DNA from: Nocardioidaceae bacterium
GTDB taxonomy: Bacteria; Actinomycetota; Actinomycetes; Propionibacteriales; Nocardioidaceae
Reading direction: 5' to 3'
NCBI GenBank assembly: GCA_017744365.1
Contig: JAGIBL010000008.1
Span: 1-64,000, forward strand
DNA length: 64,000 bases
Shown here: positions 1-64,000 of the stretch, one piece after another
Numbering within the stretch: the stretch's first letter is position 1
Layout: each line of letters begins with the position of its first letter
Notes under the pieces: generated by a model
Told to the model about the DNA's origin: nothing
What the model saw: the letters and a program-made list of their open reading frames with translations, nothing else
The model's database searches: none
Position numbers and translations under genes: made by a program

Positions 1-91
1 CCTCCGCGGTCTCGTCGAGCGCGCGCTCCAGATCCCCGACGAGCCCCACCAACGGGTGACTCGCCGCGCGTTCCGGGATCCAGCTGACCAT
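1..91 (-). CDS. Partial CDS, N-terminus of a probable DUF222/HNH-endonuclease family protein
   Basis: Only the first 30 codons are in the window; the gene continues past base 1. Reading starts at an ATG at 91 and is open to the edge, beginning MVSWIPERAASHPLVG followed by a Leu/Glu/Ala helix. A short leader followed by His-Pro and an amphipathic helix is typical of the DUF222 proteins (often with a C-terminal HNH nuclease domain) that are multicopy in Nocardioides. Too little is visible to confirm the family. The gene follows the lhr-nei operon on the same strand after 85 bases and may be read from its own weak promoter in 92-176. Confidence 0.4.
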   Translation of the reverse strand, partial: MVSWIPERAASHPLVGLVGDLERALDETAE

Positions 92-176
92 GACCCCACG
101 CTACGGACGACCACCGACAATTCGCCTCAAAACAAGGGGATCCGGTGTGGCAATGTCGCTGCAATGTCAGTTTGCG

Positions 177-506
177 TCAATTGCCACGACGGGCCTTCTT
201 GCGCAGCAACCACCAGGGTGACGGCGACCTCCCGGCCCACGCGATCGACCGACCGTCCTCGGTGGTGACGACACCGCCGCGGCCAGGACGCGCAGCCAGG
301 AGAGCGGGCCCGATCAGTAGGAACGGTACGAACTCGGGAACGCCGGCTCTTGCGTCCCCCTCGTCGTCCAGGAACGGACCGCCGGCAAACGCGAGAGCGA
401 ACGCGGCGAGGAGCATGCCGAACGCGCGGCCGACGTCGAGGTGGATCGGGCGTCTGGTCGCCGGCTCTGTCCAGGCGCTGCCGGACTTGGCCAGGAGGAT
501 GTTCAC
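177..506 (-). CDS. Small membrane protein translationally coupled to nei
   Basis: A 109-residue protein of unknown function. The GTG start at 506 overlaps the nei stop codon by 4 bases (GTGA), which decides the start and implies translational coupling; a longer frame from 557 would run 54 bases into nei. Two hydrophobic segments, about residues 30-43 (GMLLAAFALAFAGG) and 61-71 (FVPFLLIGPALLAA), flank an acidic loop. The tail is Arg/Lys-rich (LLRKKARRGN), suggesting a cytoplasmic C-terminus. It is third in the lhr-nei operon, but nothing in the sequence links it to DNA repair. Confidence 0.7.
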   Translation of the reverse strand: MNILLAKSGSAWTEPATRRPIHLDVGRAFGMLLAAFALAFAGGPFLDDEGDARAGVPEFVPFLLIGPALLAARPGRGGVVTTEDGRSIAWAGRSPSPWWLLRKKARRGN

Positions 507-1300
507 CCCTGCCCACCCGCCCCACCGAGCAAGGGCTGGCAGGACGGGCACCACCACACCGAGCGCTCCTGTCCCTCGGGGCCCAGCTCGGCGTAGGCGA
601 TGGGCGTGCCGCAGCGCAGGCAGGGGCCGCGGCGGCGGTACACCCAGAGGCGGCGCCCGGGGCGGCGGTCGCCGGTGGTGATGCGACTGACCCGGTCGCG
701 ATGGGCGAGCAGCAGCTGGTGGGCGCGCTCGACCATCCGGGGGAGGTCCGGGACGGCCTCGACCGGGGTGTGCGGGTCGACGCCGGAGAGGAAGCAGAGC
801 TCGGCGCGGTAGACGTTGCCGATCCCGGCCAGGTTCCGCTGGTCGAGCAGAGCCTGGCCGATGGGGACGTGGGCCTGGCGGGCCAGCCGGCGCTGCGCTT
901 CCTCGGCGTCCCAGTCGGGGCCGAGCAGGTCCGGGCCGAGGTGGCCGACCAGGCGGTCCTCGTCGCCGGTCGCCACCAGGTCGACGATCAGGGTGAAGCC
1001 GACCGCCTGCTTGGTCGCGGTGGTGAGCGCGACCCGCGCCTCGTGCTCGGGCTTGCGCCAGCGAGCACCGGCGTCGTAGACCTCCCAGCCGCCCTCCATC
1101 TTGAGGTGGGTGTGCACGGTCAGGTCGCCCTCGACGCGGGTGAGCAGGTGCTTCCCGCGGCTCACGGTCTCCAGCACCCGTCGGCGGGAGAGGTCGGTGG
1201 TGGCCAGGCTGGGCACGCGGAAGTCGCTGCTCACCAGCTCGTGGCCGGTGAGCACGTCGAGCCTGCGCGCGGTCTGGTAGACGGTGTCGCCCTCAGGCAC
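503..1300 (-). CDS. nei: Endonuclease VIII / Nei-family DNA glycosylase-AP lyase
   Basis: A 265-residue base-excision repair glycosylase. Translation from the GTG at 1300 gives PEGDT directly after the initiator, the catalytic Pro-Glu amino terminus of the Fpg/Nei family; no other start would expose it. Lys50 (SRGKHLL) matches the conserved beta-hairpin lysine. The H2TH segment is LDQRNLAGIGNVYRAE at about residues 160-175. The C-terminus carries a zinc finger with CLRC and CPSC cysteine pairs. The gene starts 5 bases after lhr, and the same lhr-nei neighbourhood is known in Mycobacterium (Rv3296-Rv3297). Which oxidised base it prefers cannot be read from the sequence. Confidence 0.93.
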   Translation of the reverse strand: MPEGDTVYQTARRLDVLTGHELVSSDFRVPSLATTDLSRRRVLETVSRGKHLLTRVEGDLTVHTHLKMEGGWEVYDAGARWRKPEHEARVALTTATKQAVGFTLIVDLVATGDEDRLVGHLGPDLLGPDWDAEEAQRRLARQAHVPIGQALLDQRNLAGIGNVYRAELCFLSGVDPHTPVEAVPDLPRMVERAHQLLLAHRDRVSRITTGDRRPGRRLWVYRRRGPCLRCGTPIAYAELGPEGQERSVWWCPSCQPLLGGAGGQG

Positions 1301-1305
1301 CCAGA

Positions 1306-4300
1306 TCACCCACGCAGTCTCAGCCCCTTGCTGGTGGCGATGAAGCCGGCCGTTTCGAGCGCGGCCCGGATCGTCTCGGAGTCGGCGCCCAGCACGTTGG
1401 CCCCGTCGGCCTTCTCGACGGTCAGCTTGCCGAGCGTCCCGCGCCGGACCGCGTCGCCGAGTCCGCCGATCGCCGCGGCGGTGACGTCGGGGTCCTCCCC
1501 GAAGGTGAGCAGGGTGCGCCCGCCGCGCTCGACGTACAGGGCGAGCTCGCCCTCGACCAGCACCACCAGGGCACCGGCCTTCCGGCCCGGGCGGTGGCCG
1601 CCGTCGAGGACCGGCCAGGGCAGCGCGGCGCCGTACGGGTTGGCCGGGTCGGTGGCCGCGAGCGTGACCGCTTCGAGCTTCTCGGGCGGGGTCGTGCGCT
1701 GGTAGGAGCGCAGCCGGTCCACCGCGCCCGCGGTGCCGAACTGGGCCGCGCCGAGCCCCTCGACGAAGTAGCCGCGGCGGCAGCGGCCGGTCTCCTCGAA
1801 CTTCGCCAGCACCCGGTACGACGACGCGAACCCGCCCGGGACCCGCTCGGCCATCACCGCCCCGCGGGTGACCACGCCGTGCCGGTCCAGCAGGCCCTCG
1901 GCGGCCGCGTGCGCACGCCGGGTCGCGTCGGCCTCGATGTCCGGCAGCGCGAACCACCGGCCGGCCATGCTTGTCATGAGCGCTGTCGCCGGTCCCGACC
2001 GCGAGGGCAGACCGGGGCGGCGCAGCCCCGAGGAGACCCGGGCGCGCGGTGGCGGCCGGCGGGTCCGGTGCGAGCCGCCGGAGCGGGTCAGCCCGCGCAG
2101 CGGCGCGAGCGTGTCGTTGCCGAGCCGGCCTGCCCAGACCAGCTCCCAGACCAGTGCGGCCAGGGCCTGGTCGTCGGTCGAGCCGACCTGGCCGGACAGC
2201 TGCCGGAAGAAGTAGGCGCCGCCCCCGGCCAGGGCCTCCAGCACCGCGAGCGCCTCGGCGGACGGCGGGTCCTCGGAGGAGGGCAGCGTCAGCGGCGCGG
2301 TGTCGGCCAGATGCAGCGAGACCCAGCCGTCGGACCCGCTGATCGCCCCGTGCCCGGCCCAGAGCACCTCCCCGGCGGCGGTGAGCTCGTCGAGGTACGC
2401 CGGCTGGTAGTCGGCCACCCGGCTCGGCAGCACCAGCGACTCCAGTGCGGAGGCGGGCACGGCACAGCCCGCGAGCTGCTCGACCACGGCCAGGACGCCG
2501 TCGACCCCGCGGAGCCCGCGGGTCGTGTCGCCGCGAACGTGCTGCCACGCGGGCAGGAACCGGCCCAGCGTCGCGGGCGAGACCGGTTCCACCTCGTGCC
2601 GCAGCCGGGCCAGCGAGCGCCGCCGCAGCATCCGGAGCACCTCGGCGTCGCACCACTCGGTGCCCGCGCCGGCCGGGCGGAACTCACCGTCGAGCACCCG
2701 GCCCTGCGCGGCCAGCCGGACCAGGGTCTGCTGCACCACCGCGACCCCGAGCCCGAGCCGGGTGGCGACCTCGGCCGCGGTGAACGGCCCGTGCGTGCGC
2801 GCGTAGCGGCCGACCAGGTCGCCGAGCGGATCGGCCACCGGCTCGGTGAAGGTCTCCGGTGTCCCCGGCGGCACCGGCACCCCGAGCCCGTCGCGGAGCC
2901 GGGCCACGTCCTCGACCACGGCCCAGCGTTCCTCGCCGGCGACCCGGACCTCGACGACGCGGCGTGCCCGCGCGAGCAGGGCGATCGCATCGGCCACCGG
3001 GACCGACGACCGCGCGGCCAGCTCGGTCGTCGACAGCGGGCCGACCAGGCGCAGCAGGTCGACGAGTCCTTCGGGATCGCGCGCATGCCGCTCCGGCGCC
3101 AGCCGCTGCAGCTCGGCCTCGACCTCGGCGAGCACGTCGGCGTCGAGCAGCTCGCGCAGCTCCGCGCGGCCCAGCAGCTCGGCGAGCAGCCCCTGGTCCA
3201 GGGTGAGCGCGGCGGCTCGGCGCTCGGCGATGGGCGAGTCGCCCTCGTACATGAACGCGGCGACGTAGCCGAAGAGCAGCGACTGCGCGAAGGGCGAGGC
3301 GCGCTGGGTGGTGACGTCGACCAGCTTGACCCGGCGTTCGGCGATCCGCTTCTGCAGCGCGACCAGCGCCGGCACGTCGTACACGTCCTGGAGCACCTCG
3401 CGCACGGTCTCCAGCACGATCGGGAACGAGGGGTAGCGCGAGGCCACCTCGAGCAGCTGCGCGGAGCGCTGGCGCTGCTGCCACAACGGTGAGCGGCGGC
3501 CGGGGTCGCGGCGGGGGAGCAGCAGTGCCCGCGCCGCGCACTCGCGGAACCGGGACGCGAACAGCGCCGAGCCGCCGACCTCGGTGGTCACCAGGTCCTC
3601 GATCTCGTCGGGCTCGAACGCGATCAGCTCGGCACCGGGCGGGTCCTGGTCGGTCTCGGGGATCCGCAGCACGATGCCGTCGTCGGCGGCCATCGCCTGC
3701 GCGTCGACGCCGTACCGCTCGCGCAGCCGGGCGTTGATCGCCAGGGCCCAGGGCGCGTGCACCGGCGTCCCGTACGGCGAGTGCACCACGATCCGCCAGT
3801 CCCCCAGCTCGTCGCGGAACCGCTCCACCACGAGCTGCCGGTCGTGGGGGACCGCGTTGGTCGACTCGCGCTGCTCGGAGACCAGGGTGACCAGGTTGGC
3901 CGCGGCCCACTCGTCCAGGCCGGCTTCGCGGGCCCGGGCCGTGGCGCCCTCGGCCGGCAGCGAGACCAGGTCGCGGGTGAACGCGCCGATGGCCTCGCCC
4001 AGCTCCGCGGGCCGGCCCAGGGTGTCGCCGGTCCAGAACGGGAGTCGTCCCGGCTGGCCGGGGGCGGGGGAGACCAGCACCCGGTCGTGGGTGATGTCCT
4101 CGATCCGCCAGGTGGTGGTGCCGAGGGTGAACAGGTCGCCGACCCGGGACTCGTAGACCATCTCCTCGTCGAGCTCGCCGACGCGTCCGCGACCGGACCG
4201 TGCATCCGCGCCGACGAGGAACACCCCGAACATGCCGCGGTCGGGGATGGTGCCGCCGCTGGTGACCGCCAGCCGCTGCGCGCCCGGGCGAGCGGTGAGG

Positions 4301-5877
4301 GTGCCGCTGACCCGGTCCCAGACGATGCGCGGGCGCAGCTCGGCGAACTCGTCGCTCGGGTAGCGCCCGGCGAGCAGGTCGAGCGTCGCGTCGAAGGCAC
4401 TGCGCGGCAGCTGCGCGAACGGGGCCGTGCGCCGGACCAGGTCGAAGAGCGCGTCGGTCTCCCAGGAGTCCATCGCGGTCGCGGCGACGACCTGCTGGGC
4501 CAGCACGTCCAGCGGGTTGGTCGGCACCCGCAGCGCCTCGATGCCGCCGGTGCGCATCCGCTCGACGGCGACCGCCGTCGGGACCAGGTCCCCGCGGTGC
4601 TTGGGGAAGAGCACACCCCGGGACACCTCGCCCACCTGGTGACCGGCCCGGCCGACCCGCTGCAGTGCGCTGGCCACGCTCGGCGGCGACTCGATCTGGA
4701 TGACCAGGTCCACCGCGCCCATGTCGATGCCGAGCTCCAGACTGCTCGTCGCCACCACGCAGGGGAGCCGGCCGCGCTTGAGGTCGTCCTCGATGACGGC
4801 GCGCTGCTCTTTGGAGACCGAGCCATGATGCGCACGAGCCAGCACCCCAGGAGCTCCCGACGACTGCCCGGACTGCGCCATGACCTGTGCCGGCACCAGC
4901 CGAGACGGCTCAGCTGAACGCCCGGAGCTCTGCGGAGGGTGTTCCTCTGAGCCGTCTCGGCGTCCCGCGCTTTCGGCCCGCTCCGCAGCGATCTCGTTCA
5001 AACGCGCCGTCAGCCGCTCCGCGAGCCGCCGCGAGTTGGCGAAGACGATCGTCGAGGTGTGCTGCTCGATGAGGTCGACGACGCGCTCCTCGACGTGCGG
5101 CCAGATGCTCCCCGACCGGGCGTCGTCCGAGTCCTCGTCGAGTGCCGTCATGTCCTCGACCGGCACCACCACGCGCAGGTCCCACTGCTTCTCCGAGGAC
5201 GGCGCGACCACCTCGACGGGAGCCGAGCCGCCCAGGAAGCGGGCCACCTCCTCGATCGGGCGCACCGTCGCGGACAGCCCGACCCGCTGGGCCGGCCGGT
5301 CCAGCAGTGCATCGAGCCGCTCGAGGGAGAGGGCCAGGTGCGCGCCCCGCTTGCTGCCGGCGACGGCGTGCACCTCGTCGACGATCACGGTCTCGACGCC
5401 GCGCAGCGACTCGCGCGCCTGCGAGGTGAGCATGAGGAAGAGCGACTCGGGCGTGGTGATGAGGATGTCCGGCGGGGTCGTCTGGAGCTTGCGCCGCTCG
5501 GACGCCGGAGTGTCCCCGGACCGGACGCCCACGCTGATCTCCGGGACCTCGACGCCCAGACGCTCGGCCGTGTGCCGGATGCCGGCCAGGGGAGCGCGCA
5601 GGTTGCGCTCGACGTCGACGGCCAGCGCCTTCAGCGGGGAGACGTACAGGACGCGACACCGATGCTGCTTCGACGCAGGGCGCGCGGTCGTCGCGAGCCG
5701 GTCGATCGAGGCGAGGAAGGCGGCCAGCGTCTTGCCCGAGCCGGTGGGTGCGACCACCAGCGCGTGCCGGCCGGCGCCGATGGCCTCCCAGGCCCCGGTC
5801 TGTGCGTTCGTGGGCGCGGCGAAGGCGGCCTGGAACCAGACCCGGGTCGCCTCGCTGAACTGCTGCACGGGTCTCAT
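1306..5877 (-). CDS. lhr: Lhr-type large ATP-dependent helicase
   Basis: A 1523-residue superfamily-2 DNA helicase, close to the size of mycobacterial Lhr (about 1510). Visible motifs: Walker A APTGSGKT at residues 43-50, DEVH box at 167-170, SAT motif at 202-204, and the GIDMGAVD and QRVGRAGH motifs V/VI at about 385-415. The long C-terminal half holds winged-helix-like and Lhr-specific domains. A low-complexity Ser/Gly/Glu insert sits at about 305-350. Lhr is a DNA-damage-inducible 3'-5' translocase in mycobacteria. Start: ATG at 5877, but the GTG at 5868 (fourth codon) lies exactly 7 bases after a GAGGAT -10-like element that belongs to a PafBC-type motif. A leaderless start at 5868 is therefore a real alternative. 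It leads the operon lhr-nei-membrane protein. Confidence 0.95.
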   Translation of the reverse strand: MRPVQQFSEATRVWFQAAFAAPTNAQTGAWEAIGAGRHALVVAPTGSGKTLAAFLASIDRLATTARPASKQHRCRVLYVSPLKALAVDVERNLRAPLAGIRHTAERLGVEVPEISVGVRSGDTPASERRKLQTTPPDILITTPESLFLMLTSQARESLRGVETVIVDEVHAVAGSKRGAHLALSLERLDALLDRPAQRVGLSATVRPIEEVARFLGGSAPVEVVAPSSEKQWDLRVVVPVEDMTALDEDSDDARSGSIWPHVEERVVDLIEQHTSTIVFANSRRLAERLTARLNEIAAERAESAGRRDGSEEHPPQSSGRSAEPSRLVPAQVMAQSGQSSGAPGVLARAHHGSVSKEQRAVIEDDLKRGRLPCVVATSSLELGIDMGAVDLVIQIESPPSVASALQRVGRAGHQVGEVSRGVLFPKHRGDLVPTAVAVERMRTGGIEALRVPTNPLDVLAQQVVAATAMDSWETDALFDLVRRTAPFAQLPRSAFDATLDLLAGRYPSDEFAELRPRIVWDRVSGTLTARPGAQRLAVTSGGTIPDRGMFGVFLVGADARSGRGRVGELDEEMVYESRVGDLFTLGTTTWRIEDITHDRVLVSPAPGQPGRLPFWTGDTLGRPAELGEAIGAFTRDLVSLPAEGATARAREAGLDEWAAANLVTLVSEQRESTNAVPHDRQLVVERFRDELGDWRIVVHSPYGTPVHAPWALAINARLRERYGVDAQAMAADDGIVLRIPETDQDPPGAELIAFEPDEIEDLVTTEVGGSALFASRFRECAARALLLPRRDPGRRSPLWQQRQRSAQLLEVASRYPSFPIVLETVREVLQDVYDVPALVALQKRIAERRVKLVDVTTQRASPFAQSLLFGYVAAFMYEGDSPIAERRAAALTLDQGLLAELLGRAELRELLDADVLAEVEAELQRLAPERHARDPEGLVDLLRLVGPLSTTELAARSSVPVADAIALLARARRVVEVRVAGEERWAVVEDVARLRDGLGVPVPPGTPETFTEPVADPLGDLVGRYARTHGPFTAAEVATRLGLGVAVVQQTLVRLAAQGRVLDGEFRPAGAGTEWCDAEVLRMLRRRSLARLRHEVEPVSPATLGRFLPAWQHVRGDTTRGLRGVDGVLAVVEQLAGCAVPASALESLVLPSRVADYQPAYLDELTAAGEVLWAGHGAISGSDGWVSLHLADTAPLTLPSSEDPPSAEALAVLEALAGGGAYFFRQLSGQVGSTDDQALAALVWELVWAGRLGNDTLAPLRGLTRSGGSHRTRRPPPRARVSSGLRRPGLPSRSGPATALMTSMAGRWFALPDIEADATRRAHAAAEGLLDRHGVVTRGAVMAERVPGGFASSYRVLAKFEETGRCRRGYFVEGLGAAQFGTAGAVDRLRSYQRTTPPEKLEAVTLAATDPANPYGAALPWPVLDGGHRPGRKAGALVVLVEGELALYVERGGRTLLTFGEDPDVTAAAIGGLGDAVRRGTLGKLTVEKADGANVLGADSETIRAALETAGFIATSKGLRLRG

Positions 5878-5898
5878 CCTCGCTCACCGCACCGACAG
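5876..5898 (-). promoter_or_regulatory. Candidate PafBC-dependent (RecA-NDp-type) promoter of lhr
   Basis: Read on the minus strand: CTGTCGGTG (5898-5890), an 8-base spacer, then GAGGAT (5881-5876). This matches the mycobacterial PafBC/RecA-NDp layout tTGTCRGTG-N8-TAnnnT except for the first T and the first -10 base. Transcription would begin near the GTG at 5868. Confidence 0.5.
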
Positions 5899-5908
5899 TC
5901 CGACGTAC

Positions 5909-6004
5909 GGCTTTCACCTGAGACGCCTCGGCGGACTCCCGGCTTTCACCTGAGACGCCTCGGCGGGGGCCGGGCTTTCAGATGAGACGCCTCGGCGGGT
6001 TGAG
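5909..6004. repeat. Three tandem 32-bp direct repeats upstream of pstC
   Basis: Units begin at 5909, 5941 and 5973, exactly 32 bases apart. The first 26 bases (GGCTTTCACC then TGAGACGCCTCGGCGG) are identical in units 1 and 2. Unit 3 has AGA for CCT in the middle. The last 6 bases of each unit vary. TGAGAC recurs at 6001, 6008 and, with GCC, at 6052. The array lies between the divergent lhr and pstC, which suggests a multi-site operator. The TTTCACCTG part resembles the Streptomyces PHO-box heptamer, but the 32-base period is not the 11-base PHO period. Confidence 0.85.
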
Positions 6005-6039
6005 ACATGAGACACGGAAGACAAAGTCGAGTAATCAGA

Positions 6040-6045
6040 TATAGT
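6040..6045 (+). promoter_or_regulatory. Candidate -10 element of the pst operon
   Basis: TATAGT lies in the only AT-rich stretch (6017-6052) between the repeat array and pstC. There is no good -35 hexamer 17 bases upstream (GAAGAC), as expected for an activator-dependent promoter; the 32-bp repeats end just upstream. Confidence 0.35.
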
Positions 6046-6129
6046 TAATTGTGAGACGCCAGTTCGGGCTGGTCCTCCCCGTCACACCCTCGGCCGTGCT
6101 GGGCCGCCGACCTCGAAGGACCACCCCGT

Positions 6130-7134
6130 ATGACCGCCGTACTCGACGACGACCTGCCCCGCCGGCTGACGGCGCGCGAGTCCCTGCAGGACCGTCTCTT
6201 CGTCCACGGGGTCCGCGGGGTCGGCCTGCTGGTGCTGGTGATCGTCTCCGCGATCGGCCTCTTCCTCGGGCTGCAGTCGCGCCCGACGCTGCAGCACTAC
6301 GGGCTCTCCTTCTTCACCGAGTACCGCTGGCTGCCCAGCCAGGACATCGTCGGCATCGCCGCGGTCCTGCTCGGCACCGTCGAGGTCGCCCTGGTCGCGC
6401 TGCTGATCTCGTTCCCGCTCTCGGTGCTCTCCGCGCTGTTCATCTCCGACTGGGCGCCGCCGCGACTGCGTCCGCTGCTGATCCGGATCCTCGACCTGAT
6501 GGCCGCGGTCCCCGCGATCGTCTTCGGGCTCTGGGTGCTGGTCGTGGTCCAGCCGCACGCCACCGAGGTCGCGCACTGGGTCAGCAAGTACTTCGGCTGG
6601 ATCCCGATCTTCAAGGTGCACACGGACGTCGACTACCCGATCTGGAACCAGGCGCCCGGCTACCCGGCGTACCAGGGCTCGGCGTTCATCGCGGCGATCG
6701 CGGTCGCGATGATGATGTTCCCGATGGCCACCTCGGTGATGCGCGAGGTGTTCTCCAGCGCGCCGGCGGGGGAGAAGGAGGCCGCGCTCGCCCTCGGCGC
6801 CACCCGCTGGGCGATGGTCCGGACCGTGGTGCTCCCGTTCGGCCGCAGCGGCATCATCGGCGGCACCATGCTGGCGCTGGGCCGCGCGCTGGGCGAGACC
6901 ATCTCGGTGCTGCTCATCATCAGCCAGGCCTTCAAGATCAAGGTCAACATCCTCGAGTCCGGCACCTCGACCATCTCGGCGATGATCGCGACCGGCTACC
7001 GCGAGGCCACCCCCGCGCAGCTCTCCGCCCTGCTCACCGCCGGCTTCGTGCTCTTCCTGATGACGCTGGCCGTCAACACCGTCGCGGCGATCATCGTCGC
7101 CCGCGGCAGGTCCGGGGCGGAGACCGAGCTGTGA
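6130..7134 (+). CDS. pstC: Phosphate ABC transporter permease PstC
   Basis: A 334-residue inner-membrane permease, the first of the two channel subunits. It shows an N-terminal membrane helix at about 28-48, further helices through to residue 325, and the ATPase-contact EAA loop EKEAALALGATRW at about 216-228. Start ATG at 6130 is preceded by GAAGGA at 6115-6120. It heads a run of overlapping genes: the stop overlaps the pstA GTG by 4 bases. The PstC-type LGETISVL segment after the EAA loop supports phosphate-type over sulfate-type permeases. Confidence 0.93.
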   Translation: MTAVLDDDLPRRLTARESLQDRLFVHGVRGVGLLVLVIVSAIGLFLGLQSRPTLQHYGLSFFTEYRWLPSQDIVGIAAVLLGTVEVALVALLISFPLSVLSALFISDWAPPRLRPLLIRILDLMAAVPAIVFGLWVLVVVQPHATEVAHWVSKYFGWIPIFKVHTDVDYPIWNQAPGYPAYQGSAFIAAIAVAMMMFPMATSVMREVFSSAPAGEKEAALALGATRWAMVRTVVLPFGRSGIIGGTMLALGRALGETISVLLIISQAFKIKVNILESGTSTISAMIATGYREATPAQLSALLTAGFVLFLMTLAVNTVAAIIVARGRSGAETEL

Positions 7135-8207
7135 CCGCGACCGTCCTCGAACGCACCGAGCAGAAGACCGAGACCGTACGGCGGACAGCCCCCCGCACCC
7201 GCGAGGACGTCCTCACCCTCGTCGGCGCGGGAGTCGGCTCCCTGGCCACCACCTGGCTGGTCTACACCAAGCTGCTCCCGCTGCACGGCACCATCGGCTT
7301 CGTCGTGCTCGGCTGCGCGGTCTTCGTCGCCTACTACGCCGGGATGACCGCGCTGACCCGGCCCTGGCCCGTCGTCGCGGACCGGATCGTGACCGCCCTC
7401 GTGGTGGCCGCGCCCACCCTGGTCGGCCTGGCGCTGGCGAGCACGATCATCTCCACCGCGATCAAGGGCGCCCCGGCGCTGTTCCACGGCAACTTCTTCA
7501 CCGACGACATGGCCGGGGTCCGGCCCGGTGACGAGTTCTCCATGGGCGGCGCCCTGCACGCGATGGCCGGCACCCTGATCGAGGTCGCCATCGCGGTGTC
7601 GATCGCGATGCCGCTGGGCGTGATCACCGCGATCTACATGTCCGAGGTCGGTGGTCGCCTCGCCCGCCTGGTGCGCGTGGTGATCGAGGCGATGACCGCG
7701 CTGCCCTCGATCGTCGCGGGCCTGTTCATCTACGCGGTGCTGATCGTGAACCTGCACTTCCCCAGCAGCGGCTTCGCGGCCGCGCTGGCGCTGGCGGTGA
7801 TGGGCCTGCCGATCATGGCCCGGGCCAGCGACGTGGTGCTGCGCGTGGTCCCCGGCGGACTGCGGGAGGCGTCGTACGCGCTGGGGGCGGGGAAGCTGCA
7901 GACGGTCTGGCACGTGGTGCTGCCCACCGCCCGCCCCGGCTTGGCGACCGCGCTGATCCTGGGCATCGCCCGGATGGTCGGGGAGACCTCGCCGCTGATC
8001 CTCACCTCCGGCGCGTCCACGTTCATGAACGCCGACCCGTTCCACAACCCGATGAACTCGCTGCCGCTGTTCATCTACAGCGCCGTCGGGTCCGGCGACC
8101 CGCGGTTCGCGCAGCGCGGGTTCGCCGCCGCGACCGTGCTGCTCACCCTCGTCCTCGCGCTGTTCCTGCTGGCGCGGCTCGTCGTCCGAACCAAGAAGGC
8201 ACCGTGA
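7131..8207 (+). CDS. pstA: Phosphate ABC transporter permease PstA
   Basis: A 358-residue second channel subunit. The GTG start at 7131 lies in the GTGA overlap with pstC. The N-terminal 50 residues are hydrophilic (ERTEQKTETVRR), then six or more membrane helices follow. The EAA-type loop is GGLREASYALGAGKLQTVW at about 245-263, followed by the PstA-typical MVGETSPLILT. It pairs with PstC to form the transmembrane pore and is coupled to the next gene by another GTGA at 8204. Confidence 0.92.
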   Translation: MTATVLERTEQKTETVRRTAPRTREDVLTLVGAGVGSLATTWLVYTKLLPLHGTIGFVVLGCAVFVAYYAGMTALTRPWPVVADRIVTALVVAAPTLVGLALASTIISTAIKGAPALFHGNFFTDDMAGVRPGDEFSMGGALHAMAGTLIEVAIAVSIAMPLGVITAIYMSEVGGRLARLVRVVIEAMTALPSIVAGLFIYAVLIVNLHFPSSGFAAALALAVMGLPIMARASDVVLRVVPGGLREASYALGAGKLQTVWHVVLPTARPGLATALILGIARMVGETSPLILTSGASTFMNADPFHNPMNSLPLFIYSAVGSGDPRFAQRGFAAATVLLTLVLALFLLARLVVRTKKAP

Positions 8208-8218
8208 GAGAAGTCCCG

Positions 8219-9823
8219 ATGAAGAAGATCGCGCTCGCCCTCGTGATCGCCAGCGTCGCCCTGATCGCCCCGGCTGCCCAGGGCGCCTCCAGTCACGCGC
8301 TGATCCAGGGCTCCGGCTCCTCCTGGGCCGCCAACGCGATCAACCAGTGGGTCGCCGACGTGGCCAACCAGGGCCTGCGCGTGGTCTTCACCGCCAACGG
8401 CGCGGCCCAGGGCCGCAAGGACTACGCCAACCGGTCCAACGACTTCGCGGTCTCCGACATCCCGTTCCGCGGCAAGGACCCGACGACCGGCCAGGCGGAC
8501 ACGCCGCTCGGACGCTCGTTCGCGTACCTGCCGATCGCCGCCGGCGGCACCGCGTTCCCCTACCACGTCGAGGTCGGCGGCAAGCTGGTCCGCAACGTCC
8601 GGCTCTCGGGGGAGACGATCGCGAAGATCTTCACCAGCAAGATCACCAACTGGAACGACCCGCAGATCACCAAGGACAACAACGGCCACGCGCTGCCCTC
8701 GATCCCGATCATCCCGGTGGTGCACTCCGAGGGCGCCGGTGTCACCAACCAGTTCACGACCTACCTGGCCAAGCAGTTCCCGGCGATCTGGGCTTCCTGC
8801 AACGGCGGCCTGGCCAAGGAAACCGAGTACTTCCCGCTCAACTGCGGGCGCTCCAGCGGCAACCAGAAGGCGCAGGCGGGCTCGGACGGCGTCATGAACT
8901 TCATCAAGAGCGCCGGCGCCAACGGCTCGATCGGGATGGAGGAGTACTCCTACCCGCTGCTGGCGAACTTCCCGGCCGCGAAGGTGCTCAACAAGGCCGG
9001 CTACTACACGCTGCCGACCCAGTACAACGTCGCCGTCGCGCTCACCAAGGCGATCATCAACAACGACCCGAGCTCGCCGACGTACCTGACCCAGAAGCTC
9101 GACTACGTCTACACGAACGCCGACCGGCGCACCTACCCGCTGTCGTCGTACGTCTACGCGATCATCCCGACTGCCGCCGACGACAGCCGGATGACGACGG
9201 CGAAGCGGCAGACGATCGCGGACTTCCTCTACTACTCGATCTGCCAGGGGCAGGCCGAGATCGGCCCGGTCGGCTACTCCTCGCTGCCGGTCAACCTGGT
9301 GCAGGCCGGCTTCCAGCAGATCGCGAAGCTGAAGACCGCCGACGCCGGGGTCGACCTGACCAAGCGGGACGTGCGCACCTGCCACAACCCGACGTTCATC
9401 CCCGGCAAGCCGAACCAGAACTACCTGGCCAAGATCGCGCCCCAGCCGCCGGCCTGCGACAAGCTGGGCGCCGGTCCGTGCGCCGCCGGGGCCGGTGCGT
9501 TCAACGCCAACCCGGGCACGGCCAAGCCGGGGGCCACGAACCCCGGGACCGGGCCGGCCGCCCCGGGCGCGACGCCCACGGCCGGGAGCCCGGGGACCGG
9601 AAAGGCGCCCACGACGGGTGACCCGACGCTGGGTGACGGCACCGTGGACGGCAGCGATGCGACCGCGGCCGGGAACGTGGTCGCGACGACGCTGCCGGCC
9701 GACGCCGGGTCCGGTCCGCCGGCCGCGCTGACCGTGCTCGTCATCGCCCTGCTGGCGCTGGCGCTGCTGGTGCCCGCCGGCGTGGGTCGCTGGCTGGTGG
9801 GTCGTCGCGGAGGCACCCCGTGA
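8219..9823 (+). CDS. pstS: Membrane-anchored phosphate-binding protein PstS
   Basis: Binds the substrate outside the membrane for PstCA. From ATG 8219 (preceded by GAGAGAAG) the 534-residue protein has a signal peptide MKKIALALVIASVALIAPAAQG, the ligand-loop sequence IQGSGSSWA and a PstS/PBP2 domain to about residue 400. Unusually there is no lipobox. A Pro/Gly/Thr-rich linker (about 425-490) is followed by a hydrophobic helix (PAALTVLVIALLALALLVPAG) and a basic tail (GRWLVGRR), so it is C-terminally anchored. LPADAG just before the helix vaguely resembles a sorting signal. The alternative GTG at 8204 overlaps the pstA stop but would add residues before the signal peptide. Confidence 0.85.
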   Translation: MKKIALALVIASVALIAPAAQGASSHALIQGSGSSWAANAINQWVADVANQGLRVVFTANGAAQGRKDYANRSNDFAVSDIPFRGKDPTTGQADTPLGRSFAYLPIAAGGTAFPYHVEVGGKLVRNVRLSGETIAKIFTSKITNWNDPQITKDNNGHALPSIPIIPVVHSEGAGVTNQFTTYLAKQFPAIWASCNGGLAKETEYFPLNCGRSSGNQKAQAGSDGVMNFIKSAGANGSIGMEEYSYPLLANFPAAKVLNKAGYYTLPTQYNVAVALTKAIINNDPSSPTYLTQKLDYVYTNADRRTYPLSSYVYAIIPTAADDSRMTTAKRQTIADFLYYSICQGQAEIGPVGYSSLPVNLVQAGFQQIAKLKTADAGVDLTKRDVRTCHNPTFIPGKPNQNYLAKIAPQPPACDKLGAGPCAAGAGAFNANPGTAKPGATNPGTGPAAPGATPTAGSPGTGKAPTTGDPTLGDGTVDGSDATAAGNVVATTLPADAGSGPPAALTVLVIALLALALLVPAGVGRWLVGRRGGTP

Positions 9824-12483
9824 GCGCCGCACGACTGAGCGCCGTACGTCGGGGAGCGGCCGTCCTGGTCGCGACGCTGCTGGCCGCGAGCGTCCTCACC
9901 CCGGTGGCGAGCGCCGCCGCGGCCGCGGTCACCAAGGAGAGGACGGTCACCCGGACCGCGATCGCCGCCGACGGCAGCAGCACGCAGCTGGACCGCCGTA
10001 CGGTCAAGCTCAGCGTCTCGGCGACCAGCAACCTGCGCGGCCGCCAGGAGATCACCGTGTCCTGGTCCGGCGCGCACCCGACCGGCGGCCTGGTCGGTGA
10101 CGTGAACGCCGCCGAAGGGGCGAACCAGGAGTACCCGTTCGTGCTGCTGCAGTGCCGCGGCGTCGACTCCACCAGCGTGCCGCCGGCCAAGCGCATCCGG
10201 CCGGAGACGTGCTGGACCCAGACCTGGGCGGAGCGGTTCCGCAACGACAACACCACGGCCTACCCGGCCTGGCGCTCCGACGCGGACGCGACCGCGGCCG
10301 AGCGGAGCGCCCGGGTCAACGAGGCGAGCCCGCGGCCGAAGCTCTGCGGCCGGCCGGCGCTCGCGGAGCGCTGGGTGCCGCTGGTCGGCGCGAACGGCAC
10401 CACCTACGCCGGCGGCACGGTCGGGTGCGCCGGCATGGCACCGGAGTCGGCCAACGTCGGCGGCTCGGGCATCCCCAGCAACACGACCTACGGGATCACC
10501 GGCAAGGACGGCCGCGGCAGCAGCCGGTTCAGCGTCTGGACCGCCGAGGAGAACGCCACCCTCGGCTGCTCCTCGAGCGTGCCCTGCTCGCTGGTCGCGA
10601 TCCCGGTCATGGGCATCGACTGCGACGGGTTCGGCACCAGGCTTCCGGCCGCGCAGCGACCCGACGCCGAGGCCGGCGCACAGGCCGACGCCGACTGCCG
10701 TGCCGACGACGTGTTCGCGCCCGGCCAGCTCGCGCTGCCCGGCACCCGGCCCAACCAGGCCACCGCCGGCGCGCTGTGGTGGGCGCCGTCGAACTGGAGG
10801 AACCGGATCAGCGTGCCGCTGGGCTTCGCGGTGGCGCCGAGCGTCTGCGCGATCGTCTCCAAGGCCAAGCCGCTGCAGGTCTACGGCTCCTCGCTGATGA
10901 ACGAGGCCACCGGTCAGTGGCAGCCGAAGTTCTGCACCGACAAGGCGCTGGACCCGTTCGTGCACGTGCAGACCGCGGACACCTCGGCGCGCACGCTGCT
11001 GCAGGCGGGCACGATCAGCGCGGCGTTCTCCAGCCGAGCACCCGATGGCGGCTTCACCCGCCCGGTGGTGCAGGCGCCGGTGGCGGTCACCGGCTTCGCG
11101 ATCGGGTACGTCGTCGACGACGCGAACGGGGAGCGGTACACCCAGCTGCGGATGAACCCGCGGCTGCTCGCCAAGCTGCTCACCGAGTCCTACCCGGGCA
11201 ACGCGCTGGTGAAGAACTCCTACCCGGCGCTGAGCGGCAACCCGGTGAACATCACCCTGGACCCGGAGTTCCAGGCCCTCAACCCGGGCCTGCCCGAGAA
11301 GACCAACACCGAGGCGGCCGCGGCCCTGCTCACCCTCTCCTCGGAGGCGGACCTGGTCTACGCGCTGACCAGCTACCTGGACCAGGACCCGGCCGCGCGT
11401 GCGTGGCTGGACGGCGCCGCCGACCCGTGGGGGATGGTGGTCAACCCGAAGTACAAGGGCCTGGACCTGCCGGTCTACTCCTGGCCGCTGCTCGACGACA
11501 CCCTGGCCCCGAAGTCCTACATCGACGGCTGGACCAACCCCTGCTACAGCAACAGCCCGAGCCCGTACCTGGCGCTGATCGCGAACCCGACCGCGTTCGT
11601 GAGCACCATCGTGCTCAACATGCAGTACGCGATCTCGAACGTGAACATCGAGTGCCCGAACGGGGACCGCAACGACCCGTCCACGCTGCGGCTGCAGACC
11701 CAGGGCCGCCAGCAGCCCGGGTTCCGGTTCGTGCTCGGAGTGGTGCCGCTGAGCGCGGTCAGCCGGTACAGCCTGACCGCCGCGCGGCTGCAGGCCGGAC
11801 CGGGCTCCTCGGCGCACCCCGAGACGGCGTCCTTCGTCGCCGGGGACGACACCGGGCTCGCGGCCGGGGCGAGGCTGTTCCACGCCGACGCCGCGAACAA
11901 GACCTGGACCGTCGACTACCCGGCGCTGGCCTCGGCCCGCGGCAAGGACGCCTACCCGGGCACGATCCCGGTCTTCGCCGACGTGCCGACCAGCGGGCTG
12001 GCGAAGGACGACGCCGCCAAGGCCGCCGAGCTGCTCCGGTTCGCCGCCACCGACGGGCAGCGCCGCGGCATCGCGAACGGGCAGCTGCCGCCCGGCTACC
12101 TGCCGATCACCCGGGCGAACGCACTGGGCGCGCTGGCCGGCTACACGCTGCGCGCGGCCAAGGCGGTCGCCGCGCAGCAGGGCTTCGTGCCCTTCCTGGA
12201 CCCGGCGCAGGACCCCAAGCCGGCGGTGGTCGCGAAGCCACCGGCCGGCGCCGGGCCGGGCGCGGTGCCGGGATCCGTCCCGGGAGCGGTCCCGGCGGCC
12301 GTCCCCGGGGCTCCGGCCGGGGCGCCGGTCACGCTGGCCGGGGTGCCGGTGACCGACCAGCTGCGCACCCTGGGCGCGCACTCCGCGCTCGGGTACGGCG
12401 TGCCGGTGATCGGGTTCGCCGGCCTGGTGATCGGGCTGGCGGGCGCGGTGCTGCGCTGGGCTCCCCGGAAGGTGCGGCGATGA
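9820..12483 (+). CDS. Large surface protein with a PstS-like substrate-binding region
   Basis: An 887-residue exported protein, coupled to pstS by a GTGA overlap. Signal peptide at about 1-33 (VLVATLLAASVLTPVASA). Residues about 35-335 form a Cys-containing domain I do not recognise. About 340-470 is PBP-like: SVCAIVSK, YGSSLM, LLQAGTISAAFSSR, then VAVTGFAIGYVVDD and LLAKLLTESYPG, the pattern seen in PstS-type proteins. A Pro/Gly/Val-rich linker (about 800-840) leads to a C-terminal membrane helix (about 855-878) and the basic tail RWAPRKVRR. It probably stands on the outer face of the membrane and captures or presents ligand to the PstCA channel. The ligand cannot be read from the sequence. 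Confidence 0.7.
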   Translation: MSAARLSAVRRGAAVLVATLLAASVLTPVASAAAAAVTKERTVTRTAIAADGSSTQLDRRTVKLSVSATSNLRGRQEITVSWSGAHPTGGLVGDVNAAEGANQEYPFVLLQCRGVDSTSVPPAKRIRPETCWTQTWAERFRNDNTTAYPAWRSDADATAAERSARVNEASPRPKLCGRPALAERWVPLVGANGTTYAGGTVGCAGMAPESANVGGSGIPSNTTYGITGKDGRGSSRFSVWTAEENATLGCSSSVPCSLVAIPVMGIDCDGFGTRLPAAQRPDAEAGAQADADCRADDVFAPGQLALPGTRPNQATAGALWWAPSNWRNRISVPLGFAVAPSVCAIVSKAKPLQVYGSSLMNEATGQWQPKFCTDKALDPFVHVQTADTSARTLLQAGTISAAFSSRAPDGGFTRPVVQAPVAVTGFAIGYVVDDANGERYTQLRMNPRLLAKLLTESYPGNALVKNSYPALSGNPVNITLDPEFQALNPGLPEKTNTEAAAALLTLSSEADLVYALTSYLDQDPAARAWLDGAADPWGMVVNPKYKGLDLPVYSWPLLDDTLAPKSYIDGWTNPCYSNSPSPYLALIANPTAFVSTIVLNMQYAISNVNIECPNGDRNDPSTLRLQTQGRQQPGFRFVLGVVPLSAVSRYSLTAARLQAGPGSSAHPETASFVAGDDTGLAAGARLFHADAANKTWTVDYPALASARGKDAYPGTIPVFADVPTSGLAKDDAAKAAELLRFAATDGQRRGIANGQLPPGYLPITRANALGALAGYTLRAAKAVAAQQGFVPFLDPAQDPKPAVVAKPPAGAGPGAVPGSVPGAVPAAVPGAPAGAPVTLAGVPVTDQLRTLGAHSALGYGVPVIGFAGLVIGLAGAVLRWAPRKVRR

Positions 12484-13394
12484 GCACGCTCGAGCAGCCG
12501 CGCACCGTCGTACGACGTGAGCCCGTGCTCGGCGCGCCACCGCCGGCGCGCACCTGGACCGAGGCCCAGCTCGGGATCGCGCGCGCCTTCCTGGTGGTCG
12601 GCGTGGTGACCGTCTGGGTGCTCGTCTACGTGCTGGTGCTCAGCGCCTTCGAGGCGAACCACGCCCAGCACCGGCTCTACGGCGAGCTGCGCACCCAGCT
12701 GGCGCTCGGCACCGTGCCGACCGGCGCGCCGATCGCCGGCGGTGCGCCGGTCGCGCTGCTGGACGCGCCGCGCGCGGGCATCGACGACCTGGTCGTCGTC
12801 GAGGGCACCAGCGCCACCGAGCTGCAGCAGGGGCCGGGCCACCTGCGCGGGACCGTGCTGCCCGGGCAGCAGGGGGTGAGCGTGCTGCTCGGCCGCGCGC
12901 TCTCCTACGGCGGCCCGTTCGGCGGGCTCGGGAAGCTGCGCACCGGCGACCGGATCACGGTGACCACCTCGCAGGGGCGGTTCAGCTATGCCGTGACCGG
13001 CGCGCGGCGGGGAGGCGACCCGGCTCCCGCGGCGCCGGAGGCCGGCTCGGGACGACTGAGCCTGGTGACGGCGCTGAGCGGCAACCGGCTCGGCCGGCTG
13101 GCCCCGACCGATCCCGTGTACGTCGACGCGACCCTGGTCGGCAAGGCCGCGGCGCCCGGACCGGTCTCCACGAAGGTCGACGACGAGCAGCCGCTGGACA
13201 GCCGGGTGACCACCGGCACCCTGGCCGAGCTCGTGCTCGCCCTGCAGCTGCTGGTCGGCACACTGCTCGGCGCGGCCTGGGCCCGGTCGCGGTGGACGCC
13301 GCTGGCAGCCTGGCTGAGCGCGGCACCGGTGGTGCTGGCGGCGCTCTGGCTGGTCTCGCTGCTGACCTTCCGACTGCTCCCGAACCTGGCCTGA
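12480..13394 (+). CDS. Degenerate sortase-fold membrane protein (pseudo-sortase)
   Basis: A 304-residue protein with an N-terminal membrane helix (about 33-55) and two C-terminal helices (about 248-300). Its middle aligns with actinobacterial class E/F sortases: VVEGTSATELQQGPGHLRGT, LPGQQG, YGGPFGGLGKLRTGDRITV. The catalytic residues are gone: the AGHRTT-type histidine position reads LGRALS (Arg139) and the TTC cysteine position reads LVTA (Ala198). The arginine eight residues on (Arg206) is kept. It therefore should not act as a transpeptidase; a structural or binding role for the neighbouring surface proteins is likely. ATG at 12480 overlaps the previous stop (ATGA). Confidence 0.7.
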   Translation: MSTLEQPRTVVRREPVLGAPPPARTWTEAQLGIARAFLVVGVVTVWVLVYVLVLSAFEANHAQHRLYGELRTQLALGTVPTGAPIAGGAPVALLDAPRAGIDDLVVVEGTSATELQQGPGHLRGTVLPGQQGVSVLLGRALSYGGPFGGLGKLRTGDRITVTTSQGRFSYAVTGARRGGDPAPAAPEAGSGRLSLVTALSGNRLGRLAPTDPVYVDATLVGKAAAPGPVSTKVDDEQPLDSRVTTGTLAELVLALQLLVGTLLGAAWARSRWTPLAAWLSAAPVVLAALWLVSLLTFRLLPNLA

Positions 13395-13437
13395 CGCCAC
13401 CGAGGGACCCGTGATGTAGACCACCCGTCGACCTATC

Positions 13438-13466
13438 TTGCTAATGTCGATCAACTTTATTAAATT
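13438..13466 (+). promoter_or_regulatory. Internal promoter in the pst locus
   Basis: TTGCTA (13438-13443), a 17-base spacer, then TAAATT (13461-13466), in a conspicuously AT-rich 35-base island. It precedes the third substrate-binding-type gene, whose ribosome-binding site GAGAGAGG ends 7 bases before the ATG at 13495. Confidence 0.6.
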
Positions 13467-13494
13467 AAACGCAATCCCGAGAGAGGTAGAACCC

Positions 13495-14664
13495 ATGTCG
13501 AAGAGAAGGACCGCCGCCGGCACCGCCCTGGTCGGTGTGCTGGTCGCCGGAGCCCTGGCCGCGAGCCAGCACAGCGCGCTGGCCGATGGGGCGCCCCAGC
13601 CCAAGGACGTCGTCGGCGTCGGGTCGGACATCATGCAGAACTCGGTGAACTTCCTCGCCGACGGGCACGGTGCCGACCTGGGCTACAACGCGGCGGGCAA
13701 CAAGTACCGGATCTTCAGCTTCGACGCGACCGGCGACGCCAACGGCCGCAAGCCGTTCACCGACCCGGCCCTCGGCACCCCGACCCAGCTCAACGGCACG
13801 GTCACCCTGCGGGCCGGCACCTCGCCGGTGCAGCGCCCGAACGGCGGCAGCGCCGGCCTGACCGCGCTCATCAACGACGGCAAGAACGGCGTCTCGGCGA
13901 ACAAGATCAGCTTCGCCCGCAGCCCCAACCTGCCGACCGCGGCGCAGCAGACCGCGGCCCAGCAGAACCTGGGCTCGGCGCTGCACTCGGTGCAGATCGC
14001 CACCGACATCGACTACATCGCCACCGCGACGACCACGAACGCACCGGCGAACCTGACCGGTGACGACCTGGTCAAGATCTACACCGGGCAGTACACGACC
14101 TGGGGTCAGATCCCCGGTTACGCGGGCCCGGCACCCTCGGCGACGATCAAGCCGCTGATCCCGCAGAACGGCGCCGGCATGCGCACCGTGTTCCTCAACG
14201 CGCTCAAGCAGTTCAACGGGGGCGCCGCGGTGAACCCGACCGCCGCGACCGAGGTCCAGCAGAACGACCCGACCTCGATCACCTCGCTGCCGGACGCGGA
14301 GAAGCCGAACGCGATCGTGCCGTTCCCCAAGGGCCGGTTCACGCTGCTCGACGGCGGCTACTTCCTCAACCCGAACGCGCCGTACTCGGTGGCCGCGCCG
14401 GCCGACCCGCTCACCACCACGGGCATCCAGCTCCACACCGGCGCCGGCGCGTGGAGCACCACCTTCGCGTACTACGTGATCTTCCGGCAGGCCGACTTCG
14501 ACAGCAACGAGGTCTGGCAGCCGGGCGGCACCCTCAACTGGGTCCAGACGCTCTTCTACAACCCGGGGGCCACCCCGTGGGTGAAGTCGGCTCCGGGCCA
14601 GGCGCTGCTGCAGTCGGCCGGGGTCACCCCGGCGTACGTCGACCGCGGCAACGACGTCCAGTGA
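13495..14664 (+). CDS. Exported PBP-like (PstS-related) protein
   Basis: A 389-residue secreted protein. The ATG at 13495 is chosen for its GAGAGAGG site and the signal peptide that follows (RRTAAGTALVGVLVAGALAA, cleavage near residue 30). The mature part starts KDVVGVGSDIMQNSVNFL, the ligand-loop pattern of actinobacterial phosphate-type binding proteins. It contains further family-like segments (NKISFARSPN, DLVKIYTGQYTTWGQIPGY, PLIPQNGAGMRTVFL). It has no lipobox and no C-terminal membrane helix, so it is probably free or held by partners. It is the third binding-type protein in the locus and overlaps the next gene by GTGA. Confidence 0.75.
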   Translation: MSKRRTAAGTALVGVLVAGALAASQHSALADGAPQPKDVVGVGSDIMQNSVNFLADGHGADLGYNAAGNKYRIFSFDATGDANGRKPFTDPALGTPTQLNGTVTLRAGTSPVQRPNGGSAGLTALINDGKNGVSANKISFARSPNLPTAAQQTAAQQNLGSALHSVQIATDIDYIATATTTNAPANLTGDDLVKIYTGQYTTWGQIPGYAGPAPSATIKPLIPQNGAGMRTVFLNALKQFNGGAAVNPTAATEVQQNDPTSITSLPDAEKPNAIVPFPKGRFTLLDGGYFLNPNAPYSVAAPADPLTTTGIQLHTGAGAWSTTFAYYVIFRQADFDSNEVWQPGGTLNWVQTLFYNPGATPWVKSAPGQALLQSAGVTPAYVDRGNDVQ

Positions 14665-15302
14665 CGGGCACGACGGCGGCGGCCTCACGAGTGGGCCGCG
14701 TGGCTGCACTCGCGACGGTCGCCGTCGTCGTGGCCGCCGCGATCGTCTGGCTGACCACCCGGGGCAGTGCCGCCGCGGCGCCGTACGAGGATCCCGCCTC
14801 GATCGGCACCCTGACGCTCTGCGACGCCGCCGGGAAGCCGGTGATCTCGGGGTCGACCTCCGCGGCGCCGTTCGTGGCCCGGGTGGTCAGCTCGACGGCG
14901 GCGGCCGGCCCGTACGCCGTGGCCGGCCGCACCGCCACCCTGTTCGCGCACCAGCCGCGGGAGGGCGCCGACCCGGCCGAGTGGAGCGGGCAGCAGCTGA
15001 CCGCGGCCGCCCGGTACACCGACCCGGCGCACCCGATGGCGCAGGCCACCGTGAAGGACGTCGCCCTGGCGGACTTCCTGGCCGCGTTCCCGCCGCGCTG
15101 GCACGGGTCGGTGCAGCTCCGGCTGGCCCTGGCCGCTCCGGACGCACCGCCCTCGGGGCACTACGCCTCGCTCGACCTGAAGGTGGACGGCCGGCACTGG
15201 CAGGTCGTCGGCACACCCGGCACCGCCAGCTGCACCACCGGCGACGCCACCTCCACCGAGACGCTGCTGGACCCGTCGGTCACCAGCGCCACCCGACCCT
15301 GA
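14661..15302 (+). CDS. Exported protein, shared family with the next gene
   Basis: A 213-residue protein of unknown function starting at the GTG in a GTGA overlap. A hydrophobic segment at about 10-32 (VAALATVAVVVAAAIVWLT) is a signal anchor or signal peptide. The mature part (DPASIGTLTLCDAAGKPVISGS, VARVVSS, WSGQQLTAAARY, GRHWQVVGTP) matches, segment by segment, the N-terminal half of the following gene, so the two are paralogues. Three Cys residues are absent from the paralogue. I cannot name the domain. Confidence 0.65.
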   Translation: MTGTTAAASRVGRVAALATVAVVVAAAIVWLTTRGSAAAAPYEDPASIGTLTLCDAAGKPVISGSTSAAPFVARVVSSTAAAGPYAVAGRTATLFAHQPREGADPAEWSGQQLTAAARYTDPAHPMAQATVKDVALADFLAAFPPRWHGSVQLRLALAAPDAPPSGHYASLDLKVDGRHWQVVGTPGTASCTTGDATSTETLLDPSVTSATRP

Positions 15303-15337
15303 CTTCCTGATCTCGAAAGACCCCGAGAGGAACACCC

Positions 15338-16519
15338 GTGAACGTCCGACCGAGAACCCTCCGAGCCGCGATCGTCGCGCTGCTGCTCGCGACCACGGCC
15401 TCCACCGGCCTGGTGGTCGCCACGAGCGCGACCGCGGCCGACCCGGTGCCGCCGCCGTGGCAGTCCGGCCCCGGCGTCGACCCGAACCGGGTCGGCACCC
15501 TGTCCTTCTACGACGCGGCCGGCAACCAGATCTTCGGAGGCTCGCTGACCAGCGCACCGCTGGCGTCGTACGTGGTCTCCTCGGCGCCGGTGCGCGCCGG
15601 CGACGACCACGCCACCCTCTACGCCTACACCCCGGTGCCGGGCCAGGTTCCCGGGACCTGGTCCGGCACCCAGCTGACCGCGGCCAACGCCTACCCCGTG
15701 GCCGGTGCGCCCGCGGCCGTCAGCGCCACCCTGCCGGTGGTCAAGGGCACCTCGGGTGACACCAAGGTCACCGACCACGCCGCCGCGTTCCCCAACAACT
15801 CGGCGACGGCCGGCTACCAGGGGGTCTACGAGCTGCGGCTGCGCACCAGCAAGGCCGACGCGAACCCGGTCTCCACCGACTCCTACGCGGTGGCCGACAT
15901 CCTCGTCTCCGGCGACACCTGGCAGGTCGTGTACGGCAGCAAGACCACCTCGGCGACGACGGCGACCGTGCCCGCGAAGGCGATCTACGGCCGGGCGTTC
16001 TCGGTACCGGTGACGGTGACCGCGACCGGGACCACTCCCACCGGCACGGCCTCCCTGTACGACGGCGCGAAGCTGATCGGGTCCGCGGCGCTGGTCTCCG
16101 GCAAGGCGACCTTCACGGTCGCGGGCACCAGGCTGCTGCCCGGCACGCACGCGCTCAAGGTCGGCTACGGCGGCTCGGCGTCGGTCTCGGCCAGCACCTC
16201 CGCGGTGCGCGCGGTGGCCGTGTCGAAGGCGCCCAGCACGGCCTCGAACCGGCTGAGCAGGTCGCGGCTGAGCCACCTCAAGCGGGCCAGGCTCTCCATC
16301 ACCGTCACCGCGGTGGGCGTGTACCCGACCGGTCCGGTCGTGGTCTACGACGGCACTCGGGTGATCGCCCGGACCACGCTCACCGCCGCCCAGCGCGGGC
16401 ACACCTCGGTGCTGCTGCCGGCGCGCAAGAAGGGCCGGCACGTGATCCACGTCGTGTACGGCGGCTCCGGGCTGGTGCTCCGCTCGGTGGCCCGCAACGT
16501 CGTCCTGATCTCGACCTGA
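15338..16519 (+). CDS. Exported protein with unnamed domain plus bacterial Ig-like repeats
   Basis: A 393-residue secreted protein from GTG 15338 (GAGAGG 8 bases upstream). Signal peptide at about 1-33. Residues 45-205 share the domain of the preceding gene (RVGTLSFYDAAG, APLASYVVSS, WSGTQLTAANAY, TWQVVYGS). Residues about 207-290 and 305-390 form two Ig-like beta-sandwich repeats (TGTTPTGTASLYDGAKLIG and VGVYPTGPVVVYDGTRVIA; each ends in HALKVGYGGS or HVIHVVYGGS). Such repeats usually act as spacers on cell-surface proteins. It has no membrane anchor of its own. Confidence 0.75.
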   Translation: MNVRPRTLRAAIVALLLATTASTGLVVATSATAADPVPPPWQSGPGVDPNRVGTLSFYDAAGNQIFGGSLTSAPLASYVVSSAPVRAGDDHATLYAYTPVPGQVPGTWSGTQLTAANAYPVAGAPAAVSATLPVVKGTSGDTKVTDHAAAFPNNSATAGYQGVYELRLRTSKADANPVSTDSYAVADILVSGDTWQVVYGSKTTSATTATVPAKAIYGRAFSVPVTVTATGTTPTGTASLYDGAKLIGSAALVSGKATFTVAGTRLLPGTHALKVGYGGSASVSASTSAVRAVAVSKAPSTASNRLSRSRLSHLKRARLSITVTAVGVYPTGPVVVYDGTRVIARTTLTAAQRGHTSVLLPARKKGRHVIHVVYGGSGLVLRSVARNVVLIST

Positions 16520-16537
16520 TCTCGACCTGAGCTCGAC
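16505..16537 (+). repeat. Three 11-bp direct repeats at the gene junction before pstB
   Basis: CTGATCTCGAC at 16505 and 16516, CTGAGCTCGAC at 16527, directly abutting. The second copy contains the stop codon of the Ig-repeat gene. The array ends just before AAGGAGG, the pstB ribosome-binding site. Confidence 0.8.
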
Positions 16538-16549
16538 CAAGGAGGAGTG

Positions 16550-17389
16550 ATGAGCGCAGCAGTCCTGGAGGCGCCCGAGACCGCGATCCTGCCGCGGGTC
16601 CCCGCCGGCGCCGGACCGGCCGCCCTGGAGGCGGAGGCGATCTCGGCGTGGTTCAGCCGCCGCAAGGTGCTGGACCGGGTGTCGCTGACTTCTGAGCCCG
16701 GCCAGGTCACCGCGCTGATCGGGCCGTCGGGGTGTGGCAAGTCCACGTTCCTGCGGATCCTGAACCGGATGCACGAGCTGGTCCCCGGGGCCGCGCTCGC
16801 CGGCTCGGTGCGGCTCGACGGCGTCGACGTGTACGACGCCGACCGCCGGCTGACCGAGGCGCGGCGGCAGATCGGGATGGTGTTCCAGAAGCCGAACCCG
16901 TTCCCGGCGATGTCGATCCAGGACAACGTGCTGGCCGGGCTGAAGATCACCGGGGCCCGGATCTCCCGGTCCGAGCGGGAGGCCCTCGTCGAGGAGAGCC
17001 TCGTGCGAGCCGGCCTGTGGGCGGAGGTGCGGGACCGGCTCAAGCAGCCCGGTTCCGCCCTCTCCGGTGGGCAGCAGCAGCGGCTCTGCATCGCCCGGTC
17101 GCTCGCGGTGCGGCCGCGGGTGCTGCTGATGGACGAGCCGTGCTCGGCGCTGGACCCGACCTCGACCCGGGTGGTCGAGGAGACGATCGCGGAGATCTCC
17201 CGGGACGTCACGGTCGTGATCGTCACGCACAACATGCAGCAGGCCGCGCGGGTCTCCGACCAGTGCGCGTTCTTCCTGGCCGAGAACGGTGCGCCGGGCG
17301 TGGTCGTCGAGCACGGCCCGACCGAGGCGATGTTCTCCGACCCGCAGGACCCGCGCACGTCGGACTACGTGCACGGACGGTTCGGCTGA
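16550..17389 (+). CDS. pstB: Phosphate ABC transporter ATP-binding protein PstB
   Basis: A 279-residue cytoplasmic ATPase that powers PstCA. Motifs: Walker A GPSGCGKST at 58-66, Q-loop VFQKPNPFP, signature LSGGQQQR, Walker B VLLMDEPCSALD, and H-loop VIVTHNMQQA. Start: ATG 16550 with a strong AAGGAGG; a GTG at 16547 is too close to it. It closes the locus, about 8 kb after pstA, whereas pstB normally follows pstA directly. No phoU follows, and no PhoU-like gene is in the window. Confidence 0.94.
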   Translation: MSAAVLEAPETAILPRVPAGAGPAALEAEAISAWFSRRKVLDRVSLTSEPGQVTALIGPSGCGKSTFLRILNRMHELVPGAALAGSVRLDGVDVYDADRRLTEARRQIGMVFQKPNPFPAMSIQDNVLAGLKITGARISRSEREALVEESLVRAGLWAEVRDRLKQPGSALSGGQQQRLCIARSLAVRPRVLLMDEPCSALDPTSTRVVEETIAEISRDVTVVIVTHNMQQAARVSDQCAFFLAENGAPGVVVEHGPTEAMFSDPQDPRTSDYVHGRFG

Positions 17390-17450
17390 GCCGTCCGGCG
17401 AGACCCCGGTCCGGGCGGGATCCCAGCTCCTGCCCGGGCCGGTTCGTCCT

Positions 17451-17490
17451 CGCGACCGGCGCCTGCTCTGGTCAAGCGGCGCCGGTCGCG
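17451..17490. terminator. Bidirectional terminator between pstB and the convergent gene
   Basis: Perfect 13-bp stem CGCGACCGGCGCC / GGCGCCGGTCGCG with a 14-base loop. It stands between the convergent ends at 17389 and 17495. No U-tract, as common in actinobacteria. Confidence 0.75.
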
Positions 17491-17494
17491 GGGT

Positions 17495-18658
17495 TCACTC
17501 CACCTGGGTCCAGGTGCGCCCGCCGTCGCTCGAGCGGTGCAGCCGGCCCACGCTGTCCTCGCCGAAGGCGACCGCGTAGGCGAGGTCCTCCGCTGAGCCG
17601 GCCGACGTCACCGCTCCTCCGGGCAGCCCGCTGACCCGGACCGTGCCCCCGTCGGTGACCAGCGTCGAGGAGCGCGGTCCGTTGAGCAGCACCCGGTCCT
17701 CACCGAGCGCGAAGACGCCGGCCCGCGCGGGGATCGTGCCGCCGAACCGCTGCCACGGGCCGAGGCCGGTGCTGCGGAACAGCGCCCCGCCGTTCTTGCC
17801 CGGGCACTCCAGGAACGCACTGCGGCCGGCGGTCAGCAGCAGCGAGTCGGTCAGGCACGGCGCCGCGAGCCGGCTCCAGCGCACGCCGTCGGTGCTGGTC
17901 CGCAGCCGGCGGTTGGACAGACCCTCGTCCTGGACGTCGAGCACGACCGCGTCGCCGATCCGGACCAGGTTGTCGGCCTTGCCGTCGGGCAGCGGCACCT
18001 CGGTCCACTCGTCGGCGTCGACCGGGCTGCGGTACAGGACGGTCTCGGCGTCGATCGAGCGGAACAGGCTCCAGGCGAACCGACCGGCGATCACCACGGA
18101 GTGGCCGGCCTCGGTGCGCCGTCCCGGACCCTGACCCACCTCGCTCCAGGTCCGGCCGCCGTCGTGGGTCGAGAACAGCTTGTTGCCCCAGGCCCACCCG
18201 TCGCTGCCCTGCATCACGAGGTTCGTGACCGGTCCGAAGACCGGTTGCGGCGGGCCGTCGTACGCCTCGGAGCCGAAGTCGTGCACCCGGATCCAGTCGC
18301 CGCCGGGGGCTTGGGCCCACACGGTCGTGCAGGCCACGCAGCCGACGTTGGTGGTCAGCCGGTACACCTCGCCGGGGCTGTTCACGACGAGGTCGATCAC
18401 GCCGCGGGCGGCCTCGGCCGGCAGCGTCGGGGACGGCGTCCGGGTGGCCGGTGGCCGGGGCGGCGCCGCATCGTCCCGCTGGACGCCGACCGCGATCCCC
18501 GCGGCGCCGGCCACCACCAGGGCACCGGCGGCGAGGGCGGCCCCGGCCCGGCGCCGGCGACGCGAGCCCGCGCCTCGTCGTACGGCGTCGAGGAACTGGT
18601 CCTCGTCGGCGTCCATCGGCGTGTTCAGGCCGGCGCGCAGCCGGTCCTCGAGGTTCAT
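17495..18658 (-). CDS. Membrane-anchored BNR/beta-propeller protein cotranscribed with an ECF sigma factor
   Basis: A 387-residue protein. ATG 18658 overlaps the sigma-factor stop codon by one base; a GTG at 18661 is the alternative. The N-terminal 35 residues are cytoplasmic and charged, then comes one membrane helix (about 38-58) and a Pro/Thr-rich linker. The exported part has Asp-box/BNR signatures (STHDGGRTWSEV and SSDGGRTWTQVE) typical of sialidase-type beta-propellers. Its position right after the sigma gene is the usual place for an anti-sigma factor. It lacks a ZAS-type zinc motif, so control of the sigma factor by its short N-terminus is only an inference. Confidence 0.75.
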   Translation of the reverse strand: MNLEDRLRAGLNTPMDADEDQFLDAVRRGAGSRRRRRAGAALAAGALVVAGAAGIAVGVQRDDAAPPRPPATRTPSPTLPAEAARGVIDLVVNSPGEVYRLTTNVGCVACTTVWAQAPGGDWIRVHDFGSEAYDGPPQPVFGPVTNLVMQGSDGWAWGNKLFSTHDGGRTWSEVGQGPGRRTEAGHSVVIAGRFAWSLFRSIDAETVLYRSPVDADEWTEVPLPDGKADNLVRIGDAVVLDVQDEGLSNRRLRTSTDGVRWSRLAAPCLTDSLLLTAGRSAFLECPGKNGGALFRSTGLGPWQRFGGTIPARAGVFALGEDRVLLNGPRSSTLVTDGGTVRVSGLPGGAVTSAGSAEDLAYAVAFGEDSVGRLHRSSDGGRTWTQVE

Positions 18659-19170
18659 CACCGCTCCTCTCCGAGCAGCTCGCGCAAGCGCGCCATCGCC
18701 TGGTGGGCCTGGCTCTTCACGGTGCCGACCGAGCAGCCGAGCACCGCCGCGGTCTGTGCCTCGCTGAGGTCCTCGTAGTAGCGCAGCGCGACCACCGCGC
18801 GCTGCCGGGGCGGTAGCCGGCGCAGCGCCGCGAAGAGGGCGTGGTCACGCTCCGGGTCGTCGTAGCGCTGCGGGGGCGGGTCGTCGGTGAGCCGTTCGCG
18901 GCGCTGCTTGCGCCAGACCGAGACGCTGCGGTTGACCATCGCGCGCCGCACGTAGCCCTCCGGGTCCTCGCTGACGATCCGCCGCCAGCCGAGCAGGGTG
19001 CGTTCCAGGGCGTCCTGGACCAGGTCCGCGGCGGCGTGCTCGTCGCCGCTCAGCGCGCGGGCGAACCGGAGCAGGTGCGGCAGCCGGGCGCGCACGAACG
19101 CGTCGAAGGCGTCGCTCTCGGCTGCCGTCGCCATGCCGACCCGCTTTCCCGGCCGCACCACCGTCGTCAT
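18658..19170 (-). CDS. ECF RNA polymerase sigma factor, SigE-family
   Basis: A 170-residue sigma factor. Region 2 covers about 20-95 (HLLRFARALSGDEHAAADLVQDAL, then YVRRAMVNRSVSVWRKQRR). Region 4 covers about 110-165 with helix-turn-helix TAAVLGCSVGTVKSQAHQAM. ATG 19170 is preferred because GGAGAGG lies 5 bases upstream; codons further up (ATG 19182) lack one. It is divergent from the ABC exporter operon, with about 108 bases between starts, and is cotranscribed with the membrane propeller gene. Confidence 0.9.
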   Translation of the reverse strand: MTTVVRPGKRVGMATAAESDAFDAFVRARLPHLLRFARALSGDEHAAADLVQDALERTLLGWRRIVSEDPEGYVRRAMVNRSVSVWRKQRRERLTDDPPPQRYDDPERDHALFAALRRLPPRQRAVVALRYYEDLSEAQTAAVLGCSVGTVKSQAHQAMARLRELLGEER

Positions 19171-19264
19171 GCGCCTCTCCATCCTGCCGGTCCCTGCACC
19201 GAGGACGCACCAGGTCGCGGAAAGGTTGGGTACGGCAAGCCGGTTCTTCGTCGGTGCCGGGGTC

Positions 19265-19270
19265 TAGGGT
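19265..19270 (+). promoter_or_regulatory. Leaderless-type -10 element of the ABC exporter operon
   Basis: TAGGGT ends 8 bases before the GTG at 19279, the distance expected when transcription starts on the start codon. Confidence 0.55.
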
Positions 19271-19278
19271 CGGTGACC

Positions 19279-20220
19279 GTGGACGACGCGATGATCCAGG
19301 CGGTGGGACTGCGCAAGTCCTTCACCGCGCGCTCGGGCGAGGTCGTCGAGGCGGTGCGCGGCATCGACGTGGAGGTGCGCCGCGGGGAGGCGTTCGGGTT
19401 CCTCGGGCCCAACGGCGCCGGCAAGTCCTCGACGATGCGGATGGTGGCCGCGGTCTCGCCGGTCTCCGGCGGCACCCTGCGCATCCTCGGGCTGGACCCG
19501 GCCACCGACGGCCCGGAGATCAGGTCGCGGATCGGGGTGTGCCCGCAGGAGGACACCCTCGACACCGAGCTCAACGTGAGCGACAACCTCTACGTCTACG
19601 GCCGCTACTTCGGGCTGCCCCGTGCCGAGGTGCGCCGCCGGGTCGGCGAGCTGCTCGAGTTCGTCCAGCTCACCGAGAAGGCCAAGGCCAAGGTCGACGA
19701 CCTCTCCGGGGGCATGAAGCGGCGGCTCACCATCGCCCGCTCGCTCATCAACCGGCCCGAGGTGCTGCTCCTCGACGAGCCCACCACCGGCCTGGACCCG
19801 CAGGCCCGGCACGTCGTGTGGGACCGGTTGTTCCGGCTCAAGCAGCAGGGCGTCACGCTGGTGCTCACCACGCACTACATGGACGAGGCCGAGCAGCTCT
19901 GCGACCGGCTCGTGGTGATGGACAAGGGCCTGATCGTCGCCGAGGGCTCGCCGGCCGAGCTGATCCGCAGCTACTCCACCCGCGAGGTCGCCGAGCTCCG
20001 CTTCAACGTCGGGGAGCACGAGCGGGTCGCGCCCAAGGTGGAGGACCTGGCCGAGCGCGTCGAGGTGCTCCCGGACCGGCTGCTGCTCTACACCGCGGAC
20101 GGCGAGGAGGCCATCGCCCAGGTGCACGCCCGCGGGCTGGACCCGGTGATGTCGCTGGTGCGCCGCTCGACGCTGGAGGACGTGTTCCTGCGGCTGACCG
20201 GCCGGACGCTGGTGGACTGA
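19279..20220 (+). CDS. ABC-2-type exporter, ATP-binding protein
   Basis: A 313-residue ATPase of the DrrA/NodI type. Walker A GPNGAGKS at 43-50, signature LSGGMKRRL, Walker B VLLLDEPTTGLD, and a C-terminal extension of about 90 residues typical of drug or polysaccharide exporters. GTG 19279 is chosen because it sits 8 bases after TAGGGT; GTG 19273 and ATG 19291 are possible. It forms an operon with the two permease genes that follow. The substrate is unknown. Confidence 0.88.
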   Translation: MDDAMIQAVGLRKSFTARSGEVVEAVRGIDVEVRRGEAFGFLGPNGAGKSSTMRMVAAVSPVSGGTLRILGLDPATDGPEIRSRIGVCPQEDTLDTELNVSDNLYVYGRYFGLPRAEVRRRVGELLEFVQLTEKAKAKVDDLSGGMKRRLTIARSLINRPEVLLLDEPTTGLDPQARHVVWDRLFRLKQQGVTLVLTTHYMDEAEQLCDRLVVMDKGLIVAEGSPAELIRSYSTREVAELRFNVGEHERVAPKVEDLAERVEVLPDRLLLYTADGEEAIAQVHARGLDPVMSLVRRSTLEDVFLRLTGRTLVD

Positions 20221-21005
20221 TGCCCGTCGACGTACGGCGTGCCGCCCGGATGACCGACTACTGGCTGGTGCTCGTCCAGCGCACCTGGAAGGGGTCGGTC
20301 GTCTCGTCCTTCGTGGTGCCGTTCCTCTACGTGCTGGCGATGGGCGTGCTCCTCGGCGGCTTCGTGAAGGCCGACCCGGCCGAGCTCGAGGGCGCGACCG
20401 ACTACCTGGCGTTCGTCGCGCCCGGGCTGGTCGCCGCGCAGGCGATGACCACGGTCTTCGGCGAGGTCACCTACCCGGTGATGGGCATGATCAAGTGGAA
20501 CCGCGCCTACTACGGGATGATCGCCAGCCCGCTCGGCGTGCCCGAGGTCGTCTTCGCGCACCTGGCCTTCGTGGTGTTCCGGGTCGCGGTCGTCTCCGCG
20601 GTCTTCCTCGCGGTGATGGCGCCGTTCGGGGTGTTCTCCTCGCCGTACGGCGTGGTGCTGGCGTTCCTCGCCCAGCTGCTGCTCGGCCTCGCCTTCGCCG
20701 CGCCGATCTACGCGCTGACGGTCTCGCTGCCCAACGAGAGCGGCTTCGCGCTGATCTTCCGGCTCGGGATGATCCCGATGTTCCTGTTCTCCGGCGCGTT
20801 CTTCCCGATCGCCAACCTGGACGCGCCGCTGGAGGCGCTGGCCAGGGTGACGCCGCTGTGGCACGGCGTGGACCTGACCCGGATGCTCGTGCTCGGGGAG
20901 GTCGACGTGGTCATGGCACTGGTGCACGTGGCCTACCTCGCCGCGCTCGTCCTGGGCGGCTGGGTGCTCGCGACGCGGATCCTGGAGCGGAGGCTGATCA
21001 CGTGA
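20220..21005 (+). CDS. ABC-2-type exporter permease, first subunit
   Basis: A 261-residue membrane protein. ATG 20220 overlaps the ATPase stop by one base. Six hydrophobic segments are visible, e.g. VVPFLYVLAMGVLLGGF, VVFRVAVVSAVFLAVMAPF and LIFRLGMIPMFLFSGAFFPI. The last, with the FSGAFFPI motif, is typical of ABC-2 permeases of the NodJ/DrrB type. It probably pairs with the next gene as a heterodimer, because two different permeases follow one ATPase. Confidence 0.85.
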   Translation: MPVDVRRAARMTDYWLVLVQRTWKGSVVSSFVVPFLYVLAMGVLLGGFVKADPAELEGATDYLAFVAPGLVAAQAMTTVFGEVTYPVMGMIKWNRAYYGMIASPLGVPEVVFAHLAFVVFRVAVVSAVFLAVMAPFGVFSSPYGVVLAFLAQLLLGLAFAAPIYALTVSLPNESGFALIFRLGMIPMFLFSGAFFPIANLDAPLEALARVTPLWHGVDLTRMLVLGEVDVVMALVHVAYLAALVLGGWVLATRILERRLIT

Positions 21006-21778
21006 GGCCGCTGTCCCCGGCCGCGGCGACCGGCCTGCTGGTGCAGCGCAACTACCTGGCCTACCGCTCGGCCTGGTGGATCTTCGTCTCCGGGTTCCTC
21101 GAGCCGGTCTTCTACCTGTTCTCCATCGGCGTCGGGGTGGGTGCGCTGGTCGACGGGTTCACCTTCCACGGCCATCCGATCCCGTACGCCGAGTTCGTCG
21201 CGCCCGGGATGCTGGCCGCCTCCGCGATGAACGGCGCGCTGCTCGACTCGACGTACAACTTCTTCTTCAAGCTGAAGTACAACAAGCTCTTCGACCAGAT
21301 GCTGGCCACGCCCCTGACCACCGGCGACATCGCCCGCGGCGAGCTGTCCTGGTCGCTGCTGCGCGGCGGCACCTACTCGGCGGCGTTCCTGGTGGTGATG
21401 GTCGCGATGGGCCTGGTGCACTCGTGGTGGGCGCTGCTGGTCGTGCCGGCGGCACTGCTGATCGGGGCCGCGTTCGGCGCGGTGTGCATGGGGCTGACCA
21501 CCTTCATGCGCTCCTGGCAGGACTTCGACTACGTGGTGCTCGGCCAGCTGCCGCTGTTCCTGTTCTCGGCGACCTTCTTCCCGCTCAGCGCCTTCCCGGA
21601 CTGGCTGGCGAGCGTCGTCGCGTGCACCCCGCTGTACCGGTCGGTGGTCCTGGTCCGCGAGCTGACCACCGGCTCGGTGACCGGCGCCTCGGCGGTCTCG
21701 GTGGTCTACCTGGTCGCGATGATCGGCGCCGGCCTGGTCGTGGTGAACCGACGTCTGGACAAGCTGCTCCTGGCGTAG
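21002..21778 (+). CDS. ABC-2-type exporter permease, second subunit
   Basis: A 258-residue membrane protein starting at the GTG of a GTGA overlap. It has the same layout as the preceding permease, with the family motif LPLFLFSATFFPLSAFP in the fifth segment and the conserved FVAPGMLAASAM. Together with the ATPase this makes a complete exporter; no dedicated biosynthetic genes lie nearby to suggest its cargo. Confidence 0.86.
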   Translation: MRPLSPAAATGLLVQRNYLAYRSAWWIFVSGFLEPVFYLFSIGVGVGALVDGFTFHGHPIPYAEFVAPGMLAASAMNGALLDSTYNFFFKLKYNKLFDQMLATPLTTGDIARGELSWSLLRGGTYSAAFLVVMVAMGLVHSWWALLVVPAALLIGAAFGAVCMGLTTFMRSWQDFDYVVLGQLPLFLFSATFFPLSAFPDWLASVVACTPLYRSVVLVRELTTGSVTGASAVSVVYLVAMIGAGLVVVNRRLDKLLLA

Positions 21779-21789
21779 GCCGCCTTCTC

Positions 21790-21795
21790 TAGCCT
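21790..21795 (+). promoter_or_regulatory. Leaderless-type -10 element
   Basis: TAGCCT ends 6 bases before the GTG at 21802. Confidence 0.5.
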
Positions 21796-21801
21796 GGTCG
21801 C

Positions 21802-22803
21802 GTGCACCGCCTCGCCGACCTCCGCGCGCGCCCCCTGCTGGCCGGCGGCGTCGCGCTGCTCGTCCTCCTCTGGGTGGTCACCGGGCTCGCCGGGCGCAGC
21901 AGCGTGTTCGGCGGCGAGGACATGTTCAAGGCGGTCCAGGCCGGCACCCTGGTGGCCGCGACCGGGACCGCGCCTCCCAAGCCGGACGCCCCGCTCGCGC
22001 TCTCCTCCCGGACGGCGGGGCTGCGGGTCACCGCCGTCGGCGAGCTCGAGCGGGTGCACACCAAGGAGGGCTGGCGGCGTCCCTACGAGGGCTCCCGGCT
22101 GATCGGCTTCCGGATCGCCGACGGCAGCTGCGAGAAGCCGCCGTGCGAGTCCTGGCGCTCGCTGAAGCCGGTCGTCGTGCTCGACGGCGAGACCAAGAAG
22201 CTGCCCGGCAAGGGCCGCACCTTCGCGCTGCTGGCCCCACCCGGGGTCGAGCAGGTCGACCTCGTCGTCGACGCGGACGGGTTCACCCAGTCGCTCTCGC
22301 TGCTCGACGGCACCGAGGGCGAGGACCGGATCGTGGTGCTCGACCGACCGGTGGCCGAGCGGCACGCGAGCATCGACCAGCGGATCGCGCTGACCGAGAC
22401 CACCAGCATCGGCCTCGACGGCGGCGCCGGTCCGGAGCGCAACCAGTTCGTCCGTGACGTCACCCTGACCTCGGCGGACCTGCGCTTCTTCCTGCGCGAC
22501 CGCACCCCGACCCGGGCCCGGGACGCCTTCCTGGTGCTGACCGCGGACTACGGCTACCGCGGTCGACCGGGGCGCTACCGGCTCTGGCCCGGCGACGTGA
22601 CCTTCGTCGACCCCGCCGGTCACCGGTACCCGGGCCTCGACCTCGACCCGGCCGCGGACGACACCGAGGTCGGCTTCGAGGTGCCCGGGTCGGTCCGGCG
22701 CGGCACCCTCGAGCTCGGCGGGACGGCGTCGCGTACGTCGACCACGGGCACGCCGTACGAGGCCACGCTGCAGAGCTACCGGGTGCCGGTGACGTTCGGC
22801 TAG
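21802..22803 (+). CDS. Single-pass membrane protein of unknown function
   Basis: A 333-residue protein with one N-terminal membrane helix (about 12-30, LLAGGVALLVLLWVVTGLAG) and a large exported, mostly beta domain. One disulfide is possible between the two Cys in CEKPPC. I recognise no family. The stop shares CTAG with the convergent GNAT gene. The GTG start is supported by the TAGCCT element 6 bases upstream. Confidence 0.75.
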   Translation: MHRLADLRARPLLAGGVALLVLLWVVTGLAGRSSVFGGEDMFKAVQAGTLVAATGTAPPKPDAPLALSSRTAGLRVTAVGELERVHTKEGWRRPYEGSRLIGFRIADGSCEKPPCESWRSLKPVVVLDGETKKLPGKGRTFALLAPPGVEQVDLVVDADGFTQSLSLLDGTEGEDRIVVLDRPVAERHASIDQRIALTETTSIGLDGGAGPERNQFVRDVTLTSADLRFFLRDRTPTRARDAFLVLTADYGYRGRPGRYRLWPGDVTFVDPAGHRYPGLDLDPAADDTEVGFEVPGSVRRGTLELGGTASRTSTTGTPYEATLQSYRVPVTFG

Positions 22804-23306
22804 ACGGACGGCTGGAGCATCGCCTGCCAGATCCCCACGTCGATCATCCGGTCCAGCTTGTCGCCGACCTCGCGCATCGTCCCGGCGTGGCTGAACCCGG
22901 CTCGCTCGTGCAGCCGGACGCTCGCGTCGTTGGGCAGCGCGATCAGCGCGACGGCGGTGTGGAAGCCGTCCTCGCGGAGCCGGGGGAGCAGGGCGTCGTA
23001 CAGGAGGGACCCGATCTTCCGCCCGCGCGCGTCGCCGTGCACGTACACCGAGGTCTCCCGGGTGCGGTGGTAGGCGGGGCGGTCGCGGAACGGCGAGGCG
23101 TAGGCGAAGCCGAGGACCGTGCCGTCCTCCACCGCGACCAGGAACACGTCCCCGCCGTCGACCTTGTGCGCCCACGAGGACGCCGGCCGGGCCTCGGTCT
23201 CGAAGGTCGAGTAGGCGTGCAGCGACTCGTGGGTGTAGATCGCGGCCACCTGGTCGAGGTCGGGGGCGACGGCGTCGCGGATGGTTGGCGGGATGTCGAG
23301 GACCAC
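22800..23306 (-). CDS. GNAT-family N-acetyltransferase, phosphinothricin-acetyltransferase-like
   Basis: A 168-residue acetyltransferase. The acetyl-CoA pyrophosphate loop is RGRKIGSLL after ETSVYVHGDA. N-terminal IRDAVAPDLDQVAAIYTHESLHAYSTFE and the later RLHERAGFSHAGTMREVG follow the pattern of the PAT/YncA (methionine sulfoximine / phosphinothricin) branch. GTG 23306 is the start; GATGAT lies 6 bases upstream. The substrate is a guess from the family. Confidence 0.82.
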   Translation of the reverse strand: MVLDIPPTIRDAVAPDLDQVAAIYTHESLHAYSTFETEARPASSWAHKVDGGDVFLVAVEDGTVLGFAYASPFRDRPAYHRTRETSVYVHGDARGRKIGSLLYDALLPRLREDGFHTAVALIALPNDASVRLHERAGFSHAGTMREVGDKLDRMIDVGIWQAMLQPSV

Positions 23307-23345
23307 TGGCCGATCATCCCATTCGGGGCACTGGAACCGGTGCGG

Positions 23346-23351
23346 CAGACT
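23346..23351 (+). promoter_or_regulatory. Leaderless-type -10 element
   Basis: CAGACT ends 6 bases before the GTG at 23358; the same hexamer is used before miaA, the GNAT at 27816 and the AraC gene. Confidence 0.5.
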
Positions 23352-23357
23352 GGCCCG

Positions 23358-23903
23358 GTGACTCTGGACCCCCGCATAGAGCCCGACACCAAGGACTGGA
23401 CCTGGGTGCTGGAGCGGCCCTGCCCGGAGTGCGGCTTCGACCCGGCCTCGGTCGAGGTCAGCGCGCTGCCGGAGCTGATCCACGCGAACACCCGCGGCTG
23501 GTACGGCGCGCTCGACGTCGCCGACGCCCGGGTCCGTCCGCGCCCGGAGGTCTGGTCCCGCCTGGAGTACGCCTGCCACGTGCGCGACGTGCACCTGCTC
23601 TTCGCCGAGCGGCTCCGGCTGATGCTGACCGAGGACGACCCGCGGTTCGCGAACTGGGACCAGGACGTGACCGCGGTCGAGCAGGGCTACGCCGAGCAGG
23701 ACCCGGCGACCGTCACCGTCGAGCTGGTCGAGGCGGCCGCCGACGCGGCCGCGATCTACGCCGGCGTCACCGGCGAGCAGTGGGACCGGCCCGGGCGGCG
23801 CAGCAACGGCTCGGTCTTCACGGTCGCGACGCTGGGCGTCTACCACCTGCACGACGTGGTCCACCACCTGCACGACATCGGTCTCGCGGGAGCCACCCGG
23901 TGA
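23358..23903 (+). CDS. DinB-like metal-dependent four-helix protein
   Basis: A 181-residue protein of the DinB/mycothiol-dependent maleylpyruvate isomerase-like superfamily. Likely metal-binding histidines are in CHVRDVHLLF (about residue 75) and YHLHDVVHHLHD (about 165-172), the usual spacing. Cysteines in the N-terminal CPECGF are an extra. It is coupled to the DUF3046 gene by GTGA. Its reaction is unknown; family members are often thiol-dependent transferases. Confidence 0.8.
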   Translation: MTLDPRIEPDTKDWTWVLERPCPECGFDPASVEVSALPELIHANTRGWYGALDVADARVRPRPEVWSRLEYACHVRDVHLLFAERLRLMLTEDDPRFANWDQDVTAVEQGYAEQDPATVTVELVEAAADAAAIYAGVTGEQWDRPGRRSNGSVFTVATLGVYHLHDVVHHLHDIGLAGATR

Positions 23904-24094
23904 AGTACACCGAGTTCTGGACCCGGATGGAGGACGCGCTCGGTCCGTCGTACGCGCGCTCGTGGGCCGAGGGCTTCGTGATGGCCGACCTGGGCGGACG
24001 GACCGCCAAGGAGGCTCTCGACGCCGGGTACTCGCCCAAGGAGGTCTGGCGCGCGGTCTGGGCGGCGCTCGAGCTGCCGGCCCGCGACCGATGA
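23900..24094 (+). CDS. DUF3046 protein
   Basis: A 64-residue protein beginning VKYTEFWTRMEDALG and containing GRTAKEALDAGYSPKEVWRAV, the DUF3046 signature. These small proteins are found upstream of recA in many actinobacteria, as here. The GTG start lies in a GTGA overlap, and the stop overlaps the MFS ATG by 4 bases. Function unknown. Confidence 0.88.
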   Translation: MKYTEFWTRMEDALGPSYARSWAEGFVMADLGGRTAKEALDAGYSPKEVWRAVWAALELPARDR

Positions 24095-25347
24095 ATCCGT
24101 CCGCCGCGAGTCCTGCCCAGCTGCAGCGCCGGACGGTGCAGACGCTGGTGGTCACCCAGGCGGTCGGCGCGCTCGGCATCACCATCGGCATCGCCACCGC
24201 CTCGCTGCTCGCCCGCAAGCTCTCCGGCTCCGACAAGCTGGCCGGGATGGCGCAGACCGCGCAGGTCCTCGGGGCCGCCCTGGCCGCGCTGCTGCTGGCC
24301 CGGATCATGTCCCGGCGCGGGCGCCGGCTCGGGCTGGTCGCCGGCTACCTGCTCGGCGCGGCCGGCTGCGGGATCGTCGTGCTGGCCGGCGTGGTCGAGT
24401 CGATGCCGCTGCTGATCCTCGGCGCGGTGCTGCTCGGCTCGACGAGCTCGGCCAACTACGCCGCCCGGTACGCCGCCACCGACCTGGCCACCGCGCAGAA
24501 CCGCGGCCGGGCGCTCTCGGTCGTGGTCTGGGCGACCACCATCGGCGCGGTGCTCGGGCCGAACCTGACCGGTCCCGCCGCCGACGCCGCCGACGTGCTC
24601 GGCATCCCGCGGCTGACCGGGCCCTTCGCGCTCGGCGCGGTGGGGATGCTCGTCGCGGCGCTCGTGGTGGGCACGCGGCTGCGGCCCGACCCGCTGCTGG
24701 TCGCACGCGAGCTGCACGCCGGGACGACGCCGACCACCGCGGTCGCCGCACCCCGCCTGGTCGACGTGCTGCGCGAGCGGCCCGTCCTGGTCGCCGCGAT
24801 CACCGGCCTGGCCGCCGCGCACGCGGTGATGATCTCGGTCATGGTGATGACGCCGCTGCACATGGAGCACGGGCACGCGACGCTGAAGATCATCGGCATC
24901 GTCATCTCGCTGCACGTGCTCGGCATGTTCGCGTTCGCGCCGCTGGTCGGGCTCGCCTCGGACCGGTTCGGCCGGGTGCCGGTGCTCGCCACCGGCGGGG
25001 TGGTGCTGCTGGTCTCGCTGCTGCTGTGCGCGATGGCGCCCGAGGGCAGCTCGCACGAGATCTTCGCCGGGCTGTTCCTGCTCGGCGTGGGCTGGTCGCT
25101 GGCCACCGTGTCCGCCTCCACGCTGGTCGCCGAGCAGGCGCCGCTGTCGGCGCTCACCACGGTCCAGGGCGGTGCGGACCTGGTGATGAACCTGGCCGCC
25201 GCGGGCGGCAGCGCGTTCTCCGGGGTGATCGTCGGGGAGCTCGGGTTCCCGGCGCTGGCCGGGTTCGCGTCGGTGTTCGCGGCCGTGGTGCTGGTGGCGG
25301 CGGTGCTGGCCGCCCAGCTCGTACGACGCCCGCCGCTGGCCGCCTGA
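24091..25347 (+). CDS. Major facilitator superfamily transporter
   Basis: A 418-residue membrane protein with 12 predicted helices. The MFS loop motif is present as MSRRGRRLGLVAG (loop 2-3) and again as GLASDRFGRVPVLATGG (loop 8-9). The last gene of the DinB-like/DUF3046/MFS operon. Likely a drug or metabolite efflux pump; the substrate is not evident. A hairpin at 25398-25437 probably ends the operon before recA. Confidence 0.88.
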   Translation: MNPSAASPAQLQRRTVQTLVVTQAVGALGITIGIATASLLARKLSGSDKLAGMAQTAQVLGAALAALLLARIMSRRGRRLGLVAGYLLGAAGCGIVVLAGVVESMPLLILGAVLLGSTSSANYAARYAATDLATAQNRGRALSVVVWATTIGAVLGPNLTGPAADAADVLGIPRLTGPFALGAVGMLVAALVVGTRLRPDPLLVARELHAGTTPTTAVAAPRLVDVLRERPVLVAAITGLAAAHAVMISVMVMTPLHMEHGHATLKIIGIVISLHVLGMFAFAPLVGLASDRFGRVPVLATGGVVLLVSLLLCAMAPEGSSHEIFAGLFLLGVGWSLATVSASTLVAEQAPLSALTTVQGGADLVMNLAAAGGSAFSGVIVGELGFPALAGFASVFAAVVLVAAVLAAQLVRRPPLAA

Positions 25348-25397
25348 ACGCGCCGTCCTCGTTTGTCCCTGGGTCGAGGGGGTATACCTGGCAGGAG

Positions 25398-25437
25398 ACG
25401 GGGCGCCCCCTCCCTCCCCCTCGAATGGGCGCCCCGT
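25398..25437 (+). terminator. Hairpin after the MFS gene
   Basis: Perfect 11-bp stem ACGGGGCGCCC / GGGCGCCCCGT with an 18-base C/T-rich loop, 50 bases after the MFS stop and upstream of the recA promoters. Confidence 0.6.
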
Positions 25438-25494
25438 CCTGGGGTCCCACCCCTCCGCAATTGCCCCGCGACACGCGGGCGGCGGTACTGTGTT

Positions 25495-25508
25495 CGAACA
25501 GATGTTCG
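25495..25508. promoter_or_regulatory. LexA (SOS) box of recA
   Basis: Palindrome CGAAC-AGAT-GTTCG, a perfect match to the Gram-positive CGAAC-N4-GTTCG box. TAGCGT at 25511-25516 follows after 2 bases and is the likely -10 of the LexA-controlled distal promoter. Confidence 0.93.
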
Positions 25509-25575
25509 GCTAGCGTTTTCTCCACAGGCGGGCTCGAGCAGCCGTTGTCCACAGGTTCGTGACGGACCTGAGCGG

Positions 25576-25598
25576 TTGTCGGTGCCGGCGCCTAGCGT
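25576..25598 (+). promoter_or_regulatory. PafBC-dependent (RecA-NDp-type) proximal promoter of recA
   Basis: TTGTCGGTG (25576-25584), 8-base spacer, TAGCGT (25593-25598): an exact fit to the mycobacterial LexA-independent recA promoter motif. Together with the SOS box it reproduces the two-promoter layout of mycobacterial recA. Confidence 0.85.
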
Positions 25599-25638
25599 CT
25601 GGCCCATCGAACTCAGGACCACGAGAAGGACGAAGAAC

Positions 25639-26680
<1,042 letters not shown>

Positions 26681-26697
<17 letters not shown>

Positions 26698-27220
26698 GCC
26701 TGACGTCGAGCAGGACCTCGGCCCCGAGGCCGACCCCGAGTCGGTCGCGCGGAAGATCCTGCTCGACCAGCTCACCGGGCGGGCCCGGAGCCGGTCCGAC
26801 CTCGCCGCCGCTCTGAGCAAGCGCAACGTGCCGCCGGACATCGCGACCCGGCTGCTCGACCGCTTCGAGGAGGTCGGCCTCGTCGACGACGCCGCCTTCG
26901 CCCGGGACTGGATCGCCCAGCGCCAGTCCGGGCGGGGGCTGGCCAAGCGGGCCCTGGCCCAGGAGCTGCGCCGCAAGGGCATCGACGAGGAGACCGCGCG
27001 TGATGCCCTCGGCGAGGTCGATACCGACGCCGAGGTCGAAGCCGCCCGGATGCTGGTGCGTCGCAAGCTCCGCTCGGTGCGCGACCTGCCCGAGGAGGTG
27101 GCCGTCCGTCGCCTGCTCGGGATGCTCGCCCGCAAGGGCCACGGAAGCGGCGTCGCCTACCGGGTGATCCGCGAGGAGCTGCAGGCCGACCTGGTGGATC
27201 CGGAGCACGCCGGCCCCTGA
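26681..27220 (+). CDS. recX: RecA regulator RecX
   Basis: A 179-residue protein that inhibits or modulates RecA filaments. It consists of repeated three-helix units ([61 protein letters not shown]), as in the RecX family. ATG 26681 overlaps the end of recA by 17 bases in another frame, giving translational coupling. Size is normal for actinobacterial RecX. Confidence 0.94.
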
Positions 27221-27223
27221 GCG

Positions 27224-27275
27224 CGAGCGGGCAGTTTGTACGCGCTGCCAGGCCCCGAGCGGGCAGTTCGTACGC
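27224..27275 (+). repeat. Two-copy 20-bp direct repeat after recX
   Basis: CGAGCGGGCAGTTTGTACGC at 27224-27243 and the same with TTC for TTT at 27256-27275, start-to-start 32 bases. It fills the gap between the convergent recX and NTF2-like genes. Confidence 0.8.
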
Positions 27276-27279
27276 TCGC

Positions 27280-27774
27280 TCAGCCGCCGAGCGCAGTCAG
27301 CATCCGCTGACCCTCGGGCGACAGCGTCCCGTGGGCATCGGCGACCCGGCTCCACTCCCGCACCATGTCGGCGAACTTCTGCGGGTTGTAGATGTCCTCC
27401 TCGCGGACGAGGTTGCCGGCGTCGTCGAAGGTCAGGATGGTGATGTTCGAGGCCTCGTGCACCGACCCGTCGCCGGGGTCGCGCATGATGTTGCGGATGT
27501 CGCAGATGACCCGGTTCGTGGGCGGGTCGAGGACGAACCAGGACGGTGGGAAGCCGACCATCTCGTTGCCGGGGTAGGTCGTCATCGTCCTCACGATCCA
27601 CTCCCGGATCTGCTCACGACCCTCGAAGTCGCCGTACGCGTGCTCGCAGTAGGTGGCGTCCTCGGTGAACAGGTCCGCGAACCGCGACCAGTCACCGCTG
27701 GCGGCGATCTCCTCGACGGCGTGCAGGTACCGGTCGAACCCAAACTGCAACACGTTCTCGTTCACGCGCGCCAT
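27280..27774 (-). CDS. SnoaL/NTF2-like protein
   Basis: A 164-residue protein with the cone-shaped NTF2-like fold pattern: an N-terminal helix (FDRYLHAVEEIAASGDWSRFADLFTEDATY), then EGREQIREWIVRTM and alternating strands ending VREEDIYNPQKFADMVREW. Many relatives are polyketide cyclases or small-molecule isomerases, but no catalytic set can be assigned here. ATG 27774 follows a GGAG 7 bases upstream; a TTG at 27777 is possible. Confidence 0.8.
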   Translation of the reverse strand: MARVNENVLQFGFDRYLHAVEEIAASGDWSRFADLFTEDATYCEHAYGDFEGREQIREWIVRTMTTYPGNEMVGFPPSWFVLDPPTNRVICDIRNIMRDPGDGSVHEASNITILTFDDAGNLVREEDIYNPQKFADMVREWSRVADAHGTLSPEGQRMLTALGG

Positions 27775-27803
27775 CAAACCACTCCGCCACGAGATGCGAT
27801 AGG

Positions 27804-27809
27804 CAGACT
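27804..27809 (+). promoter_or_regulatory. Leaderless-type -10 element
   Basis: CAGACT ends 6 bases before the ATG at 27816. Confidence 0.45.
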
Positions 27810-27815
27810 GGGGGA

Positions 27816-28517
27816 ATGGAGTTCGAGGTTCTCCGTGCCCAGGCCGAGCCGGGGGAGTCGTGGGCGGCCCTCGCCGACCGGCTCGCCCCGGAGCACACGG
27901 CCGGCCCAGTCCTGGCGGCCGACCTCTCGGGCGACCCGCTCCGGTTCCGGGTCGACCCGCAGCACAGGTTCTCGGTCCGGCCGATGACGGTCGGCGATCT
28001 CGGCGACGTGGTGCGCTGGGTCAACGAGCCGCACGTGGCCCGCTGGTGGGACGAGAACCGGACCTCCGAGCAGGTCGCGGCCTACTACGGCCCGGCGCTG
28101 CGCGGGGAGGATCCGACCCGGCTCTGGATCTGGGAGGTCAACGGCCGGTCCGTCGGGTTCGTGCAGGACTACCGGATCGGCGACCATCCCGAGTACGCGC
28201 TGCTGTGCCGGCGCCCGGACGCGGTCGGCTTCGACTATGCGATCGGTGAGCCGGCGTTCGCCGGGCGCGGTATCGGCACCAGCCTGCTCTGGGTCTTCCT
28301 GCGCGACATCGTCTGGCCGGCGTACCCGGCGGTGCGGGAGCTCTTCGCCGCGCCCGACCACCGCAACGCCGGGTCGCTGCGGGTGCTGGCCAAGCTCGGG
28401 TTCACCCAGGGGCTCTGGTTCGACGAGCCGCAGCCGGACGGGCGCGTCGACACCGTGATCGGATGCTCGCTCGATGTGGCGCAGGTCATGGGAGTCAATC
28501 AACCTACCCGGCAGTAA
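27816..28517 (+). CDS. GNAT acetyltransferase, AAC(6')/siderophore-acetylase type
   Basis: A 233-residue protein. The first 50 residues are an extra segment; the GNAT domain follows (FSVRPMTVGDLGDVVRWVNEPHVARWW). The acetyl-CoA loop is GRGIGTSLLW, and the domain ends NAGSLRVLAKLGFTQGLWFDEP. The WVNEPHVARWWDE pattern places it with the Acetyltransf_8-like proteins, which include aminoglycoside 6'-acetyltransferases and hydroxamate siderophore acetylases. Drug resistance is not shown. Confidence 0.8.
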   Translation: MEFEVLRAQAEPGESWAALADRLAPEHTAGPVLAADLSGDPLRFRVDPQHRFSVRPMTVGDLGDVVRWVNEPHVARWWDENRTSEQVAAYYGPALRGEDPTRLWIWEVNGRSVGFVQDYRIGDHPEYALLCRRPDAVGFDYAIGEPAFAGRGIGTSLLWVFLRDIVWPAYPAVRELFAAPDHRNAGSLRVLAKLGFTQGLWFDEPQPDGRVDTVIGCSLDVAQVMGVNQPTRQ

Positions 28518-28520
28518 CAT
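28515..28520 (+). promoter_or_regulatory. Leaderless-type -10 element
   Basis: TAACAT ends 6 bases before the ATG at 28527. Confidence 0.45.
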
Positions 28521-28526
28521 CGAGCC

Positions 28527-28991
28527 ATGGCCAACGTCGCAGACCTGTACAAGAAGAGCACCGCGATCCCGTTCGTCGGGGACCGGCTGTTCTCGTTCGC
28601 GTTCGCGCAGAAGGCGCCGTACTTCGCCAGCATCCGGCCACGGTTCACGGTGATCGAGCCGAACCACGCCGAACTGGTGATCCCCAAGCGCCGCGCCGTG
28701 CAGAACCACATCGGCACCGTGCACGCGATCGCGCTGTGCAACGGCCTCGAGGCCGCGATGGGCGCGCTCGCCGAGGCCACGATCCCGAGCAACAAGCGCT
28801 GGATCCCCAAGGGGATGGACATCTCCTACACCGCGAAGGCCGACTCGGACATCACCTGCATCGCCGAGACCGACGCCGCGCAGTGGACCGGCGACGACCC
28901 GGACCTGCCCGTGCGCGTGAAGGGCGTCCGCCAGGACGGCACCGTCGTGATCGAAGGCGTCATCAAGCTCTGGGTGACCGAGAAGAAGTGA
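28527..28991 (+). CDS. DUF4442-type hotdog-fold protein
   Basis: A 154-residue protein resembling DUF4442/PaaI-like hotdog thioesterases. It has the central NHIGTVHAIALCNGLEAAMGAL helix with the usual N-G-x-x-A layout, preceded by FTVIEPNHAELVIPKRR and followed by beta strands. The catalytic Asp/Glu of true thioesterases is not obvious. Single gene with its own -10 element and a terminator. Confidence 0.78.
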   Translation: MANVADLYKKSTAIPFVGDRLFSFAFAQKAPYFASIRPRFTVIEPNHAELVIPKRRAVQNHIGTVHAIALCNGLEAAMGALAEATIPSNKRWIPKGMDISYTAKADSDITCIAETDAAQWTGDDPDLPVRVKGVRQDGTVVIEGVIKLWVTEKK

Positions 28992-28995
28992 CCTA

Positions 28996-29013
28996 CGTCT
29001 CCGGGCGGAGACG
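28996..29013 (+). terminator. Terminator after the hotdog gene
   Basis: Stem CGTCTCC / GGAGACG with a GGGC loop, 4 bases after the stop codon, followed by CGCTTTCGTT. Confidence 0.6.
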
Positions 29014-29040
29014 CGCTTTCGTTCCGGGGTAGGACGCGGT

Positions 29041-29056
29041 CCGAGCACTTGCTCGG
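29041..29056. promoter_or_regulatory. Operator-like palindrome upstream of the MMPL gene
   Basis: CCGAGCACTTGCTCGG, a perfect 7-bp inverted repeat with a 2-base centre, the usual form of a TetR-family operator. GAACAT at 29058-29063 lies just behind it, 6 bases before the ATG at 29070, so a bound repressor would cover the promoter. No TetR gene is adjacent. Confidence 0.6.
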
Positions 29057-29069
29057 TGAACATCTGTAC

Positions 29070-32057
29070 ATGCACAACGCGCGGGCGGACACGAGCGCCC
29101 TGGGCCGGATGGCGGCGTTCGTCATCGCCCGGGCGCCGCTGATGATCGGCGGCTGGCTGCTGTTCGTGGTCGCGGTCAACGTGCTGGTGCCGCAGCTGGA
29201 GTCGGTGGTCGCCAAGGACAGCACGCCGTTCGTCCCGCCGAGCGCGCCGTCGCTGCGCGCGGTCAAGGCGATGGACGACACCTTCGGCAACGGCCGCAGT
29301 CGTGCGTTCCTGGCGGTGGTCGCCGAGCGCGGGAGTGGACTCACCGCGGCTGACCAGCGCTACGTCGTGGACCTGGCCGCGCGGCTGCGCCGGGACACCA
29401 GCAAGGTCGCCTACGTCCAGGACGTCAGCGAGCCGCTGCTGCGGCAGGCGCTGACCAGCAAGGACGGCAAGGCGATCTACTTCACCGTCGGCGTGCCCGG
29501 GTACACCGGAGCGCCCACCTCGGTCAGCCAGGTCGATGCCGTCCGCGAGGAGGCCGTCGCCGGCAAACCTGCCGGGCTCGACGTCAAGGTCACCGGTGCC
29601 TCGGCCACGATCACCGACATGGTCGTCGAGGTCGAGCACAGCATCCTGCTCATCACCGCGGTGACGGTGGTGCTCATCGCGATCATCCTCTTCGTCATCT
29701 ACCGCTCCCTGGTGGTCACCGCATTCGTGCTCAGCGTGATCGGCCTGGCCCTGGGCGCGGCCCGGGGCGCGACCGCGTTCCTCGGGCTGCACGTGCTCGA
29801 CGTGTCCACGTTCACCGGCTCGTTCCTCACCGGAGTGGTGCTCGGCGCGACCACCGACTACGCGATCTTCCTCATCAGCCGGTTCCAGGAGCTGCGCCGC
29901 GAGGGCGTCGAGGCCCGCGAGGCCGCGCGCATCGCCACCGCGCGGGTGGCCGCGGTGATCCTCGGCTCGGCGCTGACCGTGGTGCTCGCGACCGCGTGCC
30001 TCGGCCTCGCGCACGTCGGCCTGTTCCGTACGACGGGCCCGCCGATCGCGGTGAGCGTGCTGCTCGCTCTCGGCATCTCGCTGACCCTGACCCCGCCACT
30101 CCTCGCGATCCTCGGCGCCCGCGGGCTGCTCGAGCCGCGACCGCACCGGCCGGGCGCCGGCGGCTGGGAGCGGCTCGGGGCGCTCGTGGTGGCCAAGCCG
30201 GGCCGGGTGCTCGCTGCCGGGCTGGTGCCGCTGCTCCTGCTCGCCGCGCTGTTCCCCCTGTTCGAGCCGAGCTACGACGAGCGCCGGGTGCAGCCGGGCG
30301 ACACCGAGAGCAACGACGGCTACGCGCTCATGGACGCGCACTTCCCGGTCAACGAGTCGCTGCCCGACTTCGTGCTGGTCAGCGCCGACCACGACCTGCG
30401 CAACCAGCGCGACCTGGCCGCCCTGGAGCGGGCCGCCGACGCGGTCGCCCAGATCCCCGGCGTCGCCTCGGTGCGCGGCGTCACCCGGCCGACCGGGACC
30501 ACGATCACCCAGGCCTCGCTGGGCTACCAGGCCGGTGTGATCGGCGACCGCCTCGGCCGGGCGAGCGACCGCGTGAAGGCCGGGACGAACGCCACCGGCC
30601 GGCTCGTCGACGGCGCCGCGCAGCTGCAGGACGGCGCGGGCCGCCTGAGCGAGGGCGCCGATGCCGCGGCGGACGGAGCCGGCCGCCTGGTCGACGGCGT
30701 CAGCTCCCTCAACGACGGCCTGCAGCGGCTCGCGAGCGGCAGCGGGAAGGCCGCCGGCGGCACCAGGCAGCTGCGCGCGGCCGCGCGGACCCTCGCCGAG
30801 GGACTCGACACGGCGGTGACCCAGACCCAGGTCGCGGTCGACGGCCTCGGGCTCGCCTACGACGCGCTGCGGACCAAGAGCCTGACCTGCAGTCTCGACG
30901 TCGCCTGCAAGCGCGCTCGCGAGGGCATCCGGCAGATCTACGAAGCCGAGCGCGACCAGCTGGTGCCCGGGCTGCGCGCGGCGGCGGCGGGAGCGCGGAA
31001 GATCGCCGACGGCACCGGCGACCTCGACCAGGCCCTGGCCCGGATCAGTGCCGGGCTGGACACTGCCGAGCACGGCTCCGCGCAGCTGCTCTCCGGCCAG
31101 CGCCGGCTGCACACCAGCCTGGGCCGACTCGCCGACGGCACCGACCGGCTCGCGGACGCCAGCGGCCAGGTCGCCGGCGGCACCGGGAAGGTGGCCGGGG
31201 CGATGGGCGAGCTGCAGAACGGGCTCGCGTCTGCCGCGTCGTACCTGAGGAGCGCGTCCGCGGCCACCAAGGGTCCGCAGACCGGCGGCTTCTACCTGCC
31301 ACCGAGCGCGCTGAAGGACCCACGCTTCGCGCTCGCCAGCGGCGCCTACCTCTCGCCCGACGGCAAGGTCGCCCGGCTGATCGTGCTGGGGGAGACCAAC
31401 GCGTTCGGGCACGCCGCCGCGAAGCGGGTCGGCACCATCACCGACACCATCCGCGGCAGCCTGCACGGCAGCGGCCTGCAGGACAGTGCGGTGTCGGCGA
31501 CCGGGATGGCCGCCACCAACGCGGACATCCAGCGGCTCTCCCAGTCCGACTTCCGGCTGGTCGCCACGGTCGCCCTGGTCGCGGTCTTCCTGGTGCTGCT
31601 CCTGCTGATCCGCAGCCTGGTCGCGGCCTCGGTGCTGCTCGGCTCGGTGGTGCTCTCCTACGCGGCGACCATCGGGCTGTCCGTCCTGGTCTGGCAGATC
31701 CTGCTCGACGTGCCGCTGGAGTGGACCGTCGCCTGCATCGCCTTCGTGCTGCTGGTCGCGGTCGGGGCGGACTACAACCTGCTGCTCATCAAGCGCATCC
31801 ACGAGGAGTCCCCGGACGGCTCGCGAGCCGGGGTGGCGCGCGCGGTCACCGCGACCGGCGGCGTCATCACCGCAGCCGGCGTGATCTTCGCGGCCAGCAT
31901 GTTCGCGATGATGAGCGGCAGCGTGACCACGCTGGTCCAGCTCGGCTTCACCGTGGGCTGCGGACTGCTGCTGGACACCTTCGTGGTCAGGACCCTGGTG
32001 GTGCCGGCCTTCGCGGCCCTGGCGGGCCCGCGGCTGTGGTGGCCGTCGCGCGCGTGA
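29070..32057 (+). CDS. MMPL-family RND exporter
   Basis: A 995-residue membrane transporter. An N-terminal helix (about 16-38) and a periplasmic-type domain are followed by five helices with GATTDYAIFLISRFQELRREG, and the C-terminal half repeats this with GADYNLLLIKRIHEES. The second exported loop (about 500-735) is full of GAxxLxxGxxxLxxG heptads, as in YhgE/Pip-type proteins, forming a long helical hairpin. MMPL proteins export lipids or siderophores. ATG 29070 is preferred to a TTG at 29049, which lies inside the operator palindrome. Confidence 0.9.
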   Translation: MHNARADTSALGRMAAFVIARAPLMIGGWLLFVVAVNVLVPQLESVVAKDSTPFVPPSAPSLRAVKAMDDTFGNGRSRAFLAVVAERGSGLTAADQRYVVDLAARLRRDTSKVAYVQDVSEPLLRQALTSKDGKAIYFTVGVPGYTGAPTSVSQVDAVREEAVAGKPAGLDVKVTGASATITDMVVEVEHSILLITAVTVVLIAIILFVIYRSLVVTAFVLSVIGLALGAARGATAFLGLHVLDVSTFTGSFLTGVVLGATTDYAIFLISRFQELRREGVEAREAARIATARVAAVILGSALTVVLATACLGLAHVGLFRTTGPPIAVSVLLALGISLTLTPPLLAILGARGLLEPRPHRPGAGGWERLGALVVAKPGRVLAAGLVPLLLLAALFPLFEPSYDERRVQPGDTESNDGYALMDAHFPVNESLPDFVLVSADHDLRNQRDLAALERAADAVAQIPGVASVRGVTRPTGTTITQASLGYQAGVIGDRLGRASDRVKAGTNATGRLVDGAAQLQDGAGRLSEGADAAADGAGRLVDGVSSLNDGLQRLASGSGKAAGGTRQLRAAARTLAEGLDTAVTQTQVAVDGLGLAYDALRTKSLTCSLDVACKRAREGIRQIYEAERDQLVPGLRAAAAGARKIADGTGDLDQALARISAGLDTAEHGSAQLLSGQRRLHTSLGRLADGTDRLADASGQVAGGTGKVAGAMGELQNGLASAASYLRSASAATKGPQTGGFYLPPSALKDPRFALASGAYLSPDGKVARLIVLGETNAFGHAAAKRVGTITDTIRGSLHGSGLQDSAVSATGMAATNADIQRLSQSDFRLVATVALVAVFLVLLLLIRSLVAASVLLGSVVLSYAATIGLSVLVWQILLDVPLEWTVACIAFVLLVAVGADYNLLLIKRIHEESPDGSRAGVARAVTATGGVITAAGVIFAASMFAMMSGSVTTLVQLGFTVGCGLLLDTFVVRTLVVPAFAALAGPRLWWPSRA

Positions 32058-32058
32058 G

Positions 32059-32928
32059 TCAGCCGACCGTCGTGTGGGAGCCGTCCTCGGCACCCAGGCC
32101 CGGGGTCTCGACGGGCCGGATGCCCCGGGTGGCGAGCCGCCGCTCGAGCCAGAACGCGAGCGCGGACAGCACGCTGTTCATGGCGATGTAGATGACGGCG
32201 ATGACCAGGAACACGGTCAGGTTGTTGCCGATGAACTCGGCGATGCCGCGACCCTCACGCAGCAGCTCCTGGTAGGTGATGATGTAGCCGAGCGAGGTGT
32301 CCTTCAGCGTCACCACGCACTGGCTGATGATCGTCGGCAGCATGTAGCGCACCGCCTGGGGGGTCTGGATCATCCGCAGCACCTGTCCCTTGCGCAGGCC
32401 GATTGCGTACGCCGCCTCGACCTGCCCCTTCGGGACGGCGTTGATCCCGGCGCGAAACACCTCGGCGAGCACGGACCCGTTGTAGAACATCAGCGCCGCG
32501 ACCACGGCGATCAGGGCCTGGCGCTGGGTCTCGAGCTCGGTGTTCACGGCGAGCCAGCCGAAGAAGAAGATCATCATCAGCACGACCGGCACGGCGCGGA
32601 AGAACTCGATCACCAACCTGCTGGGCACCCGGACCCAGGCGTGGTCGGAGAGACGGCCGGCCGCGAGCAGGAAGCCGAAGAGGACCGCGAGCACGATCGA
32701 GATCGCCGCTGCCTTCAACGTGGCCACCACGCCGTCGCCGATCGCGGTGAGCACGTTGTCCTGGGACAGGTCGTCGAAGATGCGCTGGCTGAACTCCCCC
32801 TCGTCGTGCAGGCGCAGGTAGATCCAGACCAGGAAGGCGGCGATCACGAGCAGCAGCGCCGCGCCGTACAGCCGGTGCCGTGCCCGCGTGCGAGGGCCGG
32901 GCTCGTCGAACAGAACGCTGGCTGCCAT
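32059..32928 (-). CDS. gluD: Glutamate-type amino-acid ABC transporter permease (GluD)
   Basis: A 289-residue permease, last gene of gluABCD. EAA loop QVEAAYAIGLRKGQVLRMIQTPQA at about 170-193. An N-terminal cytoplasmic tail of about 18 residues precedes the first helix. ATG 32928 overlaps the gluC stop (ATGA). It ends one base from the convergent MMPL stop at 32057, leaving no room for a terminator. Confidence 0.88.
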   Translation of the reverse strand: MAASVLFDEPGPRTRARHRLYGAALLLVIAAFLVWIYLRLHDEGEFSQRIFDDLSQDNVLTAIGDGVVATLKAAAISIVLAVLFGFLLAAGRLSDHAWVRVPSRLVIEFFRAVPVVLMMIFFFGWLAVNTELETQRQALIAVVAALMFYNGSVLAEVFRAGINAVPKGQVEAAYAIGLRKGQVLRMIQTPQAVRYMLPTIISQCVVTLKDTSLGYIITYQELLREGRGIAEFIGNNLTVFLVIAVIYIAMNSVLSALAFWLERRLATRGIRPVETPGLGAEDGSHTTVG

Positions 32929-33629
32929 CAGGCGGCCGCCCTTCTCTCCAGGAGGCTTCCGACCGCGGAGATCAGGAACACCAGGATCATGTAGCCGATC
33001 GCGAAGGTGACGAAGATCTGCAGGATCTGGTCCCCGTTGTCGTTGTTCAGCTTGCGCATCTGGAACGTCGCGTCGGTGACGCCGACCCCGACCGCGACCG
33101 ACGAGTTCTTCGTCATCGCGATCATCGTGCTGGTCAGGGGCGGGATGACCGCGCGGTACGCCTGGGGGAGCACCACGAGCCGCAGCGTCTGCCCGAAGGT
33201 CATCCCGATCGACCTGGCTGCCTCGGCCTGGCCGATCGGGATCGAGTTGATGCCCGAGCGCACCGCCTCGCAGACGAACGCCGCCGTGTAGAGCCCGAGA
33301 GCACCGGTCGCGCAGAGCACGAAGAAGTTCAGGTTGAGCATCCGGTTGTGGGAGTCGATGCCGAACCAGTCGTTCAGGTTGATGTCGGGCCGCAGGCCCA
33401 GCACCGGCAGGGTGAACGTGGTGATGAGCATGATGAGCAGCAGCGGCGTGTTCCGGACCAGCCGGACGTAGACCGCCGCGACTGCCCGCCCGACGGGCAC
33501 CGGGGAGACCCGGAGCGCGCCGAGCAGGAAGCCGAGGACGAGCGCGATGACGCCCGCCAGGACGCTGATCTCGACGGTCAGCCCGAAGGCGTAGAGGACG
33601 TCACGCCAGTTGTCGCGGACGGCGTCCAA
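32928..33629 (-). CDS. gluC: Glutamate-type amino-acid ABC transporter permease (GluC)
   Basis: A 233-residue permease with the EAA loop QAEAARSIGMTFGQTLRLVVLPQA at about 136-159 and the HisM-type NTPLLLIMLI segment. The start is an unusual TTG at 33629, accepted because GGGAGG lies 9 bases upstream and the first helix follows directly. It pairs with GluD to form the pore. Confidence 0.88.
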   Translation of the reverse strand: MDAVRDNWRDVLYAFGLTVEISVLAGVIALVLGFLLGALRVSPVPVGRAVAAVYVRLVRNTPLLLIMLITTFTLPVLGLRPDINLNDWFGIDSHNRMLNLNFFVLCATGALGLYTAAFVCEAVRSGINSIPIGQAEAARSIGMTFGQTLRLVVLPQAYRAVIPPLTSTMIAMTKNSSVAVGVGVTDATFQMRKLNNDNGDQILQIFVTFAIGYMILVFLISAVGSLLERRAAA

Positions 33630-33644
33630 GCAGGCTCACCTCCC

Positions 33645-34514
33645 TCACGGGCAGGGGTCGAGGGTCGGCTTGTCGGGGGTCTTCGATCCCGACTTGCCGA
33701 GCGTGGCGTCGAAGGCGTCGGCCCAGGTGCCGTCGTCGAACGACTTCGTCAGGGCGGCGTTGATGAAGTCGCACATCCCCGCGGCGTCCTTCTTGTAGCC
33801 GATGCCGTACCGCTCCTCGGAGAACGGCTCGCCGACCACCTCGAGCTTGTCGGGGTTCTTGGAGGCGTAGCCGAGCAGGATCGCGCCGTCGGTGGTCACC
33901 GCGTCGACGGTCTTGTTCTCCAGCTGGTCGACGCACTCCGAGTACGTCGAGAACGGCACCGGGCTCGCGCCGTACTCGTCCTCGACGCGCTGCAGCGAGG
34001 TCGATCCCTCCACCGAGCACACCTTGACGTTCTTGAGGTCGTCGGGGCCCTTGATCTTGTCGGCGTCGTCCTTGCGCACCAGCAGCTGCTGGCCGGTGAC
34101 GTAGTACGGACCGGCCTGGCCGACGACCTTGCGGCGCTCGTCGGTGATCGAGTACGAGGCGATCACCAGGTCGACGGTGCCGTTCTGCAGGAACGACTCA
34201 CGGTTGTCCGAGACCGTCTCGATCCACTGGATGTCGCTCTCCTTGATGCCGAGGTTCGCGGCGAGGATCTTGCCGATCTCGTCGTCGAAGCCGACGGGCG
34301 TGTCCGAGCCGGGCTCCTTGGCGCTCACGCCGGGCTGGTCGAACTTCACACCGATCTTGATCTTGCCCTTGTCGGACAGGGCCTTCGCGGCGCCGGTCAG
34401 GTTGTCGGCCGCCTTGACCTTGACGTCCGGGCCGCTGTCGTCGCTGCCGCACGCGGTCAGCCCGACCGCCAGCAGGCCGGCGGCGAGCACCGCACCGAGG
34501 GTTCTCCTACGCAT
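33645..34514 (-). CDS. gluB: Glutamate-binding lipoprotein GluB
   Basis: A 289-residue lipoprotein. The signal peptide ends in the lipobox LTAC with Cys22. The type-3 binding-protein fold includes IKIGVKFDQPGVS, VGFDDEIGKILAANLGI, RESFLQNGTVDLVIASYSITDERR and the late YGIGYKKD. It delivers glutamate or a related acidic amino acid to GluCD, by analogy with Corynebacterium gluABCD, which has the same gene order. AAAGGAAGAG precedes the ATG. Confidence 0.9.
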   Translation of the reverse strand: MRRRTLGAVLAAGLLAVGLTACGSDDSGPDVKVKAADNLTGAAKALSDKGKIKIGVKFDQPGVSAKEPGSDTPVGFDDEIGKILAANLGIKESDIQWIETVSDNRESFLQNGTVDLVIASYSITDERRKVVGQAGPYYVTGQQLLVRKDDADKIKGPDDLKNVKVCSVEGSTSLQRVEDEYGASPVPFSTYSECVDQLENKTVDAVTTDGAILLGYASKNPDKLEVVGEPFSEERYGIGYKKDAAGMCDFINAALTKSFDDGTWADAFDATLGKSGSKTPDKPTLDPCP

Positions 34515-34567
34515 CGTTCTCTTCCTTTCCCGAGGGTTCACAGAGCCGGCGCCGGACAGCGCGTCTC

Positions 34568-35314
34568 TCAGTGCTGGAGCACCTTGCCGAGGAAGTCCTT
34601 GGCCCGGTCGGTGCTGGGGTTGGTGAAGAACTGCTCGGGCGCGGCCTCCTCGACGATCGCCCCGTCGGCCATGAACACGACGCGGTCGGCCGCCGTCCGG
34701 GCGAAGCCCATCTCGTGGGTGACCACCACCATGGTCATGCCCTGCTTGGCGAGCCCGACCATCACGTCGAGCACCTCTTTGATCATCTCCGGGTCGAGTG
34801 CCGAGGTGGGCTCGTCGAAGAGCATCACCTCGGGGTCCATCGCCAGGGCGCGGGCGATCGCCACGCGCTGCTGCTGACCTCCGGAGAGCTGGGCCGGGTA
34901 CTTCTCGGCGTGCCCGGCGACGCCGACCCGGTCGAGCAGCTCGCGCGCCTTCTTCTCGGCGGCGGCCTTGTCGAGCCCGCGGACCTTGATCGGCCCGAGG
35001 GTCACGTTCTCGAGCACGGTCTTGTGCGCGAACAGGTTGAAGCTCTGGAAGACCATGCCGACATCGGCACGCAGCGCGGCCAGTGCCTTGCCCTCCGCGG
35101 GCAGCGGACGGCCGTCGAGCGTGATGGTGCCCTCGTTGATGGTCTCGAGCCGGTTGATGGTCCGGCACAGCGTGGACTTGCCCGAGCCGGAGGGGCCGAT
35201 GACCACCACGACCTCGCCGCGTGCGATCGACAGGTTGATGTCCTTCAAGGCCTGCGTCTGCCCGTACCACTTGTTCACGTGGTCGAGCACGACGAGCCCG
35301 AGCTGCTCCGTCAT
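34568..35314 (-). CDS. gluA: Glutamate ABC transporter ATP-binding protein GluA
   Basis: A 248-residue ATPase, first gene of the gluABCD operon. Walker [10 protein letters not shown] at 40-48, Q-loop [12 protein letters not shown], signature LSGGQQQR, Walker [13 protein letters not shown], and H-loop [11 protein letters not shown]. It is of the polar-amino-acid (HisP/GlnQ) type. AGGAACGAGG precedes the ATG. A 53-base gap separates it from gluB. Confidence 0.94.
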
Positions 35315-35456
35315 GCCTCGTTCCTACCGGGTCCGGAGGTACCCGCGCCAGTGCCCGGCGTTCCCCGGCGTGTGCTTTTCGCATCTCGGTTTGGTCACGC
35401 TCCGATTGGGCACTGGATCTGCCGTACGACGACGGCTCGATCTCGAGGAGGGCGAC

Positions 35457-35873
35457 ATGGGCACCCCGTCCCTGGTCCAGCGGACGATCCACGCGGCCAC
35501 CCACCCGGTGTCGTCGGCGGCGTACGTCGTCGGCGTGGTCCGGGGGACCGCCGCCGCGTTGCTGCGCGCTGCCGCCGGCAGTGGCGGACCGGCTGCCGCG
35601 GAGTGGAGACCGACGCCGGAACCGCTGCCCGACGAGGCGGTCGAGACCCCCGAGAGCGAGATCGTCCGCGACCTGGCCGCCGCCCCCGACCCGGTCGCGG
35701 AGGACCTGGCCGACCGGTACGACGACGAGCCGGGTCTGGACGCCACCGCCGAGGGTGTCATCGAGGCGCTGCGCCAGGGTGACCACGGTCCGCCGGTCGA
35801 CGAGGGCGAGCTCAAGGCGATCATCAGCGAGAGCGAAACCCTGCGCCGGGCCGCGGACGTCGACAAAGGCTGA
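35457..35873 (+). CDS. Hypothetical acidic protein
   Basis: A 138-residue protein. ATG 35457 has GAGGAGGG 6 bases upstream. The N-terminal third is a weakly hydrophobic helix-rich segment ([25 protein letters not shown]). The rest is rich in Asp/Glu/Pro and probably disordered or helical. I recognise no family. It lies between divergent gluA and miaB and reads in the miaB direction, ending 58 bases before it. Confidence 0.65.
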
Positions 35874-35916
35874 GCCGGGACGGACGGCCGATGCGGTCGT
35901 GCGGTGCGCCGCGCCG

Positions 35917-35922
35917 TACCCT
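35917..35922 (+). promoter_or_regulatory. Leaderless-type -10 element of miaB
   Basis: TACCCT ends 9 bases before the ATG at 35932; hflX has the same hexamer and spacing. Confidence 0.45.
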
Positions 35923-35931
35923 GGACCGGTC

Positions 35932-37413
35932 ATGAGCACAGCCCGCACCTACGAAGTCCGCACCCACGGGTGCCAGATGAACGTCCACGACTCCGAGCGC
36001 CTCTCCGGGCTGCTGGAGGACGCGGGCTACGTCGCCGTCGCCGATGGTGATCAGGCCGACGTCGTCGTGTTCAACACCTGCGCCGTGCGCGAGAACGCCG
36101 ACAACAAGCTGTACGGCAACCTCGGCCACCTCGCGCCGGTGAAGGCCAAGCGCCCGGGCATGCAGATCGCGGTCGGCGGCTGCCTGGCCCAGAAGGACCG
36201 CAGCACCATCACCGAGAAGGCGCCCTGGGTCGACGTTGTCTTCGGCACCCACAACATCGGCTCGCTGCCGGTGCTGCTGGAGCGGGCCCGCGTCGCCGAG
36301 GAGGCGCAGGTCGAGATCCTCGAGTCGCTCGAGGTCTTCCCCTCGACGCTGCCGACCAAGCGCGAGTCCGCGTACGCCGCGTGGGTCTCGATCAGCGTCG
36401 GGTGCAACAACACCTGCACGTTCTGCATCGTGCCGAGCCTGCGCGGCAAGGAGAAGGACCGCCGGCCGGGCGAGATCCTCGCCGAGATCGAGGCGCTGGT
36501 GGCCGAGGGCGTCTCCGAGGTGACCCTGCTCGGCCAGAACGTGAACACCTACGGCGTCGAGTTCGGCGACAAGCTCGCCTTCGGCAAGCTGCTGCGCGCG
36601 TGCGGCGACATCGAGGGACTGGAGCGGGTCCGGTTCACCTCGCCGCACCCGTCCTCGTTCACCGACGACGTCATCGCCGCGATGGCTGAGACGCCCAACG
36701 TGATGCCGCAGCTGCACATGCCGCTGCAGTCCGGCTCGGACAAGGTGCTGCGCGACATGCGCCGCTCCTACCGGGCCGAGCGCTACCTGGGCATCATCGA
36801 CCGGGTCCGTACGGCGATGCCGGATGCCGCGATCACCACCGACATCATCGTCGGCTTCCCGGGCGAGACCGAGGAGGACTTCGAGGCCACCCTCGAGGTG
36901 GTCCGGCGCTCGCGCTTCTCGACCGCCTTCACCTTCCAGTACTCCAAGCGCCCCGGCACGCCGGCCGCCGAGCTGCCCGACCAGGTCGACCGGGCCGTGG
37001 TCCAGGAGCGGTACGAGCGCCTGGTCGCGCTGGTCCAGGAGATCGCCTGGGAGGAGAACCGGGCCTTCGAGGGCCAGGTCGTCGAGGTCATGGTGGCCGA
37101 GGGCGAGGGCCGCAAGGACGCCGCCACCCACCGGCTCTCCGGCCGCGCCCGCGACAACCGCCTGGTGCACTTCACCCCGGTCGACGAGTCCGGCGCCACG
37201 GTCGAGGTCCGGCCCGGCGACGTCGCCGAGGTCCGGGTGACCTACGGCTCGCCGACGTACCTGGTCGCCGACGGCGCGGTCGTCTCGATCCGCCGTACCC
37301 GCTCGGGCGACGCCTGGGAGAACCGCACCGCGCCGAGGCCCGCGGGTGTCGGCCTCGGCATGCCGACCGTCGGCGTCCCGGCGCCGCTGCCGGACGCGCC
37401 GGCCTGCGGATGA
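35932..37413 (+). CDS. miaB: tRNA-2-methylthio-N6-dimethylallyladenosine synthase MiaB
   Basis: A 493-residue radical-SAM methylthiotransferase that adds the 2-methylthio group to i6A37 of tRNAs made by MiaA. The N-terminal UPF0004 domain holds its [4Fe-4S] cysteines (Cys14 in [21 protein letters not shown]). The radical-SAM motif is CNNTCTFC at about 158-165, and the C-terminal TRAM domain starts at about 375. A 40-residue Pro/Gly-rich tail is extra. The stop overlaps the next ATG by 4 bases. miaA lies 2.4 kb downstream. Confidence 0.97.
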
Positions 37414-37859
37414 CGGTTGCCCGGCTCGTCTCCGGCGGCCAGACCGGCGTCGACCGCGCGGCCCTGGAGGTCGGCCGCGAGCGAGGCATCCCGATCGGGG
37501 GCTGGTGCCCGGCCGGCGGCCTGGCCGAGGACCTGACCGAGCCGCCCGGCGTCCTGCGGCTCTTCCCGGAGCTGACCCCGACCGAGTCGGCCGATCCGCG
37601 GGAGCGGACCGAGCGCAACGTCCGGGACACCGACGCGACGCTGATCCTGCTGCCGCCGTCGGTGGTCTCGCCGGGCACCCTGCTCACCATCGACCTGGCC
37701 CGCAGGCTCGGGAAGCGGCACCTGGTCGCGGACCCGGCCCACCACGGCCTGGTCCGGAGCTGGCTTCCCCCGGGCCTGCTCAACGTCGCCGGGCCACGGG
37801 AGAGCGAGGCGCCCGGGATCCACGACGCCGTGGCCGTCCTGCTGCGCGCGATCCTCTAG
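37410..37859 (+). CDS. YpsA/molybdenum-carrier-like SLOG-fold protein
   Basis: A 149-residue protein starting [17 protein letters not shown], the glycine-rich nucleotide loop of the SLOG superfamily as found in the putative molybdenum cofactor carrier family (PF12694). [13 protein letters not shown] and [15 protein letters not shown] follow as in that family. Coupled to miaB by ATGA. The actual ligand and reaction are unknown. The stop shares CTAG with the convergent AraC gene. Confidence 0.82.
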
Positions 37860-38857
37860 CGGCTGCGCCACACGCTCGGCGCGACGTCGTGCTTGCGCTT
37901 GAACGCCCGGCTGAACGCTTCTTCCGACTCGTACCCGACCCGGCGCGCGATCACCGCGACCCCGAGGTCGGTGGAGGCGAGCAGGTCCTGGGCGACGTGC
38001 ATCCGCCAGGTGGTCAGGTAGCGGATCGGCGGCATCCCGAGCACCGCCCGGAACCGCTCGTCGAGCAGGGAGGCGGAGACGTTGCCGGCCTCGGCCAGCG
38101 TCCGCACCGTCCACTTCGTCTCGGGCGCGCGGTGGATCAGCGCCATCGCCGGCGCCACCACCGGGTCGTGCAGCGCGCGCACGAAGCCGCGCTGCGCCGC
38201 CGGTGCACTGGCCAGGTGCAGCTTGAGCACCTCGACGAACAGCAGCCGCACCAGCTGGGACGGGCTCTCCAGCCGGGTGGTGCCGACCAGGGCGGTCTGC
38301 TGCAGCGCGAGCTCGGCGCTGGCGCGGACCCACTGCGCGGCCGGTCCCTCGGGATGCACCACGAACACCGGCGGCAGCGCCCGCATCTCCGGGTCGAAGA
38401 GCGGGTCCTCGCAGGTGATGTAGCCGCAGACCACGTGGGTCAGCGCGCCGCCCGCCCCGTGCTCGATGAACGGAGGCTGCTCCCAGGGCGGGGGCGGGAC
38501 CAGGCCGCCGACCTCGACGACCACGGCGTCCTCGGTGCCGCCCATCTGGTGCAGGTCGCCGTACGGGAGCACGATCACGTCGCCCGCCTCGGCCCAGTGC
38601 CGCTCGCCGTCCACCTCGATCCAGCAGCGGCCGCCGGCAACGACGTGGAAGGGCACGATCCGGCGTGCCTGCGGTGCCAGCATCGCGCCCAGGTCCTCGG
38701 TCGGCACCGACCGGAACGCCCAGCCCTCGGTGTAGTGGGCGTGCAGGAAGATCGCACCCCCGATCTGCAAGCGGTCCAGGGCGGTCCCGAGAGCGTCCGT
38801 GGGGTTCTGGTCAGGTACGGCGGGTGCGCGGTCATGGTCTTCGAGAGACCGGGCCAC
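37856..38857 (-). CDS. AraC-family transcriptional regulator with cupin sensor domain
   Basis: A 333-residue regulator. The N-terminal cupin-type domain (about 20-210) includes FHVVAGGRCWIEVDG and GDVIVLPYGDLHQM. The C-terminal double helix-turn-helix (about 235-330) includes WTVRTLAEAGNVSASLLDERF and GVAVIARRVGYESEEAFSRAFKR. GTG 38857 is chosen because CAGACT (38870-38865) ends 7 bases upstream, the leaderless pattern; a TTG at 38878 has no ribosome-binding site. It is divergent from the DUF4242 gene, its most likely target. Confidence 0.87.
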   Translation of the reverse strand: MARSLEDHDRAPAVPDQNPTDALGTALDRLQIGGAIFLHAHYTEGWAFRSVPTEDLGAMLAPQARRIVPFHVVAGGRCWIEVDGERHWAEAGDVIVLPYGDLHQMGGTEDAVVVEVGGLVPPPPWEQPPFIEHGAGGALTHVVCGYITCEDPLFDPEMRALPPVFVVHPEGPAAQWVRASAELALQQTALVGTTRLESPSQLVRLLFVEVLKLHLASAPAAQRGFVRALHDPVVAPAMALIHRAPETKWTVRTLAEAGNVSASLLDERFRAVLGMPPIRYLTTWRMHVAQDLLASTDLGVAVIARRVGYESEEAFSRAFKRKHDVAPSVWRSR

Positions 38858-38864
38858 GAGGCTG

Positions 38865-38870
38865 AGTCTG
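38865..38870 (-). promoter_or_regulatory. Leaderless-type -10 element of the AraC gene
   Basis: On the minus strand CAGACT ends 7 bases before the GTG at 38857. Confidence 0.45.
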
Positions 38871-38901
38871 ACAGACAAGCACTCACTGGAGGAACGTGAA
38901 C

Positions 38902-39156
38902 ATGCCTCTCTTCATGGACGTACACGAGACCATGCCCGAGGGCGCGACCGCGGCCGACGTGGCCGGCGCGCACGCCGAGGACGTCAAGATCCAGGGCCAG
39001 TACGGCGTCGAGTACAAGAGCTACTGGGTCGACGAGAACGCCGGCAAGATCTTCTGCCTGGTCGAGGCGCCCGACGCCGAGACCGCCGCCCGGGTGCACC
39101 GCGAGGCGCACGGACTGGTGGCGGACAAGATCTTCGAGGTGACCGAGGGGCACTGA
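38902..39156 (+). CDS. DUF4242 protein
   Basis: An 84-residue protein (MPLFMDVHETMPEG, then DVAGAHAEDVKIQGQYGVEYKSYWVDENAGKIFCL). It fits DUF4242, a ferredoxin-like fold family with one Streptomyces member described as nickel-binding. His9 and the VHREAHG histidines could bind metal. TGGAGGAA lies 7 bases before ATG 38902; the GTG at 38896 is too close to that site. Divergent from the AraC regulator. Confidence 0.82.
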   Translation: MPLFMDVHETMPEGATAADVAGAHAEDVKIQGQYGVEYKSYWVDENAGKIFCLVEAPDAETAARVHREAHGLVADKIFEVTEGH

Positions 39157-39177
39157 CGCCGCGCTCCCTCGCGGCGG

Positions 39178-39402
39178 CTAGTCCGTCGGCTCGGCGCTGG
39201 GGTCGTCGGTGTCGGCCTCGGAGTCCGGCTGCTCGGGCTCCTGGACCTCGTCGGGAACCTCGTCGGCCATCTGGGCCGAGAGAGGCTCGTCCGGGGGAAC
39301 CGGCGGGAACGGGACCTCGACATCGGGAGCGTCCACCCCTCCGGCGGCGTTGCCCGGGTCGGGGTCCTCGTCGAGCGTGGGTTCGGGGATCTTCTCGGTC
39401 AT
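39178..39402 (-). CDS. Small acidic disordered protein
   Basis: A 74-residue protein almost wholly of Asp, Glu and Pro with no hydrophobic core (EKIPEPTLDEDPDPG at the start, EVQEPEQPDSEADTDDP near the end). Probably disordered. There is no clear ribosome-binding site, and coding is supported mainly by ATG, length and strand agreement with its neighbour. Confidence 0.45.
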   Translation of the reverse strand: MTEKIPEPTLDEDPDPGNAAGGVDAPDVEVPFPPVPPDEPLSAQMADEVPDEVQEPEQPDSEADTDDPSAEPTD

Positions 39403-39411
39403 GACAGCGAA

Positions 39412-39455
39412 GTGCCCGGTCCGGGCGTCCGCAAACGCGGACCCGGACCGGGCAC
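39412..39455 (-). terminator. Strong hairpin after the antitoxin-like gene
   Basis: A 21-base and a 19-base arm pair over 19 bp with one 2-base bulge and an AAAC loop. It starts 10 bases after the stop of the gene at 39465-39668, so it probably terminates that transcript. Confidence 0.75.
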
Positions 39456-39464
39456 GGGCGTGGG

Positions 39465-39668
39465 TCAGGAGATGTCGTCGTCCTGGCCGTCGAGGCCGTC
39501 GAGCGCGTCCTTGGCCTTGTCGACACCGGCGTCGATCTTGTCGCCGTACTTGCCGCCGGTCTTGTCGTCGATGAGGTCGGCCGCCTTGTCCAGGCCGTCA
39601 CCGATCTTCTCGCCCTGGCTGTCGACCGCGTCGCCCAGCTTCTCCTTGGCGTCGTCGAGGAATCCCAT
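39465..39668 (-). CDS. MT0933-like antitoxin family protein
   Basis: A 67-residue, very charged helical protein (MGFLDDAKEKLGDAVDSQG, then KTGGKYGDKIDAGVDKAKDALD), matching the MT0933/Rv0909-like antitoxin family. AAGGA lies 10 bases before the ATG. In M. tuberculosis the family pairs with the Rv0910 toxin; no toxin gene is next to it here. It may be an orphan or have a stress-protein-like role. Confidence 0.78.
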   Translation of the reverse strand: MGFLDDAKEKLGDAVDSQGEKIGDGLDKAADLIDDKTGGKYGDKIDAGVDKAKDALDGLDGQDDDIS

Positions 39669-39811
39669 CGCACTGTCCTTCTGGTCGGTGCCCCGAGGCT
39701 GCCCCCGAGTCCCCGGGATCTCCGAGGTGTGCCCAGCATGCATCCCCGGGACCGGCAGGTATAGACCAGTGCGCCCGAACGGGCCGTGAATTTCGCGCCC
39801 TCCGCCCTTGG

Positions 39812-39817
39812 CAGACT
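39812..39817 (+). promoter_or_regulatory. Leaderless-type -10 element of miaA
   Basis: CAGACT ends 7 bases before the ATG at 39825. Confidence 0.5.
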
Positions 39818-39824
39818 GGCCCGC

Positions 39825-40760
39825 ATGTCCGCGCTGCCGATCGTTGCCGTGGTCGGCGCCACCGCGGCCGGCAAGTCCGACCTCGCCCTCGATCTCGCCG
39901 AGAACCTGGGTGGCGAGGTCGTCAACACCGACGCGATGCAGGTCTACCGCGGCATGGAGATCGGCACCGCCAAGCTCCCGTACGACGAGCGCCGCGGTGT
40001 GCCGCACCATCTGCTCGACCTGTACGACGTCACGGAGCCGGCAGGAGTCGCGGAGTTCCAGGGCTGGGCCCGCGACGTCATCGCGGACTGCCGCGCCCGT
40101 GGCGTCGTGCCGGTGCTGGTCGGCGGCTCCGCGCTGTACACCCGCGCGATCCTGGACGTCTTCGAGTTCCCCGGCACCGACCCGCAGCTGCGGGCCCGGT
40201 TCGACGCCGAGCTCGCCGAGGTCGGGCCCGAGGAGCTGCACCGACGCCTCGCCGCGGTGGACCCGGCCGCGGCGGCCGCGATCATCCCGAGCAACGGCCG
40301 CCGGATCGTGCGGGCGCTCGAGGTGGTCACCATGACCGGCCGGCCGTTCACCGCGAACCTGCCCGCGCCGGTGTACGCCGACCCGGCGACCGTGCAGATC
40401 GGCGTCGACATCGACCGCGACACCCTCGACGCTCGGATCGCCGCGCGGGTCGACCGGATGTGGGCAGACGGCTTCGTCGACGAGGTCCGCCGGCTGGCCG
40501 ACCACGGGCTGCGCGAGGGCCTGACCGCGAACCGCGCGCTCGGCTACCGCCAGGTCCTCGCCTTCCTCGACGGCGAGCTCACCGAGGAGCAGGCGCGCGA
40601 GCAGACCGTCTCCGGCACCCGCCGGTTCGCCCGTCGCCAGGACAGCTGGTTCCGCAAGGACCCGCGCGTCCGCTGGGTCCCGTACGACGACCCCGGCCGC
40701 GTCGAGAAGGCGCTCGCGATCGTCGCCCAGGTCGAGTCTCAGGCCGCTTCGGAGGACTGA
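39825..40760 (+). CDS. miaA: tRNA dimethylallyltransferase MiaA
   Basis: A 311-residue enzyme that prenylates A37 of tRNAs reading UNN codons; its product is the substrate of MiaB. P-loop GATAAGKS at 11-18, NTDAMQVYRGMEIGTAK, the VLVGGSALYTRAILD segment, and the late TRRFARRQDSWFRKDPRVRW tRNA-contact motif. Full length for the family. Its last 22 bases overlap the convergent small zinc-ribbon gene. Confidence 0.97.
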   Translation: MSALPIVAVVGATAAGKSDLALDLAENLGGEVVNTDAMQVYRGMEIGTAKLPYDERRGVPHHLLDLYDVTEPAGVAEFQGWARDVIADCRARGVVPVLVGGSALYTRAILDVFEFPGTDPQLRARFDAELAEVGPEELHRRLAAVDPAAAAAIIPSNGRRIVRALEVVTMTGRPFTANLPAPVYADPATVQIGVDIDRDTLDARIAARVDRMWADGFVDEVRRLADHGLREGLTANRALGYRQVLAFLDGELTEEQAREQTVSGTRRFARRQDSWFRKDPRVRWVPYDDPGRVEKALAIVAQVESQAASED

Positions 40761-40900
40761 ACCGGCACCACGACCACCGCGGCGTCGCAGACCGTGCACG
40801 CCCAGTCGTGCTCGCCCTCATCCACCGGCACGAAGACCGTCGCCGTCCCGCAGTCGCCGCAGTACCGGGACTCGCCCCGCAGCATCAGCACCACGTCCAT
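40739..40900 (-). CDS. Small zinc-ribbon protein
   Basis: A 53-residue protein with two CxxC knuckles (CGDCGTATVF and CTVCDAAV) separated by about 20 residues, the pattern of a zinc ribbon, and a C-terminal Val-rich strand. ATG 40900 starts it; GTCGGG upstream is a weak ribosome-binding site, and longer starts up to 40939 exist. Its end overlaps miaA by 22 bases. Function unknown. Confidence 0.6.
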   Translation of the reverse strand: MDVVLMLRGESRYCGDCGTATVFVPVDEGEHDWACTVCDAAVVVVPVQSSEAA

Positions 40901-40949
40901 GTCCCGACCATGGCACGACGGTCCGACAGAACCGCGCAAGACACGGTCC

Positions 40950-40971
40950 TGTCGGTGGCCTCTGGCAGCGT
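40950..40971 (+). promoter_or_regulatory. Candidate PafBC-type promoter of the DHFR-like gene
   Basis: TGTCGGTG (40950-40957), an 8-base spacer, CAGCGT (40966-40971), then 6 bases to the ATG at 40978. It has the same core and spacing as the recA proximal promoter. Confidence 0.5.
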
Positions 40972-40977
40972 GGCCGC

Positions 40978-41499
40978 ATGGTCACCCAGTACTACACCGG
41001 TTCCAGCATCGACGGCTTCATCGCCGACCCCGAGCACTCGCTGTCCTGGCTCGTCACCCGGGACATCGACCCCGACGGCCCGCAGGCCTACGACGCGTTC
41101 ATCGCCGAGGTCGGCGCGATGTGCATGGGCGCGAACACCTACCAGTGGCTCCTCGACAACGCGCCCGACGACTGGTCCTACCAGGTGCCGTGCTGGGTGG
41201 TGACGCACCGGACGTTCCCGGAGAGCGAGCACGACATCCGGTTCACCAGCATGGGCGTGCCCGAGCTGCACGCGGCGATGAGCGAGGCTGCCGGCGGCAG
41301 GAACCTGTGGATCATCGGCGGCGGCGACCTGGTCGGCCAGTTCCACGACCACGGCCTGCTCGACGAGGTCTGGGTCCAGTACGCGCCGGTGACCCTGGGC
41401 GGCGGCGCCCCGCTGCTGCCGCGGCGGATCGAGCTCGAGCTGGTGGAGACCGATCGCAACCGCGACTTCGTCTGCGCCCGCTACCGCGTGGCTCGCTGA
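40978..41499 (+). CDS. RibD C-terminal / dihydrofolate-reductase-like protein
   Basis: A 173-residue protein of the RibD_C/DHFR-fold family. It opens TQYYTGSSIDGFIADPEHSLSWL and contains GAMCMGANTYQWLL, then RNLWIIGGGDLVGQFHDHGLLDEVWV and LGGGAPLLP, the NADPH-binding pattern of the family. Probably an NADPH-dependent reductase, substrate unknown. It lies alone between miaA and the gamma-glutamyltransferase gene. Confidence 0.85.
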   Translation: MVTQYYTGSSIDGFIADPEHSLSWLVTRDIDPDGPQAYDAFIAEVGAMCMGANTYQWLLDNAPDDWSYQVPCWVVTHRTFPESEHDIRFTSMGVPELHAAMSEAAGGRNLWIIGGGDLVGQFHDHGLLDEVWVQYAPVTLGGGAPLLPRRIELELVETDRNRDFVCARYRVAR

Positions 41500-41574
41500 C
41501 GTTGCATCAAGTCGCGCCGAGACGGGTATGACCGTGGAGACGCAGAAGCAAGGTGCCTCATCTCGGGAGGGCTC

Positions 41575-43422
41575 ATGCTCGTTCGCCGCCTCCGCTCGTT
41601 CGCCGTCGCGGCCGCGCTGGTCGCGGTTCCCGCCGCGATCGCGCCCGCGGTCGCCTCCGCCCCCGTGCACGGGCGACCACCGGCGGCACCGGTCAAGCAC
41701 GCCACCTCGATCGGCTACGGCGGCGCGGTCTCCTCGGTCGACCCGGACGCGACCCGGATCGGCATCGACGTGCTCCGGCGCGGCGGCAACGCGGTCGATG
41801 CGGCGGTGGCGACGGCGGCTGCTCTCGGTGTCACCGAGCCCTACAGCAGTGGGATCGGCGGCGGTGGGTACTTCGTCCACTACGACGCACGCACCCGTCG
41901 GGTGGAGACCATCGACGGCCGGGAGACGGCACCGGCCACGATGCCGCACGACGCGTTCATCGACCCGGCCACCGGGTCGCCGTACCGGTTCACTCCGGAG
42001 CTGGTGACCAGTGGCGTCTCTGTGGGGACGCCGGGGACACTGGCCACCTGGCAGCGCGCGCTCGACCGCTGGGGCCATGGGGGCCTGGCGGACGCGCTCG
42101 CGCCGGCGACCCGGCTGGCCGCCCACGGGTTCGTGGTGGACCCGACGTTCCGGCAGCAGACGCTCGACAACAAGGCCCGGTTCGCGGCGTTCCCGGCCAC
42201 GGCCGCGCTCTTCCTGCCCGGAGGGGACGCGCCCGCGGTCGGCTCGGTCTTCCGAAACCCGGACCTGGCCCGGACCTACGCGCTGATTGCCGCCCGGGGT
42301 CCGCGCGCGTTCTACACCGGCCGGCTGGCCGCCGAGATCGCCGACAACGTGCAGCATCCGCGGACCTCGCCGGACACGACGCTGCCGGTGCCGCCGGGGT
42401 TCCTGAGCACCGGTGACCTGGCCGGCTACCGGACCGTGGACCGCGCGCCGACCCACGTCGGCTACCGGGGCTACGACGTCTACGGGATGGCGCCGTCCTC
42501 GAGCGGCGGCTCCACGGTGGGCGAGGCGCTGAACATCCTCGAGCGCTTCGACCTGGCCCGGGTACGAGCCGACTCCGGGGACGCGGGGGTGCTGCACCAC
42601 TACCTGGAGGCCTCCGCACTGGCCTTCGCCGACCGCGGCGCCTACGTCGGTGACCCGGCCTCCGTCGACGTGCCGCTGGGCACCCTGCTCAGCGACGAGT
42701 ACGCGGCCGGCCGGGCCTGCCGGCTCGACCCGGCGCACGCTGCCACCAAGCCGGTCCCACCCGGCGACGTGACCGCGCCTCCGAGTGCCTGCGCGAGCGC
42801 CGGCGGACGCGAGCGTGAGGACACCGAGAACGTCAGCACCACCAACCTGACCGTGGTCGACCGGTGGGGCAGCGTCGTGGAGTACACGCTCACCATCGAG
42901 CAGACCGGCGGCTCCGGCATGGTCGTGCCCGGGCGCGGGTTCCTGCTCAACAACGAGCTCACCGACTTCTCGACGGTCTACAGCGCCGGCGACCCGAACC
43001 GGATCGAGCCGGGCGAGCGGCCGCGCTCGTCGATGTCGCCGACGATCCTGCTGCGCGAGGGCCGGCCGTTCCTGGCGCTCGGATCGCCGGGCGGCTCGAC
43101 GATCATCACGACCGTGCTGCAGATGCTCGTGGACCGGATCGACCGAGGGATGAGTATCGAGGAGGCGATCGCCGATCCCCGGGCGGCCCAGCGCAACACC
43201 GCGAACGTGACCGCGGAGCCGGCGTTCATCGCCCGCTGGCAGGACGCGCTCGTGCCGTACGGTCACACGCTGGTGCCCTCGGGCGACGCGTTCACCAGTG
43301 CCGCCGAGATCGGTGCCGCCACCGCGGTCGAGATCGGCCGGCACGGGCGGCTCACCGCGGTCGCCGAGCCGGTCCGGCGCGGCGGTGGCTCGGCGGAGGT
43401 GGTGTGGCCGGTCCGGCGCTGA
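41575..43422 (+). CDS. ggt: Secreted gamma-glutamyltransferase
   Basis: A 615-residue exported proenzyme that cleaves gamma-glutamyl amides such as glutathione. Signal peptide about 1-28. The large subunit begins with GGNAVDAAVATAAALGVTEPYSSGIGGGGY. Autocleavage is expected before Thr422 in ENVSTTNLTVVD. The small subunit holds GGSGMVVPGRGFLLNNELTDF and the oxyanion/binding segment RPRSSMSPT. Asn replaces the His of the common TTH motif. CGGGAGG lies 4 bases before the ATG. In actinobacteria, where mycothiol replaces glutathione, the natural substrate may differ. Confidence 0.93.
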   Translation: MLVRRLRSFAVAAALVAVPAAIAPAVASAPVHGRPPAAPVKHATSIGYGGAVSSVDPDATRIGIDVLRRGGNAVDAAVATAAALGVTEPYSSGIGGGGYFVHYDARTRRVETIDGRETAPATMPHDAFIDPATGSPYRFTPELVTSGVSVGTPGTLATWQRALDRWGHGGLADALAPATRLAAHGFVVDPTFRQQTLDNKARFAAFPATAALFLPGGDAPAVGSVFRNPDLARTYALIAARGPRAFYTGRLAAEIADNVQHPRTSPDTTLPVPPGFLSTGDLAGYRTVDRAPTHVGYRGYDVYGMAPSSSGGSTVGEALNILERFDLARVRADSGDAGVLHHYLEASALAFADRGAYVGDPASVDVPLGTLLSDEYAAGRACRLDPAHAATKPVPPGDVTAPPSACASAGGREREDTENVSTTNLTVVDRWGSVVEYTLTIEQTGGSGMVVPGRGFLLNNELTDFSTVYSAGDPNRIEPGERPRSSMSPTILLREGRPFLALGSPGGSTIITTVLQMLVDRIDRGMSIEEAIADPRAAQRNTANVTAEPAFIARWQDALVPYGHTLVPSGDAFTSAAEIGAATAVEIGRHGRLTAVAEPVRRGGGSAEVVWPVRR

Positions 43423-43431
43423 CCCTGCTCC

Positions 43432-43437
43432 TAGACT
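43432..43437 (+). promoter_or_regulatory. Leaderless-type -10 element of dapF
   Basis: TAGACT ends 7 bases before the GTG at 43445. Confidence 0.55.
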
Positions 43438-43444
43438 TGCCCGC

Positions 43445-44287
43445 GTGGACTACGCCTTCCTCAAGGACTATGCCTTCGTCAAGGGGCATGGCACCGAGAA
43501 CGACTTCGTGCTGATCCCCGATGCCAACGGCCGGCACGAGCTGACCCCCGAGCAGGTGGCCCGGCTCTGCGACCGGCGGGCCGGCATCGGCGCCGACGGG
43601 GTGATCCGGGTGGTCCGCACCGACGCCACCGAGGACCCTGCCGCGGTCGCGGCCCGGGGCGAGGCGCGCTGGTTCATGGACTACCGCAACAGCGACGGCT
43701 CGGTCTCGGAGATGTGCGGCAACGGCATCCGGGTGCTCGGGCTCTACCTGGCCACGCATGCCGACGTGGACCCGCGGGACCCGCTGCGGATCGCCACCCG
43801 GGACGGGGTCAAGGAGCTGACTTTCGAAGGCGACGCGATCACCGTCGACATGGGCAGCCCGGAGGTCTTCGCGGAGACCAAGGTGGCGGTCGGCGACCGC
43901 TCCTGGCCGGCGACCAGGATCTCGATGGGCAACCCGCACGCGGTCGCCTTCGTCGACGACCTGGCCGACGCCGGCTCGCTGGCCGAGGAGCCCGAGTACG
44001 ACCGCAAGGTCTACCCCGAGGGCGTCAACGTCGAGTTCGTGGTGCGTCGCGGCGAGCGGCACGTGGCGATGCGGGTGCACGAGCGCGGTTCGGGGGAGAC
44101 CCGGTCCTGCGGCACCGGCGCCTGCGCGGTCATGGTGGCGACGGCGCTGGCCGACGAAGCCGAGCGCGGGACGTCGTACCGGGTGGACGTCCCGGGCGGC
44201 ACGCTGACCATCGTCTGGACCGAGGACGACCGGATCCTGATGACCGGCCCGGCCGTGCTCGTCGCCGAGGGGCTGACCGACCTCTAA
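43445..44287 (+). CDS. dapF: Diaminopimelate epimerase DapF
   Basis: A 280-residue PLP-independent epimerase converting LL- to meso-diaminopimelate for lysine and peptidoglycan. The catalytic cysteine pair is Cys91 (MCGNGIR) and Cys223 (SCGTGAC). N-terminal KGHGTENDFVLI is the family start. GTG 43445 is supported by the TAGACT element. The stop shares CTAA with the convergent thioesterase gene. Confidence 0.97.
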   Translation: MDYAFLKDYAFVKGHGTENDFVLIPDANGRHELTPEQVARLCDRRAGIGADGVIRVVRTDATEDPAAVAARGEARWFMDYRNSDGSVSEMCGNGIRVLGLYLATHADVDPRDPLRIATRDGVKELTFEGDAITVDMGSPEVFAETKVAVGDRSWPATRISMGNPHAVAFVDDLADAGSLAEEPEYDRKVYPEGVNVEFVVRRGERHVAMRVHERGSGETRSCGTGACAVMVATALADEAERGTSYRVDVPGGTLTIVWTEDDRILMTGPAVLVAEGLTDL

Positions 44288-44736
44288 GCGCCCAGGATCA
44301 GGCACGTGGTCGTGCCGTGGGCGAGCACCCGTCCCAGGGCGTCGACCAGCTTGGCCTCGGCGGTCGCCTGCTTGCGGCCCCGGTGGATGACCGTCCCGGT
44401 CGCGCGCACGAGCCCCATCCCGGGCTGCATCGCCCGCAGGTAGTGCACGTTGAGCTGGGCGGTGGTGTACCCGACCCCGGCCGGCAGGGTGGTGTGCACC
44501 GCGCAGCCCAGGCACGAGTCCAGGATGGTCGCGGCGATGCCGCCGTGCACCGAGCCGATCGGGTTCATCATCCGCTCGTCGGGCCGCATCTCGAAGACCG
44601 CGACGCCCTCGCTCACCTCCACCGGGTGCATCCCCAGCAGGGTCGCGATCGTCGGCGGCGGCAGCTCGCCCGCGCAGATCGCCTGCATCGTCTCCAGGCC
44701 GGTCATCGTGGCGAGCCTGTCGGGTGCCATCGTCAT
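44284..44736 (-). CDS. PaaI-like hotdog thioesterase
   Basis: A 150-residue thioesterase-superfamily protein. The active-site segment is MMNPIGSVHGGIAATILDSCLGCAVHTTLP, with the HGG turn typical of PaaI/YdiI acyl-CoA thioesterases, followed by YTTAQLNVHYLRAMQPG and HRGRKQATAEAKLVD. ATG 44736 overlaps the MFS stop (ATGA), so it is the second gene of that operon and under the same control. Confidence 0.87.
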   Translation of the reverse strand: MTMAPDRLATMTGLETMQAICAGELPPPTIATLLGMHPVEVSEGVAVFEMRPDERMMNPIGSVHGGIAATILDSCLGCAVHTTLPAGVGYTTAQLNVHYLRAMQPGMGLVRATGTVIHRGRKQATAEAKLVDALGRVLAHGTTTCLILGA

Positions 44737-46163
44737 GCTGCTTCTCCGATCGGGGTGGGTTCGTCGAGGACGGGAAGGGCCGAGACCGGCCGCCGGGGCA
44801 GGGCCAGCGAGGCCAGCGAGGTGAGCACCCCGCAGACCACCAGCAGCCACCAGACCCGCTGGAAGTGGCCGAGCACGTTCGCGGGGGTGACCGTGCCGAG
44901 CAGGGCCACGGTCAGCGCGACGCCGAAGGTGGCTCCGAACTGCCGGATCGCCTGGTTCACCGCGGAGCCGGCACCGAACTGGTCGGGCGGCAGGCCCTGC
45001 ACGGCGGCGCTGGTCAGGTGCGGGATCACCATCGCGACGCCGAGGCCGCCGAGCAGGGTGCCCGGGAGCAGGTGCGCGGCCCAGGAGGGCTCGGTGTCCA
45101 TCACGGCCAGCAGCCACAGGCTGCTCGCGGCGTACACGAGTCCGCCGGGGACCAGCAGCGAGCGCTGCCCGACCCGCCCGGCGAGCCGGCCGAAGTACGG
45201 CGCGAGCACCATCACCACGATCGGTCCGGGCATCATCACCAGCCCGGTCCTCACGATGCCGTAGCCCCACACCTGGGTCAGGAACAGCACCTGGGCGAAG
45301 AACATCGCGGTGAACCCGATCGTGAACGCCGCGGTGGCGATGTTGGCCCACCGGAACGACCGGGCGCCGAACAGGGACAGGTCGAGGGCGGGGTGCGGGT
45401 GGTCGAGGGTGCGCACGACGAACACGGTGAGCACGACCAGCCCGGCGGCGAGGACGCCCAGGGTGCGGGCCGATCCCCAGTGCCACTGGTCGCTCTGCAC
45501 GATGCCGAGCGCGAGCAGGCTGAGCGCACCCGCCAGCAGTGCGATGCCGAGCGGGTCCGGGAAGCGCGAGACCCGTGCCTCGCGCGACTCCGGCACCCGC
45601 CGCCAGGCCAGCGCGAACGCGACGAGGCCGACGGGCAGGTTGAGGAGGAAGACCGAGCGCCAGCCCCAGCCGTCCACGAGCAGACCGCCGACGGTCGGCC
45701 CGACGGCCGCGGCCAGGGCGGCGATGGCACCCCAGATCGCCACCGCGGCAGGCACCTTCTCGGCCGGGAAGACCGAGAGCACCACCGCCAGCGAGGCGGG
45801 CACCAGCGCGGCCGCCCCGAGCGCCTGGAGCACCCGGAACCCGACCAGCAGGGCCGGCGAGGTGGCCACCGCGCACAGCGCCGAGGCGAGCGTGAACGCG
45901 ACCAGCCCGACCAGGAAGGTGCGCTTGCGGCCGAACCGGTCGGCCAGCCGTCCGGCCGGGACCAGCGCGGCGGCCAGCGCGATCGTGTACGCCGACAGCG
46001 TCCAGGACATGGTGGCGAACGAGACGCCGGGGAAGGAGGCCCGGATGTCCTCGAAGGCGACGAAGAGGACCTGGGTGTCGAGGAACACCATGAACGCGGC
46101 GAGGCTGGCGATGCCGAGCACCGCCCACGGACCCGTCGTACGGGCCGGAGTCGCGGAAGTCAT
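44733..46163 (-). CDS. DHA2-family (EmrB/QacA-type) MFS efflux pump
   Basis: A 476-residue membrane protein with 14 predicted helices. Motif A is GRLADRFGRKRTFLVG (about 68-83) and motif C-like AAVGPTVGGLLVDGWGWRSVFLLNLPVG (about 137-164), as in proton-driven multidrug pumps. The promoter (TTGAGA, 18 bases, TAGGGT, 6 bases to the ATG) is overlapped by the inverted repeat at 46183-46203, suggesting control by the divergent HxlR regulator. Confidence 0.9.
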   Translation of the reverse strand: MTSATPARTTGPWAVLGIASLAAFMVFLDTQVLFVAFEDIRASFPGVSFATMSWTLSAYTIALAAALVPAGRLADRFGRKRTFLVGLVAFTLASALCAVATSPALLVGFRVLQALGAAALVPASLAVVLSVFPAEKVPAAVAIWGAIAALAAAVGPTVGGLLVDGWGWRSVFLLNLPVGLVAFALAWRRVPESREARVSRFPDPLGIALLAGALSLLALGIVQSDQWHWGSARTLGVLAAGLVVLTVFVVRTLDHPHPALDLSLFGARSFRWANIATAAFTIGFTAMFFAQVLFLTQVWGYGIVRTGLVMMPGPIVVMVLAPYFGRLAGRVGQRSLLVPGGLVYAASSLWLLAVMDTEPSWAAHLLPGTLLGGLGVAMVIPHLTSAAVQGLPPDQFGAGSAVNQAIRQFGATFGVALTVALLGTVTPANVLGHFQRVWWLLVVCGVLTSLASLALPRRPVSALPVLDEPTPIGEAA

Positions 46164-46169
46164 GGGGTG

Positions 46170-46199
46170 ACCCTAGGACTAGATGGTTTAAAATCTCAA
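46170..46199 (-). promoter_or_regulatory. Promoter of the MFS-thioesterase operon
   Basis: Minus strand: TTGAGA (46199-46194), 18-base spacer, TAGGGT (46175-46170), 6 bases to the ATG at 46163. It is the best -35/-10 pair among the leaderless-type promoters here. Confidence 0.65.
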
Positions 46200-46203
46200 C
46201 CAT
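46183..46203. promoter_or_regulatory. Inverted repeat, likely HxlR operator
   Basis: ATGGTT, 9 bases, AACCAT in an AT-rich island between the divergent MFS and HxlR genes. It covers the -35 and spacer of the MFS promoter. Confidence 0.55.
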
Positions 46204-46227
46204 ATAGATCAGAATCACAACCGGACG

Positions 46228-46233
46228 TAGGGT
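46228..46233 (+). promoter_or_regulatory. Leaderless-type -10 element of the HxlR gene
   Basis: TAGGGT ends 7 bases before the GTG at 46241. Confidence 0.5.
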
Positions 46234-46240
46234 GGGGGAC

Positions 46241-46900
46241 GTGACCGCCAGGACCAGGAAGAGCTACGAGCAGTACTGCGGCATCGCGGTGGCGCTCGAC
46301 CGGATCGGCGACCGCTGGACGCTGCTGATCCTGCGCGAGCTCAGCTTCGGGCCGCACCGGTTCACCGACCTGCGCTCCGCGCTGCCCGGGATCGCCTCCA
46401 ACCTGCTCACCGAGCGGCTGCGCGACCTCGAGGAGTACGAGCTGGTCGAGCAGCGCGAGCTGCCTGCGCCGGCCGCCCGGGTCGTCTACGCGCTCACCCC
46501 GCAGGGTCGCCGGATCATCCCGGTGCTGCGCGCGCTGGCCCGGTTCGGGCTGCCGATGATGGCCGACCCGGTCGACGGCGAGGTGAAGCCGCGGCACGCG
46601 ATCTTCGGCGGGTTCGGGGCGCTCTTCGAGCCGCTCGCCGCCCTCGACGTCGAGCTGCGGATCCGGTTCCTCCTCGACGGCGAGGAGCACTGGCTCGAGG
46701 TCAGCCACGGCCGCCTGGTCCGCCCGGACACCTCCGCGCAGCCGGACCTGACCATCGAGGGCACCGCCGCCGCGCTGGTGGAGCTCTGCCAGGGCGCCGA
46801 CGAGGCGAGCCTGGTGCCGCGGCTGCGGATCGCCGGCTCGGCTCAGGCCCGGCGTGACCTGGAGCAGGTGTTCCTCGCCACAGCGACCACCTTGGTCTGA
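46241..46900 (+). CDS. HxlR-family regulator with C-terminal SCP2-like domain
   Basis: A 219-residue protein. The winged helix covers about 5-105 (YCGIAVALDRIGDRWTLLILREL, FTDLRSALPGIASNLLTERLRDLEEYELV). The C-terminal half (about 115-215) has the pattern of a sterol-carrier-like lipid-binding domain (LRIRFLLDGEEHWLEVSHG, DLTIEGTAAALVEL), which could be the sensor. GTG 46241 fits the TAGGGT element; GTG 46232 is an alternative. Divergent from the MFS-thioesterase operon and probably its repressor. Confidence 0.87.
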   Translation: MTARTRKSYEQYCGIAVALDRIGDRWTLLILRELSFGPHRFTDLRSALPGIASNLLTERLRDLEEYELVEQRELPAPAARVVYALTPQGRRIIPVLRALARFGLPMMADPVDGEVKPRHAIFGGFGALFEPLAALDVELRIRFLLDGEEHWLEVSHGRLVRPDTSAQPDLTIEGTAAALVELCQGADEASLVPRLRIAGSAQARRDLEQVFLATATTLV

Positions 46901-46910
46901 CTCGCATCTC

Positions 46911-46916
46911 TAGGAT
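46911..46916 (+). promoter_or_regulatory. Leaderless-type -10 element of the SDR gene
   Basis: TAGGAT ends 7 bases before the ATG at 46924. Confidence 0.5.
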
Positions 46917-46923
46917 GCGCCGC

Positions 46924-47700
46924 ATGGACATCAACGGAGCCAGTGCAATCGTCACCGGCGGCGCCTCGGGGATCGGCGCCGCCTGTGCCCGTCAGCTCGC
47001 CGCCCAGGGAGCCAAGGTCGTGGTCGCGGACCTCAACGCCGAGAAGGGCGAGGCCCTCGCGCAGGAGATCGGCGGGGCGTTCGTCAGCGTCGACGTGACC
47101 CAGACCGAGCAGATCCAGGCCGCCGTCGAGAAGGCCGTCGAGCTCGGCCCGCTCTGGGCCCTGGTCAACTCCGCCGGCATCGGCTGGGCGCAGCGGACGA
47201 TCGGCAAGGACGGCGAGTTCGGCTCGGCCCACGACATCGACGCGTTCAAGAAGGTCATCGCGATCAACCTGATCGGCACCTTCGACGCGATCCGCCTCGC
47301 CGCCACCGCGATGAGCCGGAACACCCCCGACGCCGACGGTCAGCGCGGCGCGATCGTGAACATGGCGAGCGTGGCCGCCTTCGACGGCCAGATCGGCCAG
47401 GCGTCGTACTCGGCGTCCAAGGGTGGCGTGGTCGGCCTGACGCTGCCGGTGGCGCGCGACCTGTCCGCCTCGGGCATCCGCGTCAACACCGTCGCCCCGG
47501 GCCTGATCGACACCCCGATCTACGGTGAGGGCGAGGCCTCCGAGCAGTTCAAGGCGCACCTGGGCCAGAGCGTGCTGTTCCCCAAGCGCCTCGGCGTCGC
47601 CGACGAGCTCGCCTCGATGGTCGTCGAGTGCGTCACCAACTCCTACATGAACGCCGAGACCATCCGCGTCGACGGCGGCATCCGGATGCCTCCCAAGTAA
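46924..47700 (+). CDS. Short-chain dehydrogenase, 3-hydroxyacyl-CoA dehydrogenase type II-like
   Basis: A 258-residue NAD(P)-dependent oxidoreductase. Cofactor loop TGGASGIG at 11-18, acidic Asp36 (VVVADLN) favouring NAD, catalytic Ser149, Tyr162 and Lys166 (YSASK). The long insert DGEFGSAHDIDAFKKVIAINLIGTF and the ending RVDGGIRMPPK resemble type II 3-hydroxyacyl-CoA dehydrogenases (HSD17B10-like). A role in fatty-acid or branched-chain amino-acid breakdown is likely but not proved. Confidence 0.9.
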   Translation: MDINGASAIVTGGASGIGAACARQLAAQGAKVVVADLNAEKGEALAQEIGGAFVSVDVTQTEQIQAAVEKAVELGPLWALVNSAGIGWAQRTIGKDGEFGSAHDIDAFKKVIAINLIGTFDAIRLAATAMSRNTPDADGQRGAIVNMASVAAFDGQIGQASYSASKGGVVGLTLPVARDLSASGIRVNTVAPGLIDTPIYGEGEASEQFKAHLGQSVLFPKRLGVADELASMVVECVTNSYMNAETIRVDGGIRMPPK

Positions 47701-47724
47701 GGCCCTCCAGGAGCTCGAAAGCCT

Positions 47725-47769
47725 GAACGCCCGGCCACCTCGCTGCGTAAGGAGGCTGGCCGGGCGTTC
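47725..47769. terminator. Terminator after the SDR gene
   Basis: Perfect 13-bp stem GAACGCCCGGCCA / TGGCCGGGCGTTC, extended inward by CCTC/GAGG with a one-base bulge. It lies 24 bases after the stop, between convergent genes. Confidence 0.85.
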
Positions 47770-47790
47770 TCGCTCCAGGCTGGGAGCCGG

Positions 47791-48018
47791 CTACCCGTTC
47801 GCGGCCGACTGCTCCGGCGGCGCGTCCGGGCCCGGGTCGGGGGAGTCGGTGCTCTTCGCGCCGGTCGTGAACGGCTCGTTCTGGCCCTCGACGGGGCCGA
47901 CCCGCTCGCTGCTGACGCCCATGTCCCCGGCCAGGCCGCTGTGCTCGCCGACGTTGGGCTCGGAGTCCATCACGTCGCGGGGCTCCGCTGCGCTGCGGTC
48001 ATGAGACTGGTCGGTCAC
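47791..48018 (-). CDS. Small disordered acidic protein
   Basis: A 75-residue protein rich in Ser, Asp, Glu, Gly and Pro (VTDQSHDRSAAEPRDV at the start, SPDPGPDAPPEQSAANG at the end) without a hydrophobic core. Start uncertain: GTG 48018 gives the compact form; ATG 48051 and ATG 48084 are upstream and would run into the hflX promoter. Function unknown. Confidence 0.45.
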   Translation of the reverse strand: MTDQSHDRSAAEPRDVMDSEPNVGEHSGLAGDMGVSSERVGPVEGQNEPFTTGAKSTDSPDPGPDAPPEQSAANG

Positions 48019-48088
48019 GTTCCGCGCGGTACCCCGCCCTCGCGGGATCATGCGCGGTCCGGGTGGCGAATCCGGTTGCGGCACGGCC

Positions 48089-48094
48089 TACCCT
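48089..48094 (+). promoter_or_regulatory. Leaderless-type -10 element of hflX
   Basis: TACCCT ends 9 bases before the ATG at 48104. Confidence 0.4.
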
Positions 48095-48103
48095 GGAACC
48101 CGT

Positions 48104-49612
48104 ATGACGAACGCACCTGAACCTTTCGACACCGAGTTCTCCCTGGGGGCTGAGCTCGAGGAGACCGCCGGCTGGGACGAGGACGAGACGCCCCCGGCGT
48201 ACGACGACCAGGACCCGGAAGAGACCACCGGTGACCTGGACCTGGCCGCGCGGCACGCGCTGCGCCGGGTCGTCGGCCTGTCCACCGAGCTCGAGGACAT
48301 CACCGAGGTCGAGTACCGCCAGCTCCGCCTGGAGCGGGTCGTGCTCGTCGGGGTCTGGACCGAGGGCACCGTCGAGGACGCCGAGAACTCGATGGCCGAG
48401 CTGGCCCTGCTCGCCGAGACCGCCGGCTCCCAGGTGCTCGACAACGTCTACCAGCGCCGCGACAAGCCGGACCCGGCCACCTACATTGGCCGCGGCAAGG
48501 TCGACGCGGTCCGCGAGATCGTGCAGGCCAACGGCGCCGACACGGTCATCATGGACGGCGAGCTCGCCCCCAGCCAGCTGCGCAACCTCGAGGACAAGAT
48601 CAAGGTCAAGGTCGTCGACCGGACCGCGCTGATCCTCGACATCTTCGCCCAGCACGCGAAGTCCAAGGAGGGCCAGGCGCAGGTCGAGCTGGCCCAGCTC
48701 AGCTACATGAAGCAGCGGCTGCGCGGCTGGGGCGGCAACCTGTCCCGGCAGGCCGGTGGCCGGGTCGCCGGCGGCGAGGGCATCGGTGGCCGTGGTCCAG
48801 GTGAGACCAAGATCGAGACCGACCGCCGCCGGATCAACAACAAGATCGCGAAGCTGCGCCGCGACCTCGCGCACATGAAGACCACCCGGGACACCAAGCG
48901 CGGTGAGCGCCGGCGCAACGCGGTCCCGAGCGTAGCCATCGCCGGCTACACCAACGCGGGCAAGTCCTCCCTGCTCAACCGGCTCACCAACGCGGGCGTG
49001 CTCGTCGAGGACGCGCTGTTCGCCACCCTGGACCCGACCACTCGTCGTACGACGACCAGCGACGGCCGGGTCTACACCATGAGCGACACCGTCGGCTTCG
49101 TCCGGCACCTGCCGCACCAGCTGGTCGAGGCCTTCCGCAGCACCCTGGAGGAGGTCGCCGACGCCGACCTGATCCTGCACGTGGTCGACGGGTCGCACCC
49201 GGACCCGGAGGGTCAGCTGGCCGCGGTGCGCGAGGTCTTCGCCGAGATCGGCGCCCAGCACGTGCCCGAGCTGGTGGTCATCAACAAGTCCGATGCCGCC
49301 GACCCGCTCACGATCGCGCGGCTGCGCCAGCGTGAGCCGCACTCGGTGGTCTGCTCGGCGAAGACCGGCGAGGGCATCCCCGACGTGCTCGCCGCGGTCG
49401 AGGCGGACCTGCCGCGGCCCGACATCGAGGTGCACGTGCTGCTCCCGTACAGCCGCGGCGACCTGGTCAGCCGGATCCACGACTCCGGCGAGGTCATCGC
49501 GACCGAGCACACCGGTGACGGCACTGTCGTGCACGCGCGGGTGAGCGAGGCACTGGCCGCCGAGCTGGAGCCCTATGCCGAATCTCCGGAGAGCGAGCCC
49601 GCGACTCGCTAG
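48104..49612 (+). CDS. hflX: Ribosome-associated GTPase HflX
   Basis: A 502-residue GTPase that splits or rescues stalled ribosomes. The N-terminal 45 residues are an acidic extension. The HflX-specific domain follows (YIGRGKVDAVREI, DRTALILDIFAQHAKSKEGQ, then the glycine-rich GEGIGGRGPGETKIETDRR). G1 GYTNAGKS at 281-288, G3 DTVGF, G4 NKSD, G5 SAKTG, as usual. In mycobacteria HflX contributes to hypoxia and macrolide responses. Confidence 0.96.
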   Translation: MTNAPEPFDTEFSLGAELEETAGWDEDETPPAYDDQDPEETTGDLDLAARHALRRVVGLSTELEDITEVEYRQLRLERVVLVGVWTEGTVEDAENSMAELALLAETAGSQVLDNVYQRRDKPDPATYIGRGKVDAVREIVQANGADTVIMDGELAPSQLRNLEDKIKVKVVDRTALILDIFAQHAKSKEGQAQVELAQLSYMKQRLRGWGGNLSRQAGGRVAGGEGIGGRGPGETKIETDRRRINNKIAKLRRDLAHMKTTRDTKRGERRRNAVPSVAIAGYTNAGKSSLLNRLTNAGVLVEDALFATLDPTTRRTTTSDGRVYTMSDTVGFVRHLPHQLVEAFRSTLEEVADADLILHVVDGSHPDPEGQLAAVREVFAEIGAQHVPELVVINKSDAADPLTIARLRQREPHSVVCSAKTGEGIPDVLAAVEADLPRPDIEVHVLLPYSRGDLVSRIHDSGEVIATEHTGDGTVVHARVSEALAAELEPYAESPESEPATR

Positions 49613-49615
49613 CCT
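49610..49615 (+). promoter_or_regulatory. Leaderless-type -10 element of the DUF2207 gene
   Basis: TAGCCT overlaps the hflX stop codon and ends 7 bases before the ATG at 49623. Confidence 0.5.
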
Positions 49616-49622
49616 CACGGGC

Positions 49623-51374
49623 ATGAAGGTGCTCGTCGGCCGGCTCCTCGGCCTGATCCTGCTGGTCGTCGTCATCGCCATCGGCGGCCTCACGTTCACC
49701 TCGAACGGCAGCTCCGAGGCCGCGACCGACACCATCACCGACTACCGCGCCGCCTTCGACGTCGCCGCCGACGGCGAGCTGAAGGTGACCGAGACGCTGA
49801 CGGTGAGCTTCAGCGGCCTCAAGCACGGCATCTTCCGGTTCTTCGACACCCGCGACTCCAACGGCAGCGGCAACCGGCTGGTGCCCGAGGACATCCGGGT
49901 CACCCGCGACGGCCTCGCCGAGAGGTTCGAGGTGCTGAAGGAGGGCCGCGGGCGGTACCGCAACATCAAGATCGGCCGCGCCGAGACGACCATGACCGGC
50001 TCGCACGTCTACACGATCAGCTACCGGATCGAGAACGCGCTGGCGAAGGGCACCGACGGCAACCGCACCGACTTCTACTGGGACCTGATCCCCTCGGGCT
50101 GGGTGCTGCCGATCGAGAGATCCCAGCTCACCGTGCACCTGCCGGCACCCGCGACGAACCTGCGCTGCGCGGTCGGGGCGGACGCGACGTCCGGCTGCCA
50201 GGCCGAGGGCGAGGACACCGATACGCTCACGGTGAAGACCGGCGCGCTGTCCCCACACACCCCGGTGACCATCAAGACCGGGCTCGACATCCCCACGCCG
50301 GACGCGAGCGGGCCGCCCTGGTCCTCGTGGCTCGACCCGGTCCTCGGCACCAGCACGGGCACGCTCGGGGCCGTCGTCGGGGTGGCGCTGCTGGCGGGCG
50401 GGCTCGGCTACGCGCTGAGCCGGTCGACGTACGAGAAGAAGCCGGCGTTCCCGTTGATGTACGCGCCGCCGGACGGCATCGGCCCGGCGCAGGCGGCCTA
50501 CATCCTCACCGAGCGGGTCGACAACACCGCGTTCGTGGCGACGATGATGTACGCCGCCGAGAAGGACGCGGTGGCGCTGAGGCAGAGCGGCAAGACCTGG
50601 ACCGTCGACGGCAAGGCGCCCGCGGAGGTCTGGCGCGGGCTCGACCAGGTCACCGAGCAGGCCGGTTTCTCGCTCGGCGTGGTCGGGCAGGGGCAGACGT
50701 TCAGCGCCTCGCCGGGGTCGGCGGGCGCCGGGCAGAAGCTGAAGTCCTCGCTGAGCGAGTTCAAGGGCAACACCACCGGCTGGGCGCTGACCTCGGGCCT
50801 GATGGAGTCGAGCGGGCTCGGCGGCTTCGGCGGGTTCGTGCTGCTGCTCTGCGCGGGGGCCGCGGTCGCGCTCGGCGCCTGGAACCCCTTCGCCATGTCG
50901 GTGCTCGCGCTGATCCCGGGGCTGTTCGGGATCGGTGCGTTCGGGGTCGGCCTCAGCGGCGCGGGCACGCGTCGTACGGCGCCCGGCCGCGAGCTGTGGT
51001 CCCGCGTCGGTGGCTTCCGGCGGATCCTGTCGACCCCCTCGGCCCAGGACCGGTTCGACTTCGCCGGCCGCAAGGACCTCTACACCGCCTACCTGCCCTG
51101 GGCGGTCGCCTTCGACTGCGCCGAGGAGTGGGCGAAGAAATACCGCGTCGAGACCGGCGAGGAGCCGCCCGCCCCGAGCTACTTCAACGGCTACAGCGGC
51201 GTGCACACCGGGCTGTTCGTCAGCCAGATGGTCTCCAGCTTCGACTCGGCGGTCTCCTCGGCGATCTCGGCCTACGAGGCCACCCAGAGCTCCTCGGGCA
51301 GCGGCTTCAGCGGGGGTGGCGGCGGGTTCAGCGGCGGCGGCGGAGGCGGCGGCGGGGGCGGCGGCTCCTGGTGA
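49623..51374 (+). CDS. DUF2207 membrane protein
   Basis: A 583-residue protein. An N-terminal signal or helix (about 5-25) precedes an exported beta domain with DUF2207 features (ITDYRAAFDVAADGELKVTET, GIFRFFDTR, YRIENALAKGTD, then WDLIPSGWVLPIER). Further helices sit at about 245-265 and 400-440. The C-terminus is a poly-Gly tract ending in GGGSW, as in many DUF2207 proteins. It is followed directly by lemA, the usual partner in many bacteria. The role is unknown. Confidence 0.88.
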   Translation: MKVLVGRLLGLILLVVVIAIGGLTFTSNGSSEAATDTITDYRAAFDVAADGELKVTETLTVSFSGLKHGIFRFFDTRDSNGSGNRLVPEDIRVTRDGLAERFEVLKEGRGRYRNIKIGRAETTMTGSHVYTISYRIENALAKGTDGNRTDFYWDLIPSGWVLPIERSQLTVHLPAPATNLRCAVGADATSGCQAEGEDTDTLTVKTGALSPHTPVTIKTGLDIPTPDASGPPWSSWLDPVLGTSTGTLGAVVGVALLAGGLGYALSRSTYEKKPAFPLMYAPPDGIGPAQAAYILTERVDNTAFVATMMYAAEKDAVALRQSGKTWTVDGKAPAEVWRGLDQVTEQAGFSLGVVGQGQTFSASPGSAGAGQKLKSSLSEFKGNTTGWALTSGLMESSGLGGFGGFVLLLCAGAAVALGAWNPFAMSVLALIPGLFGIGAFGVGLSGAGTRRTAPGRELWSRVGGFRRILSTPSAQDRFDFAGRKDLYTAYLPWAVAFDCAEEWAKKYRVETGEEPPAPSYFNGYSGVHTGLFVSQMVSSFDSAVSSAISAYEATQSSSGSGFSGGGGGFSGGGGGGGGGGGSW

Positions 51375-51420
51375 CGCCGTACGACGTGCGCTTAGATACA
51401 CGCAACGGAAGGGGTAGGGA

Positions 51421-52044
51421 ATGCTCATCGCCATCATCGTGATCGTCCTCGTGCTCGCGCTCGCCGGCTTCGTGGTCACCGGCTTCAACAAGCTGCGCAC
51501 CAGCGACGTCAGCGCCCAGGAGGCGCTCGGCGGGATCGACGTCCAGCTGACCCGGCGCGCGGACCTGATCCCCAACCTGGTGGAGACGGTCAAGGGCTAC
51601 GCCGCCCACGAGCGCGGTGTCTTCGAGGAGGTCACCCGGGCACGGGCCGGTGTCGCCGCCGCGGCCAAGGGCGACGACGTGCCCGCCAAGGCGGCCGCCG
51701 ACCAGGCGCTGTCCCAGGCGCTGGTCCGGGTGAACGCGGTCGCCGAGGCCTACCCCGACCTCAAGGCCAACCAGAACTTCATCGAGCTGCAGAACCAGCT
51801 GACCGAGACCGAGAACCAGATCTCGTTCGCGCGGCAGTACTACAACGACGCCGTGGCCACGCTCAACAAGCTGGTCGTGACGATCCCGTGGATGTTCTTC
51901 TCCGGTATCGCCAACGTGAAGCAGCGCGACTTCTACGAGGCCCCGGCGGGCCAGGACGTGCCGCCGACGGTCGACTTCGGCACGAACGCCCCCGCCGCTC
52001 CTCCGGCCGCTCCTCCGGCGCCGGAGACTCCGCCGACGGCCTAA
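51421..52044 (+). CDS. lemA: LemA-family membrane protein
   Basis: A 207-residue protein. One N-terminal membrane helix (about 2-20) is followed by a long helical bundle with the family segments FNKLRTSDVSAQEALGGIDV, RRADLIPNLVETVKGYA and YNDAVATLNKLVVTIPW. It ends in a Pro/Ala-rich tail (AAPPAAPPAPETPP). GGAAGGGG precedes the ATG. LemA with DUF2207 forms a recurring, uncharacterised membrane pair. Confidence 0.93.
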   Translation: MLIAIIVIVLVLALAGFVVTGFNKLRTSDVSAQEALGGIDVQLTRRADLIPNLVETVKGYAAHERGVFEEVTRARAGVAAAAKGDDVPAKAAADQALSQALVRVNAVAEAYPDLKANQNFIELQNQLTETENQISFARQYYNDAVATLNKLVVTIPWMFFSGIANVKQRDFYEAPAGQDVPPTVDFGTNAPAAPPAAPPAPETPPTA

Positions 52045-52072
52045 GTTCTTCGCGTCTTCGGGTAATGCCGGC

Positions 52073-52116
52073 GCCTCCTCGTCCGTCTTCCGCTGGGAAG
52101 ACAGCGACGAGGAGGC
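52073..52116 (+). promoter_or_regulatory. Hairpin enclosing the ribosome-binding site of the next gene
   Basis: GCCTCCTCGTC (52073-52083) pairs perfectly with GACGAGGAGGC (52106-52116); inside, GTCTTC pairs with GAAGAC around a 6-base loop. The GAGGAGG site (52109-52115) of the GTG at 52120 is fully in the stem. It could be the lemA terminator, a translation-blocking element, or both. Confidence 0.7.
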
Positions 52117-52119
52117 AAC

Positions 52120-52692
52120 GTGCAGGCAAGCTGGAGGACGGCCGTGGTGGCCGTGGAGGTCGCGCTGGGGGTGCTCGTCCTCACCGCGGTCCTGGTCTGG
52201 CCCGCCTCGCCGACGCCGCCGACCGGGACGAGACACTTCCAGGTCAGCAGCGACCGGTGGTCGAAGACCCTGGGTGCCTGCGTGCACCTCACCCTCGAGG
52301 GCACCCTGTCCGCGCGGGCGCGGGAGCTCCGGCTGCGGGAGCCGTCGCTCTCGGCCCTCCTCACGGTCTCCTGCGGGGACAGCGCCGTTCCCGTCGCGGT
52401 GGGCACCGCGGCCGACCTGGTCCAGCACTGGTCGACGCCGGGAGGGGAGCGGATCTCGCGGACCTCCCACGCGGATCTCCAGGGACGCAGCGCGCGGTTC
52501 AGCCAGAGCAACACCGGCTGGCCGGCGCGGTGGACCGTCGAGCACCCGCCGTACGACTGCTTGTCCTACCGCGCGGTGGCCCGGATCTCGACCGCCCGGG
52601 CGAGCGACACCTTCCGGCTCGGCGACGAGGACAGCCGGGTCTGCGTGACGGAGCGGCGGGTCACGGAGCGGCGGGTCACGGAGCGGCGGTAG
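52120..52692 (+). CDS. Exported protein of unknown function with a repeat-extended C-terminus
   Basis: A 190-residue protein. An N-terminal membrane helix (about 9-28, VVAVEVALGVLVLTAVLVW) is followed by an exported domain with three or four Cys, probably disulfide-bonded. The last 15 residues are VTERR three times, encoded by three 15-bp direct repeats. GTG 52120 has GAGGAGG 4 bases upstream. The gene end overlaps the convergent permease by 17 bases. No family recognised. Confidence 0.7.
   Translation: MQASWRTAVVAVEVALGVLVLTAVLVWPASPTPPTGTRHFQVSSDRWSKTLGACVHLTLEGTLSARARELRLREPSLSALLTVSCGDSAVPVAVGTAADLVQHWSTPGGERISRTSHADLQGRSARFSQSNTGWPARWTVEHPPYDCLSYRAVARISTARASDTFRLGDEDSRVCVTERRVTERRVTERR
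52645..52689. repeat. Three 15-bp tandem repeats at overlapping gene ends
   Basis: G-T-G/C-ACGGAGCGGCGG three times (52645, 52660, 52675); copies 2 and 3 are identical, copy 1 differs at one base. They encode VTERR repeats on the plus strand. The third copy supplies the stop codon and last codons of the minus-strand permease gene. Confidence 0.9.
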
Positions 52693-53488
52693 GAAGCCCC
52701 TCGTCGTCCACGCTGAGCCGCTGCGCGAGCCAGATCGGCACGATGGAGAGCACGATCAGAGCCGCGGCGACGACGTTGACCACCGGGGCCTGGTTGGGCC
52801 GGAACATGTTCTCGAAGATCCACAGTGGCAGCGTCTGCGAGCCCGCGCCCGCGGTGAACGTGGTCACGATGATCTCGTCGAAGCTGAGCGCGAAGGAGAG
52901 CAGTCCGCCGGCCAGCAATGCCGAGCGCAGCATCGGGAACGTCACCAGCCGGAAGGTGGTGAACGTGCCCGCGCCGAGGTCCATCGAGGCCTCCTCGAGG
53001 TTGCCGCCGACCCGGCGCAGCCGCGCGACCGCGTTGTTGAACACGGTGACGATGCAGAACGTCGCGTGCGCGATCACGATCGTCCAGAAGCTCAGGCTGA
53101 TCCCGAGGATCTTGGTGAACGCGTTCTGCAGCGCGATGCCGGTGACGATGCCGGGCAGCGCGATCGGCAGGATGATGAGCAGCGAGACCGCGTCGCGCCC
53201 GAAGAACCGGTAGCGCTGCAGGGCCAGGGCCGCCATCGTGCCGAGCACCAGCGAGATCACCGTCGCGAACGCGGCCACCTCCAGCGACAGCGCGAGCGCG
53301 TCCCGGGCGCCGGCGCTGTGCCAGGCGGCGTCCCACCACTTGGTGGTGAAGCCGCTCGGCGGCCAGGTGAACGACGTCGAGGTGTTGAACGAGTTGACCA
53401 GCACCAGACCCAGCGGCAGGTAGATCACCAGCAGCACCAGGCCGGTCACCGCGGCGAGCAGGAGCCGTGCGTTGCGGGAGAGGGTCAT
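52676..53488 (-). CDS. Polyamine-type ABC transporter permease (PotC-like)
   Basis: A 270-residue permease with six helices and the EAA loop NLEEASMDLGAGTFTTFRLVTFP at about 165-187, followed by LLSFALSFDEIIVTTFTAG, a PotC/PotI signature. ATG 53488 overlaps the previous stop (ATGA). Last gene of the four-gene operon. The C-terminal residues LPTAAP are encoded within the 15-bp repeat array. Confidence 0.9.
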   Translation of the reverse strand: MTLSRNARLLLAAVTGLVLLVIYLPLGLVLVNSFNTSTSFTWPPSGFTTKWWDAAWHSAGARDALALSLEVAAFATVISLVLGTMAALALQRYRFFGRDAVSLLIILPIALPGIVTGIALQNAFTKILGISLSFWTIVIAHATFCIVTVFNNAVARLRRVGGNLEEASMDLGAGTFTTFRLVTFPMLRSALLAGGLLSFALSFDEIIVTTFTAGAGSQTLPLWIFENMFRPNQAPVVNVVAAALIVLSIVPIWLAQRLSVDDEGLPTAAP

Positions 53489-54366
53489 AGTTCGTCCAGA
53501 GCTCCGGTCCGGCGTACGACGGCCAGGTAGACCAGCATGATGACGACGGGGATGGTGGCCACGGCCGCGGCGAACGGCAGGTTCCCGGCGGCGCCGGAGT
53601 TGTCGTAGACCACGTTGCCGAGCATCTGGTTGGCGCCGCCGACGATCTTGACGGTGATGTAGTCGCCCAGGGTGAGCGAGAAGGTGAAGATCGAGCCGGC
53701 GAAGACGGCCGGCGTCAGGATCGGCAGGATCACCCGGCGCAGCGTCGTCCCGGGCCTCGCGCCGAGGTCCGCCGAGGCCTCCAGCAGCGAGTTCGGCACC
53801 CGCTCCAGGCCGGCGTACATCGGCAGGATCATGTACGGCAGCCACAGGTAGGCCAGCGTCACCACGGTCGCGGTCAGGCCGTAGCCCGGCGAGCTGATCC
53901 CGAACGGGTCCAGCAGCCAGTGGACCGGGCCTGTCGCGGAGAACATCGCGCGCCAGGCGTACGCCTTGACCAGGTACGACGCCCACAGCGGCATCAGCAC
54001 CGCGATCACCAGGATCCGCTGCCAGCGCCGCGAGGCGATCTTGGCCATGAAGAGCGCGATGGGGAAGGCGATCACGGCGTCGACGACCGTCACCGAGACC
54101 GCGATCGCCAGGGTCCGGAAGGCGACGGTCTTGTAGACCCCGATCTCCCAGAGCTGGCGGAAGTTGTCGAGGTTCCAGACCTTCTCGATGTCCCCGGTGA
54201 AGGAGTTCGTCGTCCAGAAGGCCGTCAGGAACAGGGCTCCGAGGGCGGTCAGGTAGGCCACCCCGAGCCAGAGCATCGGGGGACCGAGCAGCAGACCGAG
54301 CCGCAGCCGGGGGTGGCGGTGCAGGGTGCCGCCGGGAGTGCTCCTCCCGGCGGCGCCCTGCTCCAT
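53485..54366 (-). CDS. Polyamine-type ABC transporter permease (PotB-like)
   Basis: A 293-residue permease with a cytoplasmic N-terminus of about 22 residues, then six helices. EAA loop LLEASADLGARPGTTLRRVILP at about 198-219, then SIFTFSLTLGDYITVKIVGG, a PotB/PotH signature. It follows the binding protein on the minus strand with a 19-base gap. Confidence 0.9.
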   Translation of the reverse strand: MEQGAAGRSTPGGTLHRHPRLRLGLLLGPPMLWLGVAYLTALGALFLTAFWTTNSFTGDIEKVWNLDNFRQLWEIGVYKTVAFRTLAIAVSVTVVDAVIAFPIALFMAKIASRRWQRILVIAVLMPLWASYLVKAYAWRAMFSATGPVHWLLDPFGISSPGYGLTATVVTLAYLWLPYMILPMYAGLERVPNSLLEASADLGARPGTTLRRVILPILTPAVFAGSIFTFSLTLGDYITVKIVGGANQMLGNVVYDNSGAAGNLPFAAAVATIPVVIMLVYLAVVRRTGALDEL

Positions 54367-54385
54367 CGTGGTGGTGGTCAGCGTG

Positions 54386-55600
54386 CTACCCCTTGACCTC
54401 GGTCCACGCCTGCGTCCAGCGGGCGTAGTCGGTGCACTGGACGTCGGTACGGCCGTCCAGGCACTGCTTGATCGGCGTGGTCCAGTAGTGCAGCTTGTCC
54501 GCGAACGAGGCGTCGCCGGCGTGGTACGTCTCGCAGAAGCCCTTCTCCGCGATCGCGCACGCCTTGCCGTTCGCCGGGGACTCGCCGAACCACTGCGCCA
54601 CCGCGGCGTTGGCCTCCGGGCTGATGATGTGGTTGAGCCACGCGTAGGCGCAGTTCTTGTGCTTGGACTTGGTCGCCACCATCCAGGTGTCCGACCAGCC
54701 GGTGGAGCCGGTGTCCGGCAGGATCGCCTTGACCGGGGTCTTCTCGCCCTCGGCCAGGCTGGCGATGACCTGCCAGGTGGTACCGACCACCGAGTCGCCG
54801 GTCTTGAAGGCCGACTGCTCCTTGGCGTAGTCCGACCAGTACTCGCCGATGCTGGCGCGCTGCTCCTTGAGCAGGTCGACCGCGGCCGCGAGCTGCTTGT
54901 CGTCCAGGGCGTAGGGGTTCTTGATGCCCAGGTCCGGCTTGGTGTTCATCAGGTACAGCGCGGCGTCGGCGATGTAGATCGGCGAGTCGTACGCGGTGAC
55001 CTTGCCCTTGTACTTGCCGGCCTGCGCCGGGTCGAAGACGACGCCCCAGTCGGCTGGCGCCGGGTTCACCTTGTCGGTGCGCCACATCAGCAGGTTGGCG
55101 CCGTAGCCGTGCGGGATGCCGTACATCTGGCCGTCCACCGAGTTCCACGGCTTGTCCTTGAGGAACGGGTAGACGTCGGCGTAGTTCGGCACCAGGTCGG
55201 TGTTGACCGGCTCCACGTCACCCGAGGCGATGAGTCGCAGCGAGGCGTCGCCGGAGGCCGAGACCACGTCGTACTGGCCGCTCTTCATGAGCTGGACGGC
55301 CTCGTCGGAGGTGCCGAACGTCTTCACGTTGGCCTGGCAGCCGGTGGTCTTCTCGAACGGCGTCACCCAGTCGACGGTCTTGTCGGTGCTGCCGTCCTCG
55401 GCGTAGCCCGGCCAGGCGAGGATGTTGACGCTGCCCTCGTTCTTGCCGAGCTTGTCGAGCGGCTTGAGGTCGGGCGCGGTGAAGCCCGCCGAGCCGGTCC
55501 CGCCCTTCTTGTCGCCGTCGTCGGACCCGCAGCCGGTCAGCGTGACGACGGCGAGCAGCCCGATCGCGGCCGCGGCGGACAGTGTGCGTGCTCGTTTCAT
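54386..55600 (-). CDS. Polyamine-type substrate-binding lipoprotein (PotD-like)
   Basis: A 404-residue lipoprotein with lipobox LTGC (Cys24). The PotD-type fold includes VNILAWPGYAEDG, VKTFGTSDEAVQLMKSGQYDVV and YGIPHGYGANLLMWRTDKV. The mature protein has several extra Cys near the C-terminus (KACAIAEKGFCETYHAG, KQCLDGRTDVQC), probably two disulfides. Substrate could be putrescine, spermidine or another cationic or amino compound. ATG 55600 overlaps the ATPase stop (ATGA). Confidence 0.9.
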   Translation of the reverse strand: MKRARTLSAAAAIGLLAVVTLTGCGSDDGDKKGGTGSAGFTAPDLKPLDKLGKNEGSVNILAWPGYAEDGSTDKTVDWVTPFEKTTGCQANVKTFGTSDEAVQLMKSGQYDVVSASGDASLRLIASGDVEPVNTDLVPNYADVYPFLKDKPWNSVDGQMYGIPHGYGANLLMWRTDKVNPAPADWGVVFDPAQAGKYKGKVTAYDSPIYIADAALYLMNTKPDLGIKNPYALDDKQLAAAVDLLKEQRASIGEYWSDYAKEQSAFKTGDSVVGTTWQVIASLAEGEKTPVKAILPDTGSTGWSDTWMVATKSKHKNCAYAWLNHIISPEANAAVAQWFGESPANGKACAIAEKGFCETYHAGDASFADKLHYWTTPIKQCLDGRTDVQCTDYARWTQAWTEVKG

Positions 55601-56670
55601 GCGGTCTCCTCCATGGGTGCTGGTTGTGCTTCTGATGCGGAGAGGTCGATGACGTGCTCGGGCAGCCAGCCCAGCCGGACGCGCTCGCCACGACGGCTGA
55701 CGCGGTTGTCCTCGGCGTTCAGGTTCTGCCGCAGCACGGTGAGGGTGGCCTGGTCGCCGGAGCCGTCCGGCGGGGCGTCCAGGTCGACGACGTAGTGGTT
55801 GGCCGAGCCGAGGTAGACGACCTCGCGGACCACGCCCTCGGTGGTGCGGGCGCCTTCCGGTACGGCGTCCAGGTGGATCTTCTCGGGGCGGATGCTGAAG
55901 GTGCCCTCGCGGCCCACGACCGCGCGCGCGGCCGGGCCGGTGAGCAGGTTCGAGGTGCCCACGAACCCGGCGACGAAGGCCGACTGCGGCCCTTCGTAGA
56001 GCTCGCGCGGGGAGGCGACCTGCTGGATGCGGCCGTCGTTGAAGACCGCGATCCGGTCGCTCAGGGTGAGCGCCTCCTCCTGGTCGTGGGTGACGAAGAC
56101 GAAGGTGATCCCGACGTCGCGCTGGATCTCCTTGAGCTCGATCTGCATCTCCCGGCGCAGCTTGAGGTCCAGCGCGCCGAGCGGCTCGTCGAGCAGCAGC
56201 ACCTTCGGCCGGTTCACCAGGGCCCGGGCGAGCGCGACGCGCTGGCGCTGGCCGCCAGAGAGCTGGCCGGGGCGACGACTGCCGAGGTGACCGAGACGCA
56301 CCGTCTCGAGAGCCTCGGCGGCACGCCGGCGGCGGTCGCCCTTGCCGACCTTCTTGACCCGCAGCCCGTACTCGACGTTCTCGATGACGCTCATGTGCGG
56401 GAAGAGCGCGTAGTCCTGGAAGACGGTGTTGACGTCGCGGGCGAACGGCGGCCGGCCGGTGACGTCCTCGCCGGCGAGCAGGATCGTCCCCGAGGTGGGC
56501 TGCTCGAACCCGGCGATCATCCGCAGCACGGTGGTCTTCCCCGAGCCCGACGGGCCCAGCATCGAGAAGAACTCGCCGTCGGCGATGTCCAGGTCGACCC
56601 CGTCGACCGCCTGGACCGTCCCGAAGGACTTGGAGAGATCCCGCAGCGAGATCGCGGCAGTTTCCGACAC
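55597..56670 (-). CDS. Polyamine-type ABC transporter ATP-binding protein (PotA-like)
   Basis: A 357-residue ATPase, first gene of the operon. Walker A GPSGSGKTT at 39-47, Q-loop VFQDYALFPHM, signature LSGGQRQR, Walker B VLLLDEPLGALD, and H-loop FVTHDQEEAL. A C-terminal TOBE-type domain (about 280-345) is present, as in PotA. Divergent from the GntR regulator. Confidence 0.93.
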   Translation of the reverse strand: MSETAAISLRDLSKSFGTVQAVDGVDLDIADGEFFSMLGPSGSGKTTVLRMIAGFEQPTSGTILLAGEDVTGRPPFARDVNTVFQDYALFPHMSVIENVEYGLRVKKVGKGDRRRRAAEALETVRLGHLGSRRPGQLSGGQRQRVALARALVNRPKVLLLDEPLGALDLKLRREMQIELKEIQRDVGITFVFVTHDQEEALTLSDRIAVFNDGRIQQVASPRELYEGPQSAFVAGFVGTSNLLTGPAARAVVGREGTFSIRPEKIHLDAVPEGARTTEGVVREVVYLGSANHYVVDLDAPPDGSGDQATLTVLRQNLNAEDNRVSRRGERVRLGWLPEHVIDLSASEAQPAPMEETA

Positions 56671-56697
56671 GTGTTCCTCCTCACGTCTTTGTGTGGA

Positions 56698-56726
56698 AAC
56701 ATATGAGATCAGATTTCAAAGCGCAA
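56698..56726 (-). promoter_or_regulatory. Promoter of the polyamine-type operon
   Basis: Minus strand: TTGCGC (56726-56721), 17-base spacer, TATGTT (56703-56698), 27 bases from the ATG at 56670 with GAGGAGG between. It lies in the gap shared with the divergent GntR gene. Confidence 0.5.
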
Positions 56727-56774
56727 TGACGCTTCCATCAAGAATTCGCAACGACGGCGAGGAAGGAGCCAGGG

Positions 56775-57518
56775 GTGTCGATCCCGTTCTACGGGCATGC
56801 GACAGCTGCGGTGTTCGCCCCGCTGGAGTCGATGAGCCGCTCCGACCTGGTCGCTCGCCGGCTCACCGACGCGATCGCGCTAGGCCTGCTGCCCGACGGC
56901 GAGCAGCTGCCCGGCGAGCTCGACCTGGCCGGCCTGTTCCGGGTCTCCACGGTCACCATCCGCGAGGCGCTGTCCTCGCTGCGGCACCAGGGCCTGATCG
57001 TCACCCGGCGCGGCCGGGGCGGTGGCAGCTTCGTGCGCGCCACCCGGGACGTCGCGGTCGGGCTGGCCAGCGAGCGGCTCGCCAGCCTCAGCCTGGTCGA
57101 CGTACGGGATCTCGGCGACGTCTACGCCGCGGTCGCCGGCTCGTGCGCCGCCCTGGCCGCGCGGCGGTCCAGCCCCGAGGACGTCGACCGGCTGCGCCGG
57201 GTGGCCGGCCAGCTCGCCTCCGCCCCGGATGCGGGCGCCCGGCGGCGCGCGGACGCGCACTTCAGCATCGAGGTGGCGGTGGCGGCGCAGTCACCCCGGC
57301 TCTACCGTGAGGAGGTCGACCTGCAGGCCGAGGTGGGAACCCTGCTCTGGCTGGCGCTGGGGGACGACGACAGTCACGCCGAGGTGGTGACCTCCTCCCA
57401 GGCGCTGGTCGAGGCCGTGGCCGGCCGCGACGCCGAGGCGGCCCGGTCGGCCGCCGAGAGCAGGGTCGCCGACGCGACCGTGCGCCTGATCGACTTCAAG
57501 CTCAACCAGGAGGCGTGA
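56775..57518 (+). CDS. GntR-family (FadR-type) transcriptional regulator
   Basis: A 247-residue regulator. The winged helix covers about 20-90 (DLVARRLTDAIALGLLPDGEQLPGE, STVTIREALSSLRHQGLIVTRRGRGGGSFV). The C-terminal FCD domain (about 105-235) carries the metal/ligand histidine in ADAHFSIEVAVAAQSPRL. GTG 56775 is preceded by GGAAGGAG with 6 bases. Divergent from the potA-like gene and probably controls it. Its stop overlaps the ATG of the next gene. Confidence 0.9.
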   Translation: MSIPFYGHATAAVFAPLESMSRSDLVARRLTDAIALGLLPDGEQLPGELDLAGLFRVSTVTIREALSSLRHQGLIVTRRGRGGGSFVRATRDVAVGLASERLASLSLVDVRDLGDVYAAVAGSCAALAARRSSPEDVDRLRRVAGQLASAPDAGARRRADAHFSIEVAVAAQSPRLYREEVDLQAEVGTLLWLALGDDDSHAEVVTSSQALVEAVAGRDAEAARSAAESRVADATVRLIDFKLNQEA

Positions 57519-58237
57519 TGGACGGCATCGTCGAGGTCCTCGCCGTGCTCGAGGCCATCACGTCCTCCGCATTCGGGTTGGTCTCCCAGATCAGCGAGGC
57601 GGCCCGGTCCACGCTGTCCCGGCCCCTCCCGCGCCGCAGCGGTGAGCTGACCCGCCTCGATCCGGTCATCACCGCCGGGCTCGCCCCGGGCGGCGTCGTG
57701 CACGGCGCCGGCTTCGTCGCCGGGGTCGGGGCCCTCGAGGACGCGCGCTGGTGGCTGGAGTGGTTCGCCCGCGACGCCGAGGACCGGCCGCAGCGGCTGG
57801 TGGTGCAGAGCGACCCGCAGGCGGTCGGCTTCTACGACTACGAGCACCTGCCCTGGTACGCCGTCCCGCACCGCACCGGCCAGCGGCACGTCACCGGCCC
57901 GTACGTCGACTACCTGTGCACCGACGACTACACCCTGACCTTCACCATCCCGGTCGTGGTCGACGAGGTGTTCCTCGGCGTCGGCGGCGCGGACGTCAAG
58001 GTCGCCACCGCCGAGCAGCTGCTGCTGCCGGCGCTGCGCTCGACGAGCACGCCGCTGGCCGTCATCAACGAGCACGGCCGGATCCTCAGCAGCAACAGCG
58101 GCCGCCGGCTCAGCGGCGACCTGGTGAGCGGCCCGGCCGACGTCGCCGCGCTTTGGGCCGACCCCGACTCGTCGGTGTTCCGGAGAGTCGCCGACCTGCC
58201 GCTGGCGGTGGTCGCACTCGAGGCGCTGCCCGCCTGA
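57518..58237 (+). CDS. Cache-like ligand-sensing protein coupled to the GntR regulator
   Basis: A 239-residue protein without signal peptide or membrane helix. The middle (about 95-165) has a PDC/cache-domain pattern: DYEHLPWYAVPHRTGQRHVTGPYVDYLCTDD is followed by FTIPVVVDEVFLGVGGADV, resembling the sensor domains of chemoreceptors and kinases. Here it is a stand-alone cytoplasmic protein. ATG 57518 overlaps the regulator stop; GGAGG lies 4 bases upstream. It may bind the imported substrate and help the regulator. Confidence 0.7.
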   Translation: MDGIVEVLAVLEAITSSAFGLVSQISEAARSTLSRPLPRRSGELTRLDPVITAGLAPGGVVHGAGFVAGVGALEDARWWLEWFARDAEDRPQRLVVQSDPQAVGFYDYEHLPWYAVPHRTGQRHVTGPYVDYLCTDDYTLTFTIPVVVDEVFLGVGGADVKVATAEQLLLPALRSTSTPLAVINEHGRILSSNSGRRLSGDLVSGPADVAALWADPDSSVFRRVADLPLAVVALEALPA

Positions 58238-58288
58238 CGGTCCTTGCCATTGCCCGGTGGCGAGACGGGTCGTGGGGATGCGGCCGGG

Positions 58289-58294
58289 TAGGGT
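58289..58294 (+). promoter_or_regulatory. Leaderless-type -10 element of the DinG-type helicase gene
   Basis: TAGGGT ends 6 bases before the GTG at 58301. Confidence 0.5.
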
Positions 58295-58300
58295 TCCGAG

Positions 58301-60232
58301 GTGCCCGAGCAGACCCCGACCGTGCGCGACGTGCTCGCCGCCGCTGTCGCCGCGGTCGACGGGCAGGAACGGCCCGGGCAGATCGAGATGGCCGAGGCCG
58401 TCGCCGAGGCGATGGAGTCCGGCCAGCACCTGCTCGTCCAGGCCGGCACCGGCACCGGCAAGTCGCTGGGCTACCTGGTGCCCGCGCTGCTGCACCGCGA
58501 CCGGGTCGTGGTCGCGACCGCGACGCTGGCGCTGCAGCACCAGCTGGTCGAGCGGGACATCCCCGCACTGGTCGAGGCGGCCGGCGAGGTGCTGCACACC
58601 GACGCGACGTACGCGGTGCTCAAGGGCCGCTCCAACTACGCCTGCCTGCACCGGGTTCGCGAGGGCGTGCCCGACGACCAGGGTGCGCTGATCGAGGTCC
58701 CGGCCGGTGGCATCGGCGCCGAGGTCGTCGCGATGCGCGAGTGGGTGGAGTCCGAGGCCGAGGACGGCGGCACCGGCGAGCGCGACAACGCGCCCCGGCA
58801 CACCGACCGGATCTGGCGGCAGGTCAGCGTCAGCGCGCGCGAGTGCCTGGGCGCGGCCAAGTGCCCGTACGGCGTGGAGTGCTTCGCCGAGCGGGCCAAG
58901 GACCGGGCCGCGAAGTCCCAGCTGGTCGTCACCAACCACTCACTGCTGGCCATCGACGCGATCGAGGGCATCCCGATGATCCCCGACTACGACGTGGTGG
59001 TCATCGACGAGGCGCACGAGCTGACCGCCCGGGTCACCCAGGCGGCCACCGACGAGCTCTCCCCGAACGAGGTCGACCGGGTCGCGCGTCGCGCGCAGCG
59101 GCACGTGGACGGCGTCGAGGCCGACGACCTGGCCGATGCCGGCGAGGCCCTGCGCGCGGCGATCGCGAGCGCGCCGCCGGGACGGCTCGACCCGGTGCCG
59201 GCCGAGATCGCGATGGCGCTCGAGGTGGTCCGCGACACCGTCCGCACGGTCATCAGCGGGCTGCCCAAGGACACGGGCGAGGACGCCGCGCTGGCCCAGG
59301 CCAAGGCATGGGCGCAGGAGCTGTTCAGCACCGCCGAGCGGATGGCCGCCGGTTCGGAGTACGACGTGCTCTGGGTAGCCGAGCGCGAGGAGCGCCGCGG
59401 CGGCAACCAGCTCTGCGTCGCCCCGCTCGAGGTTGCCGGCCCGCTGCGCGACCGGCTGCTCGCCGAGAAGACCGCGGTCTTCACCTCGGCCACCCTCAAG
59501 CTCGGCGGTGACTTCACCGCGGTCGCCGGCTCGCTCGGGCTCTCCCGCGACGGTGACGGCTCGACCTGGAAGGGCATCGACGTCGGCTCGCCGTTCGACT
59601 ACGGCAAGCAGGGCATCCTGTACGTCGCCAAGCACCTGCCCCAGCCGGGCCGCGACGGCCTCGGGCAGACCCAGCTCGACGAGATCGTGGACCTGGTCGA
59701 CGCCGCCGACGGCCGCACCCTCGGGCTGTTCTCGAGCCGTCGGGCCGCGGAGACCGCCGCCGAGGAGGTGCGGTCCCGGCTGCCGCACCTGACCACGCTC
59801 TGCCAGGGTGACGCCCAGCTGCCCGAGCTCTCCCGGCAGTTCGTCGGTGACCCGCACACCTGCCTGTTCGGCACGCTCAGCCTGTGGCAGGGCCTCGACG
59901 TGCCGGGGGAGACCTGTCAGCTGGTGCTCATCGACCGGATCCCGTTCCCGCGCCCCGACGACCCGCTCATGTCCGCGCGTCAGCGGGCCGCGGACAAGGC
60001 CGGCGCCAACGGGTTCATGTCGGTGGCGGCCACGCACGCCGCCCTGCTGCTCGCCCAGGGCGCCGGCCGGCTGATCCGGACCACCCAGGACCGCGGCGTG
60101 GTCGCGATCCTGGACCCTCGCCTGGTGACCGCCCGGTACGGCGGGTTTCTCCGGGCCAGCCTGCCGCCGATGTGGACGACCACCGACCCGGCCGTGGTCC
60201 GGGACGCGCTGAAGCGGCTCAGCGGGCGGTGA
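58301..60232 (+). CDS. DinG/XPD-family iron-sulfur DNA helicase
   Basis: A 643-residue superfamily-2 5'-3' helicase. Walker A AGTGTGKS at 48-55, four Fe-S cysteines Cys115, Cys182, Cys188 and Cys194 between motifs I and II, DEAH box in VVVIDEAHELT (about 232-242), SAT motif FTSATLKLGG, and QGAGRLIRTTQDRG motif VI. The family resolves R-loops, G-quadruplexes and recombination intermediates. GTG 58301 is supported by the TAGGGT element. Confidence 0.93.
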   Translation: MPEQTPTVRDVLAAAVAAVDGQERPGQIEMAEAVAEAMESGQHLLVQAGTGTGKSLGYLVPALLHRDRVVVATATLALQHQLVERDIPALVEAAGEVLHTDATYAVLKGRSNYACLHRVREGVPDDQGALIEVPAGGIGAEVVAMREWVESEAEDGGTGERDNAPRHTDRIWRQVSVSARECLGAAKCPYGVECFAERAKDRAAKSQLVVTNHSLLAIDAIEGIPMIPDYDVVVIDEAHELTARVTQAATDELSPNEVDRVARRAQRHVDGVEADDLADAGEALRAAIASAPPGRLDPVPAEIAMALEVVRDTVRTVISGLPKDTGEDAALAQAKAWAQELFSTAERMAAGSEYDVLWVAEREERRGGNQLCVAPLEVAGPLRDRLLAEKTAVFTSATLKLGGDFTAVAGSLGLSRDGDGSTWKGIDVGSPFDYGKQGILYVAKHLPQPGRDGLGQTQLDEIVDLVDAADGRTLGLFSSRRAAETAAEEVRSRLPHLTTLCQGDAQLPELSRQFVGDPHTCLFGTLSLWQGLDVPGETCQLVLIDRIPFPRPDDPLMSARQRAADKAGANGFMSVAATHAALLLAQGAGRLIRTTQDRGVVAILDPRLVTARYGGFLRASLPPMWTTTDPAVVRDALKRLSGR

Positions 60233-60238
60233 CCCGGC

Positions 60239-60910
60239 TCAAAAGTGCAGCTGCCGGAAGGTGCCGTACTTGATGAGCAGCTCCTCGGTGACCCGGTACG
60301 ACGCACCGAGATGCCGCTCCTCGAACGTGAGGACGCCGTACCCGGGGATCCTTACCTTGAGATCGGGACCGTTGGAGAAGTCGACCTGGGCCCAGGGCAC
60401 TGCCTGCTCCCGGTTGTCGGCCCCGACGATGCCGAGCCCGTCGAGGTCGAAGCGCAGGCTGGTGAGGCTGCGGTGTCGCAGCACCGGGACGGCCGTGGGC
60501 AGCTCGCTGCCGTCGTACTCGGCGAAGTAGATGCCGTAGCCCAGGTTCGCGGTCGGCCAGCCACCGCGCAGGCTCCGTTTCACGGCACCGACCGTCAAGC
60601 GCGCGGTCAGCCGGGCCGTCGCGGGGGCGGAAGACTCGGTGGAGGCACCCGGGGGCAGCACGCCCGTGGGCAGGAGGACCTCCACCTCGGTGCCGGGGCG
60701 GAACTGCTCGAGCAGCATCCGGTCCTGCGCGCCGGGACGGGCAGCGAAGCTGCTGTCGGTCAGGAGCACCGGTTGTCCGAGCACGGTTCCGGTGCGCAGT
60801 TCCCATCCCGGTGCTCGTGACCGGCGACGTTCGCGCCGGACGCCGAGCACGACGATGACCGCGGGGATGGCGAGGAGTACGACGAAGAGCAGCGTGATGG
60901 CGGGATCCAT
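60239..60910 (-). CDS. Single-pass membrane protein of unknown function
   Basis: A 223-residue protein with an N-terminal helix (about 4-24, AITLLFVVLLAIPAVIVVLGV), a basic stop (RRERRRSR) and a cytoplasmic beta-rich domain. No family recognised. The palindrome CCTGCC-N4-GGCAGG (60912-60927) lies directly before the ATG and could be an operator or 5' hairpin. It ends 6 bases from the convergent helicase stop. Confidence 0.7.
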   Translation of the reverse strand: MDPAITLLFVVLLAIPAVIVVLGVRRERRRSRAPGWELRTGTVLGQPVLLTDSSFAARPGAQDRMLLEQFRPGTEVEVLLPTGVLPPGASTESSAPATARLTARLTVGAVKRSLRGGWPTANLGYGIYFAEYDGSELPTAVPVLRHRSLTSLRFDLDGLGIVGADNREQAVPWAQVDFSNGPDLKVRIPGYGVLTFEERHLGASYRVTEELLIKYGTFRQLHF

Positions 60911-60938
60911 GCCTGCCAGACGGCAGGACGCCGACTTT

Positions 60939-60967
60939 CATTACGTGCGAGTCTCGTAATGAGACTC
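60939..60967. repeat. Two overlapping inverted repeats downstream of the metalloprotease gene
   Basis: CATTACG / CGTAATG (60939-60961, 9-base loop) and GAGTCTC / GAGACTC (60949-60967, 5-base loop) share bases, so only one can form at a time. The second is a likely terminator of the gene ending at 60975. Both lie upstream of the gene starting at 60910. Confidence 0.65.
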
Positions 60968-60974
60968 ACAGCCG

Positions 60975-63356
60975 TCAGCGGGCGGTGACGATCGTCGAGT
61001 ACCGCGACGCCGCTGTGTAGCCCAGGGCGTTCAGCGCGACCACCCGGAACCGGTACCGGCCCTTGGGCAGCCGGAACACGTAGCTCCGGCTGGCTGCCGA
61101 ACGGAGCGTGGACCCGTAGGTGCGCACGATCTTGCCGCGGCTGTTCAGCTGGTGGGCGAGCACCTTGTAGCCCCGGATCGGGTAGCCGCCGAGGACGGCC
61201 GGTGCCGCCCAGCGCGCGGTCGCGGTGACCTTCCCGCCGCGAGCACCCGAGGCGGCCCGCCCGATCCGCGGGGCGGAGGCGCCGACGCTGAAGGTGCGGG
61301 TGGCCGGCGGCGTCGAGGTGCCGTAGTCGGCGTTGGCGAAGAGCACCAGCCGGGCGGTGAAGGAGCCGTTCGGGAAGCCGCTGATGTCGAACCCGCTGTG
61401 GTCGCCGTACGGGTCGTCGAAGATCTGCCCGTTGATGCTCAGCCGCCACAGCGTGAACTCGGCGTGCCCGGGGTTGGCCGGCGTGGACCAGGTGGCCCGG
61501 AGCGTGTTGCGGATGACCCGCACCGAGAGGCCGGGAGCCGTCGCCGGCAGGTAGGTCGGGACGTAGAGGTCGTCGGAGCCGGGCGTCCCGGCGCCGAACT
61601 GGTTCAGCGCCGAGACCTGGATCGCGTAGGTGGTGCCGGGAGAGAGGCCCTTGAGCAGCCGCGAGGTGGTGCCCGCCGGGACGTCGATGGTGCCCTCGGG
61701 CGAGCCGCTGATCCGGTAGCCGGTCACCGCGCCGTCGCCGACGACGGTGGGGGCGGTCCAGCTGACGGTGGCCGTGGTGGTGCGCGGCGCGGCGGTCGTG
61801 GTCACCGTGGCCGGTGCGCCCGGGGTGTTGCCGCTGGCGCCGTCGCAGCCGGTGATGGTCAGGTGGTACTGGCCGATGCTGGCGTAGTCGGAGTACCCGC
61901 CGGAGAGAGCGGAGCCGTGGCCGACGCCGTCGACCTCGATCTGGTAGCTGCCGGTGCCCTGGCTGACGATCAGCTCGGCGTCCAGCCCGGTCGGGGTGAA
62001 CGGGAACGTGGTGGTGACCTGGGCGGACTCGGGGTCGTCGACGACGGTGCCGCTCGGACCGGTGACGGTCAGCTGGATGTCGAGCGCCTGGCCCTCGCCG
62101 ATCCCGGTCGCGCGGACGGTCATCGGTGCCGTGCAGGTGCGGTCGACCGTGAAGGCGTCCACGTCGGTCCGGTTCTCGATCACCCCGTCCTCGGCGTAGG
62201 TGACCGCCTGGCCCAGCGGGCTCGGGGTGGCGGCGTCGCCCCAGTCGTCGGGACGCTGCGGCACGCCGTGGGACTCGATCACGGCCAGGTCGTCCTGGGT
62301 CTCGTTGGCGTCGCCGTACTCGCCCTTGCTGAACTGGCCGACCGCGTAGTACCCGGCGCCCATGATCGGGAACCAGTTGCCGCTACCGCCGAAGTAGCTG
62401 TCGTCGCCCGCGGTGAGGGTGCCGTCGTGGAGCAGGCCGAGGTTGTGGCCGACCTCGTGCGCGGCCACGTTGGCGGCGTACGACGGGATGTCGGTGAGCT
62501 CGGCGGTGTAGACCCAGGCCGGCTCGGAGGTGCCGGTGGCGTCGGCCGGGTCGTCGTAGGAGCCGACGAAGGCCACGCCCAGGCAGCCCGACGGGCAGAG
62601 CGCGGCGGGCTTGGCCCGGGAGTCGTTGGTGAAGACGATCCGGCTCCCGTACGTCGTGTCCAGGGCCCCGTCGCGGTTCAGCGCGGCGCTGCCGGGGTCC
62701 TGGGTGGTGACGTCGACGTCGTAGGCGGAGTACTTCTCCGCGACGATCCGCCAGACCTCCTGGACGTAGGCCTGCTCGTCGGCGGTGAAGGTGCCGTACG
62801 TGCCGTCGATGCTGAACCCGTTGAACGCCACCCCGGCCGGGTAGCCGTTCGGGACCCACTCGTTGCCGGCGGCCAGGGTGTGCCCGGTGAAGTCGAGGTA
62901 CATCGTGTGCGCCGAGCCCGGCTTGCTGTGCAGGAGGAAGGTGCTCGCCAGCGGCTCCGTCGGGGGAGCGATGTCCTGGGCGACCGGCCGCGGCGCGGAG
63001 TCGGCGTCGGCTGCGGTCTCGGCGTAGAACAACCGGCCGTTCGGGGCGATCCACGCGGTCTTGTCCTCACGCAGGACGCCGGCCAGCTTGGTGGCGCTGA
63101 GGTGGTTGCGGCGCGCGGCGGTCTTCAGGTTATCGCCGAGAGCGGTGACCGCGGCGGCACCGCGCCGGGGACGGTCGAGCACCCGGTGCCCGTCGTCGCC
63201 CCCGACCGCACGCGCGCTCAGGGCCGGCCGGGTCGACCGGCTCGACCGCCCGGTCCCGTCGTCGTCCGCGTGCGCGGGGGCGAAGGCGAGGGCCGAGGTG
63301 AGGGGCAGCAGGAGGGCGAGCGGGAGCAGGAGCTTGCGGGAGGGCGTCAGACGCAT
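60975..63356 (-). CDS. Secreted metzincin-type metalloprotease with fibronectin-III domains
   Basis: A 793-residue exported zinc protease. Signal peptide about 1-30 (LLLPLALLLPLTSALAFAPAHA). A propeptide-like segment runs to about 140. The catalytic domain has the zinc site HEVGHNLGLLH (His300, His304, His310) and a Met-turn at about 331 (PIMGAGYY). A beta-sandwich domain covers about 375-525, followed by a fibronectin-III domain (about 530-625) and two further Ig/Fn3-like segments, the last ending RLPKGRYRFRVVALNALGYTAASRYSTIVTAR in two pieces of that motif. ATG 63356 precedes the signal peptide. A paralogue lies 63 bases upstream on the same strand. Confidence 0.87.
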   Translation of the reverse strand: MRLTPSRKLLLPLALLLPLTSALAFAPAHADDDGTGRSSRSTRPALSARAVGGDDGHRVLDRPRRGAAAVTALGDNLKTAARRNHLSATKLAGVLREDKTAWIAPNGRLFYAETAADADSAPRPVAQDIAPPTEPLASTFLLHSKPGSAHTMYLDFTGHTLAAGNEWVPNGYPAGVAFNGFSIDGTYGTFTADEQAYVQEVWRIVAEKYSAYDVDVTTQDPGSAALNRDGALDTTYGSRIVFTNDSRAKPAALCPSGCLGVAFVGSYDDPADATGTSEPAWVYTAELTDIPSYAANVAAHEVGHNLGLLHDGTLTAGDDSYFGGSGNWFPIMGAGYYAVGQFSKGEYGDANETQDDLAVIESHGVPQRPDDWGDAATPSPLGQAVTYAEDGVIENRTDVDAFTVDRTCTAPMTVRATGIGEGQALDIQLTVTGPSGTVVDDPESAQVTTTFPFTPTGLDAELIVSQGTGSYQIEVDGVGHGSALSGGYSDYASIGQYHLTITGCDGASGNTPGAPATVTTTAAPRTTTATVSWTAPTVVGDGAVTGYRISGSPEGTIDVPAGTTSRLLKGLSPGTTYAIQVSALNQFGAGTPGSDDLYVPTYLPATAPGLSVRVIRNTLRATWSTPANPGHAEFTLWRLSINGQIFDDPYGDHSGFDISGFPNGSFTARLVLFANADYGTSTPPATRTFSVGASAPRIGRAASGARGGKVTATARWAAPAVLGGYPIRGYKVLAHQLNSRGKIVRTYGSTLRSAASRSYVFRLPKGRYRFRVVALNALGYTAASRYSTIVTAR

Positions 63357-63419
63357 GGGCGAGATTCTGCAGTGCCGCGCCCGGTCGCGTGGCCGATTTT
63401 GCCGGAAATTTCCCATCGA

Positions 63420-64000
63420 TCAGCGTGCGGTCACGATGGCCGAGTACGTCGACAGCCGGGAGGAACCGACCCGGTTGATCGCGAGGACCCGGAACCGGTA
63501 GCGGCCCTTCGGGAGCCGCCAGACCAGGCTGCGTGCCGAGGCCGGCCGCAGCGCGGAGGTGTACCCGCGCACGACCCGGCCGTGGCTGTCGACCCGGAAG
63601 GCGCGCACCCGGTAGCCGCGGATCGCCGCGCCGCCGTTCGAGGCGGGGGCGGCCCAGCGGGCGATCGCGGTCACCGCGCCACCCCGCGCACCCGCGCTGG
63701 CGCGGCGGGTACGCGGGGCTGAGGGGCGGGTGACGCTGGTCGAGGTGGCCGAGAGCGAGGCGCCGCCGTCGCCCTCGCAGCCGGAGATGCTCAGCCGGTA
63801 GCCGCCGACGCTGCCGTAGCCGGAGTACCCGGTCGTGGCCGGGCTGCCGTGGCCGACGCCGGCGACCCGGACGTAGGCCGCGCCGGCGGGCAGGCTCTTG
63901 GCGGTGGCGGTCGCGTTCAGCCCGGTCGGCTTGTGCGGCTGGTTGTAGTCCTGGCCCGAGGCCGGGTCGGCGTTGGCGACGAGTGCTCCGGCGGCGTCGT
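63420..64000 (-). CDS. Partial CDS, C-terminal part of a paralogous metalloprotease
   Basis: The minus frame is open from the window edge to the stop at 63420 (192 residues visible). It matches the C-terminal regions of the neighbouring protease: VGHGSPATTGYSGYGSVGGY and LSISGCEGDGG correspond to VGHGSALSGGYSDYASIGQY and LTITGCDGASG. The last domain (KGRYRFRVLAINRVGSSRL) ends in the same STIVTAR-like SAIVTAR. Only one C-terminal Fn3-like domain is present, so this copy is shorter in that part. The catalytic domain lies outside the window. Confidence 0.8.
   Translation of the reverse strand, partial: DAAGALVANADPASGQDYNQPHKPTGLNATATAKSLPAGAAYVRVAGVGHGSPATTGYSGYGSVGGYRLSISGCEGDGGASLSATSTSVTRPSAPRTRRASAGARGGAVTAIARWAAPASNGGAAIRGYRVRAFRVDSHGRVVRGYTSALRPASARSLVWRLPKGRYRFRVLAINRVGSSRLSTYSAIVTAR

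Follow-up and report, generated by a model that had tools for sequence, protein, structure and literature searches.

We propose that a nine-gene cluster in a Nocardioidaceae bacterium is a Pst-derived ABC importer that has been rebuilt, together with a dedicated capture apparatus, as a single conserved unit, and that the lineage to which it belongs has turned from free phosphate. Judged from sequence, this reading has in our view an even chance of being right. The cluster occupies positions 6130..17389 of the window, a 64,000-nucleotide stretch of contig JAGIBL010000008.1. All nine genes reported in the initial annotation are there, on the forward strand and in the order given: pstC-pstA-pstS-big-pseudosortase-PBP3-ex1-ex2-pstB. 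The cargo encoded inside the cluster is variable between cassettes and the core is constant, and by its gene content the cassette looks like a fixed cluster in many soil actinobacteria.

Gene layout and recurrence

The pump components are recognisably of Pst type. The permeases PstC (6130..7134) and PstA (7131..8207) both exceed the NCBIfam equivalog cut-offs for the Pst transporter (TIGR02138, 229.8 bits against 196.45; TIGR00974, 219 bits against 193.45). The ATPase PstB (16550..17389) scores 325.9 bits against TIGR00972, slightly below the cut-off of 343.2 (E 1.5e-97), and carries Walker A, signature, Walker B and His motifs that we take to be intact. Stops and starts overlap by four bases at four of the eight junctions, rather than at most of them as originally described. 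This tally drops to three with the pstS start at 8219 that the gene caller prefers, and gains one with a GTG start for ex1 at 14661; PBP3 is preceded by 100 bases that include AT-rich DNA. The reported absence of phoU holds for the cluster, and the genome has a PhoU gene elsewhere (C8:488 kb). The same genome also carries a separate canonical pstSCAB (C8:563-567 kb) and another, different expanded cassette. Downstream of the cluster, on the opposite strand, lies a gene for an ECF-type sigma factor (18658-19170).

The region upstream of the cluster contains several forward-strand elements. Three direct repeats with a period of 32 and the core TTTCACCTGAGACGCC span 5912..5991, with matches at 5912, 5944 and 5976, the third with two mismatches; shuffled sequences average 0.04. 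They lie upstream of a promoter-like site, AAGACA-16-TATAGT (6018..6045), which is the one sigma-70-type match found in 5870-17600, against 0.2 expected, and TATAGTT is unchanged across five related upstream regions. A conserved leader (6061..6122) then runs from AGTTCGGGCTGGTCC (6061-6075) to the ribosome-binding AAGGACC (6116-6122), with 15 bases identical in five of five sequences. In its predicted fold, the core GTTC pairs with the GGAC of the ribosome-binding site. The inner stem has both-side changes at two pairs, out of 21 pairs in the whole fold; the GTTC/GGAC pairs never vary among the five sequences, so covariation cannot speak on them.

Scanning species genomes turned up 377 relatives of the 887-residue protein encoded by big, from which 79 loci were retained, 47 of them with enough flank. 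The genes pstC, pstA, pstS and the pseudosortase adjoin big in all 47 flank-complete named loci, and pstB was found at 43. One of the four misses is cut at a contig end, one is a weak call, and two lie past the 9-kb limit. Four-base overlaps recur between pstC and pstA (18/48), pstA and pstS (36/47), pstS and big (38/46), and big and the pseudosortase (30/45). At L063, L075 and L078, PstA and PstS form single ORFs, as do PstS and big at L159, and each half matches its own family model. When 14 awkward loci were rechecked by tblastn, pstC, pstA and pstS were found together in 12, the rest (L070, L080) being short contigs. At L054 the pst genes are divergent from the big/pseudosortase pair and do not form one operon with it. 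The 47 complete loci and the tblastn recheck led us to drop a chance neighbourhood or assembly artefact as an explanation. A plasmid-borne element was dropped as well, with no match among 72,556 plasmid records, a set from which records of some very near genomes may be absent.

The interpretation offered in the initial annotation is supported in part. It survived the part of its refutation test that concerns co-occurrence with pst genes elsewhere, insofar as the core recurs across actinobacteria, but ex1/ex2, and PBP3 less so, vary between cassettes, and consequently the set of five insertions is not fixed as a whole.

Scaffold proteins and variable cargo

The product of big (9820..12483) comprises an N-terminal cysteine-rich part, a PstS-fold domain (about residues 347-765) and a C-terminal membrane segment. 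Although it has no match in Pfam or NCBIfam, its earlier description as PBP-like is borne out by a predicted structure (AF2, pLDDT 85.8), Foldseek and HHalign. All 34 Foldseek matches at E<=0.001 are named phosphate-binding or PstS-type proteins, the best being 1pc3 (E 5.7e-11; TM-score by target length 0.75), and the HHalign alignment covers residues 347-765. Ten cysteines are invariant in 46 sequences. The predicted fold of big is that of PstS, lacking the phosphate loop. PBP3 (13495..14664) is an exported protein of the PstS superfamily (PBP_like_2, 38.3 bits against a cut-off of 27). Recognisable phosphate residues were found neither in big nor in PBP3, and both may bind no small ligand. 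A C-terminal membrane segment is predicted in 100 of 103 PstS and 102 of 105 big proteins, yet in none of 97 PBP3 proteins, counts in which some species appear twice.

The pseudosortase (12480..13394) has a sortase domain flanked by N- and C-terminal membrane segments. It passes the Pfam Sortase cut-off (49.5 bits against 26.6), and its best NCBIfam sortase model, NF033747 for class E, gives 68.1 against a cut-off of 160. In the window protein, the catalytic His is replaced by Arg and the catalytic Cys by Ala. Among 93 cassette proteins, the His column holds R in 89, K in two and H in two, and the Cys column holds A in 62, S in 25, G in five and V in one, with Cys in none. An active sortase was dropped on these counts, and from its sequences the protein is predicted to be catalytically dead family-wide. 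In the same genome, seven of the eight other genes with sortase domains keep both His and Cys. The closest solved structures are 5go5, 5go6 and 5uus; the structure of S. coelicolor SrtE1 is the subject of PMC5148588. Like class E sortases, the pseudosortase combines a sortase domain with an N-terminal membrane segment, but it differs from them in its replaced catalytic residues and its extra C-terminal membrane segment.

Both ex1 (14661..15302, with a possible start at 14700) and ex2 (15338..16519) are exported. They match each other at 37% over 160 aa (E 2e-23), which bears out the claim that they belong to a single family. In ex2, an all-beta ex-family domain is followed by two Ig-like (Big_3_5) domains; a structure search with its AF2 model (pLDDT 89.0) gave generic Ig-like matches only. 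Neither WxL nor WxLIP domains were detected in ex1 or ex2 of the window. Across ex proteins, one in 36 has a WxL match, and 29 cargo proteins of other cassettes include four WxL and six WxLIP matches (E<=0.01). Other cassettes carry Ig-like proteins as well. The second cassette of the window's own genome has a weak DUF916-like (WxL-interacting) match, below the Pfam cut-off. In many cassettes, PBP3 is the sole recognised cargo.

The phosphate pocket and its lineages

The pstS-like gene (8204..9823, or from 8219) encodes a binding protein with a hydrophobic N terminus, a long linker and a predicted C-terminal membrane segment. It matches PBP_like_2 (E 7.2e-32), and scores 158.1 bits against the equivalog model TIGR00975, well below the cut-off of 205 (E 2.8e-46). 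In E. coli PstS, phosphate is contacted by T10, F11, S38, D56, R135, D137, S139, G140 and T141. With positions numbered after that protein, the window PstS departs from the canonical PstS of its own genome by Ser38->Ala, R135->His, D137->Glu, S139->Ala and T141->Val. The pocket reads SSADHEAGV in the former and SSSDRDSGT in the latter.

Among 89 cassettes, 68 have R135 and D137, and 21 have H, Q, D or P together with E. All phosphate contacts save Asp56->Glu are kept in 51. The changed-pocket PstS proteins, 27 with the window included, form a single clade (SH-aLRT 100). Within it R135 is replaced in 21, Ser38 is Ala in five further members, and the one remaining is L059, whose N terminus was called incompletely. 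On these residues the cassettes divide into two lineages, a majority with a near-complete phosphate pocket (Asp56->Glu) and the window's lineage with changed pocket residues. PHO-box-like repeats, sought with a pattern whose relaxed form is loose, occur in 20 of 52 operon-starting cassettes with Glu56 and in none of the 20 without it, the window among them, where 1.2 would be expected over all 72; the other 32 Glu56 cassettes have no match.

From these sequence patterns, phosphate is the probable ligand in the larger group of cassettes. Because the window's pocket has changed, its ligand may differ from free phosphate, and is probably another compound in that lineage, for example an acidic one from wall or soil, phosphorylated or otherwise. 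The proposal in the initial annotation that something other than phosphate, or additional to it, is bound is strengthened here by the changed pocket and by the absence of a PHO-box-like repeat, although the changed pockets could instead reflect decay or a structural role.

The same residues weigh on one alternative, a second phosphate importer of the usual kind that carries extra binding proteins and whose altered residues adjust its affinity for free phosphate. Such an importer would agree with the equivalog scores of PstC and PstA, the 51 pockets complete bar Asp56->Glu, and the PHO-box-like repeats of the Glu56 cassettes. However, it sits poorly with the replacements at R135 and Ser38 in the window's clade, the lack of repeats in cassettes without Glu56 and the canonical Pst already in the genome; a canonical-like PstS is also present in all 18 cassette genomes given. 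Further, a plain importer would not need a constant pseudosortase and big. We consider this alternative unlikely.

Cargo of the ex family accompanies 21 of the 27 changed-pocket PstS proteins, and this tie is one evolutionary event. There was no support for cargo and pocket changing together independently (three independent pairs, sign test p 1), on a tree that retained the pocket columns and had its root on a very long branch, and with the second cassette of L094 relabelled by hand as lacking ex cargo.

Function and known systems

In the importer reading that we favour, wall-bound or exported proteins (PBP3 and ex1/ex2 here; WxL, WxL-interacting and Ig-like proteins elsewhere) would collect an anionic ligand at the wall, either within it or on its surface. 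They would hand it to PstS, tethered to the membrane by its linker and helix, with big and the membrane-spanning pseudosortase acting as a docking scaffold at PstC-PstA and PstB powering uptake. This reading builds on the gene unit, the predicted anchors and folds, the lost active site of the sortase and the altered pocket; we infer ligand capture by the wall proteins. The predicted anchors, the apparently unanchored PBP3 and the surface-type cargo of other cassettes fit the term "surface-assembled" used in the initial annotation.

Alternatively, the cluster could encode not an importer but an ABC-powered machine of the envelope, with ATP hydrolysis by PstB moving the tethered PstS-fold proteins and the pseudosortase so that surface proteins are assembled, loaded or released. 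Cargo that varies around an unvarying core, WxL and WxL-interacting peptidoglycan-binding matches in other cassettes, and two of three PstS-fold proteins without a phosphate motif would all suit this machine. We nevertheless regard it as improbable, given that PstC, PstA and PstS are importer-type parts, that most cassettes have a near-complete phosphate pocket, and that in many no cargo other than PBP3 is recognised. A further possibility is a sensor, in which the tethered proteins capture ligand and the pump passes the signal on, as PstSCAB does through PhoU and PhoR. Pst systems are known to serve in signalling, and a sigma factor gene lies downstream. But phoU is not beside the cluster and that gene is on the other strand, and we consider a sensor very unlikely.

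More broadly, we tentatively raise the minority possibility of an undescribed class of actinobacterial envelope machine, a complex of membrane and wall in which a pseudosortase and three PstS-fold proteins join a Pst-type ABC motor to work on exchangeable surface proteins (Ig-like, WxL and ex), with free phosphate no longer the substrate in the window's lineage. No published description of the cluster was found in titles and abstract openings, a search in which few subscription journals were covered. If our reading is true, annotation as a phosphate transporter would mislead surveys of phosphate cycling (377 related loci). The cassette would also offer testable cases of a sortase fold retained for scaffolding, of membrane-helix-tethered binding proteins, and of coupling between a pump and surface proteins bound to the wall.

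The cluster resembles PstSCAB in its PstC, PstA, PstB and PstS homologues and its PstS-fold binding proteins. Unlike PstSCAB, it has a C-terminal membrane segment on PstS, two more PstS-fold proteins, a pseudosortase, surface cargo, a changed phosphate pocket in the window's lineage and no adjacent phoU. Its likeness to WxL/DUF916 surface complexes lies in the WxL and WxLIP_PGBD matches among the cargo of other cassettes, where these domains occur inside a Pst-type ABC cluster; the window's cassette has none. We also dropped a connection with PolR, a regulator of polyphosphate; passages of PMC6754071 treat pstSCAB and pit genes. Finally, PstS is released or forms appendages in Streptomyces lividans and Pseudomonas aeruginosa, according to the consulted portion of PMC7866108. 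There too a PstS-type protein works beyond the membrane zone, but those systems, as that portion describes them, use one PstS in its usual role, whereas here dedicated extra proteins belong to a fixed cluster.

A conserved core with variable exported cargo

In the window, the forward strand at 6130-17389 encodes, in this order, PstC, PstA, PstS, big (an 887-residue PstS-fold protein), a protein resembling sortases, PBP3 (the third binding protein), ex1 and ex2 (both exported and related to each other) and PstB. Domain and family scans support the assignments of all of these except big, which had no match, and ex1, for which none was significant. Four-base overlaps join pstC-pstA, pstA-pstS, pstS-big and big-sortase, provided that pstS starts at 8204, and another joins PBP3-ex1, provided that ex1 begins with the GTG at 14661.

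The source genome (4.76 Mb, 15 contigs) carries three Pst-type loci. Besides the window cluster, these are a canonical pstSCAB (C8:563513-567359) near PHO4 phosphate-transporter and DUF47 family genes, and a second expanded cassette (C8:759954-774813) encoding big, PstC, PstA, a PstS with a C-terminal membrane segment, a pseudosortase and PstB. The extras of this second cassette are four proteins: two have Ig-like domains, one has no Pfam match and one matches the WxL-interacting family weakly, below cut-off. A PhoU gene sits elsewhere in the genome, apart from the window cluster. Because the ABC parts look functional, and a canonical-like PstS is also encoded in 18/18 cassette genomes checked (from 23 positive relatives), the cassette is an extra system.

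The 887-residue query matched in 5 of 198 phylum-wide genomes and 23 of 148 relatives, with the source genome counted in both. Scanning species genomes with one conserved pattern of the big family returned 377 relatives. The 80 best were retained, representing 79 loci; by name, 78 of these come from actinobacteria, Acidimicrobiia among them, and the remaining one from an uncultured bacterium. The big gene was uncalled in six loci. Among the 47 of the 79 loci that are flank-complete (big gene called, flanks of at least 7 kb and at least 8 kb), pstC, pstA, pstS and the pseudosortase gene were near big in every case, and pstB in 43. As for the four misses, pstB is incomplete at the contig end in L095, weak in L132, and beyond the 9-kb limit in L138 and L166. 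Rechecking 14 awkward loci by tblastn, including the short contigs L070 and L080, recovered pstC, pstA and pstS together in 12 and the pseudosortase in 10. L054, whose genome is distant and of lower GC, departs from the one-operon layout: its pst genes are divergent from the big/pseudosortase pair. PstA and PstS share a single fused ORF in L063, L075 and L078, as do PstS and big in L159, and both halves of each match their own family models. This constancy of the core, together with the fused ORFs, argues for the cassette products forming one complex.

Pseudosortase, binding proteins and cargo

The closest solved structures to the pseudosortase are sortases 5go5 and 5go6 (E 1.3e-10), and among NCBIfam sortase models class E fits it best, with a score below the model cut-off. 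G-R replaces the enzymes' G-H in all 33 aligned pseudosortases. Across a larger set of 93 proteins, from which a true sortase (L159 gene 3) had been dropped, the His column holds Arg in 89, Lys in 2 and His in 2, and the Cys column holds A in 62, S in 25, G in 5, V in 1 and Cys in none. Seven of the eight other sortase-domain genes in the source genome retain both His and Cys; the eighth is a match below the family cut-off. In two Dactylosporangium loci (L117, L125), the pseudosortase retains His and has lost Cys, and both ex1 and big carry, close to the C terminus, a match to an LPxTG-like pattern.

PBP_like_2 is weakly present in 4 of 46 big family members and absent from the window's big. 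The predicted model of big (pLDDT 85.8, pTM 0.82) matches named phosphate-binding proteins in Foldseek, and HHalign places its PstS domain at residues 347-765 (probability 94.6%), in which the RSDGSGTT loop has no counterpart. Ten cysteines are invariant across 46 sequences. Residues 112-239 of PBP3 (389-residue form) align with PstS (95.4%), and the Arg and Asp of the phosphate loop are missing from this alignment. By hydropathy scan, with some species represented twice, a C-terminal membrane segment occurs in 100/103 PstS, 102/105 big and 0/97 PBP3 proteins; among distinct PstS, it occurs in 88/89. Ex2 comprises an all-beta domain and two Ig-like domains, with only generic Ig-like matches in Foldseek. 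Cargo of other cassettes (29 proteins, four of them from the second cassette of the source genome; E <=0.01) includes Big_3_5 in 16, WxLIP_PGBD in six (best E 3.7e-10) and WxL in four (best E 4.5e-5).

Pocket divergence and possible function

We read what we take to be the nine phosphate contacts of PstS (T10, F11, S38, D56, R135, D137, S139, G140 and T141, E. coli numbering) in 89 distinct cassettes, by alignment to the genome's own canonical PstS. The commonest pocket, STSERDSGT (51/89), exchanges Asp56 for Glu and keeps the other contacts; the window PstS reads SSADHEAGV. Positions 135 and 137 covary, with R + D in 68/89 and H, Q, D or P + E in 21/89. All 27 changed PstS fall in one clade (SH-aLRT 100; 90-row PstS tree, quick method). 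Ex1 or ex2 accompanies 21 of them, the other six having no ex cargo recorded, and, once one tandem cassette was relabelled by hand, none of the unchanged PstS is accompanied by ex cargo. This association of pocket change with ex cargo is a single evolutionary event, not repeated evidence. In L094 (Nocardioides sp. Root1257) and L106 (Nocardioides sp. URHA0020), an ex-type cassette is followed shortly beyond by the beginning of a second cassette, which in L094 has the near-complete STSERDSGT pocket.

Our PHO-box search used a presumed letter pattern. PHO boxes are made of 11-base repeats, as described in PMC7866108. Of 97 regions 5' of pstC, eight contain a strict match to PHO-box-like direct repeats spaced 11 bases apart (0.135 expected in shuffles; the 97 include repeated species). 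Among 72 distinct cassettes with pstC at the operon start, six have a strict match and 20 a relaxed one (1.2 expected). All 20 relaxed matches fall within the 52 Glu56 cassettes, and none was found in the 20 non-Glu56 operon-starting cassettes, window included. The canonical pstS of the source genome has a strict match.

We propose that the cassette encodes an importer whose capture arm would span the wall. This arm would comprise exported PBP3 and surface proteins together with tethered PstS, with the PstS-fold protein lacking the phosphate loop as a putative scaffold and the dead sortase as a putative dock. The larger cassette group probably imports phosphate, and the window's lineage probably serves another acidic ligand. 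The main bold rival is that the ABC motor drives surface assembly instead of import. The motor is the known Pst, and the remaining apparatus appears undescribed: our literature search, whose coverage excluded most subscription journals, found no account of the cluster, judged by title and opening of abstract.

Upstream region and flanks

The sole promoter-like site found by consensus scan in 5870-17600 lies at 6018-6045 (forward strand). Just 5' of it are three direct repeats of period 32 (5912-5991, forward strand; 0.04 expected by chance), and 3' of it is a leader (6061-6122, forward strand) with a 15-base core identical in 5/5 related loci. Part of this core pairs with the ribosome-binding site in the predicted fold, making translational control possible. 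The spacer at 13395-13494, between the pseudosortase and PBP3 genes, is AT-rich within a region of ~74% GC and might hold an internal promoter; no site was called there by the consensus scan.

Directly 3' of pstB, on the opposite strand (17495-19170), lies an ECF-type sigma factor gene (18658-19170), followed on that strand by a 387-residue gene without a Pfam match. Elsewhere in the window, a 793-residue protein encoded on the reverse strand at 60975-63356 has a fibronectin type III domain and matches reprolysin-type metallopeptidases weakly.
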